This document shows, piece by piece, positions 1 to 64,000 of a DNA stretch of 64,000 nt; the stretch's first letter is position 1, and each line of letters begins with the position of its first letter. The stretch comes from Sipunculus nudus (Eukaryota; Annelida; Sipuncula; Golfingiida; Sipunculidae): assembly GCA_026874595.1 (NCBI GenBank), contig CM049315.1, forward strand, positions 72,709,416-72,773,415, written 5' to 3'. The position numbers and the translations under genes were made by a program. Below the pieces are notes generated by a model. That model searched no databases, was not told the origin of the DNA, and saw nothing but the letters and a program-made list of their open reading frames with translations.

Positions 1-401
1 CTCAGAGTAGAAGCTGCCAACCATGATATATGTTTAAATGGATTCCTTAGGGATAAAAATAGGATGGTTGTCATTTTTATGCCTTAGATATTTTTATTGA
101 CGCTTTTGATAATCGAGTGAAAGTCGAGTGAAAGTCAGGCTTTACATATGAGGCATGGATATATTAAACACTAAACGGAACATTTGTGTGAAAAATACTA
201 CATACTAATGTTCATGCCACACCAAAGAGTGAATGATTGAAACAAAGTTGTGAATATAACTGTTGCATTTCCTGTTTCAAATATTGTCTGGAGAGAGTTA
301 AATATGCACAATATCCCATAAAACCTAAATAATACACATATATGTCCTATGGAAATAACTTCGAGCCCTCAAGCTAACAATATCCCATGTGGTAAGTAGT
401 C
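1..401. other. No gene seen
   Basis: AT-rich sequence with no open frame of note, no RNA gene and no clear repeat that I can recognise. Confidence 0.4.
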
Positions 402-976
402 CTAATTCTGGTCATCTTGATCATCAGTAAATGAGTTCCTGCACCATGTTGCACGAGCACAATTACAAGCACCTATACAGTATATGTCCCTCCTACGACA
501 GAGACAATGTTCTGCATTGTGTGCCTTACTCTGCAACCGCAAACTGTCAGTGCAAAGCCAATGGCCTGCACAGGCTCTTTTGGCAAGTAGTTCGGGTATA
601 AGTGTACTATCAAGCATATGCCTACCAAAGGTAGCTGGTGGTGTGTATCAAGGCACTGTTTCCATAATCATGTTTGATAATTTGCCCTTTTGATATTGAG
701 CACTAAGGCTTCTTGTGTTGGTGGCAATGAATCAATATTGGCCTTTAGTTTCCTGAATTTGGTGCAGCAATTTGCCTGGATGGAATGGAAGATTGAAACT
801 TTGGTCAAACAGTCTTCAGACAAATTGTTTAACAGAGGCAATGGGTGCCTTGCTTGGTACCATGTCTTGATTTGGTGGTGAAGAAGTTGAGAACAGTTTT
901 GGAACATTTTCCATGCAGACGGCTTTCCCTTCGTCATTCCAGGGCTCTGGGTCTGCATTTCTTGAACATCGTCCAT
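402..976 (-). pseudogene. Decayed C-terminal part of a transposon-associated Cys-rich protein
   Basis: Two minus-strand frames in tandem look like one broken protein. The upstream part (about 976-668) ends with LPPTQEALVLNIKRANYQT. This resembles a 'PPT-EAL-x-HIKRA-x-YQ' stretch that I recall from uncharacterised transposon-encoded proteins common in invertebrate genomes. The downstream part (about 617-402) has the Cys-rich tail AEHCLCRRRDIYCIGACNC, the usual ending of that family, where C-x-C-x-C clusters probably bind metal. A frame change and stop codons lie between the two parts near 617-668. Nothing nearby suggests a host gene. The family match is from memory of its sequence style, so the superfamily is left open. 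The coding capacity is clearly lost. Confidence 0.4.
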
Positions 977-1087
977 TCTTTTCTTCAGCTATTTGCGGGC
1001 AGTATATGCTGACATATTTGGAAATATTAAGAATGTTTATGTTGGGCTTAATGCCTTACAAAGGCAGCATTCCCTGGTAGCACATTT

Positions 1088-1160
1088 GAGCTCAGCTGAC
1101 TGAAAGTCATCTGAGCTAAAGCGATCACTCTTTGTCCGGCGTCCGTCCGTCTGCCTTTTC
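1088..1160 (+). repeat. Dispersed repeat copy (agctcagctgactg family)
   Basis: It begins with gctcagctgactgaaagtca, continues with a gcgatcactctttgtccg-like segment and ends in GTCC/GTCT-rich tandem DNA. Related copies lie at 1962-2035 (+), about 23603-23680 (+, diverged) and 28180-28248 (-). This identifies a dispersed element. The family is not recognised. Confidence 0.55.
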
Positions 1161-1961
1161 CGCCTGTCTAGCTGTCCGTCCGTTAACTCGGCACTAATCG
1201 TAGCTGCTGGACCTGGAATCTTTCAACTTGACATCCAGGGAGGTCCATGGAAAATCTCCTGGGAAACCTGAAATTTAGTCTCTGTTACCCATATTCTTCA
1301 AGCTATGTTGTTAATAAGTACCCCTGGAAATTTGAAAATTTGATACCAAAGCAGGGCACAAATTATAACCATTAGACCTAGAATCTTTTAACGTGTTACC
1401 ATTAACTTTGAGACAGTCCATGACAGCAGTTGTATCAGTTTGTCAACTTTGGTTTTATCTGGTGTCCTGAACATCATATATAATTATTGATCAAGACTAT
1501 TGTTTTTTTCAGTTCCTTGTGGTGACATCTGTATTTTTTATATCTTTCATAGCACATGTATATAAACTTTTTCAACACTGACAAACTCAAACCAATGGTG
1601 TCAGCTTTTCAACTGTAAATTGATCCATTGTCATGGAACATGGTATGTTTTTTTATAAAGAATTGTTACATCAGTGGCCGAAGACTGGTTTAAATCAACT
1701 GCAAATGTTCATTCATGCCTAGTATCACTATTTTGCCCTGAACCATCAGCTGATGTGCTTTATGCATATTGTCTTCCAGCTCCTCCCCAAAATTTTAACA
1801 ACTTTTGCATTAATTTCCTTCTTTAAAGACAACAGTTGTAAAAATTAGGCCTTTATCCCATGTTTGTCACCTGAGATACATGACCCATGGGTAACTTGTA
1901 TACAAATGCAAGAAGATTAAGCAAGCTTAAGTATCAAAGTATCTTTCCAGAAAACCGCTTT

Positions 1962-2035
1962 TTAGCTCAGTTGACTGAAAGTCATATGAGCTATAGGTAT
2001 CGCCCTTTGTCCTTCCTCCGTCTGTCCGGTCGGCC
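1962..2035 (+). repeat. Dispersed repeat copy (agctcagctgactg family)
   Basis: Second copy in the same orientation as the one at 1088. It shares tagctcagttgactgaaagt, then catatgagct, then gccctttgtcc and a short GTCTGTCCG run. Confidence 0.55.
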
Positions 2036-2540
2036 GTTAACGGGGCAAAAATCGTAACTATAAAGCGTAGGATCATAATTCCCTGCATCCTGAGAGATCC
2101 TCAAATGTTCTCCGCAGCGACCTGAAATTAGGTCACTGTGACCTGCATTCTTTGATTTATGGAGCGGGGTTAATCCCCCCCCCCCCCCCGCAATAATTTA
2201 AAATGTACACACTAACTGCCAGATTCCCCGATAAACGGCTTGATGGATTGTCATCAAATTTGGTGTGCTTATAGGTCTTAACAACCCTTAGCTACTGTGC
2301 AGGAATGGTGGCGACATTTGCATTTTCTTTATTTTTACAAATTTTTACCTTAATTTTTGAGAATACTAGGTCTGTTAACGAGTGCACAAATTGTACCTGT
2401 AATGGCTTGAATCATGAACTTTTGCAGCCTGAGAAATCCATAAAAGTTCTCCTCAGAAACCTGAAATTAGATCACTGTGATCTATTCTCCGAGTTATGGG
2501 GGGGGGGTGTTTGAGCACTCCAGAAATATTGTAACCAGTA

Positions 2541-2689
2541 CAGTGAAACCTCCTTGTGTCGAAGTCGAAGGGACCCTAAGAAAACTTCGACACATCCGAG
2601 GTTCGACACAAGCGGGAATATCTAGTCTGTGACTTCGACATAAGCATGGTATTCGACTTAAACGAGTTCGACACAACGAGGTTTCACTG
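2541..2689. mobile_element. 149-bp palindromic MITE with TA target duplication
   Basis: The left end cagtgaaacctcctt and right end aacgaggtttcactg are inverted repeats that extend inward through the tgtcgaa / ttcgacaca motifs. The element is flanked by TA on both sides (2539-2540 and 2690-2691). TA duplication with CAGT-starting inverted repeats is typical of Tc1/mariner or pogo/Tigger-type non-autonomous elements. The interior keeps repeating ttcgac/gtcgaa half-motifs, so the whole element could fold back. It has no coding capacity. Confidence 0.75.
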
Positions 2690-2939
2690 TATATACAAAT
2701 TACCAGATTTCTCAGGAAAGCTTGATGGCTTGTTTTTAAATTTGATGTGCTTATGGGTCTTGGTGAACTTAAACTAACATGTATGAATGATGATGCCACC
2801 TATACAATCTTAATTTGTTGCCTGTGCTTGGGCATATTGTCAGCATGTCAATCGGCTAAGCGTCATGACCCATACATGCATGTTTCACTTGTTCTAGTTT
2901 GGCTTTGAACTGCTGACACATATATATGCCTGGGTCTAT

Positions 2940-3579
2940 TGTGATGTATGTCCGTACGCGATGGCAGGGCACTCACGGAAGGACCTTAGAACCATTGACC
3001 CAGAAACAACAGGAACGCGTTGACCCGTGTCGCTTACAGTCATCTATTGAACTCCGGCAACAACAAATAAACGGACAAAGAGAACGTTTTCATTCATTCA
3101 TTAACAGCGGTTAAACAACCTGAACTGGAATTTAAAAGTGGATCGATCGATATTGCGTTAAGGTCCACAGACACTATAAATACCCTTCATTTAGTGATAT
3201 CCAGGGATATCCAGGCCTGATGATGTGTAGTCTCCTTGTGATAAGGCGGAGACATTTTGGACGTTTTGGACTTTATTATGGCTGTGCACGGATTATGAAC
3301 TGAACTTTCGTTATGACTCCTCAGAGCAACCCCGGAGTCATTTTTATTTCGTCGAACCAGCACCAGTGACTTTACAGCAGATAAGTATTTCTTCATTTGT
3401 ACCGCACCAAGATTTAGTTATTATGTGTTAAAGACTTTGTGTTCATATATTGTGTATATTGTAAATAATGTTTGTTTAAATAATTATATATATTTTGTAC
3501 TATATTTGTGAGTCAGTTTTTCATTTAACATCTTCGTTATGTGAGTGGAACTCGGGGATGTTTTGTGCAACATGCAACA
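2940..3579 (+). repeat. 5' LTR (3' boundary inferred)
   Basis: It starts TGTGATGTATG. The first 450 bp match the downstream LTR with four substitutions and one 5-bp indel. After 3389 the downstream copy no longer matches. I place the end at the CA of gcaaca (about 3579), just before the primer-binding site at 3585. This makes the LTR about 640 bp and means the right copy lacks roughly 190 bp. An AATAAA lies at about 3066. Confidence 0.7.
3175..3182 (+). promoter_or_regulatory. TATA box in the 5' LTR
   Basis: TATAAATA inside the LTR, with an identical copy in the 3' LTR at about 8900. Its position is consistent with the core promoter of the element; the start site is not visible. Confidence 0.5.
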
Positions 3580-3584
3580 TAAAA

Positions 3585-3598
3585 TGGGGGCTCGTCCG
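3585..3598 (+). promoter_or_regulatory. Primer-binding site, tRNA-Pro type
   Basis: TGGGGGCTCGTCCG begins six bases after the inferred LTR end. It matches the well-known tRNA-Pro primer site of many retroelements over its first 14 nt. It fixes the plus orientation and the LTR/leader boundary. Confidence 0.75.
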
Positions 3599-3867
3599 CT
3601 TGCTTTTCTCTTTTTGGCTCGTTTTCTTTAGGGGTATGAATTGGGGTTATTTCTACATTTTTCAAATCATTTTTCTATTTTGAGTATTGACTCAAATATC
3701 ATAGTTTCATTTTTGATATGAATTTCTAAAGTAAGAAAGACTCACAGTAAACTTTAGTAACATTGTAGTAGATTGTATAGTCATATATTTTTTAGAAAAA
3801 AGTATTTCATATAGTAGAATATTGGTTATTTCATATTTTTATATGACAAACTCATAAAAAACTCAAA

Positions 3868-6130
3868 ATGGATATTAATAAATTTATAGTTAATCCCACT
3901 ACGCAGGTCTTAGACCAAATGAAAAAAGTTGAGTTATTGGAAACTTGTAACAAATTAAATATAGAAGGAAAACAGTCAATGAGAAAGTCAGAATTAAAAA
4001 GGAGAATTGTAGATCATCTTGTGGATAATGATCTGTTTGAGGATTCCGTTTTGGAATTGTACCCTCCAGAACCACAAAAAGGTGCTGATTCTGGTCAATA
4101 TGAATATCAATTGAAATTAAAAGAATTAGAAATAAAAGAACTAGAACTTAAACTTAAACTAAAATTCGAAGAGGATAAAAAAGAAAATTCTGCGACGGGT
4201 GGAATTTTAGACCCTAACAGATATATCAGATTAGTTCCTTCATTCAATGAAAAAGAAATAGATAAATTCTTTCTACACTTTGAGAAAATCGCTAAAAATC
4301 TTAGGTGGCCAATAGAGTTGTGGCCTATTCTGGCACAAAGTGTATTCACTGGAAAAGCCCAAGAAATATATTCTTCTTTATCTGTAGAAGAATGTTCAAA
4401 TTATGATTCTCTCAAATATGCTATTCTTCATGCATAGGAATTAGTGCCTGAAGCTTACAGACAAAGGTTTCGAAATTTACGGAGAACATATACTCAAACT
4501 CATGTTGAATTTGCTCATGAGAAAGAGGTACTTTTTAAGAAATGGTGTAACTCAAAAACCGTGAATTCAGATTATGAGAAATTAAAACAACTGATATTAG
4601 TTGAAAAGTTTAAGAAATGTATTAGAGATGATATTAAGACATATTTAGATGAGAAGGAAGTAACTACGTTACAACAAGCGGCAAAATTTGCCGATGAATT
4701 TGCTTTGACTCATAAGAGTAAATTTGATAAATCAAGAGAAGTTAGTTTTCAAAGACCAAGAAATGTAAATGGTAGTGACAAAAAGGGGAGTCCACCTCGA
4801 CCCAGAAAAGAATTTTCTGAGGGTAAAAAGGGTGAGACAAGTGAAAAACCCAGATTGAGGACTGGACCTATCTGCTATTATTGTAAGAAACCAGGACATG
4901 TTATGGCTACGTGTCAGAGTCTCAAAAAGAATAAAAAGACAAGTCTTAAGGAAACGTCACCAAATGCACTCGTGAATACATACGAGGGCTTGCTTTGCAA
5001 ACCTCCATCAGGGACAGTAGGTTTAAAGGATCCTGTCATTGTGGAAAAGAATGACTTTCAGGCTATTCGTCAAGAATTTAAGCCTTTTGTGTCAGAGGGT
5101 TTTGTATCTTTAAAAAGGAACAATATTGAACCCGTACCAATCAAAATTCTAAGAGACACTGGAGCGTCTCAGTCTCTATTGTTAGAAAGTGAATTACCTT
5201 TCTCTGATGAGACGGCAACCGGAGAAATTGTATTGGCTCAGGGTATTGAGGGTTCTATTGTTACAGTTCCTTTGCACGAAATTATTTTAAAGTCAGGGTT
5301 GGCGTCAGGTCCTGTTAAGGTCGGGATTTTGCCTAGCTTACCCGTAAAGGGAGTGTCATTATTGGGGAATGATTTGGCGGGAGGAAATGTGACGGCTTAT
5401 CCTTGTATGGTTTCTAAGCCGAGTACTGACATTGTTGATAAGGCGGAACATGAAGAAATATTTCCGGCCTGTGCGGTCACTCGAGCGATGGCTAAAAAAG
5501 CCGATATGGTGGCCGGGAGAGTCACCAATAATATGGCCGTGGACAATAGTTCCACTGTTAAGGCCAATGATATGGCTGTGACGAGAGATGTCACTGGTAG
5601 AGCCAATTATACGGCCGTGGACAAAGGTTTCACTGTTAAGCCCGCACCTAGGGCTATTGATAGCACCATTACGGCTGTGGATGGGAATTCCACTGTTAAA
5701 GTCGATATTAAGGTGGACGTAGATTCCACTGATGAAAAAGCCAATACGGCTATGGTTCATAGGACCAAAAATGATGATAATACACCTACTGATATTAAAG
5801 CAGATAGAAATATTGTAGATGATGATGTGATAGATTTGTCACAAACATTCTTGAATGTCACTAACCATAATAATGACCAACCAGCGCTTTCTCGTTCTCA
5901 ATATGAGAAAAGAGCTGAGAAAATATCGGATGAGACTTTTCCTTTAGGGAATAGGGATAATCTTTTGAAAGAACAAAAGAATGATACAGGTCTTGCACAT
6001 TTATATGATTTGGTATCACCGAGTGAAGAGTTAGACAAGGTATCATCAGGTTATTTCATACTAAATGATATTTTGATGAGAAAATGGAAACCTAAAGATA
6101 TTCCCTCAACAGAGGACTGCATGGGCTACA
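3868..6130 (+). pseudogene. gag-protease region of the Gmr1-like element, with an in-frame stop
   Basis: The frame opens at ATG 3868 after a 270-bp leader. The N-terminus has a SAP-like helical segment, then a highly charged coiled-coil stretch (KELEIKELELKLKLK) and a capsid-like region. A TAG at 4435-4437 interrupts the frame, which continues in the same phase at once, so it is a point nonsense change or, less likely, readthrough. A CCHC zinc knuckle (C-x2-C-x4-H-x4-C) lies at 4873-4914. The aspartic protease active site DTGA starts at 5155. Between about 5480 and 5760 there is a low-complexity, imperfectly repeated Ala/Val/Asp/Thr-rich linker. The frame is lost near 6120-6143, just before the integrase N-terminus. 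Confidence 0.8.
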
Positions 6131-7445
6131 GTAAATCAGATTGTGATTCCTGAAGTGTATAGATCAGAAATAATGAAGATAGCCCATGAATCACCTTTGT
6201 CAGGACATTTTGGTGTAAACAAGACTAAAGAAAGGATACTAAGGCATTTCTTTTGGCCAAGAATGAATCAAGATATAGCTAGGTTTTGTAAAACTTGTCA
6301 TACTTGTCAAATGGTAGGAAAATACAATCATGATTCACCAAAAGCTCCATTACAACCAATTCCAGTCATGGAAGAAGCCATGTCTAGAATTATTATAGAC
6401 TGTGTTGGTCCAATGTCAAAAACTAAAAATGGAAATCAATATTTCTTGACCATCATGTGTACTGCAACAAGATTTCCAGAGGCCATTCCTTTGAGAAATA
6501 TCAAAACCAAAACTATCACTAAAGCATTGGTAAAATTCTTTACAATGTTTGGTATGCCTAAAGAAATTCAATCAGATCAAGGGTCAAAACTTTACATCTG
6601 AATTATTACAACAGTTGACAAATGAATTAGGTGTTAATCGTTAATCAGATCTTGTCAAGTGCATATCATCCGCAATCCCAGGGTGCTTTAGAGAGATTTC
6701 ATTCTACTCTGAAAACCATGTTGAAGACTTATTGTTTTCATAACAAGAGGGATTGGGACGAAGGGTCCCGCTATTGTTATTTGCGGTTAGGGATTCAGTC
6801 CAGGAGTCACTCGGATTTACTCCGTTTGAACTCATGTTTGGCCACACTATTAGAGGCCCATTGAATGTAATCAAAGATCAATGGCTTAGTGAACAAAACA
6901 GACGGAAAACCGTTTTAGATTATGTGGTCACATTCAAAGAACGGTTGAATGATACATGTGAATTAGCAAGACAGAATTTGGCTAAAGCTCAAACCAAGAT
7001 GAAAACATGGTATGATAAGAAAGCAAGACATCAGGAATTGAATGTAGGAGATAAGGTACTTGCATTGTTACCATGTAAAGAAGGTCCATTACAATCAAGA
7101 TATCATGGACCCTATGAGATTTATAGAAAGATTAACAATGTCAATTACATAATCAAAACTCCAGATAGACGTAAGGGAACTTAATTATGTCATGTGAATA
7201 TGCTCAAACCATATTTTGAGAGGAACGATACATTAGTGAAACCTGTTTGTATAACATATGATGATAATGAAATATCAGAAACTACTGATATTTTCAAAGA
7301 TTTTGAAACAAGTAAAGAAAAGAATGAAAAACCAAAATTAGGTAATTCAGAGATATTGGCAAACTTAGATGTGAAACTAGAACATCGGTCGTCTGAAAAA
7401 TCTCAAGATTTGTCAAAATTGTTGAGAAAATATAAACAATATTTC
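6125..7445 (+). pseudogene. Integrase of the Gmr1-like element, frameshifted
   Basis: The N-terminal zinc-binding region has H..H spaced with C-x2-C (CKTCHTC, about 6287-6310). The catalytic core shows its first Asp in IIIDCVGP (about 6390), its second in SDQG (about 6571), and Glu in GALERF (about 6685). A C-terminal GPY/F-like module follows (RYHGPYEIYRKI, about 7100). Frame breaks lie near 6590, 6630 and 6755, and a TAA stop at 7182-7184 interrupts an otherwise continuous frame. The segment sits between protease and RT, which defines the unusual domain order. The catalytic residues are all still visible. Confidence 0.8.
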
Positions 7446-8247
7446 CAGATGTACCTAGTAGAACAAATGTTATATATCATGATGTGGATGTCGGTGATGC
7501 AAAACCAATAAAACAACACCCATACAGGGTTAATCCCGAAACTCTTGCCAACTTAAGAAAAGAAATAGATTACATGTTACATTTAGGTCATGTCATAGGA
7601 CAAGGTGATGTAGAACCTATTCAAACCAAAATTGAGGCCACTGTCAACTTCCAGAGACCTACATCAAAAAAGAGTTTACAAAGATTTCTAGGCATGACTG
7701 GGTATTATAGAAGGTTTTGTAAAACTTTGCTGAGATAACTACCCTTCTCACAAATTTGTTAAAGAAAAAGGAGATATATATTTGGACTGATGACTGCGAA
7801 GCAGCATTCGAGAAATTGAAGTCGATGATGATCAATACACCTGTCTTGAAAGCACCTGGTTTTGACAAAGATTTTAAGTTATGTGTTGATGCTAGCGAAC
7901 AATCAGCTGGTGCTATATTGATTCAAGAAGATGAACAAGGGATTGATCATCCAGTCTGTTATTACTCAAAGAAATTTAAAGATTACCAGAGAAATTATTC
8001 CACCATTGAAAAAGAATTATTGGCGCTTATCTTAGCACTGCAATATTTTGAAATCTATGTGAGATCAGTTTCTCATCCATTGGTGAATTATACTGATCAT
8101 AACCCTTTAGTGTTCTTGAGTAGAATGAAGAACAAGAACAGGAGGTTATTAAATTGGAGTCTACTCTTACAAGAGTATGACATCAATGTGAAACACATAA
8201 GAGGAAAGGATAATGTCATCGCTGACGCATTATCTAGATGTTATTGA
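7446..8247 (+). pseudogene. Reverse transcriptase remnant plus RNase H, RT core deleted
   Basis: The RT starts normally (KPIKQHPYRVNP, about 7501) and reaches EIDYML near 7580. It then jumps directly to the connection region (LGHVIGQGDVEPI, about 7590-7620) and RFLGMTGYYRRF. The fingers-palm part, including the YxDD catalytic motif, is missing, a loss of very roughly 450-500 bp. A one-base frame break occurs near 7445 and another near 7730. RNase H (7756-8247) looks complete: catalytic Asp in CVDAS, Glu in IEKELLAL, Asp in YTDHNP, and the terminal DNVIADALSR motif. It ends at TGA. Confidence 0.8.
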
Positions 8248-8663
8248 TAAATTTGTATTTGAATTGTATTGTTAGAGAATGGTATGGGTGAAGATGTTAC
8301 ATTGAGATGCAGTAGCTATTACGCATTATAAGCTAGTAGGATGAATTGTGCATTAGTCATAGGGATATTATTTTGCACAAGTCGTAGTAATGTTCGACGG
8401 TTTTGTGAGTTATTAGTGTGTGTATTATCACAGTGAAGTTAAAATGAATTGGATAGATTATTTGCATATGTTTGCAAGAAAAGAAATGATGGCTATTGAT
8501 GTCAATTATAAATGATATTGTAGATTATAAAAGTTTATATCCTGATGTTAACATAATTATATTTCTCATATATATATAACATATCACCCAAAGATATATA
8601 TTTTAGATATTGTAAAATTTTACTCATGAAAATATCATAAAATCTTCTTTTTTAGGAGGATGG
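8248..8663 (+). other. 3' untranslated part of the element with polypurine tract
   Basis: About 400 bp of AT-rich noncoding DNA between the RNase H stop and the 3' LTR. The purine-rich AGGAGGATGG (8654-8663) directly abuts the LTR and is the likely plus-strand primer site. Confidence 0.6.
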
Positions 8664-9118
8664 TGTGATGTATGTCCGTACGCGATGGCAGGGCACTCAC
8701 GGAAGGACCTTAGAACCATTGACCCAGAAACAACAGGAACGCGTTGACCCGTGTCGCTTACAGTCATCTATTGAACTCCGGCAACAACAAATAAACGGAC
8801 AAAGAGAACGTTTTCATTCATTCATTAACGGCGGTTAAACAACCTGAACTGGAATTTAAAGGTGGATCGATCGATATTGCGTTAAGGTCCACAGACACTA
8901 TAAATACCCTTCATTTAGTGATATCCAGGGATATCCAGGCCTGATGATGTGTAGTCTCCTTGTGATAAGGCGGAGACATTTTGGACGTTTTGGACTTTAT
9001 AATGGCTGTGCACGGATTATGAACTGAACTTTCGTTATGACTCCTCAGAGCAACCCCGGAGTCATTTTAATTTCGTCGAACCAGCACCAGTGACTTTGAT
9101 TTACAGCAGATAAGTATT
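8664..9118 (+). repeat. 3' LTR, truncated
   Basis: It starts TGTGATGTATG and follows the 5' LTR to the shared taagtatt. It differs at four positions and has an extra gattt-type 5-bp insertion near 9098. Beyond 9118 only a short tgtaccgca is shared at a different spacing. The last ~190 bp of the LTR are missing or were replaced. Confidence 0.8.
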
Positions 9119-10177
9119 CACTGACACCTGCAAATCTGTACCGCAAAACTGCATCAAGCTGTTGAACATTGTGCAGCTTTTCCCTTGACTTTATGTCTTG
9201 ACGAAATATCCATTTTGACCATGTAATCGGAGGCAATGAGTTTCTCTGTGAACGAAATTGGATGTCAGACACCTGCCCTTAGAACGAGGAAGACACTTTA
9301 GTGCCTTCTAAACGCTTCTCCACTTTTTTTTTAAATATTTCTGATAAGTCGCGAGCAACCAAGAACAAAACTATAAAAACAAAAATTTATATTGGTTGAA
9401 AAGCTATGTACATATTACTACTAATCAGGAAAGTAAAATGGATAAAATGAAATATTGATTTTAATCAAGGAAAACTAGTGAAATTAGTGAAGCAATGGCA
9501 ATTAGCAATTATGATAAAGTGGCAGTTGTAAAAACCACATGCAAAATATATGCGTGCACAGTTTGCAAGGCAGGATGTTTTTCTAAAAACTTATACTCCT
9601 CAGTAGCTCTAACTACAGAATAAAATACCAACTAAAAACATTATAGTGAATTCAGGTTAGTGGCCAATATATTTAAAACCTTAACAACCGTTTATACATG
9701 CAGTTGACAAAGAACGATGCAGTTGTAAATGTCTATGAGAAATTAAGTGTCAAGTACTTTTATTGAAATTAGGATTTTACCTGTTTTTTTTCCTTATGCC
9801 TCAACAATGACTATAAAATAATTTTATGAGATGACAACCTGTCTAGAACAGTTGTTATTATATCCAAAAATAATAATTTCTAGGTTGGCAAATTCTACTC
9901 TGAGATATAATCAGGGTTTACAATTCCAGGATTTGCCCCCTGACTACTATGGCCATACCATAATACCACGCATGTCATGAGGGTCTACTGTCTAAAAAGG
10001 TTCCTATCGGGAAAGTTACATAATACCCCTTGGCATTTACATACCAGTAACATTCAAGTAACTGGTGAGGGCGTCACCTGGTGATGCTAATGGGCGTCAT
10101 GGTAAGGAGCTCTGGCTTGAAAACTTGATTTCAGTGGTATTATAGTATAAAACTACATTCCGATATTTTAGAAACTG
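9119..10177. other. No gene confirmed; one exon-like segment
   Basis: Mostly AT-rich DNA. On the minus strand, about 9270-9131 is open and bounded by an acceptor-like ...gggcag and a donor-like TTTGCAG/gtgtcagt. It abuts the truncated LTR. I do not recognise the peptide, and the minus-strand frames do not single out one reading. It may be a chance frame or a host exon next to the insertion. Confidence 0.25.
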
Positions 10178-10268
10178 TCATAAGATCAATAAGAAGAGTG
10201 GGGGCCAGTCCTGAGGTTTACAGGGCTCGCATTGGTCTTCACGGACCTGGTCCAAGAAAGACTGTTCC

Positions 10269-10514
10269 ATGGCGGGCACCCGCCATTTGTATTTAGTGAA
10301 GAAGGACCTGGCTGACCTTGACGTGGATACGGTAAACCTAGAGAGATGTGGTAACCGCAGAGGCACAGTTGTAGTAACAACCGGTAGTAACATGATAGGT
10401 GGTTATGCGGAAAGCGTCAGTTCTGTATCCCGCTGCTGTAGATTTTGTTTGATATCCAAGGAAGATATGGACACAGGAAATATTTTACCTCGGAACTTTG
10501 ATTCACGATCATAA
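10269..10514 (+). pseudogene. Fragment of a transposon-type protein
   Basis: The 81-codon frame contains NMIGGYAESVSSVS followed by CCRFCLISKED. The pattern 'G-F/Y-x-ES-F ... C-R-x-C' is one I recall from uncharacterised proteins of large invertebrate DNA transposons, where the Cys pair starts a metal-binding segment. There is no start context, no continuation and no partner exon. It lies just upstream of a minisatellite. I regard it as a decayed fragment; the family assignment is weak. Confidence 0.25.
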
Positions 10515-10581
10515 GAAAACTTTGATTTCTCAGTGTACAAAGTATATGACATTGATCTGGTTCATGATACTCGAGAAAATT

Positions 10582-10895
10582 TAATTAAATACAGGGGATA
10601 ATTTTGTGTTTTCCTCTCGCCTTACTGCGAACAAACACCAGACCGCTGCCTCTAATTAAATACAGAGGTTAATATTGTGTTTTCTTCTCGTCTTACTGCG
10701 TACATACATCAGACCGCTGTCTCTAATTAAATACAGGAGTTATAATTGTGTTTTCTTCTCGTCTTACTGCGTACAAACACCAGACCGCTGCCTCTAATTA
10801 AATACAGGGGTTAATATTCTGTTTTCTTCTCACCTTACTGCGTACAAACATCAGACCGCTGTGTCTTATTAAATACAGGAATTAAAATTGTGTTT
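10582..10895 (+). repeat. 71-bp minisatellite, about 4.4 copies
   Basis: Units start at 10582, 10653, 10724, 10795 and 10866 with taattaaatacag, and each carries gtgttttcttctcg and cagaccgctg. The period is a constant 71 bp, with scattered substitutions between units. Confidence 0.9.
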
Positions 10896-11471
10896 TCTGT
10901 CATGCCCTTTCTGTTTGCGAGGCTTTAAAATTCGCTATATTCGAGAAAGAGGAATTACTATGAAAATAACACTTTCATGAATAAAATTTACATCGTGGAA
11001 GGCAATTATACATAATACTATAATATTAATATGCGCACATATTATTTAAAATAATTGATTCATATAATAATGCCTTACTTTGTGTAAGTTAACATATTGC
11101 GAGATCGCGAAATTTTAACCCCGCGAATTTAAAGCCAGCTACAGTATATGGACATATCTGAAGATACCGATACGCTGATTTTGTATAGCGATGAATCGAT
11201 GTAACGGTGGACGTTTCAGCCCTTCTATTTCATAAGCGAAGTTCATGAACGATAAATAAGTGTTATTAATAAAATATTACTTTATATAAGTGGTTTACAA
11301 ACAAAAGTGAAACATACATTGTGACGTGCATCGTCAGCAAAATACAGAATATCAAAATAACAATAATTGTTATTGCTTCTATAAATTCTCAAAATTAACT
11401 TCTCTCTTGCGTTTCCTTTGTTTCATTGTATGGATGCTAGATAGCGCTAACAAGCAAATGATCATTTTCAT
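10896..11471. other. No gene seen
   Basis: AT-rich DNA with short open frames only. I see no supported feature. Confidence 0.4.
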
Positions 11472-11700
11472 TGTTACGGAACCTAATAATAAGAGATCAC
11501 GTAATCGTGACGAGCATAAATTTTGTTACGGAGATTAAAAAGAATCAGATTCCGCAACACTAGGCAGCATGAAATATCTAGGGGAATGAATAAAGAGGCC
11601 AGTAGTTTTTTGTTAACAATTAATTATAATTTATTTTTAGTACAATCCCAACATAACAATACACTGAATCAATACTATTACACAGTATAGTAATAATAAA
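11472..11700 (-). repeat. LTR-like copy related to the solo LTR at 56341
   Basis: Read on the minus strand, the segment ends with ggttccgtaaca. Upstream of that it shares with 56560-56778 the series attcccctaga, ctgcctagtgtt, a cacg/gtgatct stretch and a ttattaggttcc end. The outer (5') half does not match, so it is a related or truncated LTR rather than the same copy. No internal coding region is next to it. Confidence 0.55.
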
Positions 11701-13048
11701 GACGTACATCACCAGAGTATACGGGTCCTAGGCTTTGATTTCTGGATACCACCACTGTGACAGCTCATCAAGAGTCCTTTAACACAAATAATCCACGTAA
11801 ACAGTTCAAATAAATCTTCTTAGAGAATAGTCCGATTTAATCTCGAGAACGATCTGTTCAATTCAAAAGTGAAATTCTGGTAATAATCCCTAAGGCAAAC
11901 TGAAGACAATCGCTTTACAGTCTGTCAAAGTCCGTAGAATATTTGTAAGTTCTGCAATTATCAGAAAGGTCCCAAAAACTGACGAGAGAGTCACACTCTT
12001 CGTGCCCGCTGATATTTTCCTCTCTCCAGGCTCTAAACACAGTCCCAATTATAGATTTTTTCTCTCGAAACCCAGAAACGTCCATTTTCACGAACAGTAC
12101 AAACACAACAATACACGCGCGCCCAAAGCGGATTAACAGGCCAGAAATTTCAGACTATGACGAGCACTGTGTCCATAGCAACGCCCAGGGCCTGAGCCTA
12201 ACACGAATCAGAACGCCAGGCGCATAATAAACAGATACATGGAACAACATATACAACTAAGGCTTTATCGTAAACATTATAACGATGGCAGCCAATATAT
12301 AACTGATTATTAATTACGATCTAAAAAAAAAGACGAAGGTTATATTAAGAAAAAAAAAAATACATATGTCAGCATATGCTAGACTAATTATTTTTGCGTG
12401 TAATTTATACTAATATTCTTTCAGCTGAGAGTTCTAAAACGATTTGTTTATTTATGAATATTTCAAAAACTGATTTCGGTCCCCTCAGAGGACATATTGT
12501 CAATTTCTACGAGAAATGATATGTTTCAATGATCTGATGATTAATTGCGTGAAACAATTCTTGTACAAATTGCAAAAGTTAGGATTGTAGAGTCTGCCAG
12601 ACTCAATACAATGAGGCTTATATATATTTGTTCAAATATGTTGAATAAAGTTGTTTAAATGCATATTAAATAAAAATGGGTGTACAATGGGGCTTATATA
12701 TACAGCGGCAGCGTAGCTATAAATGTAAATAAGAGGGTTATGTAGTCTGTTCATATATGTTGAATAAAGTTGTTTAAATGCATATTAAATAAAAATGGGT
12801 GGTTTTTTTTGTGTTCTGTGTTTGTGACTTCACGGAATAAGTAATATTTGTAAGCATACGCATGTGAAATGTCTTCGACAGGTGTTCACTTGAGATGTTA
12901 CGAAATCTGAATTTAAAGTTTGATGATTGAGAAAGTATCGTTCAACACTGCCTGACACGACGATGTTCATTCTGAGTAGAAACAAACGCCGACTGTAGAA
13001 ATAGCTCTGTCTGGAGGCTGGACACCTGTGTTATCAGTGGGATGGAAA
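11701..13048. other. Noncoding stretch with a short direct repeat
   Basis: No gene is seen. A segment of about 52 bp containing gttgaataaagttgtttaaa and the following gcatattaaataaaaatgggtg occurs at about 12630-12682 and again at about 12747-12801, roughly 117 bp apart. Confidence 0.5.
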
Positions 13049-13955
13049 TCAGACTTCAGTCACAGCAGTTGATCCACCTTTTTGTCCCTGTGAATGCTGT
13101 TGACACCGAGTCGTGTGACCCTGGCCACGCGACTGCTCTAACTCCTTCAGTGCCACCCAGTAGCCAAACTTGTCCATGTATGAAGAATTGAATTCCAGAA
13201 ACTCGGACATCAGCATCACACCTTTAGCGTGTAATTGGTTTTTATTCAGCAGTTCAGCACAACGAGGCAGGTTATTTCTCAAGAAAGATTGTTTGAAGTC
13301 GACGCGCATGTTTATGTAAAACAGGCGAATCAGGCAGGCAATCGCGGTTCCGGTCAGGACAAACATGTTAACGCCCACAGTGACTGCGTCGTGTAGGAAT
13401 CGTTCATGTAACAAGAATAAACGGATGAGCCTGGTACCTGGCAAGAAAACTTTGCTGGACCGCTCCAGTAAGTATTGCCCTCATGATCCATAGATAATCT
13501 AAACATGACTAACGGATGTATTATTATAGCAAGGAAACACGCAGAAAAAACAAATGAAAGCGTAAAAAGATAAAGTGACCATATCCTCTTTATATCTACG
13601 TTGTGCCATTGATGGATGATGTTGTACAGGTCGTCTCGGCCATGGATACTCTCCTTAGTTGCCATGTCATCTCTGTGTTGCCATGGAGACAGGGTGGAGC
13701 ACATATCTTCCATAGCGTATCTGACGGCTCTCAGAAGACCTTTCAGTTTGGGAGCGGCAAATACCTTCCATACTATTAAAGGCAAAAGGAAGAGGACACC
13801 TTGAACGACAAACGAAACTGAGAATCCGAATTCTCTGAACCTCACGATACTAGATATATTTGCCATGACACCCATGTTTTCTTCACAGTATCGGTTGATA
13901 AACTCTAAGTCTTCAGACTTATCTCCTTGATGTGGTTTGCATTGAGGAATTACCA
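13049..13955 (-). CDS. Large exon of a four-pass large-pore channel (innexin/pannexin/LRRC8 type), with a frame break
   Basis: The exon opens after an acceptor-like tttacag at 13956 and first encodes an extracellular segment with two Cys 18 residues apart (QCKP ... RYCEEN). TM2 follows (GFSVSFVVQGVLFLLPLIVW), then a basic cytoplasmic loop and TM3 (LFTLSFVFSACFLAIII). The second extracellular segment has paired Cys (SCQVPGSSVYSC) and leads into TM4 (VNMFVLTGTAIACLIRLFY) and a cytoplasmic tail ending at TGA at 13049. This order of Cys-bearing loops and helices is shared by innexins, pannexins and LRRC8 proteins. I cannot decide which; the tail (KGVMLMSEFLEFNSSYMDKF) hints at LRRC8-like. TM4 and the tail lie in a different frame from what precedes, with the switch at about 13375-13400. 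It is either a pseudogene or carries a one-base sequence error. Upstream exons (TM1) were not found. Confidence 0.6.
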
Positions 13956-16900
13956 CTGTAAATATTGTACATGCGGGTCAATTTTGTGTTTATAAGTGGC
14001 TGTCAGAGCAAAACCCGTTTGTTGCCAAATAAATTTATTACTGAGTATTATCATCGGGAGTCTGGATTTAGACCGGTTCATTGATTTAAATATAATGTCA
14101 TTTGCTCGTTTGTACATATCTGGATATTAAAGGTCTTCATTGTTGGCCAATTTTAAATATTTTTTATAATTAATTAATTAACGTTTTCGACCCAGTAGGA
14201 CAATATGACAAATTTGAACTTGCAGAACACTATCAGATATTCTAAGACGATGATTTTTATATGTGATATTTCATGACAAAAAGCCAGGACATACCTATGA
14301 GGTCCTCAAGAAACGAAATCAAAGCAACACCAAAGCTGTAGATAATGTTGCCTCCGGTGATAACAGCGTCAAACATCAGTTGAGTATGAATCCCTGTAGA
14401 ACTGAGAGGCAGCAGCTGTCTAGCGACACCCTTAAGTGTACTTCAAGAAGCGAAAATGCATATATAAGGCCAAAACATAAAAGGTATGGTTCTCAGGCAC
14501 AGCCGCTTATTTAAAAACCCCCGCATCAAACATTTTTATTTTGATTTTCATTAGAAAATTGCCAATTTTGAGCTCCAGCCGATCGAACATTTCTTTCAAG
14601 AAGATAAAATTATACAATTATGATATAATTTCCGTTGTTATGTAGGGCGTTTACCTTTTAAGCAAAAATAAAGCTGTTATAATCATGACATGCCCTTATC
14701 ATACCGAAAGAAAACCGCCCGCCCGCATTGATTTATGAAAAGAAGTGACTGAGAACCAAATCCAAACTGATTAAAAATTCTGGATGTTATGCAACTCTAA
14801 TGAGAAAAACGAATATGCGTAAATTTTGTGTGTGTATTTTTTTAAACGTTGACAGGCAGATCAATGATGAGATGAAGGACGTATAGTCGAATTTCATAAT
14901 TCCTAGTTTTGGTAGACCGCATATAATTAAATTGTCCAAATATGATTGATAAATCTTCACTGACTTTTGTGATTTTTCCAGAATACCATGACAAAAAAAC
15001 TTTAAAATTTAATTTTAAATACACCTCACGTCTTCATAATATAAACCCAAAAACTGCTACTCCAAAACCTAGCTACTAGGTTTTGCAAAATATAAAGTTT
15101 ATGGTCGGAGTTTTTCCACTTGTGTGATCAAAACACTGTTTGCTTATAGTGATTCTTAAGGTGTGTTACTTGGTCGTAATGTATATACATCTTTTACCCG
15201 CAATTACCTTAAACCGTAACGCTTACTCTTCCGATACAACCAATGTTAGTGTTTTCTCCTCTTAACGGCCAAACAACTGATTATTTTTTCTTATCTGTAA
15301 GTAAAATAAGACGTCTGAAAGGAATATCAGTTACAGCACCAAATACAAAGGGAAGCATACAGCCTTCATGGACATATCAACCTACAAACAAGACATGACA
15401 TGAACATATGAAATTGAATAAAACCATGTGTTTTCTTGTGGACATACACACACCGGTTGAAAACAATAACCCTCGGTTAACTCACGTTAACACAGCAACA
15501 TCAACAAAACACGTCAGATGATTGCACTGACATAAAAAAAAACTGGTTATGTGTTGTAATAGTCTCGAATTGTTTCAAAGTCCTCCCGATTACCTGTCGA
15601 TACCCTTACGGCATTCACACATGTCTCTGCATACTTTTTAAAGAAACCAGTTGTCGTGGTTGTCATACTGTGACGTCATAGTCGACCATGAAGTCGGTAA
15701 GGCAACTCAGCATTAAAAAAGGGACTATGGTCGTCGATAATTTATATATATATAATGTATATATGTGAAGATCAAGAGTCATTTTATAAGTATTATTATT
15801 AGACGTTACGAAGGATAAAAGATTCCCTCCATATTCACGGGACTAATGATCTGTTGATCCCTGTTTACAGTGAGGTTTGTATACTCCTCTTGCACGCGCT
15901 TGACTGTTTCGTCACTCATTACATCATAACCATATCCTTAGAGGGAAACAATAGTCACTTGTTACGGACGCCTTGAATCACGAAATCCCGTATGTTTAAT
16001 GTAGGTATATTAAATCAGAGACCTTTCTTACTAGAAGGGGGTTCTTTGAGGTGTGCTTAGAGGTGTAAATAATATTTGGGGTTCCATGTACAGTATGAAA
16101 CCAAGCTCTTGTGGCATTTTAGACCCGTTGTTCATCAGCGTGTAAACCTTCTTCCAGGTCTGCCACTTCGCCATCCTGCCAGTTTTTTTATAGCTCCTAT
16201 TTTGGTACGAAAACAATCTGATCTGGCATTTATCAGCGGTTTAACAGGTGGGCATGACCGGTAATAACAAATGTTTTTCTTCCATCTTTCAATATACACA
16301 AATGTGCAAATAAAAAAATATGTTTTGCTAACCTTAGATTTGGCGCTGGAAGTAATTCTTGAGATATATCCCTGGCAACCTGTTCAACAAAATTAAGTGT
16401 ATAAAAATCTACGAACATTTGAATTCTGGATATCATACACGACGCGTGTGCCTTTGTCACTACTCCTTTATGTCGAAGCGAATGGGTGTCTTGGGCAATG
16501 CCATGACAGGATGGTAGTACTGACAAATACTAAGATTAGGCTAATTGATTTTTTTTTCCATAAAAAAATATTCAGAATCTTACCTAACATTTTTTTAGCC
16601 ACCAAAAGTCTTTGAAATTAGGTTTAATAATATTAAATGCGACATGTTGGCAAGTCTTTGCAGTGTACGCTTAATTAATAATGGTCGTCAAACAAAATGC
16701 TATAATTACCAACAAAAAAACATGTATAAATTTTAACGTGCTCCGCATGCGTATCCGAAAAAAACGGACAGCATCGAAACGGATCAGTGAGCGATTCATC
16801 CGTTCTGCGGATGGCGAAATGCCTACATTTCCAAAAAGTGCACCGGCGCCATGTCACTAGGTGCATTAAAAATAAATTATTTTGAAAGTGTGAAAATCCT

Positions 16901-17318
16901 TGCAGTTTCAAAAGAGACACGCGAATGGTTATCCGCAAGAATAACGTACGTTCTTATGGAAACAGATTTTGCGGACTGCGCACCTTGGGGCGTATGTACC
17001 TCTTTTGCGGATACGATGTTTGCGGATATATGGAAACGCAGCTTTAGGGTTTGATATGATGATTACGCAACAGAGGGCATGACGATCAAATCACACGCCG
17101 GGCGCCTCCTCTGCGCCATATTTGATACTTTGTATCTTCATGTGGCAGAAGTGAGTAGCATATTAAAAAAGCAGAAAAACTGACTTTAATGCATACTCTA
17201 TATATTCGACTAACAAGTGACTCGGACTCCAAGGGTAAACTTGGTCAACAGTGTTCCGGACTCTGACTTGCTCTCGGACTCGGGTGGTGGGGACTCGTCT
17301 ACATCACATACATGTTCA

Positions 17319-17319
<1 letters not shown>

Positions 17320-17373
<54 letters not shown>
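17320..17373. repeat. (AT)n microsatellite followed by (GA)n
   Basis: About 27 AT units, then aagagagagagaga. The open frames across it are translated repeat. Confidence 0.95.
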
Positions 17374-17375
<2 letters not shown>

Positions 17376-17636
17376 AGAGAGAGAGAAATGAATAGTGACA
17401 TTCTAAATGAGAAACAGAAAGCAAGAAAGAGAGAGAAAATTGGCGGAAATAAGGGAAAGATCATCAATGGAAAGCTTAAATAGTTGAGCGAAACAAATAC
17501 ACAAATATGCTAAATCAGACTAAAACATCTGTTATGTCAGATAAGATCATCGGCATTGGTAAAGAAACAAAACAACTGTACAAGTACGTGTCAAACCTTA
17601 CTGGCTCAAATGGCGATATACTTTAATCTATAACAT

Positions 17637-17640
<4 letters not shown>

Positions 17641-17688
<48 letters not shown>

Positions 17689-17704
17689 ATATATATATAT
17701 ATAT
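17641..17704. repeat. (AT)n microsatellite
   Basis: Near-perfect AT dinucleotide tract with one gtatgt interruption. Confidence 0.95.
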
Positions 17705-18299
17705 TAGTGTATGTGTGTTTCTGATAACCTACCGTCAGTGACGAGGATACAGTACTGCACGGTACAATACAAGACCAAGTGGGCCAGTACCGGTAACCTG
17801 GACCATCATGAAAGAAAAAGCCAAACCTAGCACATAGCTAAAGCAAGATTTCCTGGACCACATGCAGAGAGCTCCGCTGTACAGCGTGTTTTAACTGTGA
17901 TCCTTTTCACTACTCCTGTCCCCCTGTTTTTTCGCGGTTAATTGGTTGAGAGTTAAAATACAACAACAACTGCTAGCCCCTAGGACAGAAAGAGGAAAAT
18001 GCGTAATGAACTATAAATGAAATAATATCCTACCTCGTGTAATTTTCCTGTAAACAATTTAAAACCATTTTATGAATAACTAGTCTGTTCTGTAGCGACA
18101 TATTGCCACTACTGTATGAAATGTACATGACATTGAACAGTGATTTCGTCATAATAGACGTGACGCACAAAGGAAGCACCCATACTCACGTGACCAATAA
18201 TTAAGCGCTACTTTCCCGACTGTACATTCATATCAATATCCTAAAAAGATAATCAATGATCACTTGTTAGGGACGCTACGACACACGGATATGTATATT

Positions 18300-18301
<2 letters not shown>

Positions 18302-18339
<38 letters not shown>
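18302..18339. repeat. (TA)n microsatellite
   Basis: Uninterrupted TA dinucleotide tract. Confidence 0.95.
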
Positions 18340-18341
<2 letters not shown>

Positions 18342-20220
18342 ACATGCAAAAATATCAGAGCTTAATCAAATGCAATTTGTAGCAACAACTGATGTGTTTG
18401 TGTATGGTTCAGTCTTCCTAGTAAAATATCTATACCCACGTCCATAAAAAACAAAATCCAAGCGCATTACGCCTGCGGCTGCCGGCGGCTGCTTTAACAA
18501 TTAACCGCTGCGCGTGAGGTACAATAAGCCTGTATTAATGACGATTGTTTGTGGCATGTGACACAGTATTGTGTTCTCGATTGTTTCACACGGGACATAA
18601 AATGTAGTTATTTTGCGACCCCATAATCTAAACATCATTTGAAAGCTTATTTTCAATAGAATAAGGATCTGGCATTTCCAGACCATAATAAAATATCTAG
18701 AAAAAAAATTCTACTGGAACAGCATATATATTTGCCGTTCTATAAATACGTTATAAAATTGTTATTTGTTTGCATTTTTAAAAGATTGATTGGCTCCTAT
18801 CACCAGTATTGCCTAGAAGAACACTATTCTTCAATTTGTATACTTCAAGAAGTATATTTTTCAGCTCTGGGTCACTTTATCTCTGTCAGTTTTGCATAAT
18901 TACGTTCATGGTCATTTCTCATAATGAGAGGGTACGGAATTTCTTAATAATGCCGTACATTTAATTTCAATCTGCAAACTTTTTTGCACATCCAAATTGT
19001 CCTGATTGGTCGCTCAGTTACGTCCAGTAAATACAATTCTAGGATCCAGAATCCAGCACAGTAGAAAGTGAAGAGTCTATTGTACAAATCACATTAGTAA
19101 GTTATCCTTAATTAAACACAGAAAGGCAGTACTACTATCAGAGTTGTCACTTGACTATCACAAGTTGATAAACTTTGCAAAACTTCGCTCGATGACAGAC
19201 TTAGTTGAAGTTTTGAGGATGTCAGCTTACTTCAAAAGCCCAATCCTCAATCATCAAGTGATCTTTCCGACTGGAATATTTCCTCAGCTTTTGATTTCAT
19301 CAATATTTATATCGAACCTAATTAAAACTGCCTGATAACTGTTGAAATTCAAACGAGCAAGCAGATAATTGTATAACAATGAAATCTCCTCCAAAACCCA
19401 AAGGTGACCTGGAATTGGCCTACTTGCCAAAATTATCTGCAGAATATGGGAGCGTGACCCTGAAGAACTCGGGGGCACCGCACTTCAATTAAAATTAATG
19501 CATTTTATGCCGGGGAATCATTACATCGTGATACCACAGGATAAACAAAAAAAGAACTTATTTTGCTAACGAGTTAAATAGACTGTTCAGTTCTATTATA
19601 GCCCCTTCTCCAATGTAATGTTACATACATGTGAAATGTCTTGCTGATGATGTCAAAGCAATTTTGAGCCCCTTTTCAGATGAGTACATGATCAACTGCA
19701 AACGTATAAAAGCACAATGCCATCATGAATACTATTCAGTGATGTTTGTGCTTATTATATTACCTTCAATCACATCCCTGGATATGGTCAACTTAAAAGT
19801 CCTCAATGATAGTTTATCTTTTCGACAGAGTAATCTTATTTCTCTGAGTGAGTCATGGACACTCGTCTGCTCTCCGAAAAAGATAGCATAATTTGTTATG
19901 TTTGTCCGGAGTATTTTACCGTTACATGACATTAATTTTTGATACAGGGAAATAAGTGTCTTATTCTCTTTTACATGACGAAAAAGACTGTCATGCTTCA
20001 TTCATTTGGGTGTTACTGCGATGAAAATGATTTACATAGTGGACATAGGGAACCAGGAACATATGAGCACCAGGTGGTGAATAAACTCCTCAGGATGTAC
20101 ATGTGAGACTCTTTTGCCCGATTATTACGGCTGTTTCGAGGAGATGAAGGAAATATTTGTGTTAATATAATGTTTAGAAAAAAGAGCTTTGAATTCAGTC
20201 TAATGACTGAGGGTATGGAA

Positions 20221-20400
20221 CTTTGGTAGTCGAGTGGTATTAAACCTTGATCTCAGCGCTTGCTGCCCGGGTTCAATTCCCACCAAGGTTATGACAGTAG
20301 GTTGCAGTGGCCCATTCCAAGTCAGTAGTTTCTCCGGGTCTTATTGCTCTAAGGACTAAACAGCAGCCATCTGTACCATGGACAGTGCCTAGGATTAGGT
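20221..20400 (+). mobile_element. tRNA-derived SINE-like element
   Basis: The head is tRNA-like. A 7-nt arm ctttggt at 20221 pairs with accaagg at 20282-20288. An A-box-like tagtcgagtggt and a B-box-like gggttcaattccc (about 20270) are at suitable spacing, the signature of an internal Pol III promoter. The body downstream contains tttctccgggt, a phrase common in SINE tails. The tRNA part is only 68 nt and its arms are imperfect, so I do not call a functional tRNA gene. The 3' end is uncertain. Confidence 0.55.
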
Positions 20401-23400
20401 ATTATAACAATTTACACAATCCATGTAAAATAATGAAGTTTAAATCAATACAATTTCAAAAGTTTATTGAATTACATTTAGACATGTCTCATCCAACACT
20501 TGCTTTTGTTTTGGCTGGTGCAAAAAGTAAGAGCACGGAAGTTATGGATAAAGCATGTGAGGTAGACTTGGCACCTCGCTTACTTGCTGTGCTTATGCTT
20601 GACTTGAGAGGTTTTTTTTGGAACCATAAACTTGTTGTTTAGCATTATTGCAGTAATTGTGAACAATGCTGGATTCATTATAATAACCTGCACTACATCC
20701 TGAACAGTCAGCACTGCCACAATTACTTCAACAATCATTTTCTACCACAACTAAAATATAAGACAACTAATTCCTTCAGTTCCATGGCGTTATTGCTAAA
20801 TATAAATAGCAACATGAATAAAATTTTTTAGGATATTTCCCTACAAAACCCTGTGACTTATTGGTGAAGCATAAACACCAAAATGTCAATGACTGATGTC
20901 TTTTTGTAATTTTGGTATTGGTCATGTACTGTCATGGATTTGGCCATCATGAGATAGATCAGATGTGTCTCAAGCAATACATTCTACCAAATCAAAATGT
21001 TAGATACTGGAAAGTATTTACAATAAGAAACTTTTTAAAATTCTTTTACAGGTATGTCAGCTTATATCTGTGTGAACTCAGGTTTTGGTCCAGTAAAAAC
21101 CAAGCATGTGTTGCTGTTAGGAAAGGTCACTTAATGTCGTATTACCCAGATAATCTATTACGTAAAACTCTAATTAATGTGTTTTGCTGGTAATAGAGAG
21201 ACGCTTGTGGATTTTGTTGAACCGTATGTGGATATATTGACCCATGACCAAGCATGTGAGTATCCCACTCGCTTGGTTCTTAAATCAAGAAAAAAAAAAA
21301 CAACAGTTCATTAGTGCTTTTAGTACCATGACCAAATTGTACTGTCTAAACTCAGATTTAGTATGTGACACTAACCTGTAATTCTCTAGTTAATATATTA
21401 AATTTGCTCTGTTTTTTTTTTTTGCTCTGTATGTCGACAGAGGATTGTATTTAGTGAGACCCATCTACCCATATTCACGCCTGTTTAGTACCACCCTGTG
21501 CTAATCACAAGGAAAAGATATGTCTTAAGTTACCACGATGGAAAGAAATCAATGATATTTAAGTAAATGTACTTCTTTTATCCCAGGTTTTCATGGTAAG
21601 GAGAAAACGTTTGTTTTCTTAATTTTAAAACCGATTACATAGGATTCCTTGGCCACAAAAATGTATATTTTAACCCAAAGTTGTCATTTTAAACGTAACA
21701 GAAGCACGCATATGGCTTCTGGAGTGTTTTCGGCCTATATTTCATATATTAGGGGAGATCTAACTTGTGTCTTTTGACACATCTATTCCTATGGCCCTGA
21801 GGTACTTCCATGCCAATGGGGACATTTACATCATGACTTAAATTAAACAGCCTATTTTATGCACTTAACCCATATATTATTTAATATATGAATAAGTGTG
21901 ACAGGTGAGGAGGATCCTGCAGAATTCCAACATGCTATCCCCATAATGCGCCACTAAAAACAATTTAAGCTTTGAACACATGCGATCGTTCATTTCTACA
22001 TACCCTCGTAAAGCTACAGCCAAAGCGTCTGTGTTGCCTTATCCCGTGCTGTTACATACAGGAAACTGTACGAACTGGAGCTACTGTGGGCTGTCTACAC
22101 CGACCACAAATGTCTTTCTGTTATAAATCGTGAAGGACACTCGACTTGCCTGGATATCAAATTAAATAATTGCATGTTTTATCAGTGTGAGTATTATGTA
22201 TATATTAAATACGGTGCCATGTCAACATATATAAACCATAAATTAAATATACTTTTATTGCTGATATTATGTTATAAGTATTGAAACAGACTTACTTGTC
22301 GTAATCATTTCCAGTAATTCATTATATATGTTACTGAGTGCACCTCATGCTTAAACAATTGACTCATTGAACCTGACATATAATTTCTTGGTATATATTG
22401 GGGATTATATAATATAATGACTGTGACACGTGCGAGATCACGTGTCAGGTCAGACTTATGATTAAATGACGACAAGTTTTTACGCAGCTAGATTTATTTA
22501 TCTTATAGATATCATGACAGGTCGCATTATAAATGAAACAGATGTTCGGTTCGTCTCAAGATCTTTAATCAATGCAGTAGATATTAAGTTTATTTAGTTT
22601 TATTTGCTTATAGTATATTCTATATCATTAGTTTTTTATTTAGTAATAGTATATTCTATACCATTCAGAAACTATGTTAATAACATAGGGCAGTGCTTAC
22701 GTCTTAAACCAGTCACTACGTTTATATAATGCCTGATTCGACAGTTTCTTTGGTCGAACCGATGTAAATATAATTAATCCTTGCATAACAGCCACATAAA
22801 AAATATCACTGGTTATTTCCAAGGTGGAGCATCGTGAACTAATTTTTTTGCAGGTTTGCAGTAGCTGGACTCTTTCAATTAAAATGCATACCTTAATTTT
22901 GTTTGGTAATCCCTGTTTTAATAACTTCCATGAAAAATTAAGTGAAAGGTCAGAAATCAAACAATTTTTAGAATTGCATACACTTGTTCAACTGTTTCCT
23001 CGCAGCCGCTGTTGGTCTAAAGTCAGGATAACAAATTTGTTATCACTGGATAGCTATGACCCCCAGACGTATTAATGCACGCATATACTTGAGAAAACTA
23101 ACTTAAATGAGGCAACAAATGAAAAAAAATGGTACCCCAAACCCCTCGTTTCCAGCTCTTTAATCTGATTTGACATCTGCATCACCGAGATATCGTCTCT
23201 TACCCCTCTGGACAGTATCTTATTTACTTGGCATGACCTGATTATTAATATTACTGAGAGAATTTTAAGTAATTTTGCTTTTTTCATCCTGTCTGTATTG
23301 TTAACAAATAAAGGTATCACGTATAGATTTATCTCTCGTTATATATCAAAAACATAATGTAATGCGGAATGGTCCGCTTATGATCCGGGCTGGATCCCTG

Positions 23401-24889
23401 GCTATGACGACTGAATGCCTGAGTGCCTCTTATTAATTTAATTATACAACCCATGGAGTATAAACAAAGTTTATATTTCATAAGTAACACTGCAGTTGGT
23501 CATCTATTTTGGCAAGTAGGTGTTCACCCATGCTCCACGTTGTGGTCCAGTTTAATATTTGACTGCGGCGACGAGGGTTTTTAATTTTTTTTTTATTTTT
23601 AGCCCAGTGTATTATAGGTCATCTTATCTAAAGCGGTGATCTTTTGTCCGTTTGTTCGTCCCGGTTGTCCGTCTGGCAAAAGAGTTGTTTTAGACCCGAA
23701 AGTTTGCAAACAATTAAATAGGGGCAAACCTGTTTTTATAATTATAATTTCTCCTTCGAGAAAATAAGCCAAAAGCTCCGTTTTTCTATGATAAATGACT
23801 GTTACATTTTAAGATGGCCTTATATCAAAACCACGTTTTATATCCTTTATATATATATATAAAGGTGTTTGCATATTATTTGTGTGTATATGTCGGGGTT
23901 TAGTTCAATATCCTTATTAATACCAACATATAATTACATGATAATATAAAGTTACAGATTTAAACATAATGAACTTGGTCAGACCACCAGTAAAGATATT
24001 AAGTGAAGTAATTAGCTTTATATTTAAGTTTATACCAGAAATAAGAACTGAATTACATGTATTAGGTTTCAGCTTAAACATAAAGCTTTGCCATATAATG
24101 TCACCCTATTTCAAAGCACTTTTCTTAAATACTTTCCTTTAATTTATAAGCACCCATATCGAGGTAAGGGGTTAACCCAAAACATTTGAAAAATATTACA
24201 ATTAATTTGACCTTTTGATTAAAATGTTGGAGAAATATTTAGAGTGACATTTGGGCAATTTTGATATTAATTATCATGGAATGAAGATGTAATGACTTTA
24301 GTTCTTAATACTGGATGTTGTAATATTTTTTAAAATAAAAATTGTCGAAATTGCAATCTGAAGGTAGAAAAGTCATGACTAAGAAGGGCCAGACACGGTG
24401 AGTGCATCTGCTTAAGTTATAACTGATCCGAACCATATAGCTTGTACTGTACTCCAGAATACATATTGTCAGGCTGCCGCTATTTAACTCCCGCCGCACC
24501 GCGCCTGAATAGCAAATGTAATTAGTCATGCAATATATAATAGCTTAATGTGCAAGGTCAAATAACATCGCCATTGGAGAAGCTTGGTTAGTCTCTTTAA
24601 TAGCGCACAGACAGCGCCAATGCGGCACACGCAAAACGAGTGAAAGGCAAGGGAATAAAAGTTTTTGAAATATTGAAGTTGTTTGGCCTGATATCCTAGC
24701 CGATCAACTATGCTTGCTTGGTACAAACGAGATATAGTTGATAACACGCAAGTGCTCTTGAATAAACTGCTCAGTCGCTCTCTGGGGGTATAGGGAGCCA
24801 AACGTTTTGGGAGTAGCTGTTATTTTCACACCTTTGCCGGGGCGACAAAATCATTTTTCGATTTTAAATTTTGGAAAAACGGCGTTCCA

Positions 24890-24930
<41 letters not shown>

Positions 24931-26245
24931 TATAAATATATATATATATATATCGTCCTTGACGAGGTAAAACCTACTATGTGCTTAGAGGGTACTTTTG
25001 AGTAAAAAGCATTTAAATGTTTAAATTTAAATATTTATGATTCATATTGTTTTCCTCGTGCTAGTTTGAGAGGACATATTGCACATTTAATTTAATTATA
25101 TTTTCGAGGCAAAGGAAAGGAAATTTATTGCAAATTTGGCCAGCAGCTGTGTATATATTGCACATAGAAATTATAACCTGTCGATAGATAGCACATAGTT
25201 GCAATTGCAACCTATATATTAGGGCTACTTTATTATACAAAACAAATTGATATATCCCCAAATATTATGGCAAAAGATGATAAACTAATTTACATGTATT
25301 ACACTTTATTGACTGAACGGAATGTCAATGGGTTTGATGACGTTTAACGAGAAATTATGGTTGAGTGTGCATGGGGTACTCATTTATCATAAATAAACCT
25401 TTTAATGCATATTTTGTATTACCACAGGTGCCACTAATCCTGCAATCAACGAGTAAAATACTTTTATTTATACGATTTTTGTTCCAAAATAACACCAATA
25501 TTACTTAACAACACAGATCAGACCTTACCAACATACAGAAAACAAACTCTCTTTAAATGGAATTAACTGTTTATTCGCTGTATGACTTATATGTAAATAA
25601 CTGCAAATAACATGACACGTGTGGACGAATGATGACTTATGATGTTAATTAAACCCAATATCTTTAAGACACCAACTTAAATGTGATAAAATGTAAAAAA
25701 ACTGCTGAATGTAGTCTTGGGCGTAATTACGAGAAACTGTAAACAAAGAAGTGTCTTCAAATTAATTTGTGGTTCGCAGTTCGTGTACTATGTTTTACAA
25801 CATTAAAGAAAGTAAACTAATGTTGACAGTAATAACTGACAGAGAAAAAATGTGACAGTTTTATTCAAACAAAGTTGATTGGGTCCTAAGTTAAAACTCT
25901 TTAACATAATTCTAATCTTTGTTAGTTCTGTCAAAAGTCTCTGTTACCCATGCATGGTCTTCAGTTTTGTTAGAAAGGCCACAGATGGGGTAAATTTGAC
26001 AAAGTCCAGATGTTTTTTTGCACCAGTGTTGCTGTTAAGCGTCAAACACTTCTTATGTGATCATTCAGGAAATATAAACGCATTTTTCATGCCTGTATAC
26101 TTCATAAATTTTAAAGGGATTTTAGCGAATTTACAAATACATAGCTTAAACTCTTGCAACAATGTTGTTAATTCCTGGATTGGAAAAGCAATGTCTTATA
26201 CTATATCCAACAAAAATAATTGAGAAATTTGATACTGTGCATAAT
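20401..26245. other. Intergenic or intronic DNA, no gene recognised
   Basis: AT-rich, with no supported coding region. It includes a diverged copy of the agctcagctgactg repeat family at about 23603-23680 and a (TA)n tract at 24893. Confidence 0.35.
24893..24953. repeat. (TA)n microsatellite
   Basis: TA tract with two aaatata interruptions. Confidence 0.95.
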
Positions 26246-26617
26246 TTAATCATTGAACAGATTATCATAAAATGAATGGTATTTCGAAGGGATTACACCC
26301 TTTAGCTGTTGAAGGTGATGAACCTTCTCCCTTTTTATTTTCAAATGCTGTTTATACAGAGCTCGGATTGAGACTGAGGAACTGTCTCTTGTTACTGAGG
26401 AGCGTTTTTGTGGCAGGTCTTCGTAATCCTGGGTATGTCGTAGTTTGTAAGCAGCATGGCCACTGGGTTTGCAGATCAAGGCACGTATGTCGGTGACAAA
26501 ACTGCCGCCAGCTTGGTTTCCAGGTTCTAATGCTCTTAGAGTTCGACTCAAGAGAATCTCTTTGTATAAAATTTGATCAAATGTCGTCGCATTGCATGGC
26601 TTCTGCGGTCTTGTCAT
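26246..26617 (-). CDS. Unrecognised coding fragment, possibly of a transposon
   Basis: A 123-codon frame with protein-like composition. It is rich in Lys/Gln/Arg and ends KREKVHHLQQLKGVIPSKYH and then SFYDNLFND before its stop. The ending resembles C-terminal ends I have seen in uncharacterised transposon proteins, but I cannot name the family. No clear splice partner or start is visible. A chance frame is possible, though frame length and composition make it better than most in this region. Confidence 0.35.
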   Translation of the reverse strand: MTRPQKPCNATTFDQILYKEILLSRTLRALEPGNQAGGSFVTDIRALICKPSGHAAYKLRHTQDYEDLPQKRSSVTRDSSSVSIRALYKQHLKIKREKVHHLQQLKGVIPSKYHSFYDNLFND

Positions 26618-27052
26618 CTTCAGTTGTGTAGTGTAGCCTGATGGTGCATAAATGGGAGGAACGAATACGTTCTCTAGAGAAGAATGACTAAGTCTGCCTC
26701 CATCATGGTGTAGTCCTTCTATATAGTTGTTCTATTGTGATACCATTCTAATGTATCATTATTTGAATGGTTTAGCGTAATATGACGATTCCATGTCACA
26801 GTTTAAAGCATGCAGAGAAATTTGTCAATGAACACACCCATTTTAAGTAAGGAACGAATTTTTTAGGTGTAAGTGGTGGACTTGTAAGTAGAGATCAAAT
26901 TAAATACATAAAGTACTTTATGCATATACGGAATGAATTAATGCAAAATCCAAAAGCAAGGATCTAGTACGTGTCCCGTTTTGGGGAAGCCCAATAAAAC
27001 AGGCTAATAGTTTCAGGGCATCATATTTGTTAACCCCCCCCCCCAAAAAAAA

Positions 27053-27757
27053 AACAGCTATATAGGCAATGTACTGGTTTTAAATAAACTAAGGGCATGC
27101 AATTTCATAAATGTTATTTGATTCTCATGGTTTATCGAGTGTTTCACTCTATTAATTCTTTCAACTAAATATTATTTGCGATAGCTAGTTATCTTCCCAT
27201 CGTTTCAATTGAATACTCGTTCGCGGCAGTTAATTGCCATATCAAAGCAAAAAGCCTGTCCACTGGTGTCTGGTACAAGAGTAAAAGTCGCAAGGAGATT
27301 CTGGAATACAGGAATAGTTCCTTTGAAGCATCTATATCATTGTCACATATAGGCCAGTCTACCTCTCACCTCCTTTGAATTTTCAGGAAAAAAACATGCT
27401 TTTAAGAAACAACAGCTATATAGGCAATGTACTTGTTTTAAATAAACTAAGGGCATGCAATTTCATAAATGTTATTTGATTCTCATGGTTTATCGAGTTT
27501 TTGACTTTATTAATTCTTTCAACTAAATATTCTTTGCGATAGCTAGTTATCTCCCCATCGTTTCAATTGAATACTCGTTCGCGGCAGTTAATTAACATAT
27601 CAAAGCAAAAAGCCTGTCCACTGGTGTCTGGTACAAGAGTAAAAGTCGCAAGGAGATTCTGGAATACAGGAAAAGTTCCTTTGAAGCATCTATATCATTG
27701 TCACATATAGGCCAGTCTACCTCTCACCTCCTTTGAATTTTCAGGAAAAAACATGCT
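27053..27757 (+). repeat. 358-bp tandem duplication, two copies
   Basis: Copy 1 starts at 27053 and copy 2 at 27411, both with aacagctatataggcaatgt. They stay nearly identical to tttgaattttcaggaaaaaa and the acatgct that follows it. A few substitutions (gtgtttcactct versus gtttttgacttt) separate them. A poly-C/poly-A run precedes copy 1. A recent local duplication of noncoding DNA. Confidence 0.9.
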
Positions 27758-28179
27758 CTAAAGACTTGCTTGATAAAGGAAAATCAGGTTGACAAAACCA
27801 GGAACTCAAGGGTGGCTATGCCTGAGCTTCAAACGTTGATGAACAACATATGGACAGGCTGCTTTAATGGCAAGTGGTATTTAAGAGCCAAAACAAATTC
27901 TTTGATGAAAACAAAAAGCAGCAGGGAACAGAGTCAACTTTGAAGGAAGAAAATGTGTTCAGCCCGAAGTAAAGGATTTAGTCAATTATTTTCGGCGAAT
28001 ACGTTGAATACTTTGTGTTCTTTGGGAAGGTACGGCTTCATTAACAAAGTTGTATTCCACCGGTCTCTGTTTAACTTCTTGGTCCAAGCGTTATGATTTG
28101 TGCCCTTCAAACTTTCGCAGTATTGAAATAATGTTTTATCCTATAGATCATGAAATAAAGATTTGATTTGAGCCATATC

Positions 28180-28248
28180 AACAGACAGACGGACGACGCA
28201 CAAAGGGTGATCGCTCTAGATCAGATGACTTATAGAGCCAGTTGAGCT
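28180..28248 (-). repeat. Dispersed repeat copy (agctcagctgactg family), inverted
   Basis: Reverse-complement copy of the elements at 1088 and 1962: cagacagacggacg, caaagggtgatcgctct and gccagttgagct in mirror order. Confidence 0.5.
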
Positions 28249-29188
28249 GATAAAACGATAAGCATGGCAGTGCAAATAGACCCAACACAAGGGATAATAA
28301 AAATAAAACACTAATAAAAATTATTAAATTATTAAATATCTACTGTAATCTTAATTATCTGCATGATGATAATCATATAACTGGCTATATTTTAACAATT
28401 TCTGTGGAATTAATTAATCTAAATAAAGAAAACAAACGAAACGGTTTAATTTGCTTAGAATTGGCTACTGTAATTTTCTTGAATTGAAAGAAAAGAACGC
28501 GGAACGTGGATATGAAGATCCAAGATCAAGAAACTAACGTATATACAACCTGGTACGCTCTTCAGATTCAGCAAATAATTACCTTTTATTTATCCCACTG
28601 GATATGGCTTTTCTTCGGTCATAATTTAAATGAAGATGGAGAAGAAACTTTATTTGGCAAAAAGTGAACGTATTCCTACGCGCACATCACCAGACTGTAG
28701 TCGAAGAGGTACCTGGCGTCAGTTATGAGTTCACAAAAAATATCGAAGTCAAATCTAGCTGTCTTTTTTACCAATATCAGTCTCTCGACCTGGCAGAGTG
28801 GCCGGTAATGACCAGGTAGATATAGCAGAAATATATTCAGAGCTTTAAAAAAAATTCAACACCCGTTATCCCGACAAATCTCGAAAATACAAAGGTTTCT
28901 AGAAATATCTGGTATGAGTCATATTGTGCAGTGCAATATCTACTATGTGCAGCTCTATACACATTGATGGTGAAACTTTTACATATAATACCTGCTATGT
29001 GCCATATAGGAGGTATTCACTACCATTGCTACATAAAGCAGTTATTTTTAATTGAAAATTACTGGGATCATGTATATGTTAGACACTAGGTGGCACCACT
29101 GTTGTGTCCCTGACATCTCTTGTAAAAAATCTGAGCAAATCTCAATTTGAATTAAATTTGCACTTTGGAGGTATTACCCCGGCATGGA

Positions 29189-29261
<73 letters not shown>

Positions 29262-29511
29262 AAGTCGGCTGCTATTTAAACTCTAAAGATTACTCTTTTC
29301 AAAAGGAATGTATGAAATAATTGTATACCAATAATCTTGTTCGTGCGAAATAAATAAAAACCAGCATTTAACATTTTATCATTGTTTTGTCTTGTTTCTG
29401 TCCAGTGTTTCTTTTTTTCATTCTTGTATTAGTAGGACTTATAATGTCTAATAAATAAATACTAATAAATAGGACTAATAAACGGACAAAGTTCATATTA
29501 CCAAAAAATAA
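28249..29511. other. No gene seen
   Basis: AT-rich DNA with a (TA)n tract at about 29190-29259. No supported gene. Confidence 0.4.
29190..29259. repeat. (TA)n microsatellite
   Basis: TA tract with a single catata interruption. Confidence 0.95.
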
Positions 29512-30775
29512 ACAAGATGACCAGAGGTCACGCGCTTGCCGGAAATGGAAATGATACAGACAGAGAGTGCATGTAGAAACAGTCATATGAATGAACAACA
29601 TTGTGGGGGCAGCAGAAACGGATAATATGTTTATTTATGCATGCTGACCTTTAACAGCTGCATATCTTTCTAGTGTAAAAGGGACCAAGTTCAAAATTTT
29701 TTTCATGAAAGCCCGTTAATCTCGTTTGACAAGAAGCAGTGAGACGTTTTTAGGTTTGTCATGTCAAGCTGGCCAAATGATATGAAATGCCGAAAACTAG
29801 ACCTGTCTAGCTATAAAAGCCGCTGAGTTATAAGCATTTGCATGAAATCTCGTGTTTTCTCGTTTGACGGGAAATGGTGCGAGCTTTGGCGAGAGTTTTG
29901 TCATGTCAGGTTTGTCAAATATTACAAAATGCCGGAAACTAGACCTGTCTAGCTGCAAAAGTCGCCGTGTTATCAGCATTTACGTGAAATCATGTTTTTT
30001 TCTCGCTTGACGAGATATAGTACGAGATTTGGCAAGACGAGCAGTTTTATTATGTCAAGACGGCCAAACGTTACGAAATGGCGAAAACTAGAGCCGTCTA
30101 GCTGTAAAAGTCGCCGAGTTATAAGCATTTCCGTGTACTCTCGTGTTTTCTCGTTTGACCAGATATGGTGCAGGATTTGGCCAGTCTTGTAGGATTGTCA
30201 TATCAAACTCTCTAAATGTTATGAAATGGCGAAAACTACATCTGTCTAGCTGTAAAAGTCGCCGAGTTATTAGCATTTCTGTGAAATCTCCTTTTTTATC
30301 GTTTGACGAGATATGGTGCGAGATTTGGCCAGTCTTGCAGGTTTGTCATGTCAAGCCGTCCAAATGTTAATGAATGCCAAAAACTAGACCTGTCTAGCCG
30401 TGAAAGTCGCCGACTTATATGCATTTCTGTGAAAATTTTTCCACATTTGACCAGATATAGTGCGAGATTTCGCCAAGTATCGCAGTTTTACTATGTCAAG
30501 TTGGCCAAATGTTGCCAAATGCCAAAAACTAGACCTGAGTAGCTGTAAAAGTCGCCTAGTTATAAGCATTTCTATGATATCTCGTTTTTTTTCTCGCTTG
30601 ACGAGATATGGTGCGAGATTTGGCCTGATTTCTTTTCTGACGAATCAACCTGGTCAAATGTTATGAAATGCCGAAAACTAGACCTGTGTAGCTGTAAAAG
30701 TCGCCGAGTTATAAGCATTTCCGTGAAATCTCGTTTTTTCTCGTTTGACGATAAACCGAGCGAAATTTGACGAGA
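29512..30775 (+). repeat. ~147-bp satellite array, first copy (about 7 units)
   Basis: Units are marked by a tagctgtaaaagtcgccgag-type box near 29809, 29949, 30098, 30247, 30395, 30540 and 30688, so the period is 140-149 bp. Each unit contains aaatctcg, tctcgtttgacgaga and cgagattt, a nested inverted repeat. The block is preceded by a unique-looking 250-bp head (gcttgccggaaatgg to ttaacagctgcat) also present at 45834. Because the period is near a multiple of three, long minus-strand frames arise; I regard them as non-genic. Confidence 0.9.
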
Positions 30776-31500
30776 CTTGCAATTGAATGACGTAGAACCA
30801 AGGGAAAGCAGCCTTATGCAAAAAACTAGACCCTTGAAACATAAATATTAACCGAGATGGAAACCAAAAACTGCATATTTTCAGATCGTCAAGCTTAACA
30901 CACAAATTTGGTAACCATGGTAACGGCAGCACAAAGCTACATGTGCGGAAGAATAAGCCAATGTTCCTAGTTTAAGATACAACGATAAAAATTGTGCCAT
31001 GTTAAAATTATTTTAGATTATGCAGAAAAATGATATGTTACAGTGTTTCAGGTACCACGCCCCCTGGTGGCTATTTCCAAAAAATGAAAAACAGATTTCG
31101 AGATAATTATAAATAACACAAAATATATCAATTTCAAAGCCATTGTTAAAAAAATGCAACCTGTAGGTCATATTTAATGAAATCTCGAAGACTCTCGTTT
31201 GACGAGAAATGGTGCGAGATTTGGCGAGATTTTCAGTTTTATCATGTCAAGCTGCCTATAAGGTACATAATGACCAAAACCAGACGTCTGTAGCTTAAAA
31301 ATTGACAAAGTTACAAAAAATGGTCGTGTTATTTCCAATTTCCATGATTTTTGCCCAAAAAATGTAACCATGGTAACGGCAAATTTAAGTAAGCTACATA
31401 TCAAAAGAAAGGCCAGGTGATGACGAAAAAAATGAGCTATTGCAGAAGTGGATAAGCCTATTTATAGCGAAGTTATAGTGCAAAAACCGTTAACCATAAC
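30776..31500 (+). repeat. Diverged flank of the satellite array with a CTCF-like site
   Basis: Degenerate units and a segment containing accatggtaacggcagcac and, at 31056-31070, cacgccccctggtgg. Paralogous segments are at about 36090-36480 and 44870-45200, which gives three related copies. Confidence 0.7.
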
Positions 31501-31929
31501 TGTCGTGACCTTGACGCTTGACCTCGGAGCAATGTTGACCAATAACAATAGGGCACCTAGAAATTGGTTTGTCAATCAAGCCTGTAAGTTTCAAGTTGAT
31601 TGATGCAAAAGTGTGGCCTGGAGAGTCGTGACAAACAAACTAGACGACCAAAAGTCGAACGCTTGCCGGAAATCAGAAGTGAAACACAGACGGACAGACA
31701 GAACATATTGTCGGTTTTCTATTAATGGAATGACTCTCAGGGACATTGCTGAGAATATGTGGCCTGTAAAATGACATATGAGACAAAAGAACAGGCAAGA
31801 AGACAAGGCTGACAACAAACGACGAACAGACAGACATACTGACTTTGTGAGACAAGATTGACACCAGATGACTTAACCTAGTTATGGAGAAGATTCAAAG
31901 GAAGAAAATGAGTTATAATTTATGTAATT

Positions 31930-33450
31930 TAGATTTTTAGTTTCGGAGGTATGGCGAATTAATGATATACTTGGGAGGCTCGACTGTAGCGCCCTCTGGC
32001 GGACATATTCCGAAGACGACAAATGCGTTTCGTATTATTAGTGTATGACATGAGATGTCCAAGTTTCAAAAGGATTCCGTCAAAGCTGTGGCCTGTAGAA
32101 TGCTATATGTAAGGCGTAAGAACCAGCAAGCAGGCGACTTTGAGGATCACGGACAAACAGATGAACACACTGACAAAGTGACAGAAGATTGAAACCATAT
32201 GTCTAATCAGGTTGTGGTGAAGACTCAAAGGAAGAAAATAAGCTATAGTTTATGTATCTGTGGCTTTGGGTGTAGAGATATGGCCAATACAATGGTATGT
32301 GTGTGAGGGTCGTGTGCAGCGCCCACTAGTGGCCATATCCCGATAATGAAAAATGTATTTCTAGATATTAGTGTAAGACATAAGATGTTATAGTTTCAAA
32401 AGGATTCCGTCAAAACTGTGGCCTATAGAATGCTATATGTGAGACGCAAGAACCCGCAAGCAGGCGAATTTAAGGACAACTGACAAACAGACAGACACAC
32501 TGACAAAGTGACTCAAGATTGAGTCCAGATGATTATTCCAGGTTATGGAGAAGACTCAAAGGAAGAAAAAAGCTACAGTTTATGTAACTGAGGTTTATAG
32601 TTTTGGAGATTTTGCCAAAGCATGATATGTTGGGAGAGGTTCGAGTTCAGCGCCCCCTAGCGGCCATATCCGGAAAACGAAACATTGGTTTTAAGATATT
32701 AGTGTAAGACTTAAGATGTAATAATTTCAAAAGGATTCTTTCAAACTGCGGCCTGTAGAATGCTATATGAGAGACCCAAGAGCAAGCAGGCGAATTTGAG
32801 GACAACTGACAAACAGACAGACACACTGACAAAGTGACATAAGATTGAGACCAGATGACATTACTAGATCATGGAGAAGACTAAGGGAAAGAAAATAAGC
32901 CATAGTTTCTGTAATTGAGGCTTTGGGTTTTAGAGATATGGTCAATATAATGATATGTGAGTGAGGGTCATATGCAGCGCCACCCAGCGGCCATATCCGG
33001 AAAATGAAAAATATGTTTTGAGATATTTCTGTAAAACATAATATGCATCAGTTTTCAAATGCTTCTTTAAAAAACTGTGGCCTGTAGAATGCTATTGTGA
33101 GCCGCAAGAACCAGCAAGCAGGCGAATTTCAGGACAACTGAAAAAACAGCCAGACACACTGACAAAGTGACACAAGATTGAGACCAGATGACATTATTAG
33201 TTTATGGAGAAGACTCAGAGGAAAAAAAAAATAAGCTATAGTTTATGTAATTGAGGCTTTGGGTTTTAGAGATATGGCCAATGTATTGATATATGTGTGA
33301 GGGTCGTGTGCAGCGCCCCCTGGCAGCCATATTCAAAAATTGAAAAAAAAAATTTCGAGATACTAGTGTAGGACTTATGATATGTCAGTTTCAAAAAGAT
33401 TCCTGAAATAATGTGGCCTTTGGCGCAAGATGAATGAAATCTCGAAAATT
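31930..33450 (+). repeat. ~330-bp tandem units, array 1
   Basis: Five units, marked by the agcgcc(c/a) sites at 31987, 32317, 32648, 32975 and 33311 (spacings 330, 331, 327 and 336). Each unit holds, in order, the CTCF-like site, a tttcgagatattagtgta box, ctgtggcctgtagaatgct, a gacaactgacaaacagacag run and ggagatatggcca. Confidence 0.85.
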
Positions 33451-34039
33451 CTCTATTCACGAGATATTTTACGAGATACTGCAAAACTTGTAATAAAATC
33501 TTGTAGTACTAGTTGAATGCTACCTGATGCAAGAAACTAGGTCTCTCTAGCTTTAAAACTGACAAAGTTAGAAAAATAAGACCCCTTAATTTCGAATATC
33601 ATGATTTTCCCCCTAAATTTGTAACCATGGTTACGGCAAATTTGAGTCAGCTACACACCAGATGACAGGCCTTGGAATGACGATTAAAATGAGCTATTGT
33701 TGAAGTAGATATGACTAATAGTCACAAAGATATGAAGAAAAAACCATTTTGAGAAGTTTTGATGACCTTGACCTTGACCTTTAACTTCTTTTGACCAAAA
33801 ACAATAGGGCACCTAGAATTTTGTTTGTCCATCTTTCCTGAAAGTTTCAAGGTGATTGTGGCGAAACTGTGGCCAGGAGAGTGATGACAAACAAACAGAC
33901 AGACAGACAGACAAACAGACTAGACGACCAGAGGTCGAACGCTTGCCGGAAATGGCCGGTAATAAGACAGCGAAACAGACAGACAGTTACTAGGCAGACA
34001 GACAGGGAACGTATAACACTGTCTATAGTTTTGGAGATA

Positions 34040-35310
34040 TGGCACAATGATGATTGCTGCAGCGCCATCTGGCGACTATTTCTAAAAGGACAAAAAATAA
34101 GTTTCGAGATATTTTATTTTTGTTATTATATATATTTGATGTATAATTAAAATTTAACCCCCGCAGAATACGACAGAGTCCCCACGAGGTTAAATGCATT
34201 AAATCTAGTTCCGGAAATGGCCGGAAATAAGACAGCAAAACAGACGGACAGTTACTAGGCAGACAGACAGGGAACGTTTGGATCTGATCAAATGAACAAC
34301 CGCTATCATGGTCAAAATGGAAGCACATTTTTATGTGATTTCGCTGATTTTCAATAGCCACAAATGAGTAGACAGACAGACGGAAAATAACTCCATGTGT
34401 AGGCAATGTACTCCTGTCATGGAGAATGGAAAGCATAAATAAAATAAGCGTCAGTCAATTAGAATAAATCTTCATATTTTGAATTTCAGGAAAAAGAAGA
34501 ATTTAATTGTAACCTATATTAGGCCCCCATGGTAACGGAAGAATATGACAGAGTCTTCACGAGGATAAACCCATTAAATCTAGTTTCAGATACTCGATCA
34601 ATGTTGTGACATTATCTATAGTTTTATAGATATGGCAAAATAATATTTTATTTTTTTATAATAAATATTTGATGTATAATTAAATTTAAACTTCTGCTGA
34701 ATATGACAATGTCCCCACGAGGAAAACGCATTAAATCTAGGTTCAGAAGCTGCAATCAATGTTGTGACACCGTCAATAGTTTTGGAGATATGGCACAATA
34801 ATGATTACTGCAGCGCCATCTGAAAGAAAAAAAATAGTTTCGAGATATTTTATTTTTAATAATATATATTTTATGTATAATTAAAATTTAACCCCCGCGG
34901 AATACGACAGAGTCCCCACGAGGTTAAACGCTTTAAAATTAGTTTCAGAAGCTGCAATCAATGTTGTGACACTGTCTATAGTTTTGGAGATATGGCACAA
35001 AAATGATTGCTGCAGCGCCATCTGAAAGGAAAAAAAATAGATTCGCGATATTTCAATTTTTTTTATATATATTTTATGCATAAATAAAATTTAACCCCCA
35101 CAGAATACGACAGAGTCCCCACGAGGTTAAACGCATTAAATATAGTTTCAGAAGCTGCAATCAATGTTGTGACACTGTCTATAGTTTTGGAGATATGGCA
35201 CAATAATGATTGCTGCAGCGCCATCTGGGGGCTATTTTCTTAAAGAAAAAAAATAAGTTTCCAGATATTTTATTTTAATATATATATTTGATGTATAATT
35301 AAAATTTTAC
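34040..35310 (+). repeat. ~203-bp tandem units
   Basis: Units are marked by gcagcgccatctg at 34060, 34811, 35013 and 35216 (last spacings 202 and 203 bp). Each has gtttcgagatattttattt, aatttaacccc, gaatacgacagagtcccc, acgaggttaaacgc, tcaatgttgtgacac and tagttttggagatatggcac. The 34060-34811 gap holds extra, more diverged copies and a GACA-bearing insertion. Confidence 0.85.
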
Positions 35311-36820
35311 TCCTGCCCCCAACTGCTAAACCAGGGATCAGCCCATATTTTGACACACCCAACTACAAAATCGGGGATCCGTCCCTGGTTTCAAAGATTT
35401 GCCAGTGGTTCCTGGCAACACAAGTGGCCGCACAAGGGGACACAATAAAAATCACAGGTGTGTTCCCTCCACATTTAGCGGCTTTTGTCCTCTATTCAAT
35501 GCTGCTTTGTGAGATTCATGCATGACCGCGCACGCCAACATGCAACTGTAATAGCCTTGCCGGCACTTACCGGTCAACCCTGAAGCCACTTGTGCTCACG
35601 GCAATTGGATGTATTTTCATCATTTGATGAAAAACGAGGCCAGATTTGACGAGAATTGCAATAAAATCACATGATGTGAATGAGAGTGTCAGACGCTGTC
35701 AAATGCTGAAAACTATATGTCTGTAGGGTATAAAATGACAGCATAATAGGCATTTGTTTAAATGGTCCATTGTTCTCGTTTGACGACAAATGGTGCGAGA
35801 TATAACGAGATATTCACTTATATCACTTAACAAAAAAATGAAATCTCTAGCATAAAATTGAAAGAGATATAGACATTTGTTGAATATTTTGTTCAAAATA
35901 TCGAATATTCTCGTTGGGCGGGAGATGATGCGAGATTTGGCGAGATTTGCAGTTTTATCATGTTAAGCTTCCGAAAGGCTACCAGAGGCTGAAACCGTAT
36001 ACTCTTTAACCTAAAACGTGATCGAGTATCAGCATTTCTGCGAAATCTCGTAATTTCTCGTTTGACGAAAAAACAGATCGAGATTCTACGAGACTTCCAA
36101 TTGACTGGATTAGAGCCAAAGGAATGCTACCTCATGCAGAAAACTAGACCCTTGTAGTATAAATATCAACAGTGATAGAAGCAAAAAACTTCTTATTTTC
36201 AGATTGCCAAGTTTTACCCCTAAATTTGGTTACCATGGTAACAGCAGCGCAAAACTACATGTACGCAGGAATAAGCCAACGATCCTAGTTTCAGATAAGA
36301 CAGTAAACATTGTGCCACGTTTAATATTTTTTTAGATATTGCAGAAAAATGGTAAGTTGCAGTGTTTCCAGTAGCACGCCCCCTGGTGGCTAATTTAAAA
36401 AAATGAAAAAAACAAGTTCGAGATAATGCAGAACAACAGAAAATATGTCACTTTTAGAACCTTAGCTGTAAAACTGCCACCTCTAAATCGTTTTTAATGA
36501 AATCTCGAAAAGTCTCATTTGACGATAAATGGCACGAGATTTTGCGAGACTTGCATTAATTTCACACAGAGCATATTAAATGCTACGCATTGCAAAAAAC
36601 TAGAGCTCTCTAACTTAAAAAAATGAGAAATTTGGAGGGAAATTTTCGAATTTTCTGATTTCCCCCCAAAAATACTTTACGATGGTAACTATTGACCGGA
36701 AAAATTTGCTAGCACTTGGAAAGCTAACATAAAGAGGAATAAAATGAGCTACAGATTATGCGGCTACGATTATTATTGACGAAGATATGAAGAAAATAAA
36801 GATTTTAGGTTTTTTGGTGA
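35311..36820 (+). repeat. Diverged mosaic segment with hairpin boxes and a CTCF-like site
   Basis: It contains further degenerate tctcgtttgacga boxes (about 35775, 35905, 36055, 36515), the CTCF-like site at 36375 and a segment parallel to 30776-31400. A stretch ttgacacacccaactacaaa at about 35350 recurs at about 43995. Same layout as 43990-45580. Confidence 0.7.
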
Positions 36821-36976
36821 CCCTGACCTTTGACCGTTCATGACCAAAAACAATAGGCTCCGAGGAGAACAGATCTTACACCTTACCTATAAGTTTCATT
36901 ACGATTCGTGCAAAATTGTGGCCTGTAGAGCACCGACAAACAAACAGACAGACAAACAAACAAACTAGACGACCAG

Positions 36977-38634
36977 AGGTCGAGCGCTTGCCGGAAGTGA
37001 ATTGACAGACAGATGGGCAGACAGAACATATTGTGGGATTTCTATTATTTGAATGACCCTCAGCGTTTGCTGAGAAGTTGTGGCCTGTAAAATGACATAT
37101 CAGACAAAACAACGAGGAAGCAGACAAAGCTGACCACAAAAGACTAACAGTCAGACATACTGACACATCTGTGATAACAGATTACCAGACTAAAGTGCCG
37201 AAGGTAAAGAAGAGCAAAATTAGCGATAGTTTATGTAGATAAGGTTTATAATTTTGGAGATATGGCCAAAACATGATATGTTGGGGAGGTGAAGGTGCAG
37301 CGCCCCCTAGTGGCTATATCCGGAAAATGAAAAATCTGTTTTGAGATATTAGTGTAACACATAAGATGTACCAGTTTTAAAGAATTACTGAAAAAAAAAA
37401 CTGTGGCCTGTAGAATTCTATATTTGAGACGCAGGAACCAGCAAGTAGGCGGATTTGAGGACAACTGACAAACAGACAGACACACTGACAAAGTCACACA
37501 AGATTGAGACCCGATGACATTACTAGGTCATGAAGAAGACTCAGGGAAAGAAAATAAGCCATAGTTTCTGTAATTGAGGCTTTGGGTTTTAGAGATATGG
37601 TCAATATAATGATATGTGTGTGAGGGTTATGTGCAGCGCCACCTAGCGGCCATATCCGGTAAATGAAAAAAAAAAATTTAAGATATTTTGGTAAAATATA
37701 TATGCATCAGTTTTCAAATGCTTCTTTAAAAACTGTGGCCTGTAGAATGCTATATGCAAGACGCAAGAATCAGCAAGCAGCCAAATTTGAGGACAACTGA
37801 CAAACAGGTCGAGCGCTTGCCGGAAGTGAATTGACAGACAGATGGGCAGACAGAACATATTGTGGGTTTTCTATTATTTGAATGACCCTCAGCGTTTGCT
37901 GAGAAGTTGTGGCCTGTAAAATGACATATCAGACAAAACAACGAGGAAGCAGACAAAGCTGACCACAAAAGACTAACAGTCAGACATACTGACACATCTG
38001 TAATAACAGATTACCAGACTAAAGTGCCGAAGGTAAAGAAGAGCAAAATTAGCGATAGTTTATGTAGATAAGGTTTATAATTTTGGAGATATGGCCAAAA
38101 CATGATATGTTGGGGAGGTGAAGGTGCAGCGCCCCCTAGTGGCTATATCCGGAAAATGAAAAATCTGTTTTGAGATATTAGTGTTACACATAAGATGTAC
38201 CAGTTTTAAAGAATTACTGAAAAAAAAACTGTGGCCTGTAGAATTCTATATTTGAGACGCAGGAACCAGCAAGTAGGCGGATTTGAGGACAACTGACAAA
38301 CAGACAGACACACTGACAAAGTCACACAAGATTGAGACCCGATGACATTACTAGGTCATGAAGAAGACTCAGGGAAAGAAAATAAGCCATAGTTTCTGTA
38401 ATTGAGGCTTTGGGTTTTAGAGATATGGTCAATATAATGATATGTGTGTGAGGGTTATGTGCAGCGCCACCTAGCGGCCATATCCGGTAAATGAAAAAAA
38501 AAATTTTAAGATATTTTGGTAAAATATATATGCATCAGTTTTCAAATGCTTCTTTAAAAACTGTGGCCTGTAGAATGCTATATGCAAGACGCAAGAATCA
38601 GCAAGCAGCCAAATTTGAGGACAACTGACAAACA
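36977..38634 (+). repeat. 829-bp recent tandem duplication
   Basis: Copy 1 is 36977-37805 and copy 2 is 37806-38634. They differ at only a handful of positions (for example gtgggattt/gtgggtttt, ctgtgataac/ctgtaataac, one A-run length). The junction at 37805 joins caaacag to aggtcgagcgc, consistent with unequal exchange at the GACA-type microsatellite. Each copy carries two ~330-bp units. Confidence 0.92.
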
Positions 38635-39240
38635 GACGGACACATTGACAAAGTGACACAAGATTGAGACCAGATGACATTATCAGTTTATGGGGAAGAC
38701 ACAGAGGGAAAAAATAAGCTATAGTTTATGTAATTGAGGCTTTGGGTTTTAGAGATATGGCCGATGTAATGATATGTGTGTGAGGGTCGTATGCAGCGCC
38801 CCCTAGCAGCAATATTCAAAAAATAAAAAATCCATTTCGAGATACTAGTGTAGGACTCATGATATGTCAGTTTCAAAATGATTCCTGCAATAATGTGGCC
38901 TTTGGCGCAAGATGAATGAAATCTCGAAATATCTCTATTCACGAGATATTTTACGAGATACTGCAAGACTTGTAATAAAATCTTGTAGTACTAGTTGAAT
39001 GCTACCTGATGCAGAAAAGAGATTACTCTAGCTTTAAAACTGACAAAGTTAGAAAAATAAGACCTCTTATTTTCGAATATCATGACTTTTCTCCCAAAAT
39101 TTGTAACCATGGTTACGGCAAATTTGAGTCAGCTACACACCAGATGACAGGCCTTGGAATGACGATTAAAATGAGCTATTGTTGAAGTAGATATGACTAT
39201 TAGTCATAAAGATATGAAGAAAAAACCGTTTTGAGAAGTT
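38635..39240 (+). repeat. Mosaic segment paralogous to 33200-33760
   Basis: Parallels 33200-33760 through the CTCF-like site at 38794, gaaatctcgaaatatctcta, ttcacgagatattttacgag and accatggttacggcaaattt. Further copies are at 40735-41190 and 42757-43210, four paralogues in all. Confidence 0.8.
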
Positions 39241-39679
39241 TTGATGACCTTGACCTTGACCTTTGACCTATTTTGACCAAAAACAATAGGGCACCTAGAA
39301 ATTCAATTCTCCATCATCTCTGAAAGTTTCAAGGTGATTGTGGCAAAATTGTGGCCAGGAGAGTGCAGACAAACAAACAAACAGACAGACAAACAGACTA
39401 GACGACCATAGGTCGAACGCTTGCCGGGAATCGGAAGTGAAACACAGACGGACAGACAGAACATATTGTCGGTTTTCTATTAATGGAATGACTCTCAGGG
39501 ACATTGCTGAGAATATGTGCCCCGTAGAATGACATATGAGACAAAAGAACAGGCAAGCAGACAAAGCTGACAACAAAAGACGAACAGACAGACATACTGA
39601 CTTTGTGAGACAAGATTGACACCAGATGACATAACCTGGTGATTGAGAAGATTGAAAGGAAGAAAATGAGTTATAATTT

Positions 39680-41190
39680 ATGTAATTTAGATTTATAATT
39701 TTGGAGGTATGGCGAATTAATGATATACTATGGAGGCTCGATTGTAGCGCCCTCTAGCAGACATATTCCGAAGACGACAAATGCGTTTCGTATTATTAGT
39801 GTATACCATGAGATGTCCAAGTTTCAAAAGGATTCCGTCAAAGCTGTGGCCTGTAGAATGCTATATGTAAGGCGTAAGAACCAGCAAGCAGGCGACTTTG
39901 AGGATAACGGACAAACAGATGGACACACTGACAAAGTGACAGAAGATTGAAACCAGATGCCTTAATCAGGTTATGGAGAAGACTCAAAGGAAGAAAATAA
40001 GCCAAAGTTTATGTAACTGAGGCTTTGGGTGTAGAGGTATGGCCAATACAATGGTATGTGTGTGAGGGTCGTGTGCAGCGCCCACTAGTGGCCATATCCG
40101 GAAAATGAAAAACTTATTTCTAGATATTAGTGTAAGACATAAGATGTAATAGTTTCAAAAGGATTTCGTCAAAACTGTGGCCTAAAGAATGCTATATGTG
40201 AGACGCAAGAGCCAACAAGCAGGCGTATTTGAGGACAACTGACAAACAGACGAAAACACTGACAAAGTGACTCAAAATTGAGTACAGATGACTACTCTAG
40301 GTTATGGAGAAGACTCAAAGGAAGAAAAAAGCTACAGTTTATGTAACTGAGGTTTATAGTTTTGGAGATATTGCCAAAGCATGATATGTTGGGAGAGGTT
40401 CGAGTTCAGCGCCCCCTAGCGGCCATATCCGGAAAATGAAAAATTGGTTTCGAGATATTAGTGTAAGACTTAAGATGTAATAGTTTCAAAAGGATTCTTT
40501 CAAAACTGTGCCCTTTAGAATGCTATATGTGAGAAGCAAGAGCAAGCAGGCGAATTTGAGGACAACTGACAAACAGACAGACACACTGACAAAGTGTCAC
40601 AAAATTGAGACCAGATGACTACACTAGGTTATGGAGAAAACTCAGAGGAAGAAAATAAGCTATAGTTTATGTAATTGAGGCTTATAATTTTGGAGATATG
40701 GCCAAAATATGATATGTTCGGGAGGTTCGCATCCAGCGCCCCCTAGCGGCCCTATTCAAAAAATGAAAAAACGATTTCGAGATACTAGTGTAGGACTTAT
40801 AATATGTCAGTTTCAGAAAGATTCCTGCAATAATGTGGCCTTTGACGCAAGATGAATGAAATCTCGAAATATCTCTATTCACGAGATATTTTACGAGATA
40901 CTGCAATACTTGTTATAAAATCTTGTAGTACTAGTTGAATGCTACCTGATGCAAAAAATTAGATCACACTAGCTTTAAAACTGACAAAGTTAGAAAAATA
41001 AGACCCCTTATATTCGAATATCATGACTATTCCCCCAAAATTTGTAACCATGGTTACGGCAAATTTGAGTCAGCCACACACCAGATGACAGGCCTTGGAA
41101 TGACGATTAAAATGAGCTATTGTTGAAGTAGATACGACTAATAGTCACAAAGATATGAAGAAAAAACCGTTTTGAGAATTTTTGACGACC
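39680..41190 (+). repeat. ~330-bp tandem units, array 3
   Basis: Sites at 39745, 40076, 40407 and 40734 (spacings 331, 331 and 327) reproduce array 1 unit by unit, including the variant spellings (tagcgccctct, cagcgcccact, cagcgccccct). The whole 31.5-33.8 kb block was therefore copied as a unit to 39.2-41.2 kb. Confidence 0.85.
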
Positions 41191-41360
41191 TTGACCTTGA
41201 CCTTTGACCTATTTTAACCAAAAACAATAGGGCACCTAGAAATTTAATTCTCCATTATCTCTGAAAGTTTTAAGGTGATTATGGCAAAATTGTGGCCAGG
41301 AGAGTGCAGACAAACAAACAGACAGACAAACAGACAGACAAACAGACATACGCAACTGAG

Positions 41361-41467
41361 CAACATGCTTGCCGAAATCGAAGATTTCCGGCAAGCAACA
41401 AACAAACAGACAAACAGACATACGCAACTGAGTAATATGCTTGCCGAAATCTTTGATTCCGGCAAGC
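41361..41467 (+). repeat. Pair of conserved hairpins
   Basis: Two ~29-nt hairpins, gcttgccgaaatc with loop gaa (41367-41396) and with loop ttt (41439-41467), each closing with ccggcaagc. They are joined by catacgcaactgag and GACA-type repeat. Confidence 0.8.
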
Positions 41468-41489
41468 AACAAACAGACACGACGATTAG

Positions 41490-41945
41490 CCCATAGTCGC
41501 CAGACCTAGGCTTGCGACTATAAAAAACGGTTCGGGTCCTTTCCTGAAGGACACACCGACTGAAACTTTGGACAGCAATCAACTGCATGCGCACAGACGT
41601 GCAGGCACGCGTTTTAGGTCTGACCAGGTCTGACCAGGTCTGAGGGCACACTGGAATGGTGACGTTCCTATGGCCCTGAGAAAATGGTCAGCCCGTCCCG
41701 TATATTTATTCACAAGTTTTTACAAGGAAATGGCCGTGGCCCCCGCTACGCCAATTAATTCATCCCGTCGGCTGCGGGCCTGAATTGACATTTGGCCCGA
41801 TGGACCTACACAAAACGAGCAAACTGCGCTGATTGTCGCTCATACCTACACGTGTCTTTGTCTTACTAAAACGCGTGTCATCGTGCATTCCTGCATGACT
41901 CTGTGTATTCAGTTTTCCCTCCCATTTATAAAGTTTATATGGACA
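41490..41945. other. Unique-looking insertion inside the repeat mosaic
   Basis: About 450 bp with higher GC and no match to the surrounding modules. It contains a triplicated aggtctgacc (41616-41643). Array sequence resumes with ggacatactgacaaagtgac at about 41941. No gene is recognised. Confidence 0.5.
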
Positions 41946-43210
41946 TACTGACAAAGTGACCCAAGACCGAGACCAGATGACTTTACCAGGTTACGGAGAA
42001 GACTCAGAGTAAGAACATAAGCTATAGTTTATGTAATTGAGGCTTTGGGTTTTAGAGATATGGCCAATATAATGATATGTGTGTGAGGGTCATGTGCAGC
42101 GCCCCCTAGCGGCGAATTCTGGAAAATGAAAAATCGGTTTCGAGATATTAGTGTACGACATAAGATGTAATAGTTTTAAAAGGATTCTTACAAAACTGTG
42201 ACCTGTAGAATGCTATATGTGAGACGCCAGAACCGGTAAGCAGGCGAATTTGAGGACAACTGACAAACAGACGGACACACTGACAAAGTAACTCAAGATT
42301 GAGTCGAAATGACTACACCAGGATTTAGAAAAGACTCAGAGGATGAAAATAAGCTTTAGTTTATGTAATTGAGGCTCACAGTTTTGGAGATATTGCCAAA
42401 GCATGATATGTTGGGAGAGGTTCGAGTTCAGCGCCCCCTAGCGGCCATATCCGGAAAATGAAAAATTGGTTTCGAGATATTAGTGTAAGACCTAAGATGT
42501 TATAGTTTCAAAAGGATTCTTTCAAAACTGTGGCCTGTAGAATGCTATATGTGAGACGCAAGAGCAAGAAGGCGAATTTGAGGACAACTGACAAACAGAC
42601 AGACACACTGACACAGTGTCACAAAATTGTGACCAGATGACTACACTAGGTTATGGAGAAGACTCAAAGGAAGAAAATAAGCTATAGTTTATGTAATTGA
42701 GGCTTATAATTTTAGAGATATGGCCAAAATATGATATGTTCGGGAGGTTCGCATCCAGCGCCCCCTAGCGGCCCTATTCAAAAAATGAAAAAACGATTTC
42801 GAGATACTAGTGTAGGACTTATAATATGTCAGTTTCAAAAAGATTCCTGCAATAATGTGGCCTTTGGCGCAAGATGAATTAAATCTCGAAATATCTCTAT
42901 TCACGAGATATTTTACGAGATACTGCAAGACTTGTAATAAAATCTTGTAGTACTAGTTGAATGCTTCCTGATGCAAAAAACTAGATCACTCTAGCTTTAA
43001 AACTGACAAAGTTAGAAAAATAAGACCCCTTATTTTCGAATATCATGACTTTTCCCCCAAAATTTGTAACCATGGTTACTTCAAATTTGAGTCAGCTACA
43101 CACCAGATGACAGGCCTTGGAATGACGATTAAAATAAGCTATTGTTGAAGTAGATACGACTAATAGTCACATAGATATGAGGAAAAAACCGTTTTGAGAA
43201 GTTTTGACGA
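41946..43210 (+). repeat. ~330-bp tandem units, array 4
   Basis: CTCF-like sites at 42097, 42429 and 42756 (spacings 332 and 327), followed by the same gaaatctcg/acgagatatt segment as in the other arrays. Confidence 0.85.
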
Positions 43211-43390
43211 CCTTGACCTTGACCTTTGACCTATTTTAACCAAAAACAATAGGGCACCTAGAAATTATGTTTTTCATCATCCCTGTAAGTTTCAAGGTGA
43301 TTGTGGCAAAATTGTGGCCAGGAGAGTGCAGACAAACAAACAAACAAACAAACAAACAAACAGACTAGACGACCATAGGTCGGGACTTGC

Positions 43391-45580
43391 CGGAAGTAGA
43401 AATTAGAAAGTCAAACTAACAGACAACAAACAGCAGAAAGGCAAAAAACATTTGGAACAGGTCAAATGACCAACCCCTATTGTTTGGAAAACATAAGCAC
43501 ATCTTTATGTGGTTTTACTGATTTTCAAAAGTCGCAGACGAGTAGACAGACAAACAGACAGACAGACAGAAAAAAACTCCAGGTGAAGGTCGTGTATTCA
43601 TGCCATACAAAATTGAAAGCATGAATAAAATAAGCCACAGTCTATTCGAATAATTCTTCATACTTTGAATTTCATGAATTGTAACCTACATAAGGTCACT
43701 ATGGTAAGGGAAGAATATGAAAGAGTAACCAAGAGGATAAACGCATTAAATCTAGTTTCAGATGCTACAATCAAAGTTGTGACACAGTTTATAGTTTTGG
43801 AGATATGGTAGAATAATGATTACTGCAGCGGCATCTGGGTGGTAATTTTCCAAAATGATAAAAGTAAGCTTCGCGAAATTTTATTAGTATGTTATTATTA
43901 TTATTATTATTATTATTATAATTATTATTATATGATGTATAATTTATATTTAACCCCTACCCCTAATTGCAAACCGGATATCCGTCCCTGATTTGACACA
44001 CCCAACTACAAATCGGGGATCCGTCCCTGATATTATAGTTGTGATTGTGCTTACCAGCAACACTATCTCTGCATTCCGTAACATTTCGGGGAGCCTCTCT
44101 CTTTGTTCTTTTTTTTTGTTTTTTTTTTAAGGGATTATCCTTTACAACAGGTCATTAAGCTCTCAATGCATTGAAAACCTTAAAGTGCGGCCATACAAAT
44201 AATGAAAAGAGGCCACCGTCAAAAGCACAGGTGGGATCAATCCGGATTGTGTCTTTTCATGGACCATCGCACATCCATAGAACAAAGCTCCAACTGTCAA
44301 ATGTAATGCCCCTGCCGACATTTACTATTACATACTGCCATCGCTTATGGTCATGGCAATTGGATGTACTTTTTTTATTTGAAGAAAAACGATGCAAGAT
44401 TCGAAGAAACATACAATATAATCATATAATGTGACCGAGAATGTTAGACGCTATCAAATGCTGACACTATAAGTCTTCCACATAAAAATAACACAATTAT
44501 AGGCGTTTCTTTGAATGATCCCATGTTCTCGTTTGACAAGAAATGGTGCAAGATATGACGAGATATTCACTTTTATAACTTAAAACTAGTCAAATGATTC
44601 TTGAACAATAGAAAAATAAAATATCTAGCATGAAATTGACCGAAATAAATACATTTGTTTGAAATCTAAAATATTCTCGTTTGGCGGGAGATGATACGAG
44701 ATGTGGCGAGATTTGCAGTGTAATCATGTCCAGCTTCTGAAATACTACCAAATGCTGAAAACTACTCCATTTAAGCATTAACCGTGATCAAGTTATAAGC
44801 ATTTCTGTGAAATCTCGTAATTTCTCGTTTGGCAATAAACCGAGCGAGATTTGACGAGAATTGCAATGGAATGGCTTAGAACCAAGAGAAAGCAGCCTTA
44901 TGCTAAAAACTAGACCCTTAAAGCATAAATATTAACCGAGATAGAAGCCAAAAACTACATATTTTCAGATCGTCAAGTTTAACCCCAAAATTTGGTAACC
45001 ATGGTAACGGCAGCACAAGGCTATATGTAGGAAGGAATAAGGCAATGATCCTAGTTTTAGATGCGACAAAGAAAATTGTTATATGCTTAATATTTTTTTA
45101 GATATTGCGGAAAAATGAAAAGTTGTAGTGTTTCCGGTACCACGCCCCCTGGTGGCTATTTTCGAAAAATGAAAAAACAGGTTCGAGATAATACAGAAAA
45201 ACAGAAAATATGTCACTTTTAGAATGTTAGCTGTAAAGCTGCCACCTCAAAATCATATTTAATGAAATCTCGAAAAATCTCGTTTGACGAAAAATGGCAC
45301 GAGATTTTGCGAGACTTGCATTAATTTTCCATAGAGCATATTAAATGCTACACAATGCAAAAAACTAGACCTCTCTAACTTAAAAAATGAGAAATTTGGA
45401 GTGAAAATTTCGAATTTTCAGATTTTCCCAAAAAATACGTTACCATGGTAACAATTGACCGGAAAAATTTGATAGCAATTGGAAAGCTAACATAAAGAGG
45501 AGTAAAATTAGCTACAGATTATGCGGCTACGATTATTATTGACGAAGATATGAAGAAAATAAAAATTTTAGGTGTTTTGG
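43391..45580 (+). repeat. Mosaic segment with (ATT)n, paralogous to 35.3-36.8 kb
   Basis: It contains a 203-bp-type unit near 43740-43960 with gcagcggcatctg, an ATT trinucleotide tract at about 43897-43931, a unique stretch (about 44040-44340), and then degenerate tctcgtttg boxes and the CTCF-like site at 45141. Confidence 0.7.
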
Positions 45581-45700
45581 TGACACTGACCTTGACCTTT
45601 CACCGATCATGACCAAAAACAATAGGCTCCGAGGAGAACCGATCTTACACTATATTTATAAGTTTCAGAGCGGTCGGTGAAAAATTGTGGCCTGTAGAGC

Positions 45701-45735
<35 letters not shown>

Positions 45736-45815
45736 AACAGACAAACAGACAAACAAACATACGCAAGTGATCAACATACTTGCCGAATCTTTGATTCCGG
45801 CAAGTAACAAACAGA

Positions 45816-47300
45816 CAAGATGACCAGAGGTCACGCGCTTGCCGGAAATGGAAATGATACAGACAGATAGACAGAGAGTGCATGTAGAAACAGTCATATG
45901 AATGAGCAACATTGTGGGGGCAGCAGAAACGGATAATATGTTTATTTATGCATGCTGACCTTTAACAGCTGCATATCTTTCTAGTGTAAAAGGGACCAAG
46001 TTCAAATTTTTTTCATGAAATCCCGTTAATCTTGTTTGACAAGAAGCAGTGAGACGTTTTCAGGTTTGTCATGTCAAGCTGGCCAAATGATATGAAATGC
46101 CGAAAACCAGACCTGTCTAGCTATAAAAGCCGCTGAGTTATAAGCATTTGCATGAAATATCGTGTTTTCTCGTTTGACGGGAAATGGTGCGAGCTTTGGC
46201 GAGATTTCCAGTTTTGTCATGTCAGGTTTGTCAAATATTACAAAATGCCGGAAACTAGACCTGTCTAGCTGCAAAAGTCGCCGTGTTATCAGCATTTACG
46301 TGAAATCATGTTTTTTTCTCGCTTGACGAGATATAGTACGAGATTTGGCAAGACGAGCAGTTTTATTATGTCAAGACGGCCAAACGTTACGAAATGGCGA
46401 AAACTAGATCCGTCTAGCTGTAAAAGTCGCCGAGTTATAAGCATTTCCGTGTACTCTCGTGTTTTCTCGTGTGACGAGATATGGTGCAGGATTTGGCCAG
46501 TCTTGAAGATTTGTCATATCAAACTCTCTAAATGTTATGAAATGGCGAAAACTACATCTGTCTAGCTGTAAAAGTCGCCGAGTTATAAGCATTTCTGTGA
46601 AATCTCCTTTTTCATCGTTTGACGAGATATGGTGCGAGATTTGGCCAGTCTTGCAGGTCTGTCATGTCAAGCCGTCCAAATGTTAATGAATGCCGAAAAC
46701 TAGACCTGTCTAGCTGTAAAACTCGCCGAGTTATAAGCATTTCCGTGAAATCTCGTGTTTTCTCGTTTGACGAGATAGGGTGCGAGATTTGGCCTGACTT
46801 GCACATCTATCGTGTCAAGCTGGTCATGTGGAAGGAAATGCCGGAAACCAGACCTGTCTAGCTGTAAAACTGGCCGAGTTATAAGCATTTCCGTGAAATT
46901 TCGTGTTTTCTCGTTTGACGAGATACGGTGCGAGATTTTGCCAGACTTGCATATCTGTCGTGTCAAGCTGGTCTAGTGGAACTAAATGCCGAAAACCACA
47001 CGTGTCTAGCTGTAAAACTGGCCTAGTTATAAGCATTTCCGTGAAATCTCGTGTTTTCTCGTTTGACGAGATACGGTGCGAGATTTGGCCTGTCGTGTCA
47101 AGCTTGTTTGGTGGAACGAAATGCCGAAAACCAGACTTGTCTAGCTGTAAAAGTCGCCGAGTTATAAGCATTTCCGCGAAGTCTCGTTTTTTCTCGTTTG
47201 ACGAGATATGGCGCGAGATTTGGCGTGACTTTCAGTTCTGTCGTGTCAAGCTGGTCATGTGGAACAAAATGCCGAAAACTAGATCTGCCTAGCTCAAAAG
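45816..47300 (+). repeat. ~147-bp satellite array, second copy (about 8 units)
   Basis: Paralogue of 29512-30775 at an offset of about 16,311 bp, with the same head segment. Unit boxes lie near 46117, 46264, 46413, 46562, 46711, 46859, 47008 and 47150. Units here are closer to one another than in the first array, especially from 46600 on, which suggests local homogenisation. Confidence 0.9.
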
Positions 47301-47696
47301 CTGACAAAGTTACAAAAAATGGTCGTGTTATTTCCAATTTCCATGATTTTTGCCCAAAAAATGTAACCATGTTAACGGCAAATTGAAGTAAGCTACATAT
47401 CAAAAGTAAGGCCAGGTGATGACGAAAAAAATGAGCTATTGCAGAAGTGGATAAGCCTATTTATGGCGAAGTTATAGTGCAAAAACCGTTAACCACACCT
47501 GTCGTAACCTTGACCCTTGACCTTGGAGCAATGTTGACCAAAAACAATAGGGTTCCAGGGTGTTCGGTTGTCAATCGTCCCTGTAAGGGTCATGTCGATT
47601 GCTGCAAAATTGTGGCCAGGAGAGCGCAGACAAACACACAAAAAAAAACAAAAAAACAAAAAAACAGACAAATGGACATACGCAACTGACCAACCA

Positions 47697-47900
47697 ACTT
47701 GCCGAAATCGAAGATTTCCGGCAAGCAACAAACAGACATACGCAACTGACCAATATGCTTGCCGAAATCTTTGATTCCGGCAAGCAACAAACATACGCGG
47801 GTGACCAACATGCTTGCGAAAATCGAAGATTTCCGGCAAGCAACAAACAGACATACGCAACTGACCAATATGCTTGCCGAAATCTTTGATTCCGGCAAGC
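47697..47900 (+). repeat. Tandem array of four hairpins with alternating loops
   Basis: Hairpins at 47697-47725 (loop gaa), 47757-47785 (ttt), 47812-47841 (gaa) and 47872-47900 (ttt), spaced 55-60 bp. Linkers are aacaaacagacatacgcaac and tgaccaatat. The arms are cttgccg-type left and cggcaag-type right with one bulged C. A further single copy is at 48523-48552. Confidence 0.85.
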
Positions 47901-48555
47901 AACAAAATTCAAAAGTTTTACCCCAAAAATAGAGAAATCTGGCAATAGCGCACTTTTTCACCTATGCGCAAAAATAAGCCTATTGACTCTAGTTTAAGGT
48001 GCTGTGATGGAAATGGCCCAATGTTTAATAGTTGTGGAGGTATAGCACCAAAACAAATGTTCATGTTTTTTCATCTGCAAGGCCCCCTGGCGGCCATTTC
48101 CAAAATCTGAATAAACAATTTCGAGATATTCTTATGTTACATAAAATATCTCAGAATCAGGGCGATTGCTGCAAATTTGAAAAATATCATGAAATTCCAT
48201 GATTTCTCCCCAAAAAATGTAACTTTGGTAACGGCAAATTTAAGTAAGCTACATGTCAAAAGAAAGGCCAGGTGATGACGAAAAAAATGAGCTATTGCAG
48301 AAGTGGATAAGCCTATTTATGGCGATGTTATAGTGCAAAAACCGTTAACCATACCTGTCGTGAACTTGACCCTTGACCTTGGAGCAATGTTGACCAAAAA
48401 AAATAGGGCACCTAGAAATAGGTTTGTCAATCAAGCCTGTAAGTTTCAAGTTGATTGATGCAAAAGTGTGGCCTGGAGAGTCGTGACAAACAAAGCAACA
48501 AAACATACGCAACTGACGAACATGCTTGCCGAAATCGAAGATTTCCGGCAAGCAA

Positions 48556-49909
48556 TAATAAAAATTCATCCCGCCCAAAGAAATCATTTTAAAAATTGCC
48601 CGGGGGGGGGTTAAGATGGGATAGAAGATCATATATATAGCAGTCATAATGAAAGTATAACAGAGTCATTTTCATATATTCTGTATAAATCAAGCAAAAA
48701 TTTATCCACAAGTGAGAACTAGGGGACGTGGAGCTATATACAGTAGACTACACTGGTTACCTGAAATCAGAAAGTTGTGCGCCATACCTCATGCACAAAC
48801 TACAACTGAATATCTTGTCTCCATACGTGGACCCTGGGCTGAATAATTTTTCATGGTCTTTGCAAACTGGGTGGATGTTTATGGAGCAGCGTGATGGAAA
48901 GATTGTCACCATAATTTTATTTTTAGATTGTCATTATCTGTTTAGGTGCAACACTTACAGCAGCTCAATATTACGTCCCGTCATAAACAGTATCATCAAT
49001 TATTTATTGGGTCATAGAAGATAGAATAATTCATGTGATTTATAGGTTCCGAAGACATGCAATGCCCACATGTGTATTTCTTTGAAATACAAAGAGGGAA
49101 ATAAAAAAAATAAAAAAGGAACTAATATTGATTGTTGTGTCAAAACAAAAAATGAAGTTTCAACTTTTTTCCTGATTCAGAATGTAACCAATATCCCCAA
49201 ATTTAGATGTGAAACCTTTTTTTGTTCAAAGACAAAAGCGATCAAACACGAGTACGGGTGTCCTTTCCCTCGAGGGCACTGAAATTAACAACTCTCATCG
49301 GACTAGGCTTGTATATTTCAGTGTCACAGCTGGTCTTGTTTACTCGATCCTGCTTTCAAGGTTTACATAGAAGTTGTGTCAATGGAGATGGTATCTCCTA
49401 TACGCATCCCAGAAAACATAATGGAATGCTAAAATATCTAAATTAACTGTTCAAATTATGTTAGAGATTTAAGCAAAGTGTAAGGAATTCTGAATATCAC
49501 ACTGGCCATTTGAGGTGTTATGTTGCTATGTTTTCCACTAACGTAAATGTTTATACATATTGGACCTCGATTTTTGCTTTAAAATCAAATATTGACCTAA
49601 AAATGACCAATTCATTTAAGAAAAATCGGCACCATATTTCTTTACAAAGATTATGCCTAAGGAGCACAAAAATGCTTTTAAGGGAACAGTCGAATAACAA
49701 GAGTTTTCATCAGGTCAATTTGCTTTCTTATCATTGTATATGGACCTATTTTTTTATTGTTTAATTATGTTTGTTGCACGTACGTTTGTTGCTCTATATG
49801 TACAAGTTATTTCAGTATTAAAATTAGAGAACAGTTAAAATGCCAAGGCAATCATATTGAGATTTCTATATATTTACTTTATGTATGACGTATCCAAATA
49901 TCAAAATAA

Positions 49910-49950
<41 letters not shown>

Positions 49951-50123
49951 CTTAATATGTAGAACGCCTTCTTCAAATGTACATCTTTAAAACGGAGAGA
50001 CTACACAACACAGTAAATATGCCTACATGTTTTATTCATCCTCGAAAGCATTCTCGGTGACCTAGTTTATGGGGGTTGTTAGTTTTCTTTTATGTAGGAA
50101 TCGTAGATTTCCAACAATACATA
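48556..50123. other. No gene recognised; a (TA)n tract
   Basis: The repeat mosaic ends near 48555. The rest is AT-rich with open frames of up to 98 codons that I cannot relate to any family. A (TA)n tract is at 49914-49946. The 3' exons of the SLC16-type gene should lie in or beyond this interval, but I could not find one. Confidence 0.35.
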
Positions 50124-50158
50124 TGTAACGGGTGAAAATAGTAACCAGGCCCGAATGT

Positions 50159-50212
50159 GGGTTCGAACCCGTAACCTGTGACACACAAGTCAGACGTTCT
50201 ACCGCTTCGCTA
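50159..50212 (-). promoter_or_regulatory. tRNA-like A and B boxes inside the TRIM LTR
   Basis: On the minus strand, TAGCGAAGCGGTAGAACG (50195-50212) resembles an A box and GGGTTCGAACCC (50159-50170) a B box, about 24 bp apart. TGAC/GTCA between them can form a short anticodon-like stem. The same pair is present in the other LTR (about 50428-50481). This suggests a Pol III internal promoter of tRNA origin in each LTR; activity is inferred. Confidence 0.6.
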
Positions 50213-50373
50213 ATAAAGCAAGCTTCACTAGCAAGGCCAGTAGGTACGCTTTAGTGTGTCTGGTTACATTCACCCCCTCTCCGAGGACGTTCTGTCCCCA
50301 GAACGTGGGATCTATCCCGGGGGTCACACACGTGAACTGGGTGGGGCATCATGCCACGACACCAACTCCCCGG

Positions 50374-50391
50374 ATCCCACCGCTGCCACCA
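50374..50391 (-). promoter_or_regulatory. TRIM primer-binding site, tRNA-Leu type
   Basis: TGGTGGCAGCGGTGGGAT on the minus strand is the exact complement of a CCA-tailed ...ATCCCACCGCTGCCA end, which I know as the 3' end of animal tRNA-Leu (AAG). Confidence 0.75.
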
Positions 50392-50740
50392 TTGTAACGG
50401 GTGAAAATAGTAACCAGGCCCGAATGTGGGTTCGAACCCGTAACCTGTGACACACAAGTCAGACGTTCTACCGCTTCGCTAATAAAGCAAGCTTCACTAG
50501 CAAGGCCAGTAGGAACGCTTTAGTGTGTCCGGTTACACATACAAGTTGGATTTGAAATAATAATCAAATATATATTTGTTTAAGATTTAAGAATTTCGAA
50601 AGTATAACGGGTTTAAGTGTAAACTATTCTACCCAAAACAATGGGACTGATCCATAAATGATTAGTATGGCCGAAGTATATTGAAAGTTTTCATTTATTA
50701 AAAAACGGGAAATGGAAAACACTATGGTTCGTACACCTAC

Positions 50741-52285
50741 CTGCCACAACGAATGCCACGCTTCCGATACCCTGGGAAAACAGAACCATCCCTACACCTG
50801 GCGCTACCTGGTGGACGGGAATGAGATCAGCCATCACAGTGACGCGTTGAGCATTAAACCCGCTCATCACAAGGGTCCGCAAGCAGCACATGATCGTAAT
50901 CCACACGTGACTGGTCACGTGAGGTATAGCAAGGGTCACGAGACCTGTCATAACGCCCGCTGTACCTTGTAACAACACCCGGTACCTCTTGATGAGCTTC
51001 AAGTCAAAGAGGAAACCAAAGGAAAACCGTCCTATGATGTCAAATGCTCCAGCAGTTGTGAGGAGAAGGGCTACTTCCGCCTCCGTTGCCTCTGTCCTGT
51101 TTAAAAGTGCTGGCAGGAAAGTGTAAAAACTCATGTTGTTTATTGGCATTGAGAAGACGGTCAACACGTATATGATAAATGAAGGATTTTTCAATACAGC
51201 GACTTGGTTCTTTGGGGAAGGAAACTTCTTGAATATTGATGATGGCTTTCTAAGGGTCCCCTTCGTATCTGGCGCTCTTATTGTTGACGTCACTTTATCT
51301 ATCTCTACTTCACCTTTATATAACAGTTGGGATATACACGTTGTTTGTAATGAACTTAACTCAACTGCTTCATCATTAGATAATTCAGAGTGATCTATGT
51401 GACTCTCAGAATGTATATGACCATTTTCGCATGTCCCAACACAAGTTTGTTTTACTATGTACTTCTCAATGGAGTTCACATTATCTGTGAAATAAAGTGT
51501 TTGCAGCGGACGGTAGAGGGCGCCGGCTACGCACAGGTTAAAAGATAGACCGGCATACATTAATGCTGCTCCCGGGAATGAGTAGATATCAAGAATCCAT
51601 AACAAAAAAGGCGCCATGGCTACACAGCTGATGCTGCTTCCAAATGTGCTCAGAGCCATGGCTGTAGCTCTTTTTTTTACAAAGTAATGACTCACTATAA
51701 CCAAAGATGGAGCCAGTGTTAGACTGGACCCAAAACCTGAAAATAATAAAATACAAATGCGTGTCAAGAGAAAACCCAGCCCAAAAATATATCATACAAT
51801 CTTCAATATTTGATAAATTGACTTTATAGGTGTGATTTAACGTGTTCAAAACCACTTTAAAGGTTTTGTCACAAGTACATCTAATGCGAAGTCTATATTT
51901 TTATCAATTTTTTTTTAAAGTATAAACCCCTGTGTATACTTATTTATAGCACCTCCGACAGGTGGCGTGGTATCATATTTTCCTTTGATTAGTTACTCGG
52001 TTAATTGATTGAATGTTTATTTTATCTATAGCAACTTACAATTTCCTTGTTATTTCAATTAACTGGTATTAGCGCATCTTCGATCGCTGCTCAACTATGA
52101 ACATTTTTTCAGTGTGACACTGTGTAGAACAACTTACATTGCATGATATCCATAATACTCATTACTGATTGACATCCTTAGTTCCATAGTCTATTATTTC
52201 TCAAGGGTCACTGATGACATAGAGATTTACTGAATATATTTGGGAAATCTCTCCCCCCCCCCCTTCTTTCTCTGTCTCTCTCTGT

Positions 52286-52373
<88 letters not shown>

Positions 52374-52545
52374 GCATGGACGCTAAAATTAGATTCCTGA
52401 CCTGTTAGTACTCCCAATGTCACATAGAGGGCGTAAAGGCTTGACACATATGCCGAGGCAATACACCCTGCCGTCATGATTAAACTGCCTGTTATCACAA
52501 CACCCCGACATCCGTATCTCTTCGCCAACGAACTGGCAAGGGGTC
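50741..52545 (-). CDS. SLC16-type monocarboxylate transporter-like protein, two internal exons
   Basis: Exon 52545-52402 (144 bp) lies between a tttccccag acceptor and a CAG/gtcagg donor. It encodes TM segments with the KRYGCRGVV loop typical of monocarboxylate transporters and ends GVLTG. Exon 51736-50741 (996 bp) starts after ttattttcag and ends GTGGCAG/gtaggt. It continues in frame with FGSSLTLAPS and HYFVKKRATAMALS. The remaining first-half helices follow, then a long hydrophilic cytoplasmic loop, the KNPSFIIYVLTVF helix, RFSFGFLFD and several more helices. Both exons have the same intron phase and keep the frame, a strong sign of a real gene. The family moves monocarboxylates or related solutes with protons across the plasma membrane; the substrate here is unknown. 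The first exon (N-terminal DGGWGW-type motif) and the last helices were not found. The intron at 51737-52401 carries the C/TC/TA compound microsatellite, and the next intron carries the TRIM. Confidence 0.85.
52252..52370. repeat. Compound microsatellite (C)n-(TC)n-(TA)n
   Basis: A run of C, then about 30 TC units with minor interruptions, then about 22 TA units, all inside the SLC16 intron. Confidence 0.95.
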
Positions 52546-52695
52546 CTGGGGAAATCATACAAGGATGAAATATTTATAAAAAAATTCAAATCATGGCATT
52601 CCATTTGAAACACGGCGTAGAGTATATTCAAGATTTGAGTGCTATTTACGGTAAAAGGTACCGCGATTAATATCCAGCGCCCTCAGTTTTCTTAA

Positions 52696-54625
52696 GGTGG
52701 CACGACTGGTCCCCCCACCTGACCTGACTTTGTTTCAGTTTTTCCTTTGCATGGAACAATCTAAAGCTTTAATACCCCCTAAAGTATACATTTTCTGATA
52801 GCTAAGAAAATTCTCTATAGTTTGGTGATAATAAACTTTGTTTCCGAGGAACAGGTTTGAATTTGTAAGAATTTTAATTTAATTTTAATTTTTAACAAAA
52901 AATCGTTTATTCCAGCACAACTAAAGCAGATACAGAAAATCTTCTTAAATAAATCGAGAATTTAGATAATAATCCCCAGGCGTTTTTTTGTTTAGTGAGT
53001 TAAGTTTAAAAATTACGATTTACAGAGTATTTAATTTTGAAATCTTCACAAATCATTTCATTTTTTTCTTTTACCTTAATAAAATCCTTCAAATTTAGTA
53101 TAGGCGTAAAATAAAAAAACGCTTTTTAGAAGACATATTAACAATTATATATCTCAAAGACTGTATGTTTCGGACAAGTGATTACTGAGAAATAACGCTC
53201 TAAAGATAAGGTGTTCAGGTGAAATGATATTTCGAGAAAATGGCCAAAAACTATATTCGTAGAGATCATTCGTCCTACACACGTAACTAACCACAACTAC
53301 ATGTTGACAGTCACATTAATTTGGTTAAGACGGTGGTTCCCATCAAACCATGATATAATAACATGGATTAATTGACTAATTTGCTTTAAAAACGTATTGA
53401 AACGATAAAAGTTTGACCTGTCACACCAGCGACTTGTCAAAAAAACGTGCATGGACTTCAGTAGGCGGAGCTTACAGTTTTGGCCGAGTGCCAAGGTGCG
53501 CTTAGCACCCGACTACTGGGACCCGCGGCAGAACAGGTGCATCGCCGGGCCTAATAGGTAAACGAGTGTTTACACAGGAACTAGGGGAGCGGGATTTATG
53601 GGCATTCAAGGAGAACGAAGATTGATTTACTTGTCACTGTTTACAACCTTTATAGGTATTTAGGGGTTGACAATAGAGACGAGTTTATAACGATCATACA
53701 AATCTCGCATACACATACAAGTCATATGTGAAATCTGGACTTATTGTTTATTGGAGGGAAGAATAGGAAGACGGTGGTTTGTCACTTTCATACATCATGC
53801 ACACACATTCAAGTCACGGTTTTCCTTCATGCGTAAACGTAGAGATGCCGTCATCTGAAGATTCATCGTCGCTGGCCATCAGTTTGATCATGAAAGTAGG
53901 TTCAGCCAGCTGAGACTTCTTGATATCATTCAACTGCTGCAGTTTTTCAAGTGGCATTCGGGATTTGCGTCGTCGGCCCATCGTAGTTTCGTTTGGTAGT
54001 GGCGTAATATTTATTTGTTGCGGTGTTGACAGTATGAATATCATAGACGTTATGGTTGGGATATGAAGCAGCTTTTTATAAAGTAATTTTACGTATCTGT
54101 CGATAGGCTTACGATATAGCAGAAATAACATGATGTCAAGTGAAAATTTGTGTTTCGACGTAACATACCCGAAAAAGACAGAAAGGCCAATGACACTAAC
54201 AGATCATTCACAAGTACGGGTTTGTTTGCACACTAATTAGCTAGAGTTAGGGTTGCTCTCCAACGCTTATCAGTTGTATGCTCAGCTAATTAGATTGGGC
54301 TATCAAACGTCGAACGTCAGTTCTTGCCACGGAGGTACTTGGCCCATGCATTAATTAAACACTTGCACCTCGCGATTGGCTGAATGACCCAGGTGATGGC
54401 TGGGGGCAGAGTGATTGACAGGCCTGTGGCAGGACTGTAGTTAGTTTACAAACACCCTGTCATAACATCTTGGTGTTTACTGAATAGAAATCACCCTTTT
54501 CCACAAAATGCACCAGGCGACCCAAAATGTGTTCAGCTGCATTAGATCCGCACAGTATTTGATATTACGTATACCTTTTATTGAAAAAAACACCAATTTT
54601 TAGGATTTTGGCCAGTCGTGCCACC
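52696..54625. mobile_element. 1.93-kb TTAA-flanked inverted-repeat DNA element (piggyBac-like)
   Basis: The left end ggtggcacgactgg (52696-52709) and right end ccagtcgtgccacc (54612-54625) are perfect 14-bp inverted repeats. Each is flanked by TTAA (52692-52695 and 54626-54629). TTAA duplication is the hallmark of piggyBac-type insertion. The interior is mostly noncoding AT-rich DNA. A single minus-strand frame (54131-53814) may be a cargo or N-terminal remnant. No catalytic transposase domain is visible, so it looks non-autonomous. It lies upstream of the known SLC16-type exons, possibly within that gene's first intron. Confidence 0.75.
53814..54131 (-). CDS. Small ORF inside the TTAA element, possible transposase N-terminal remnant
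   Basis: A 105-codon frame. From an internal Met (about 53978) it reads GRRRKSRMPLEKLQQLNDIK and continues to an acidic cluster ASDDESSDDG before the stop. Basic start plus acidic serine/aspartate patch is common in N-termini of piggyBac-type transposases, but no catalytic part follows. A host exon captured by the element is the alternative. Function not recognised. Confidence 0.3.
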   Translation of the reverse strand: MLFLLYRKPIDRYVKLLYKKLLHIPTITSMIFILSTPQQINITPLPNETTMGRRRKSRMPLEKLQQLNDIKKSQLAEPTFMIKLMASDDESSDDGISTFTHEGKP

Positions 54626-54629
54626 TTAA

Positions 54630-55168
54630 ACGTGTCTCGATTTAATTTATTTCTATTACGAATATATGACAGAAAAGAAGTCTTAAACCATGGGAAAGTT
54701 GGTTTCAAGTTTTCTATTAACTCTGCTAGTAGTGGTCTCGGGCTCTATGGTGTCAAATATCACATACCAAAACAAAAATGGGTTAAGTTGAAAATAATCA
54801 AAACGAGGCTTGTTTCGGTAGCACCAGAGGAAAATCTGTCCACCAGGTCGAGATATATCACTCCGAACGAGACTTGCAAATCTATAGAAAAGAAAAGAAA
54901 ATTCAAAGATTATTAAGGTTTCCAAAAATACATTCTAAGGCTGTGTTTCCTCTTATCCGGACACGTATATGGACTCGGATACAGTTTGAACTAAAATATG
55001 ATATAATAACAGGAATGTAGGGAGCCATTTACGGCGATTTTAGAACCTTTCCGGTTTCCTCATTCAGCGCCGTATACGGCTCCGTACAGGTAATACCTAA
55101 TATTTGTGGAAAAGCCCACAGCCATGGGCTCTCTTGTATATATAAAATTAGTATATTTTCAGTACTTG

Positions 55169-55266
<98 letters not shown>

Positions 55267-56340
55267 TTATTTATATATATATACAGATTTTCGTGGGCAG
55301 AGAGCACAGGTGCATAATATTCACCCTTATCTGGTGCGCGTATGTATGTAAAGTGTGTAGCCGTCTCAGTCTCTCAATGTAGCAAATAAGATAAAGACGG
55401 CTTAGTGTAGACTTTATTTTCTTCAGGAGCAATCGGAGCTTAGATCTTTTTCGTCAGGTGGCTAGTGGAATTTGTTTAATCGCTAATGGTCGCTTTCTTA
55501 ATTGTTGAATTAGTTAAAACAATTTTAATGAGAAAACCGACCAATCATTGATAATCTAAATCGAGACTAACTAGTGGGATCAGTGGTTCACGTCAGATAA
55601 ACGGAATTCGTCCATTTAAACGTCAGCGAGTATGTTAAGATTCAAGTAGCCACACGGTACAATATGAATGCCTACTGTGTCGTGTATTCACAGCTTCGGC
55701 TATAATTGATTGCCTCCGTCAAGAGAGTATGCGTTCATCCCCGTTCGGCTGGGTGATTTTGTTTGTTTGTGTGTGTGTGTTTTTCCAAAGCATAACTCAA
55801 GCAATCATGAACGGAATCCCATGGAATTGTCAGGGCATTTCGGGAATGTGCTATTTAAGAAGAGATTTGATTTTGATGTAGATCCGGCACATGATCCAGA
55901 TTTAGGAATGTCATCAAGGGAAATTTACAAATGTAGAGTCACTTATGCATAAAAAAACAGGAATATGCAAATACAATTTTGGGAGCAACCCACAATAGAA
56001 CCCCCCTCCCCATGGCGGAGGCATGCATTCCTAAGAATGCAGATTTCTAGTTGGATAAGGGGTTCTGTTTCTTGAACTGCATTGTCAGTCTTCGGAGCAG
56101 CTGTAATATTTCCACCCAAACAACTCCGTTAGTGTTTGTATTGTCATACTAATGAAGGAGTCAGTTATCGCGAAAGGTTCAGAAACTTTAGCCTCAATGC
56201 CCTAGCTTGATCTACCCGTATCTTTCCTTTGTATTAAGGAATGGCGTTCAGATAACATCCCGCTGTATGATCGATATCACCATTACTATAAACGGGATAC
56301 CTTAAACAAAAGTTTTTTTTGGTAAAAGTGCAATAGAAGT
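54630..56340. other. No gene recognised; long (TA)n tract
   Basis: AT-rich DNA with a (TA)n tract (55169-55282). A sequence ctaaggctgtgtttcctctt at 54935 resembles the reverse complement of 17022-17046, possibly ends of one repeat family. Open frames across 55710-55952 are unsupported. Confidence 0.35.
55169..55282. repeat. (TA)n microsatellite
   Basis: About 115 bp of TA with several TG/TT interruptions. Confidence 0.95.
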
Positions 56341-56778
56341 TGTTACAGGTGCTCTTTTTTTATGTGACACGGGCGTAACTCCTGTTGTGGCGCTCGTGTC
56401 TGGCCGCTTGTTACATTCTATGTTTAATCCGTACTGGTTGAGCTCTCGTTGTCATGTGAGCGTTAGGTTTTCACGACTGGCCGGGGTCACGTGATTAGCC
56501 TGGTGTGTGGAGATACAGGGTTATTTTCTGTGAGATTGAATTGACTTGTTGCTATATTGCTGTTGTACTGTATAATTCCATTGATTTAGTGTATTGTATT
56601 ATTAGGGTTGTTTTAAGAATAAATTAAAGTTATTTGTTTACAAGAAAACACTGACTTCTTTGTTCATTCCCCTAGACATTTCACGCTGCCTAGTGTTACA
56701 GAATCTGTTTTTTTTTCTCCATTACAAAATTTGTGTTCATCACGCATACGTGATCTGTTTATATTAGGTTCCGTAACA
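56341..56778 (+). mobile_element. Solo LTR, 438 bp, with 4-bp target duplication
   Basis: It starts TGTTACAGG and ends CCGTAACA. It is flanked by AAGT on both sides (56337-56340 and 56779-56782). No internal region follows, so it is the product of LTR-LTR recombination. AATAAA is at about 56620. The right half matches the minus-strand segment at 11472-11700, so the family has at least two copies here. Orientation is set by the TATT/AATAAA arrangement and is tentative. Confidence 0.75.
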
Positions 56779-57817
56779 AAGTGGCCTCACCTAGAACGTG
56801 TATGCTGGTGGGGACGGCCCGCGGATTCGGGTGAACCGAGAGGCGGACGCCGGGTCGGCGTTTTGAAAATAAAAAACATTCCGAAGGGATCGTTCATTAT
56901 AATTTGATTTTGGAAGAACAAATGCCGCGTGTAACACTTTGTTACCGGCAAACAAAAAAACTAACCTGTCCCTACAAACAACCACCCATTCATCAGCTAA
57001 CCAATCAGGGGAGACGTAGCAGCAAAGCCTCGGCACGTTACCCTGACAGCGCAATGGCGAGAGTATCACAGAAGACAAGGCCGGCGGTTTGTTATGCTAC
57101 ACAAAACTGCACAAAGAACACAGAGTTTTCGGAAATCCCTTTATCATAAATACAAAAAAAAAACACCACGAAGACAGGCGGGCACCGGCCGAAAAAGGAC
57201 ATTATAACTACCAAAACATAGTTCGAGGTATTAAATGATCTGAACGACTTGTTGTAAGAACAATGTAAAAAATTACCCTACCGAGTTTTTGATAACTTTA
57301 TTAGTTCTATAAATATATTTTATCTGAGTGTTTTTTCCAAAGCATTCATACATATATGGTATCAATGAAAACTTAATTATAAAAAAAAAATTTCGCATGT
57401 AATGACTTCATGCAATGAACACTCAGGGGTTAATACAGCAAAGCGGCACAAAGTAGTACTTGGACACTCAACACTGAGTACTCAGCCAACTGAGGTGTCA
57501 ATTTATCAGTTTTTGGAGCGAGCTCACCCCACCAGAGTTCGAGTCTAAATCTGAGTCCTTGTGGTTCAGGTCCAAGTCCACCTTCTTCGGGTCTTAGTCA
57601 TCTGGAATCTGAAGCAAAGTCTAAATCCAAAAAATATCTCCTTACCAAAGAAAATTTTAAATTTAACTTTGAGATTACAACAATTCTTATTATGTTTGTT
57701 TTAATATCTTTTTATATTTATAATTTATTATTATAAGACATTTTATTTAGCTCCCAATGCAGAATAAAAGCTTGGTATATACCGCCTTTTTGGTAGTATA
57801 CTGTAGTTTGCATTTAT

Positions 57818-57843
57818 ATATAAATATATATATATATATATAA

Positions 57844-57895
<52 letters not shown>
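57818..57895. repeat. (TA)n microsatellite
   Basis: TA tract with aaata interruptions, directly abutting a perfect inverted repeat. Confidence 0.95.
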
Positions 57896-57897
<2 letters not shown>

Positions 57898-57960
57898 AAA
57901 GGGTATACACAGAAAAGTGGTTCACTGCCAGTGAACCACTTTTCTGTGTATACCCTTTCC
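57896..57960. repeat. Perfect 31-bp inverted repeat with 3-nt centre
   Basis: The left arm begins ggaaagggtatacacag and ends gtggttcact. The centre is gcc, and the right arm is the exact reverse complement. It would form a 31-bp hairpin or cruciform. It lies between two TA tracts (57818-57895 and 57999-58018). Confidence 0.92.
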
Positions 57961-58116
57961 ATCTATAAAACAATGAACCAGCATGGCTACTCATACATCT
58001 ATATATATATATATATATGTCGCGGGCGGGCGGTAAGGCGGGGTCTGGTTCGTGGCCCACTCGCACACACACAAATGGTAAACGACACGCAGCTGACACT
58101 TGACAACTGTTTATTC

Positions 58117-58186
58117 TGCAACAAAGTGGACAAGATCAGAATCGACGTGTTGTCGAAAGCATGACATGAGGCTGGACTCACGTGAT
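58117..58186 (-). repeat. Fragment identical to the 3' end of the gypsy LTR at 60267
   Basis: 70 bp starting tgcaacaaagtggacaag match 60267-60336 with one mismatch (ctcacg versus ctgacg). If 60267 is the LTR boundary, this is a truncated or recombined LTR end. Confidence 0.7.
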
Positions 58187-60266
58187 CATATTGTTTACAA
58201 ATATTGGACTGCTCATTATAATGTATATAAAGGTACTCAACTTATTGTTTACAAATACTGGATTGCTTATTAAACTGTATATAAATATACTCAAATGCAA
58301 TGTATGCCTCTGCAACAAGTACACAAGATATTCATTAAGGTAGGTTTACCTGAAATCTTCACTACATGTTATTATAACCATGTTATTATTATAACCATGT
58401 TATTATACATATCTTTTAAACAACTAGTCTCATACTATCTAACATCTTGTTTGTACATATCTATCAATCTTTATCTCAAACCCTCATCTAGTTTTATATT
58501 TGTTTACATCTAACTATTCATACACATTATGTTTGTGTACAACTATACACAAACAATACCACTAAGATTTCACTTCGTTTATATCTTTTATCTATAATAA
58601 CATACATTAAGTATACAAATGTGAAACATCTAGGCTAAGTATCATTCTTAAGTACATAATGTTTTATATTGTTATCATTCAAAGTAATTATGCTATTACA
58701 AGGTAAAATATAAATATGACCAATGATTGTAGTAAATTTCTTAGTGAAAACATTCGGGGTGGTTATTTTCTGGGAGTCTATGATGGAAGAGCGAAGGGGG
58801 TATCCCACTATATTTGGAGGGACGGATAATGGTTGTTTATCTCCCCTAGGAAATTCAAGAAATCTACCTCGGTAAATATTTATTTACTTGTAGGTATGGG
58901 ATATCTTTGGTTGATCACCCATATTAACATTACTTCGTAACATAATAATCGTAACATAATAAATAGAAGGACTAATGTGTGTTATGAAAGGGGAATGGTT
59001 TATAAAGGGAACAGCGGGCGAGAACAACGAGGCCGCCGCGCGCAAACAGGTGGTTCCCGATGACGAATCATCAACATCGCCAGGCGCAGAACGCTTGGTG
59101 AAAGTTGTGTATGAATTTAACGTGAATTTTGCAGCAGGGCTATCAAAGGTGAGGTTCAAAATCAATAATTAAGTGGAAAGTTACTGGGAGTCAGTCATTG
59201 GTCAGTGGTTCTGGTACTTTTAATGCATAGGATCGTACTTTTATTTACAGGATCAGATTTTTTAGGTTGAAAGTAACTTGGCATATTCCCACAGTGAGTT
59301 CTGCCACAATGCTAAGTGGTTTAAGTTTAAAATACGTTTATGCGAGGTTTATGAACGTTTGTAGGAATTTCTTATACATTTCGCTAACATTTCGTGGTAA
59401 TTCAAGTTGTCCAAAATAAAAGAGAGAAGGGGGGGGGGGGGGTTATGGGTTAGCTCGAATTAGTGCGAGCATCCACCGATAGACGGCAGCACGGTTATAG
59501 TCATAACGTCTGCGTTTGTTTGAGAGAAGGCCGTTGCTGTAGAAACATTTTCTCTTTACTCATATTTATGCCGTAGACCCATTTTCTCATTATATTTTAT
59601 AAAAGAAAATACGATTTTATAGAATTATTCAATACGAGTGTTACAATTAGTTCTGTTATGTTTTAAATCCTGTTCACTCAATTCTATGCATTTTCAAGCT
59701 TATTTTTAAATATTGCTGATGCCTTAGGAGGGGGGGGGGGGGGGGAAATGATGGATAGACGGAAATAACGGAGGTTAGATGTACCGGTACAGATATAATT
59801 CGTTTATTGGCCATTCTTTCAGTCCCACGTGGAATTCTATCGGAACACGTGGAGATTATCTAGACACGTGGAAATTATTACAGATATAATTCGTTTATTG
59901 GCCATTCTTTCAGTCCCACGTGGAATTCTATCGGAACACGTGGAGATTATCTAGACACGTGGAAATTATTTGGACACGTGGAAATGCTCTTTTAGAGGTC
60001 AGCATTAATTTGGCATATTGACTTGTGGTGTGGGTCCCTTTAAAGATTTACAGGAATATTTCACGGGGTTTCCCGTGCACCCAAATAACTCGAGGTCGAA
60101 GGTTCAGAGGTCCCGTCGTAATAACGATAATTTTACAAGGATATATAATTAAAACACCCAGATAGAAAATATATTAATATTCAATATTAATTAGGGAATA
60201 TTATATTGACATTCAGTTTATACTTTGGCATCTATCTACAACATTTTGAAAATAATTTTACCTACC
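58187..60266. other. No gene recognised; local repeats
   Basis: AT-rich DNA. It includes a short duplicated phrase ttgtttacaaatattgg / ttgtttacaaatactgg (about 58191 and 58244), two poly-G runs (about 59429 and 59728), and the 91-bp duplication described separately. Open frames are short and unsupported. Confidence 0.4.
59789..59982 (+). repeat. 91-bp tandem duplication with seven CACGTG E-boxes
   Basis: Copies start at 59789 and 59880 with acagatataattcgtttatt. Each holds three cacgtgga motifs about 19-20 bp apart, and a seventh follows at about 59973. CACGTG is the canonical E-box of bHLH factors. Confidence 0.85.
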
Positions 60267-60760
60267 TGCAACAAAGTGGACAAGATCAGAATCGACGTGT
60301 TGTCGAAAGCATGACATGAGGCTGGACTGACGTGATGTCCCTAACGGGATCGTCAGTAGGGGCACGTCACGCCCAAGTACCCATGCCATGCGACCTGTCC
60401 TATTATTGCTTTAGGTTTCTCAAAAACCGGTCAGGGAAGGTTTCATGCCACATAGCCGTTCAGTACGGACATCTTCGGCAAATCCCGAGATGGTGGGGAT
60501 CTATACATATAATAATTGTATTGATATCGCCTTTATTCTGACCTCTATTAAATATAAATCTAAACTTTAATGATATAGAACTTTATATAAAAATGATAAA
60601 TCTGAAAAATTATTTCTATTCAGGGGAGTCAACCAGAGAGACAGTTAATCTGTTTCCGGTGACAGTGTCACCAAGACGACAATGCTAACAATGCCATAGT
60701 GAAGGAAAAGAGAAGAAGGGGAGACAAGCCGGCTGTTCTCCCGACTTAACATTCGCTACA
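60267..60760 (-). repeat. 3' LTR of the minus-strand gypsy element (outer boundary inferred)
   Basis: On the minus strand it starts TGTAGCGAATG right after a purine tract TGAAGTGGGGGAGGA (60775-60761). I place its end at ...TTTGTTGCA (60267), because the 70-bp fragment at 58117 begins at exactly that base and the ends are then TG...CA. An AATAAA on this strand lies at about 60538. The 5' LTR is outside the window, so the boundary cannot be confirmed. Confidence 0.55.
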
Positions 60761-60822
60761 TCCTCCCCCACTTCAGAAAAGTTGTCGACCCGACAACTTA
60801 TAAGGCTCTTAATGATGGCTCA

Positions 60823-63800
60823 TTAAAAAGTAAGCCCAACTAATTGGTCGTGATCACTTAAGGACATTCTAAAAGAAGTGAAGTAATCCCCAGATCGGAT
60901 CCAACTGGGGGGCCGTCTTTCACGTGTGGACCGTCGCAAAGCGGATTGAGGTTCTGTACCCTCAGATGTGGTTTCATCCCCATTAAAGGTTTGGGAATGG
61001 GTTTCTAGTTCTTCTCGCGTTTCCCTCTCTGTCGCTCTGTCTACTATACCCTCCTCAGGGGGTTGGCTAATATCATGGGAAGCGGCAGGACTACCGGAAG
61101 GAGAACTTAAATCAGAATTGTCTAAATTCGGTTCAGAATGACTAACCGATATTCTATCAGGCTCCGCTTCAGAATGACTAACCGATATCCTATTGGGCTC
61201 CGCTACAGGGGAAATTGGAGCTGTGGACATTGGAGCGGTTATGATAGGGGTTAAGGTTAAATAGGGATCGTTATAATCATCCTCATTCGGACTTTCTTCC
61301 TCTATTTCCTCATCACTTCCCATGATCTCAGGTGAAGATCTAAGATGCCTAGCAGGCGTTTTCGTTCTTGGATCAGTGTCTGGGGAAGTGTCAGAATCAA
61401 GTGGGAGATGGTTAATTAATAAGAGCAAGTTCCTATGGAGAGTTCGGGGCGGATCGGACGAGCCATCTTTCTTAACCTTGTATACCGGAATATCAGCCTT
61501 TGGTTGGTCGATAATGATATATACAGGGGGCTCCCACAGGTCGGCCAGTTTTTGTTTTCCAATTAAGTGCAAGTTTCTTACTAAAACTCTATCTCCAATA
61601 TTTAATTGAGTGCTTTTCGCCTTGCAATCATATCGGGCCTTGTGTCGCTTCTGCTCAGCTAATGAATGTTGCTGGGCTTTGCGATAGGCATTCTTAAGTG
61701 TTTCCCCGATTGATTGAACATATTTATCATAGTCGGCCATATTTGGCCTTTGATCGTGGTCTAGCCCAAAAAGAACATCTACAGGTAGCCTGGGGTGTCT
61801 GCCATACATTAAGAAAAAGGGAGAATAGCCGGTGGTCTGATGTCTGGTGCAGTTATAGGCATGGGTAACAGAATTAACAAAGAGTTTCCAATCTTTCTTT
61901 TGATTAGGTTCTAAACAGCCTAACATATTCAGTAGCGTGCGATTGAAGCGCTCGCACTGCCCATTGCCCATGGGATGGTAGGGACTTGTGTGCGACTTTT
62001 CGATACCAGCTAGAGTGCACAAATCTTTGATAACTTTGCTTTCAAAATTTCGCCCCTGATCGGAATGGATCCGTTGGGGAAATCCGTAGGTACAGATAAA
62101 ATTATCCCATAACAGTTGAGCGGTTGGTTTTGCTTTTTGGTTTTTACATGGAAATGCCCTGGCAAACTTAGTAAAATGATCGGTAACCACTAATATATTT
62201 TCAATGTTACCTTTACTGGGTTCCAGAGATAGGAAATCTATGCACAAAATTTCTAGAGGGGCTGAGGATTGGATGTTTACAAGAGGTGCTCTTTGGCAGG
62301 TAGGAGTTTTTCGTCTCACACATCGTGGACACTGAGCTACATACTCTGTGATATGTTTGTTCATACCAGGCCAAAAGAAACGATCTTGTACTAGGTTGAT
62401 TGTTCTAGTCTGACCCATATGGCCCATATCATCATGGAGCCCCTTGAGAGCCGTTTGACGCAAAGCGGTAGGCAAAGCTACCTGCAAAGTCTCTATGTCA
62501 TCTACAATCCGTTTTCTACATAAGACGCCTTTATTGATGAGAAATTTAGATAGGTGGCGCTGATAACACAGCAGCTCAGTCGAGTCCCCTTTACGGTATT
62601 TTAGTTTGTTCCCGCTTTTTATAGCTTCTATGACTGTTTTAAGGACAAGATCTTTTGATTGCTCCTGAATCATGTCTATTGGCATAGAAGGGAGGCTAAG
62701 GGATACAAATGGAATAAATGGGTCATGATTGGTGTTTTGTAGTCCTGTACAACCGGGCAGGTGAGACTGGCATATAGCTTGAACCAAATCTGAAGACAGA
62801 ATATCAGGAGAGAGAGAATCATCCGTACTGGGAAGATTACAAGTCCTGGATAGGAAGTCAGCATCGACGTTCCTTTTTCCGGACCGATATTCTATTTTAA
62901 AGTTAAAGTTTGCTAATGCAGCCACCCACCTATGCCCTGTGGCATCCAGTTTTGCGGTGGTTAACACATAGCAAAGGGGATTATTGTCAGTCTTGACAGT
63001 AAAATTGCCCCCATACAAGTAATCTTTGAATTTGTCAACAACCGCCCATTTTAAGGCCAGGAATTCTAGTTTGTGAGCAGCATAATTCTGCTCAGACCTG
63101 TTTAGACTGCGGCTGGCATAAGCAATGGGTTTCAGTTTCGAATCGTGTTCCTGGTATAGAACCGCCCCTAAGCCAGATCTAGAAGCGTCTGTATGCAAAA
63201 TAAAAGGCTTAGAAAAGTCTGCATACGCCAAAACTGGGGCTTTACACAGGAGCTCTATCAGTTTCTCAAAGGAGGACTTTTGGTCTGGACCCCATACAAA
63301 AGGTGGTGCTTTGGATTTACGCTTCTTAGATGCAGGACTTATACTAGAGCCTTCGCCTTTAAGGAGGTCATGGAGGGGCCTTGCGATTTGAGCAAAATTA
63401 CGCACGAACTTTCGGTAAAAGCTGGCAAAGCCAAGGAAACGTCGGACTTCAGTTACGGAAGATGGAATGGGCCAGTTCTTCAAGGCTTCAATTTTAGTGG
63501 GGTCAGTTTGGATTCCTTTAGCCGAAACAACATGGCCAAGGTAATTTACTTGTTTTTTGAACAAATGACATTTACTGGGTTTCAATTTCAATCCAGCCTC
63601 TTTCAGACGTTTAAAGACTGCCGTAAGTCGATCTAAGTGTTCTTGAAAGGTGGAACTGAACACTATAATATCGTCAAGATAGAGGAGACACTGAGACAGA
63701 TGGAGATCACCCATTGTCTTTTGCATTAGGCGTTGGAACGTGGCGGGGGCGTTAATTAAACCGAACGGCATCGTATTCCATTCGAAAAACCCGAGAGGAC

Positions 63801-64000
63801 CTGCAGTGAATGCGGTTTTAGGCTTATCCTCCTCCTCTACTTCAACCTGCCAGTACCCCGCTTTCAAATCGAGAGAAGAGAAGTATTTACTCCCAACTAG
63901 CGAATCTAAGGTGTCATCTATACGTGGTAATGAGTAAGCATCACGGACAGTTTTAGCATTAGGCTTGCGATAGTCTATGCAGAAGCGTAGCTTATCATCT
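60823..64000 (-). CDS. pol: Ty3/gypsy pol polyprotein (RT-RNase H-integrase), partial at window edge, open
   Basis: The frame runs without a stop from the window end to TAA at 60823, about 1,058 codons. Beyond the first listed Met (63867) it continues upstream into RT fingers (LRFCIDYRKPN, LPRIDD). RT catalytic YLDD is at 63681-63670. RNase H has Asp in HTDAS, Glu in KLEFL, Asp in KTDNNP and the DADFLSR end. Integrase shows H..H..C-x2-C (LHDDMGHMG ... CPRC), then D in CIDF, D in SDQG and E in CER with 35 residues between the last two, the D,D35E rule. A GPY/F-like region, an acidic tail, a repeated DRISVSHSE motif and a basic RRSTRERRPPSW end follow. All catalytic residues are present and no frame break is seen, so the copy may be young. 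Here the order is normal RT-RH-INT, in contrast to the element at 2940. Confidence 0.93.
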   Translation of the reverse strand, partial: DDKLRFCIDYRKPNAKTVRDAYSLPRIDDTLDSLVGSKYFSSLDLKAGYWQVEVEEEDKPKTAFTAGPLGFFEWNTMPFGLINAPATFQRLMQKTMGDLHLSQCLLYLDDIIVFSSTFQEHLDRLTAVFKRLKEAGLKLKPSKCHLFKKQVNYLGHVVSAKGIQTDPTKIEALKNWPIPSSVTEVRRFLGFASFYRKFVRNFAQIARPLHDLLKGEGSSISPASKKRKSKAPPFVWGPDQKSSFEKLIELLCKAPVLAYADFSKPFILHTDASRSGLGAVLYQEHDSKLKPIAYASRSLNRSEQNYAAHKLEFLALKWAVVDKFKDYLYGGNFTVKTDNNPLCYVLTTAKLDATGHRWVAALANFNFKIEYRSGKRNVDADFLSRTCNLPSTDDSLSPDILSSDLVQAICQSHLPGCTGLQNTNHDPFIPFVSLSLPSMPIDMIQEQSKDLVLKTVIEAIKSGNKLKYRKGDSTELLCYQRHLSKFLINKGVLCRKRIVDDIETLQVALPTALRQTALKGLHDDMGHMGQTRTINLVQDRFFWPGMNKHITEYVAQCPRCVRRKTPTCQRAPLVNIQSSAPLEILCIDFLSLEPSKGNIENILVVTDHFTKFARAFPCKNQKAKPTAQLLWDNFICTYGFPQRIHSDQGRNFESKVIKDLCTLAGIEKSHTSPYHPMGNGQCERFNRTLLNMLGCLEPNQKKDWKLFVNSVTHAYNCTRHQTTGYSPFFLMYGRHPRLPVDVLFGLDHDQRPNMADYDKYVQSIGETLKNAYRKAQQHSLAEQKRHKARYDCKAKSTQLNIGDRVLVRNLHLIGKQKLADLWEPPVYIIIDQPKADIPVYKVKKDGSSDPPRTLHRNLLLLINHLPLDSDTSPDTDPRTKTPARHLRSSPEIMGSDEEIEEESPNEDDYNDPYLTLTPIITAPMSTAPISPVAEPNRISVSHSEAEPDRISVSHSEPNLDNSDLSSPSGSPAASHDISQPPEEGIVDRATERETREELETHSQTFNGDETTSEGTEPQSALRRSTRERRPPSWIRSGDYFTSFRMSLSDHDQLVGLTF

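Follow-up and report, generated by a model that had tools for sequence, protein, structure and literature searches.

HINE or DINE-1-like elements are non-autonomous Helentrons, and these elements, including Cg_HINE of the oyster and Pearl of bivalves, are characterized in the available text of the two reports by subTIRs, a 5' inverted repeat, a GTCY-type microsatellite, central tandem repeats, a 3' palindrome, T-rich insertion sites and tandem copies (PMC4067079, PMC7492417). In Drosophila miranda, DINE-1-like elements are described as supplying binding sites for the MSL complex (PMC4067079), and in mammals SINEs and other transposable elements are described as spreading CTCF motifs (PMC7156512, PMC9902604). 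CTCF-like motifs are reported to be enriched at domain boundaries of spiralians and echinoderms (PMC10658182, PMC13317027); as far as the available sections describe, motif directionality was not identified in Euprymna (PMC10658182) and motif orientation was patternless at the boundaries of sea urchin and sea star (PMC13317027).

In our study, a 64,000-nucleotide stretch of the Sipunculus nudus genome (hereafter the window) was found to carry a row of CTCF-like sites. Structurally, the sites make up the core repeats of a rolling-circle-type element, non-autonomous and of HINE (Helentron-type) anatomy, which shares with HINE and Pearl the subTIR next to the 5' end, the 5' inverted repeat, the microsatellite, the central tandem repeats, the 3' palindrome and the tandem copies; T-rich insertion sites may be a further common feature. 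It is unlike the published HINE and Pearl elements in having a core repeat of ~330 bp with a CTCF-like site and extra modules with RFX-like and DR1-like sites, and unlike published HINE, in the text available, its 3' subTIR is placed nearer to the end. The word CTCF is absent from the available main text of PMC7492417, and no report of HINE or Pearl elements bearing CTCF-like sites was found within the accessible text of the open-licence PMC literature. As in Drosophila miranda, a HINE-type element distributes chromatin-factor sites, which are putative here (PMC4067079); binding and a dosage-compensation role are reported for the fly, whereas three factor types are proposed here from sequence matches. 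In comparison to the mammalian CTCF-carrying elements, the carrier is HINE-like with several sites per copy and head-to-tail arrays, and the host CTCF is far from the human protein; in comparison to the spiralian and echinoderm boundary motifs, the sites are repeat-borne. The locus bears on how CTCF sites arise and on whether their orientation matters outside vertebrates. A non-vertebrate-like CTCF together with thousands of repeat-borne, consensus-like sites in the same orientation forms a natural experiment and, if the sites are bound, insertion polymorphisms could reveal whether oriented CTCF arrays stop loops.

Anatomy of the composite and head-to-tail junctions

The end motifs and module map delimit a reverse-strand composite (29513..48555) in which several HINE-like elements are fused in head-to-tail order, with its canonical 5' end (TTGCTTGCCGGAAATC) at 48555 and its canonical 3' end at 29513. 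The earlier note had placed the array at 31056..48090; the sites do lie there, but the structure is larger. One element with both ends (39398..41398, reverse strand, 2001 bp) contains four CTCF-like core repeats, a part PAL module, an RFX module, a DR1 module, the microsatellite and the terminal hairpin. A second one (45816..47728, reverse strand, 1913 bp) carries a 148-bp PAL array with RFX and degenerate DR1 modules, and the CTCF-like core repeat is absent from it.

End features were scored in the five elements with both ends found, allowing up to two mismatches. The canonical 5' end of all five is separated by 2 nt from a 13-bp subTIR (GCTTGCCGGAAAT; 11-13 bp in HINE), which is exact in four and has two mismatches in locus L036; a complementary inverted repeat follows a few bases downstream, again in 5/5. 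The two form the terminal hairpin at 48531..48555 on the reverse strand, with the same 2-nt spacing to the canonical 5' end of the composite and with internal copies at 41374, 47704 and 47819. The 3' subTIR was present in four of the five elements, where it stops 21 nt short of the 3' end, in comparison to ~38-60 bp in published HINE, and a 3' palindrome of the GACC-N3-GGTC type was present in all. As in HINE, a (GTCT/GTTT)n microsatellite on the canonical 5' side accompanies the ~330-bp core repeats. HINE elements insert into T-rich or TT targets without target-site duplication. Here the base flanking the canonical 3' end was T in 22/22 ends, many of which are internal and preceded by the microsatellite; the base flanking the canonical 5' end was A in 6/11 ends, the other five being three internal window ends, the L005 junction and the end of L036. 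Locus L040 sits in poly-A. A TIR transposon, considered from a 51-nt inverted repeat of L036, was rejected as its arms fall outside the element ends.

Exact head-to-tail junctions numbered 27 and mirror junctions zero, and the single orientation of the sites follows from head-to-tail amplification of one mobile element. The genome has 143 matches to Helitron_like_N, some in frames of more than 2,200 aa, with intact-looking Helitron Rep copies for example at C4:36.17 Mb and C11:50.39 Mb; these would be candidates for an autonomous Helentron partner, with which a HINE is expected to share over 95% identity. No match was obtained from Rfam or from a PDB search with the 13.4-kb ORF, and no tRNA was found in the window.

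CTCF-like sites in the window and in the genome

The pattern GCGCCCCCTAGYGG was matched 20 times in the window with up to two mismatches, always on the plus strand and from 31057 to 45155, in comparison to a mean of 0.09 and a maximum of 1 in shuffles. A CTCF matrix (JASPAR MA0139.1) gave 21 reverse and 0 forward matches of at least 16 bits over 30700-48600, and 23 reverse and 3 forward matches of at least 12 bits; dinucleotide shuffles of the whole window gave means of 0.19 (maximum 1) and 1.69 (maximum 6), respectively. These counts, far above background, rule out a chance origin of the row. Three more copies were recognised by eye, two of them truncated (34815, 35013) and one weak (43828), so that the figure of about 25 sites in one orientation given by the earlier note is a fair count.

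The ~330-bp core repeats, of which AGGGGGCGC is the core of the CTCF-like site, are arranged in four reverse-strand blocks. Five lie at 31890..33437 (matrix matches starting at 31987, 32317, 32648, 32975 and 33311), five at 37201..38919 (37298, 37634, 38127, 38462 and 38794), where repeats 1+2 and 3+4 are near-identical duplicates, four at 39648..40859 (39745, 40076, 40407 and 40734) and three at 41999..42877 (42097, 42429 and 42756). The spread of the sites by tandem repeats was correctly recognised, as was the spacing of ~330 bp (327-336 bp inside blocks); the description of the units as otherwise diverging is overstated, since Tandem Repeats Finder gave 78-82% matches in the ~330-bp arrays and blocks outside the motif match or exceed it in conservation. 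A B-type site, TAGCCACCAGGGGGCGTGG, lies in a diverged module at 31055..31073 on the reverse strand with further ones at 36374 and 45140, and the three copies of CCACCAGGGGGCG reported earlier were recovered at these same positions (31055, 36374 and 45140). Repeats of ~203 bp carry a C-type site (a AGATGGCGC variant) at 34060..34078 on the reverse strand, with relatives at 34815, 35013 (truncated), 35216 and 43828, and a D-type site, TGGCCGCCAGGGGGCCTTG, was located by the matrix scan at 48078..48096 on the reverse strand.

Genome-wide, the core of the CTCF-like repeat occurs 5,504 times (mirror 2) and CCASYAGRKGGCGCYR 1,586 times (mirror 8), while flank-anchored RFX-like and DR1-like modules number 873 and 752. 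The element family has spread thousands of CTCF-like sites, often adjoining RFX-like and DR1-like sites.

The host genome has a CTCF gene, with its frame at C11:67.04 Mb. The fingers 3-5 are identical to human at all 12 contact residues, finger 6 at only 1/4 and finger 7 at 2/4; the human reference sequence agrees by eye with 7w1m. An unrelated 339-bp satellite likewise bears CTCF-like sites, in the AGRTGGCGC form.

Other modules and conservation of the sites

The RFX-like and DR1-like modules were absent from the account of the earlier note. An RFX X-box-like palindrome, GTAACCATGGTTAC, lies at 41044..41057 (no strand) and recurs, exactly or nearly so, at 30911, 31364, 33621, 36229, 39103, 43066, 44995 and 45439. 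A nuclear-receptor-like cassette, AGGTCAAAGGTCAAGGTCAAGGTCA (DR1 plus half-sites), lies at 39245..39269 on the reverse strand, with copies near 33766, 36819, 41192, 43210 and 45586 and degenerate ones near 31507, 47511 and 48367. The 148-bp PAL modules, with a TCTCGT-N3-ACGAGA palindrome, occupy 46084..47255 on the reverse strand and have a sister array at 29774-30799. Three of the four module types match recognition sequences of DNA-binding factors that are conserved in animals (CTCF, RFX and DR1-type nuclear receptors) and would be their putative binders, and the PAL module is without a nameable factor.

The order core repeats, part PAL, RFX, DR1 was found in 14/16 fetched element loci, the RFX module not being seen in L037 and L038. 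It is not strict, as the B-type sites of the window have an RFX module on one side and a PAL module on the other. DR1 and CTCF modules have a common scaffold with an exchanged central slot. When modules were assigned by flanks only with the motif masked, a CTCF-type core was found in 63/66, a DR1-type core in 31/32 and an RFX-type core in 28/29, figures biased toward intact cores by the choice of the window units and L001-L008 through the motif. Loci chosen by flanks only gave 15/18, 7/8 and 5/6, respectively, and 2000 random 90-mers gave 106 CTCF-, 0 DR1- and 20 RFX-type cores.

A pooled conservation test showed zero motif effect (0.367 vs 0.365) because DR1-slot modules were mixed with CTCF-slot modules; module classes were therefore separated by flanks only. 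Between clusters, divergence of motif and flank was 0.079 and 0.312 for DR1, 0.202 and 0.351 for RFX and 0.233 and 0.303 for CTCF, and the DR1 slot was less divergent than its flank in 66/66 pairs. In the 70 anchored rows of C1, the CTCF slot diverged by 0.158 in comparison to 0.343 for the flank. A motif more conserved than its flanks is thus found between subfamilies but not within them, where decay reached 45/1102 (0.041) in the motif and 69/2030 (0.034) in the flank. The CTCF block, which includes two CpGs, ranks 36 of 205 windows and is surpassed in conservation by the scaffold block AAATAAGCTATAGTTTATG. Changes within the CTCF slot have preserved the fit to CTCF beyond what chance would give, with 20.4 bits for the diverged slots against 16.8 in simulation (0/1000) and 18.2 in a CpG-weighted simulation (11/1000). 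On the other hand, column variability was uncorrelated with CTCF information content (Spearman 0.08, p 0.75), and a matrix-required base is lost in the CTAGCAG subfamily (12/70 distinct rows).

Explanations for the site-bearing modules

The explanation that we favour, with moderate confidence, is a HINE-type element built of exchangeable factor-site modules, whose sites would aid propagation of the source elements and whose orientation would come from head-to-tail amplification. Since the ends have this structure, the head-to-tail junctions are exact and Helitron Rep genes are present, we infer spread through Rep/helicase supplied elsewhere in the genome together with head-to-tail amplification. 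The element would be assembled from modules of ~150-330 bp, each centred on one site, with CTCF-type sites in the core repeats and RFX-type and DR1-type sites in the section adjoining the microsatellite. The sites may help source elements to propagate, for instance by maintaining their accessibility or insulation in the germ line; founder lineages would then retain the sites whereas ordinary copies would lose them by decay, and host loops would be affected, if at all, only as a by-product. A bolder version, which is less likely, holds that the family, through its CTCF/RFX/DR1 cassettes for ancient animal regulators, exploits host proteins for propagation and seeds thousands of oriented CTCF sites, the unrelated satellite being convergent. 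If true, such a scaffold with interchangeable factor sites would clearly exemplify a mobile element built of host regulatory motifs.

It is rather unlikely that the blocks serve the element in another way, as binding sites of its own Rep or of a different zinc-finger protein or by favouring recombination or secondary structure, with the resemblance to CTCF, RFX and DR1 sites coincidental or secondary. Column variability independent of the CTCF matrix, equally conserved scaffold blocks and a PAL module without known factor would agree with it; the X-box-like site could be a mere palindrome and the DR1-like cassette a simple TGACCT hexamer repeat, and the 325 zinc-finger matches of the CTCF query in the genome provide other candidate binders. 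However, a single element contains good matches to three different conserved factors, the CTCF-slot substitutions preserve the CTCF score beyond chance, the unrelated satellite bears the site in its AGRTGGCGC form, and 48 of the 100 genome-wide consensus sites listed are other variants.

A neutral satellite-bearing mobile element, in which the motifs are historical passengers that look conserved because of founder effects, gene conversion and mutation that is uneven along the unit, is improbable. Motif decay within subfamilies is not slower, exchange homogenises tandem arrays, and the second satellite, L025, decays about alike in motif (0.053) and flank (0.063), so that this array alone gives zero conservation signal. 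Yet gene conversion hits motif and flank alike, and the motifs are less divergent between founders, with two CpGs present in the CTCF-like block, as is the DR1 slot in every pair.

The directional array had been likened to a vertebrate loop anchor; a host-maintained anchor or boundary of this kind would agree with the 21 strong sites in a single orientation and the CTCF gene of the host, but is very improbable, and a purpose-built one was rejected, as the core and modules are present in thousands of copies, the head-to-tail junctions account for the orientation, the motif decays at least as fast as the flank within subfamilies, and CTCF orientation is patternless at echinoderm boundaries in the available text of PMC13317027. 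Outside the array, the CTCF matrix gave three matches of at least 20 bits, at 29080, 50799 and 51507, and the latter two fall within the open frame of a transporter gene.

Array orientation and genome-wide abundance

The earlier note had described about 25 CTCF-like sites in a single orientation between 31 and 48 kb of the window, and this description was borne out. A pattern search of the window with GCGCCCCCTAGYGG gave 20 near matches, all on one strand, in comparison to a mean of 0.09 in shuffled sequence. The CTCF matrix (MA0139.1; cut-offs of 12 and 16 bits) placed the sites far above shuffled sequence, with 23 on the minus strand and 3 on the plus strand of 30700-48600 at 12 bits or more (whole-window shuffle mean 1.69), and 21 and 0, respectively, at 16 bits or more (0.19). 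The array is therefore real, but it is a by-product of an element resembling a non-autonomous Helentron (HINE) and not a designed loop anchor. The sites share one orientation because both the core repeats (~330 bp) within the element and the elements joined to each other are arranged head to tail. The composite spans 29513-48555; elements begin internally at 31640, 33920, 36965, 39398 and 45816, and hairpins lie inside it at 41374, 47704 and 47819. MFS transporter frames adjoin the array on the minus strand (50691-52573), and strong CTCF-like matches lie at 50799 and 51507 inside the longer frame.

The window is a 64-kb part of contig C10 of an assembly of 1.43 Gb in 153 contigs, in which GCGCCCCCTAGYGG has 5,504 copies and its mirror pattern 2. 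Flank-anchored genome searches returned 3,006 copies with the CTCF slot, 873 with the RFX slot and 752 with the DR1 slot, and none for each mirror. The motif-masked profile of the unit (E 0.001) found no match in 20 systematically spaced stretches totalling 200 kb, and found abundant units throughout the motif-chosen loci. The strict consensus CCASYAGRKGGCGCYR occurs 1,586 times in the genome and its mirror 8 times; among the 100 sites listed, all on C1, 52 are element variants and 48 are others. A 2.7-Mb stretch, C1:65.0-67.7 Mb, holds 29 of these 100 sites and 9 of the 15 Helitron_like_N rows of C1, as well as RFX-slot copies with a period of ~1.64 kb at 66.76-66.80 Mb, and is possibly pericentromeric.

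Module order and HINE-like ends

Eight further C1 loci with seemingly isolated copies were taken from the flank-anchored CTCF-slot list. The module order, at least one CTCF-like core repeat followed by part of the 148-bp PAL module, the RFX-like and the DR1-like module, was constant in the motif-chosen loci L001-L008 (within the reach of each stretch) and in L034, L035, L036, L039, L040 and L041. The exceptions were L037 and L038, where the CTCF-like module stands alone between DR1-type modules. The window departs more from this order. Its B-type sites (31055, in a diverged module, 36374 and 45140) lie between RFX and PAL modules, and CTCF-like repeats are missing from the element at 45816-47728. 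Modules of 148 bp based on the palindrome TCTCGT-N3-ACGAGA occur at 29774-30799 and 46084-47255.

Past the DR1 module, an (ACAG/ACAA) microsatellite is followed in most free copies by a hairpin terminating in ...GATTTCCGGCAAGCAA, beyond which the copies diverge; the opposite end starts with CTAGATGACC..AGGTC..GCGCTTGCCGGAAAT. Both ends are fixed by 27 exact genomic places where they abut without an added base (mirror 0). In the left flank of the L035 element (minus strand), a tRNA-like SINE was seen by eye to break the first core repeat. In L036, a 51-nt inverted repeat (1097-1147 and 2720-2770, 94% complementary) lies on either side of the element and may represent an older palindromic element that received the insertion.

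Judged from its sequence features, the opposite strand of the element has the anatomy of a HINE. The canonical 5' end carries TT-GCTTGCCGGAAAT, a 13-bp subterminal inverted repeat (subTIR), then a short spacer, the inverted repeat of the subTIR and a GTCT-type microsatellite. The modules form the middle, with the core repeats at the end of the series, and the 3' end is composed of ATTTCCGGCAAGC, a GACC-N3-GGTC palindrome and CTAG. Both ends were found in five elements of 909 to 2001 bp (L036, L037, L040 and two in the window, 39398-41398 and 45816-47728). Allowing up to 2 mismatches, the 5' subTIR lies 2 nt from the end in 5/5 (exact in 4), and the 5' inverted repeat, 3' subTIR and 3' palindrome are present in 5/5, 4/5 and 5/5, respectively. 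The base past the CTAG end is T in 22/22 ends, many of them internal. The base past the other end is A in 6/11; the exceptions are three internal ends of the window, the junction in L005 and the L036 end. The L040 copy is located within a poly-A run. Apart from the flanking bases, which may reflect insertion at T-rich sites, these features agree with the published HINE description, but the 3' subTIR is nearer to the terminus than the published distance of 38-60 bp (PMC4067079). They also agree with oyster Cg_HINE (PMC7492417). Helitron_like_N has 143 genome matches, some within open frames of more than 2,200 aa.

Exchangeable cassettes and possible motif constraint

The motif-masked CTCF-unit profile aligns with the greater part of the DR1-like modules (E 3e-9 to 8e-4), and, conversely, CTCF units were recovered with the DR1 profile (best E 2e-8). 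The first half of the RFX module is common to the PAL module (best E about 1e-7). Differing central sites are therefore carried on shared scaffolds. The RFX-like site reads GTAACCATGGTTAC or GTTACCATGGTAAC and the DR1-like site AGGTCAAAGGTCA plus additional half-sites, names which we take from their resemblance to known consensus sites. An element with CTCF-, RFX- and DR1-like cassettes whose slots are exchanged is likely a new point, no precedent being found in searches of open-licence PMC papers. We infer from these sequences that the three kinds of site may serve in protein binding.

When module classes were set from the flanks alone, without the motif, the expected core was found in 63/66 CTCF, 31/32 DR1 and 28/29 RFX modules, a set biased toward intact cores by the selection of the window and L001-L008 through the motif. 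The eight flank-picked loci alone gave 15/18, 7/8 and 5/6, respectively, and 2000 random 90-mers from window 1-29000 gave 106, 0 and 20. Divergence between clusters was lower in the motif than in the flank for DR1 (0.079 vs 0.312; 66/66 pairs), RFX (0.202 vs 0.351; 61/78) and CTCF (0.233 vs 0.303; 294/378). Among windows of equal length the motifs ranked 6/209, 13/182 and 36/205 in conservation, respectively, and in the CTCF unit one scaffold block exceeds the motif in conservation. In the anchored CTCF-slot set (70 distinct rows from 73 of 100 listed, all C1), subfamily consensus divergence was also lower in the motif (0.158 vs 0.343; 98/105 pairs), but within subfamilies slower motif decay was not found (45/1102 vs 69/2030; with looser clustering, 63/1292 vs 136/2380). 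Such a pattern is compatible with constraint on source elements, not with maintenance of single copies.

Match to CTCF and a second satellite family

In favour of CTCF, the 26 cluster motifs had a mean score of 20.4 bits, in comparison to 16.8 under simulated substitution (0/1000 as high) and 18.2 under CpG-weighted mutation (11/1000 reaching 20.4). Against CTCF, column entropy was uncorrelated with CTCF information content in the 70 rows (Spearman 0.08, p 0.75), and one subfamily (12/70 rows) lacks a base required by the matrix (CTAGCAG). The host CTCF (L009:58-2721; C11, 67.04 Mb) is a single long open frame with 11 fingers, its best PDB match being CTCF 7w1m (E 1.6e-113), and its fingers are 56% identical to those of human CTCF, which suggests a host outside the vertebrates. 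Residues at -1, 2, 3 and 6 are identical to human in fingers 3, 4 and 5; finger 6 has 1/4 and finger 7 2/4 contact residues in common, and those of fingers 1, 2, 8, 9 and 11 are quite unlike human. The repeat deviates from the vertebrate matrix mainly at positions 5-6, presumably the side contacted by fingers 6-7, which is a lead only. Many of the listed C2H2 zinc-finger matches to the CTCF query lie on C16 at about 12-62 Mb.

At a cut-off of 16 bits, the matrix gave 36 sites in the 200-kb sample (0.87 in shuffles). One satellite array (L025:28-8416; C12, 5.0 Mb), with 27 units of 339 bp in 9 kb and a CTCF-like site per unit, accounts for 27 of the 36. Its commonest motif forms are TGACCTCCAGRTGGCGCYA, and the motif positions that vary most are ones with little preference in the matrix. 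This satellite is unrelated to the window element; its profile had no match in the window or L001-L008, and the motif-masked profile found relatives, diverged and dispersed, in L020, L030 and L031. Within the array the motif is barely more conserved than its surroundings (0.053 vs 0.063).

Elsewhere in the window, a 91-bp unit with many CACGTG E-boxes is present twice at 59788-59970 with 100% identity. The gag-like frame of a Ty3/Gypsy-like element (3847-8247) matches a SCAN domain, and the integrase frame of this element is placed upstream of that for RNase H, the unusual order of Gmr1-like elements.
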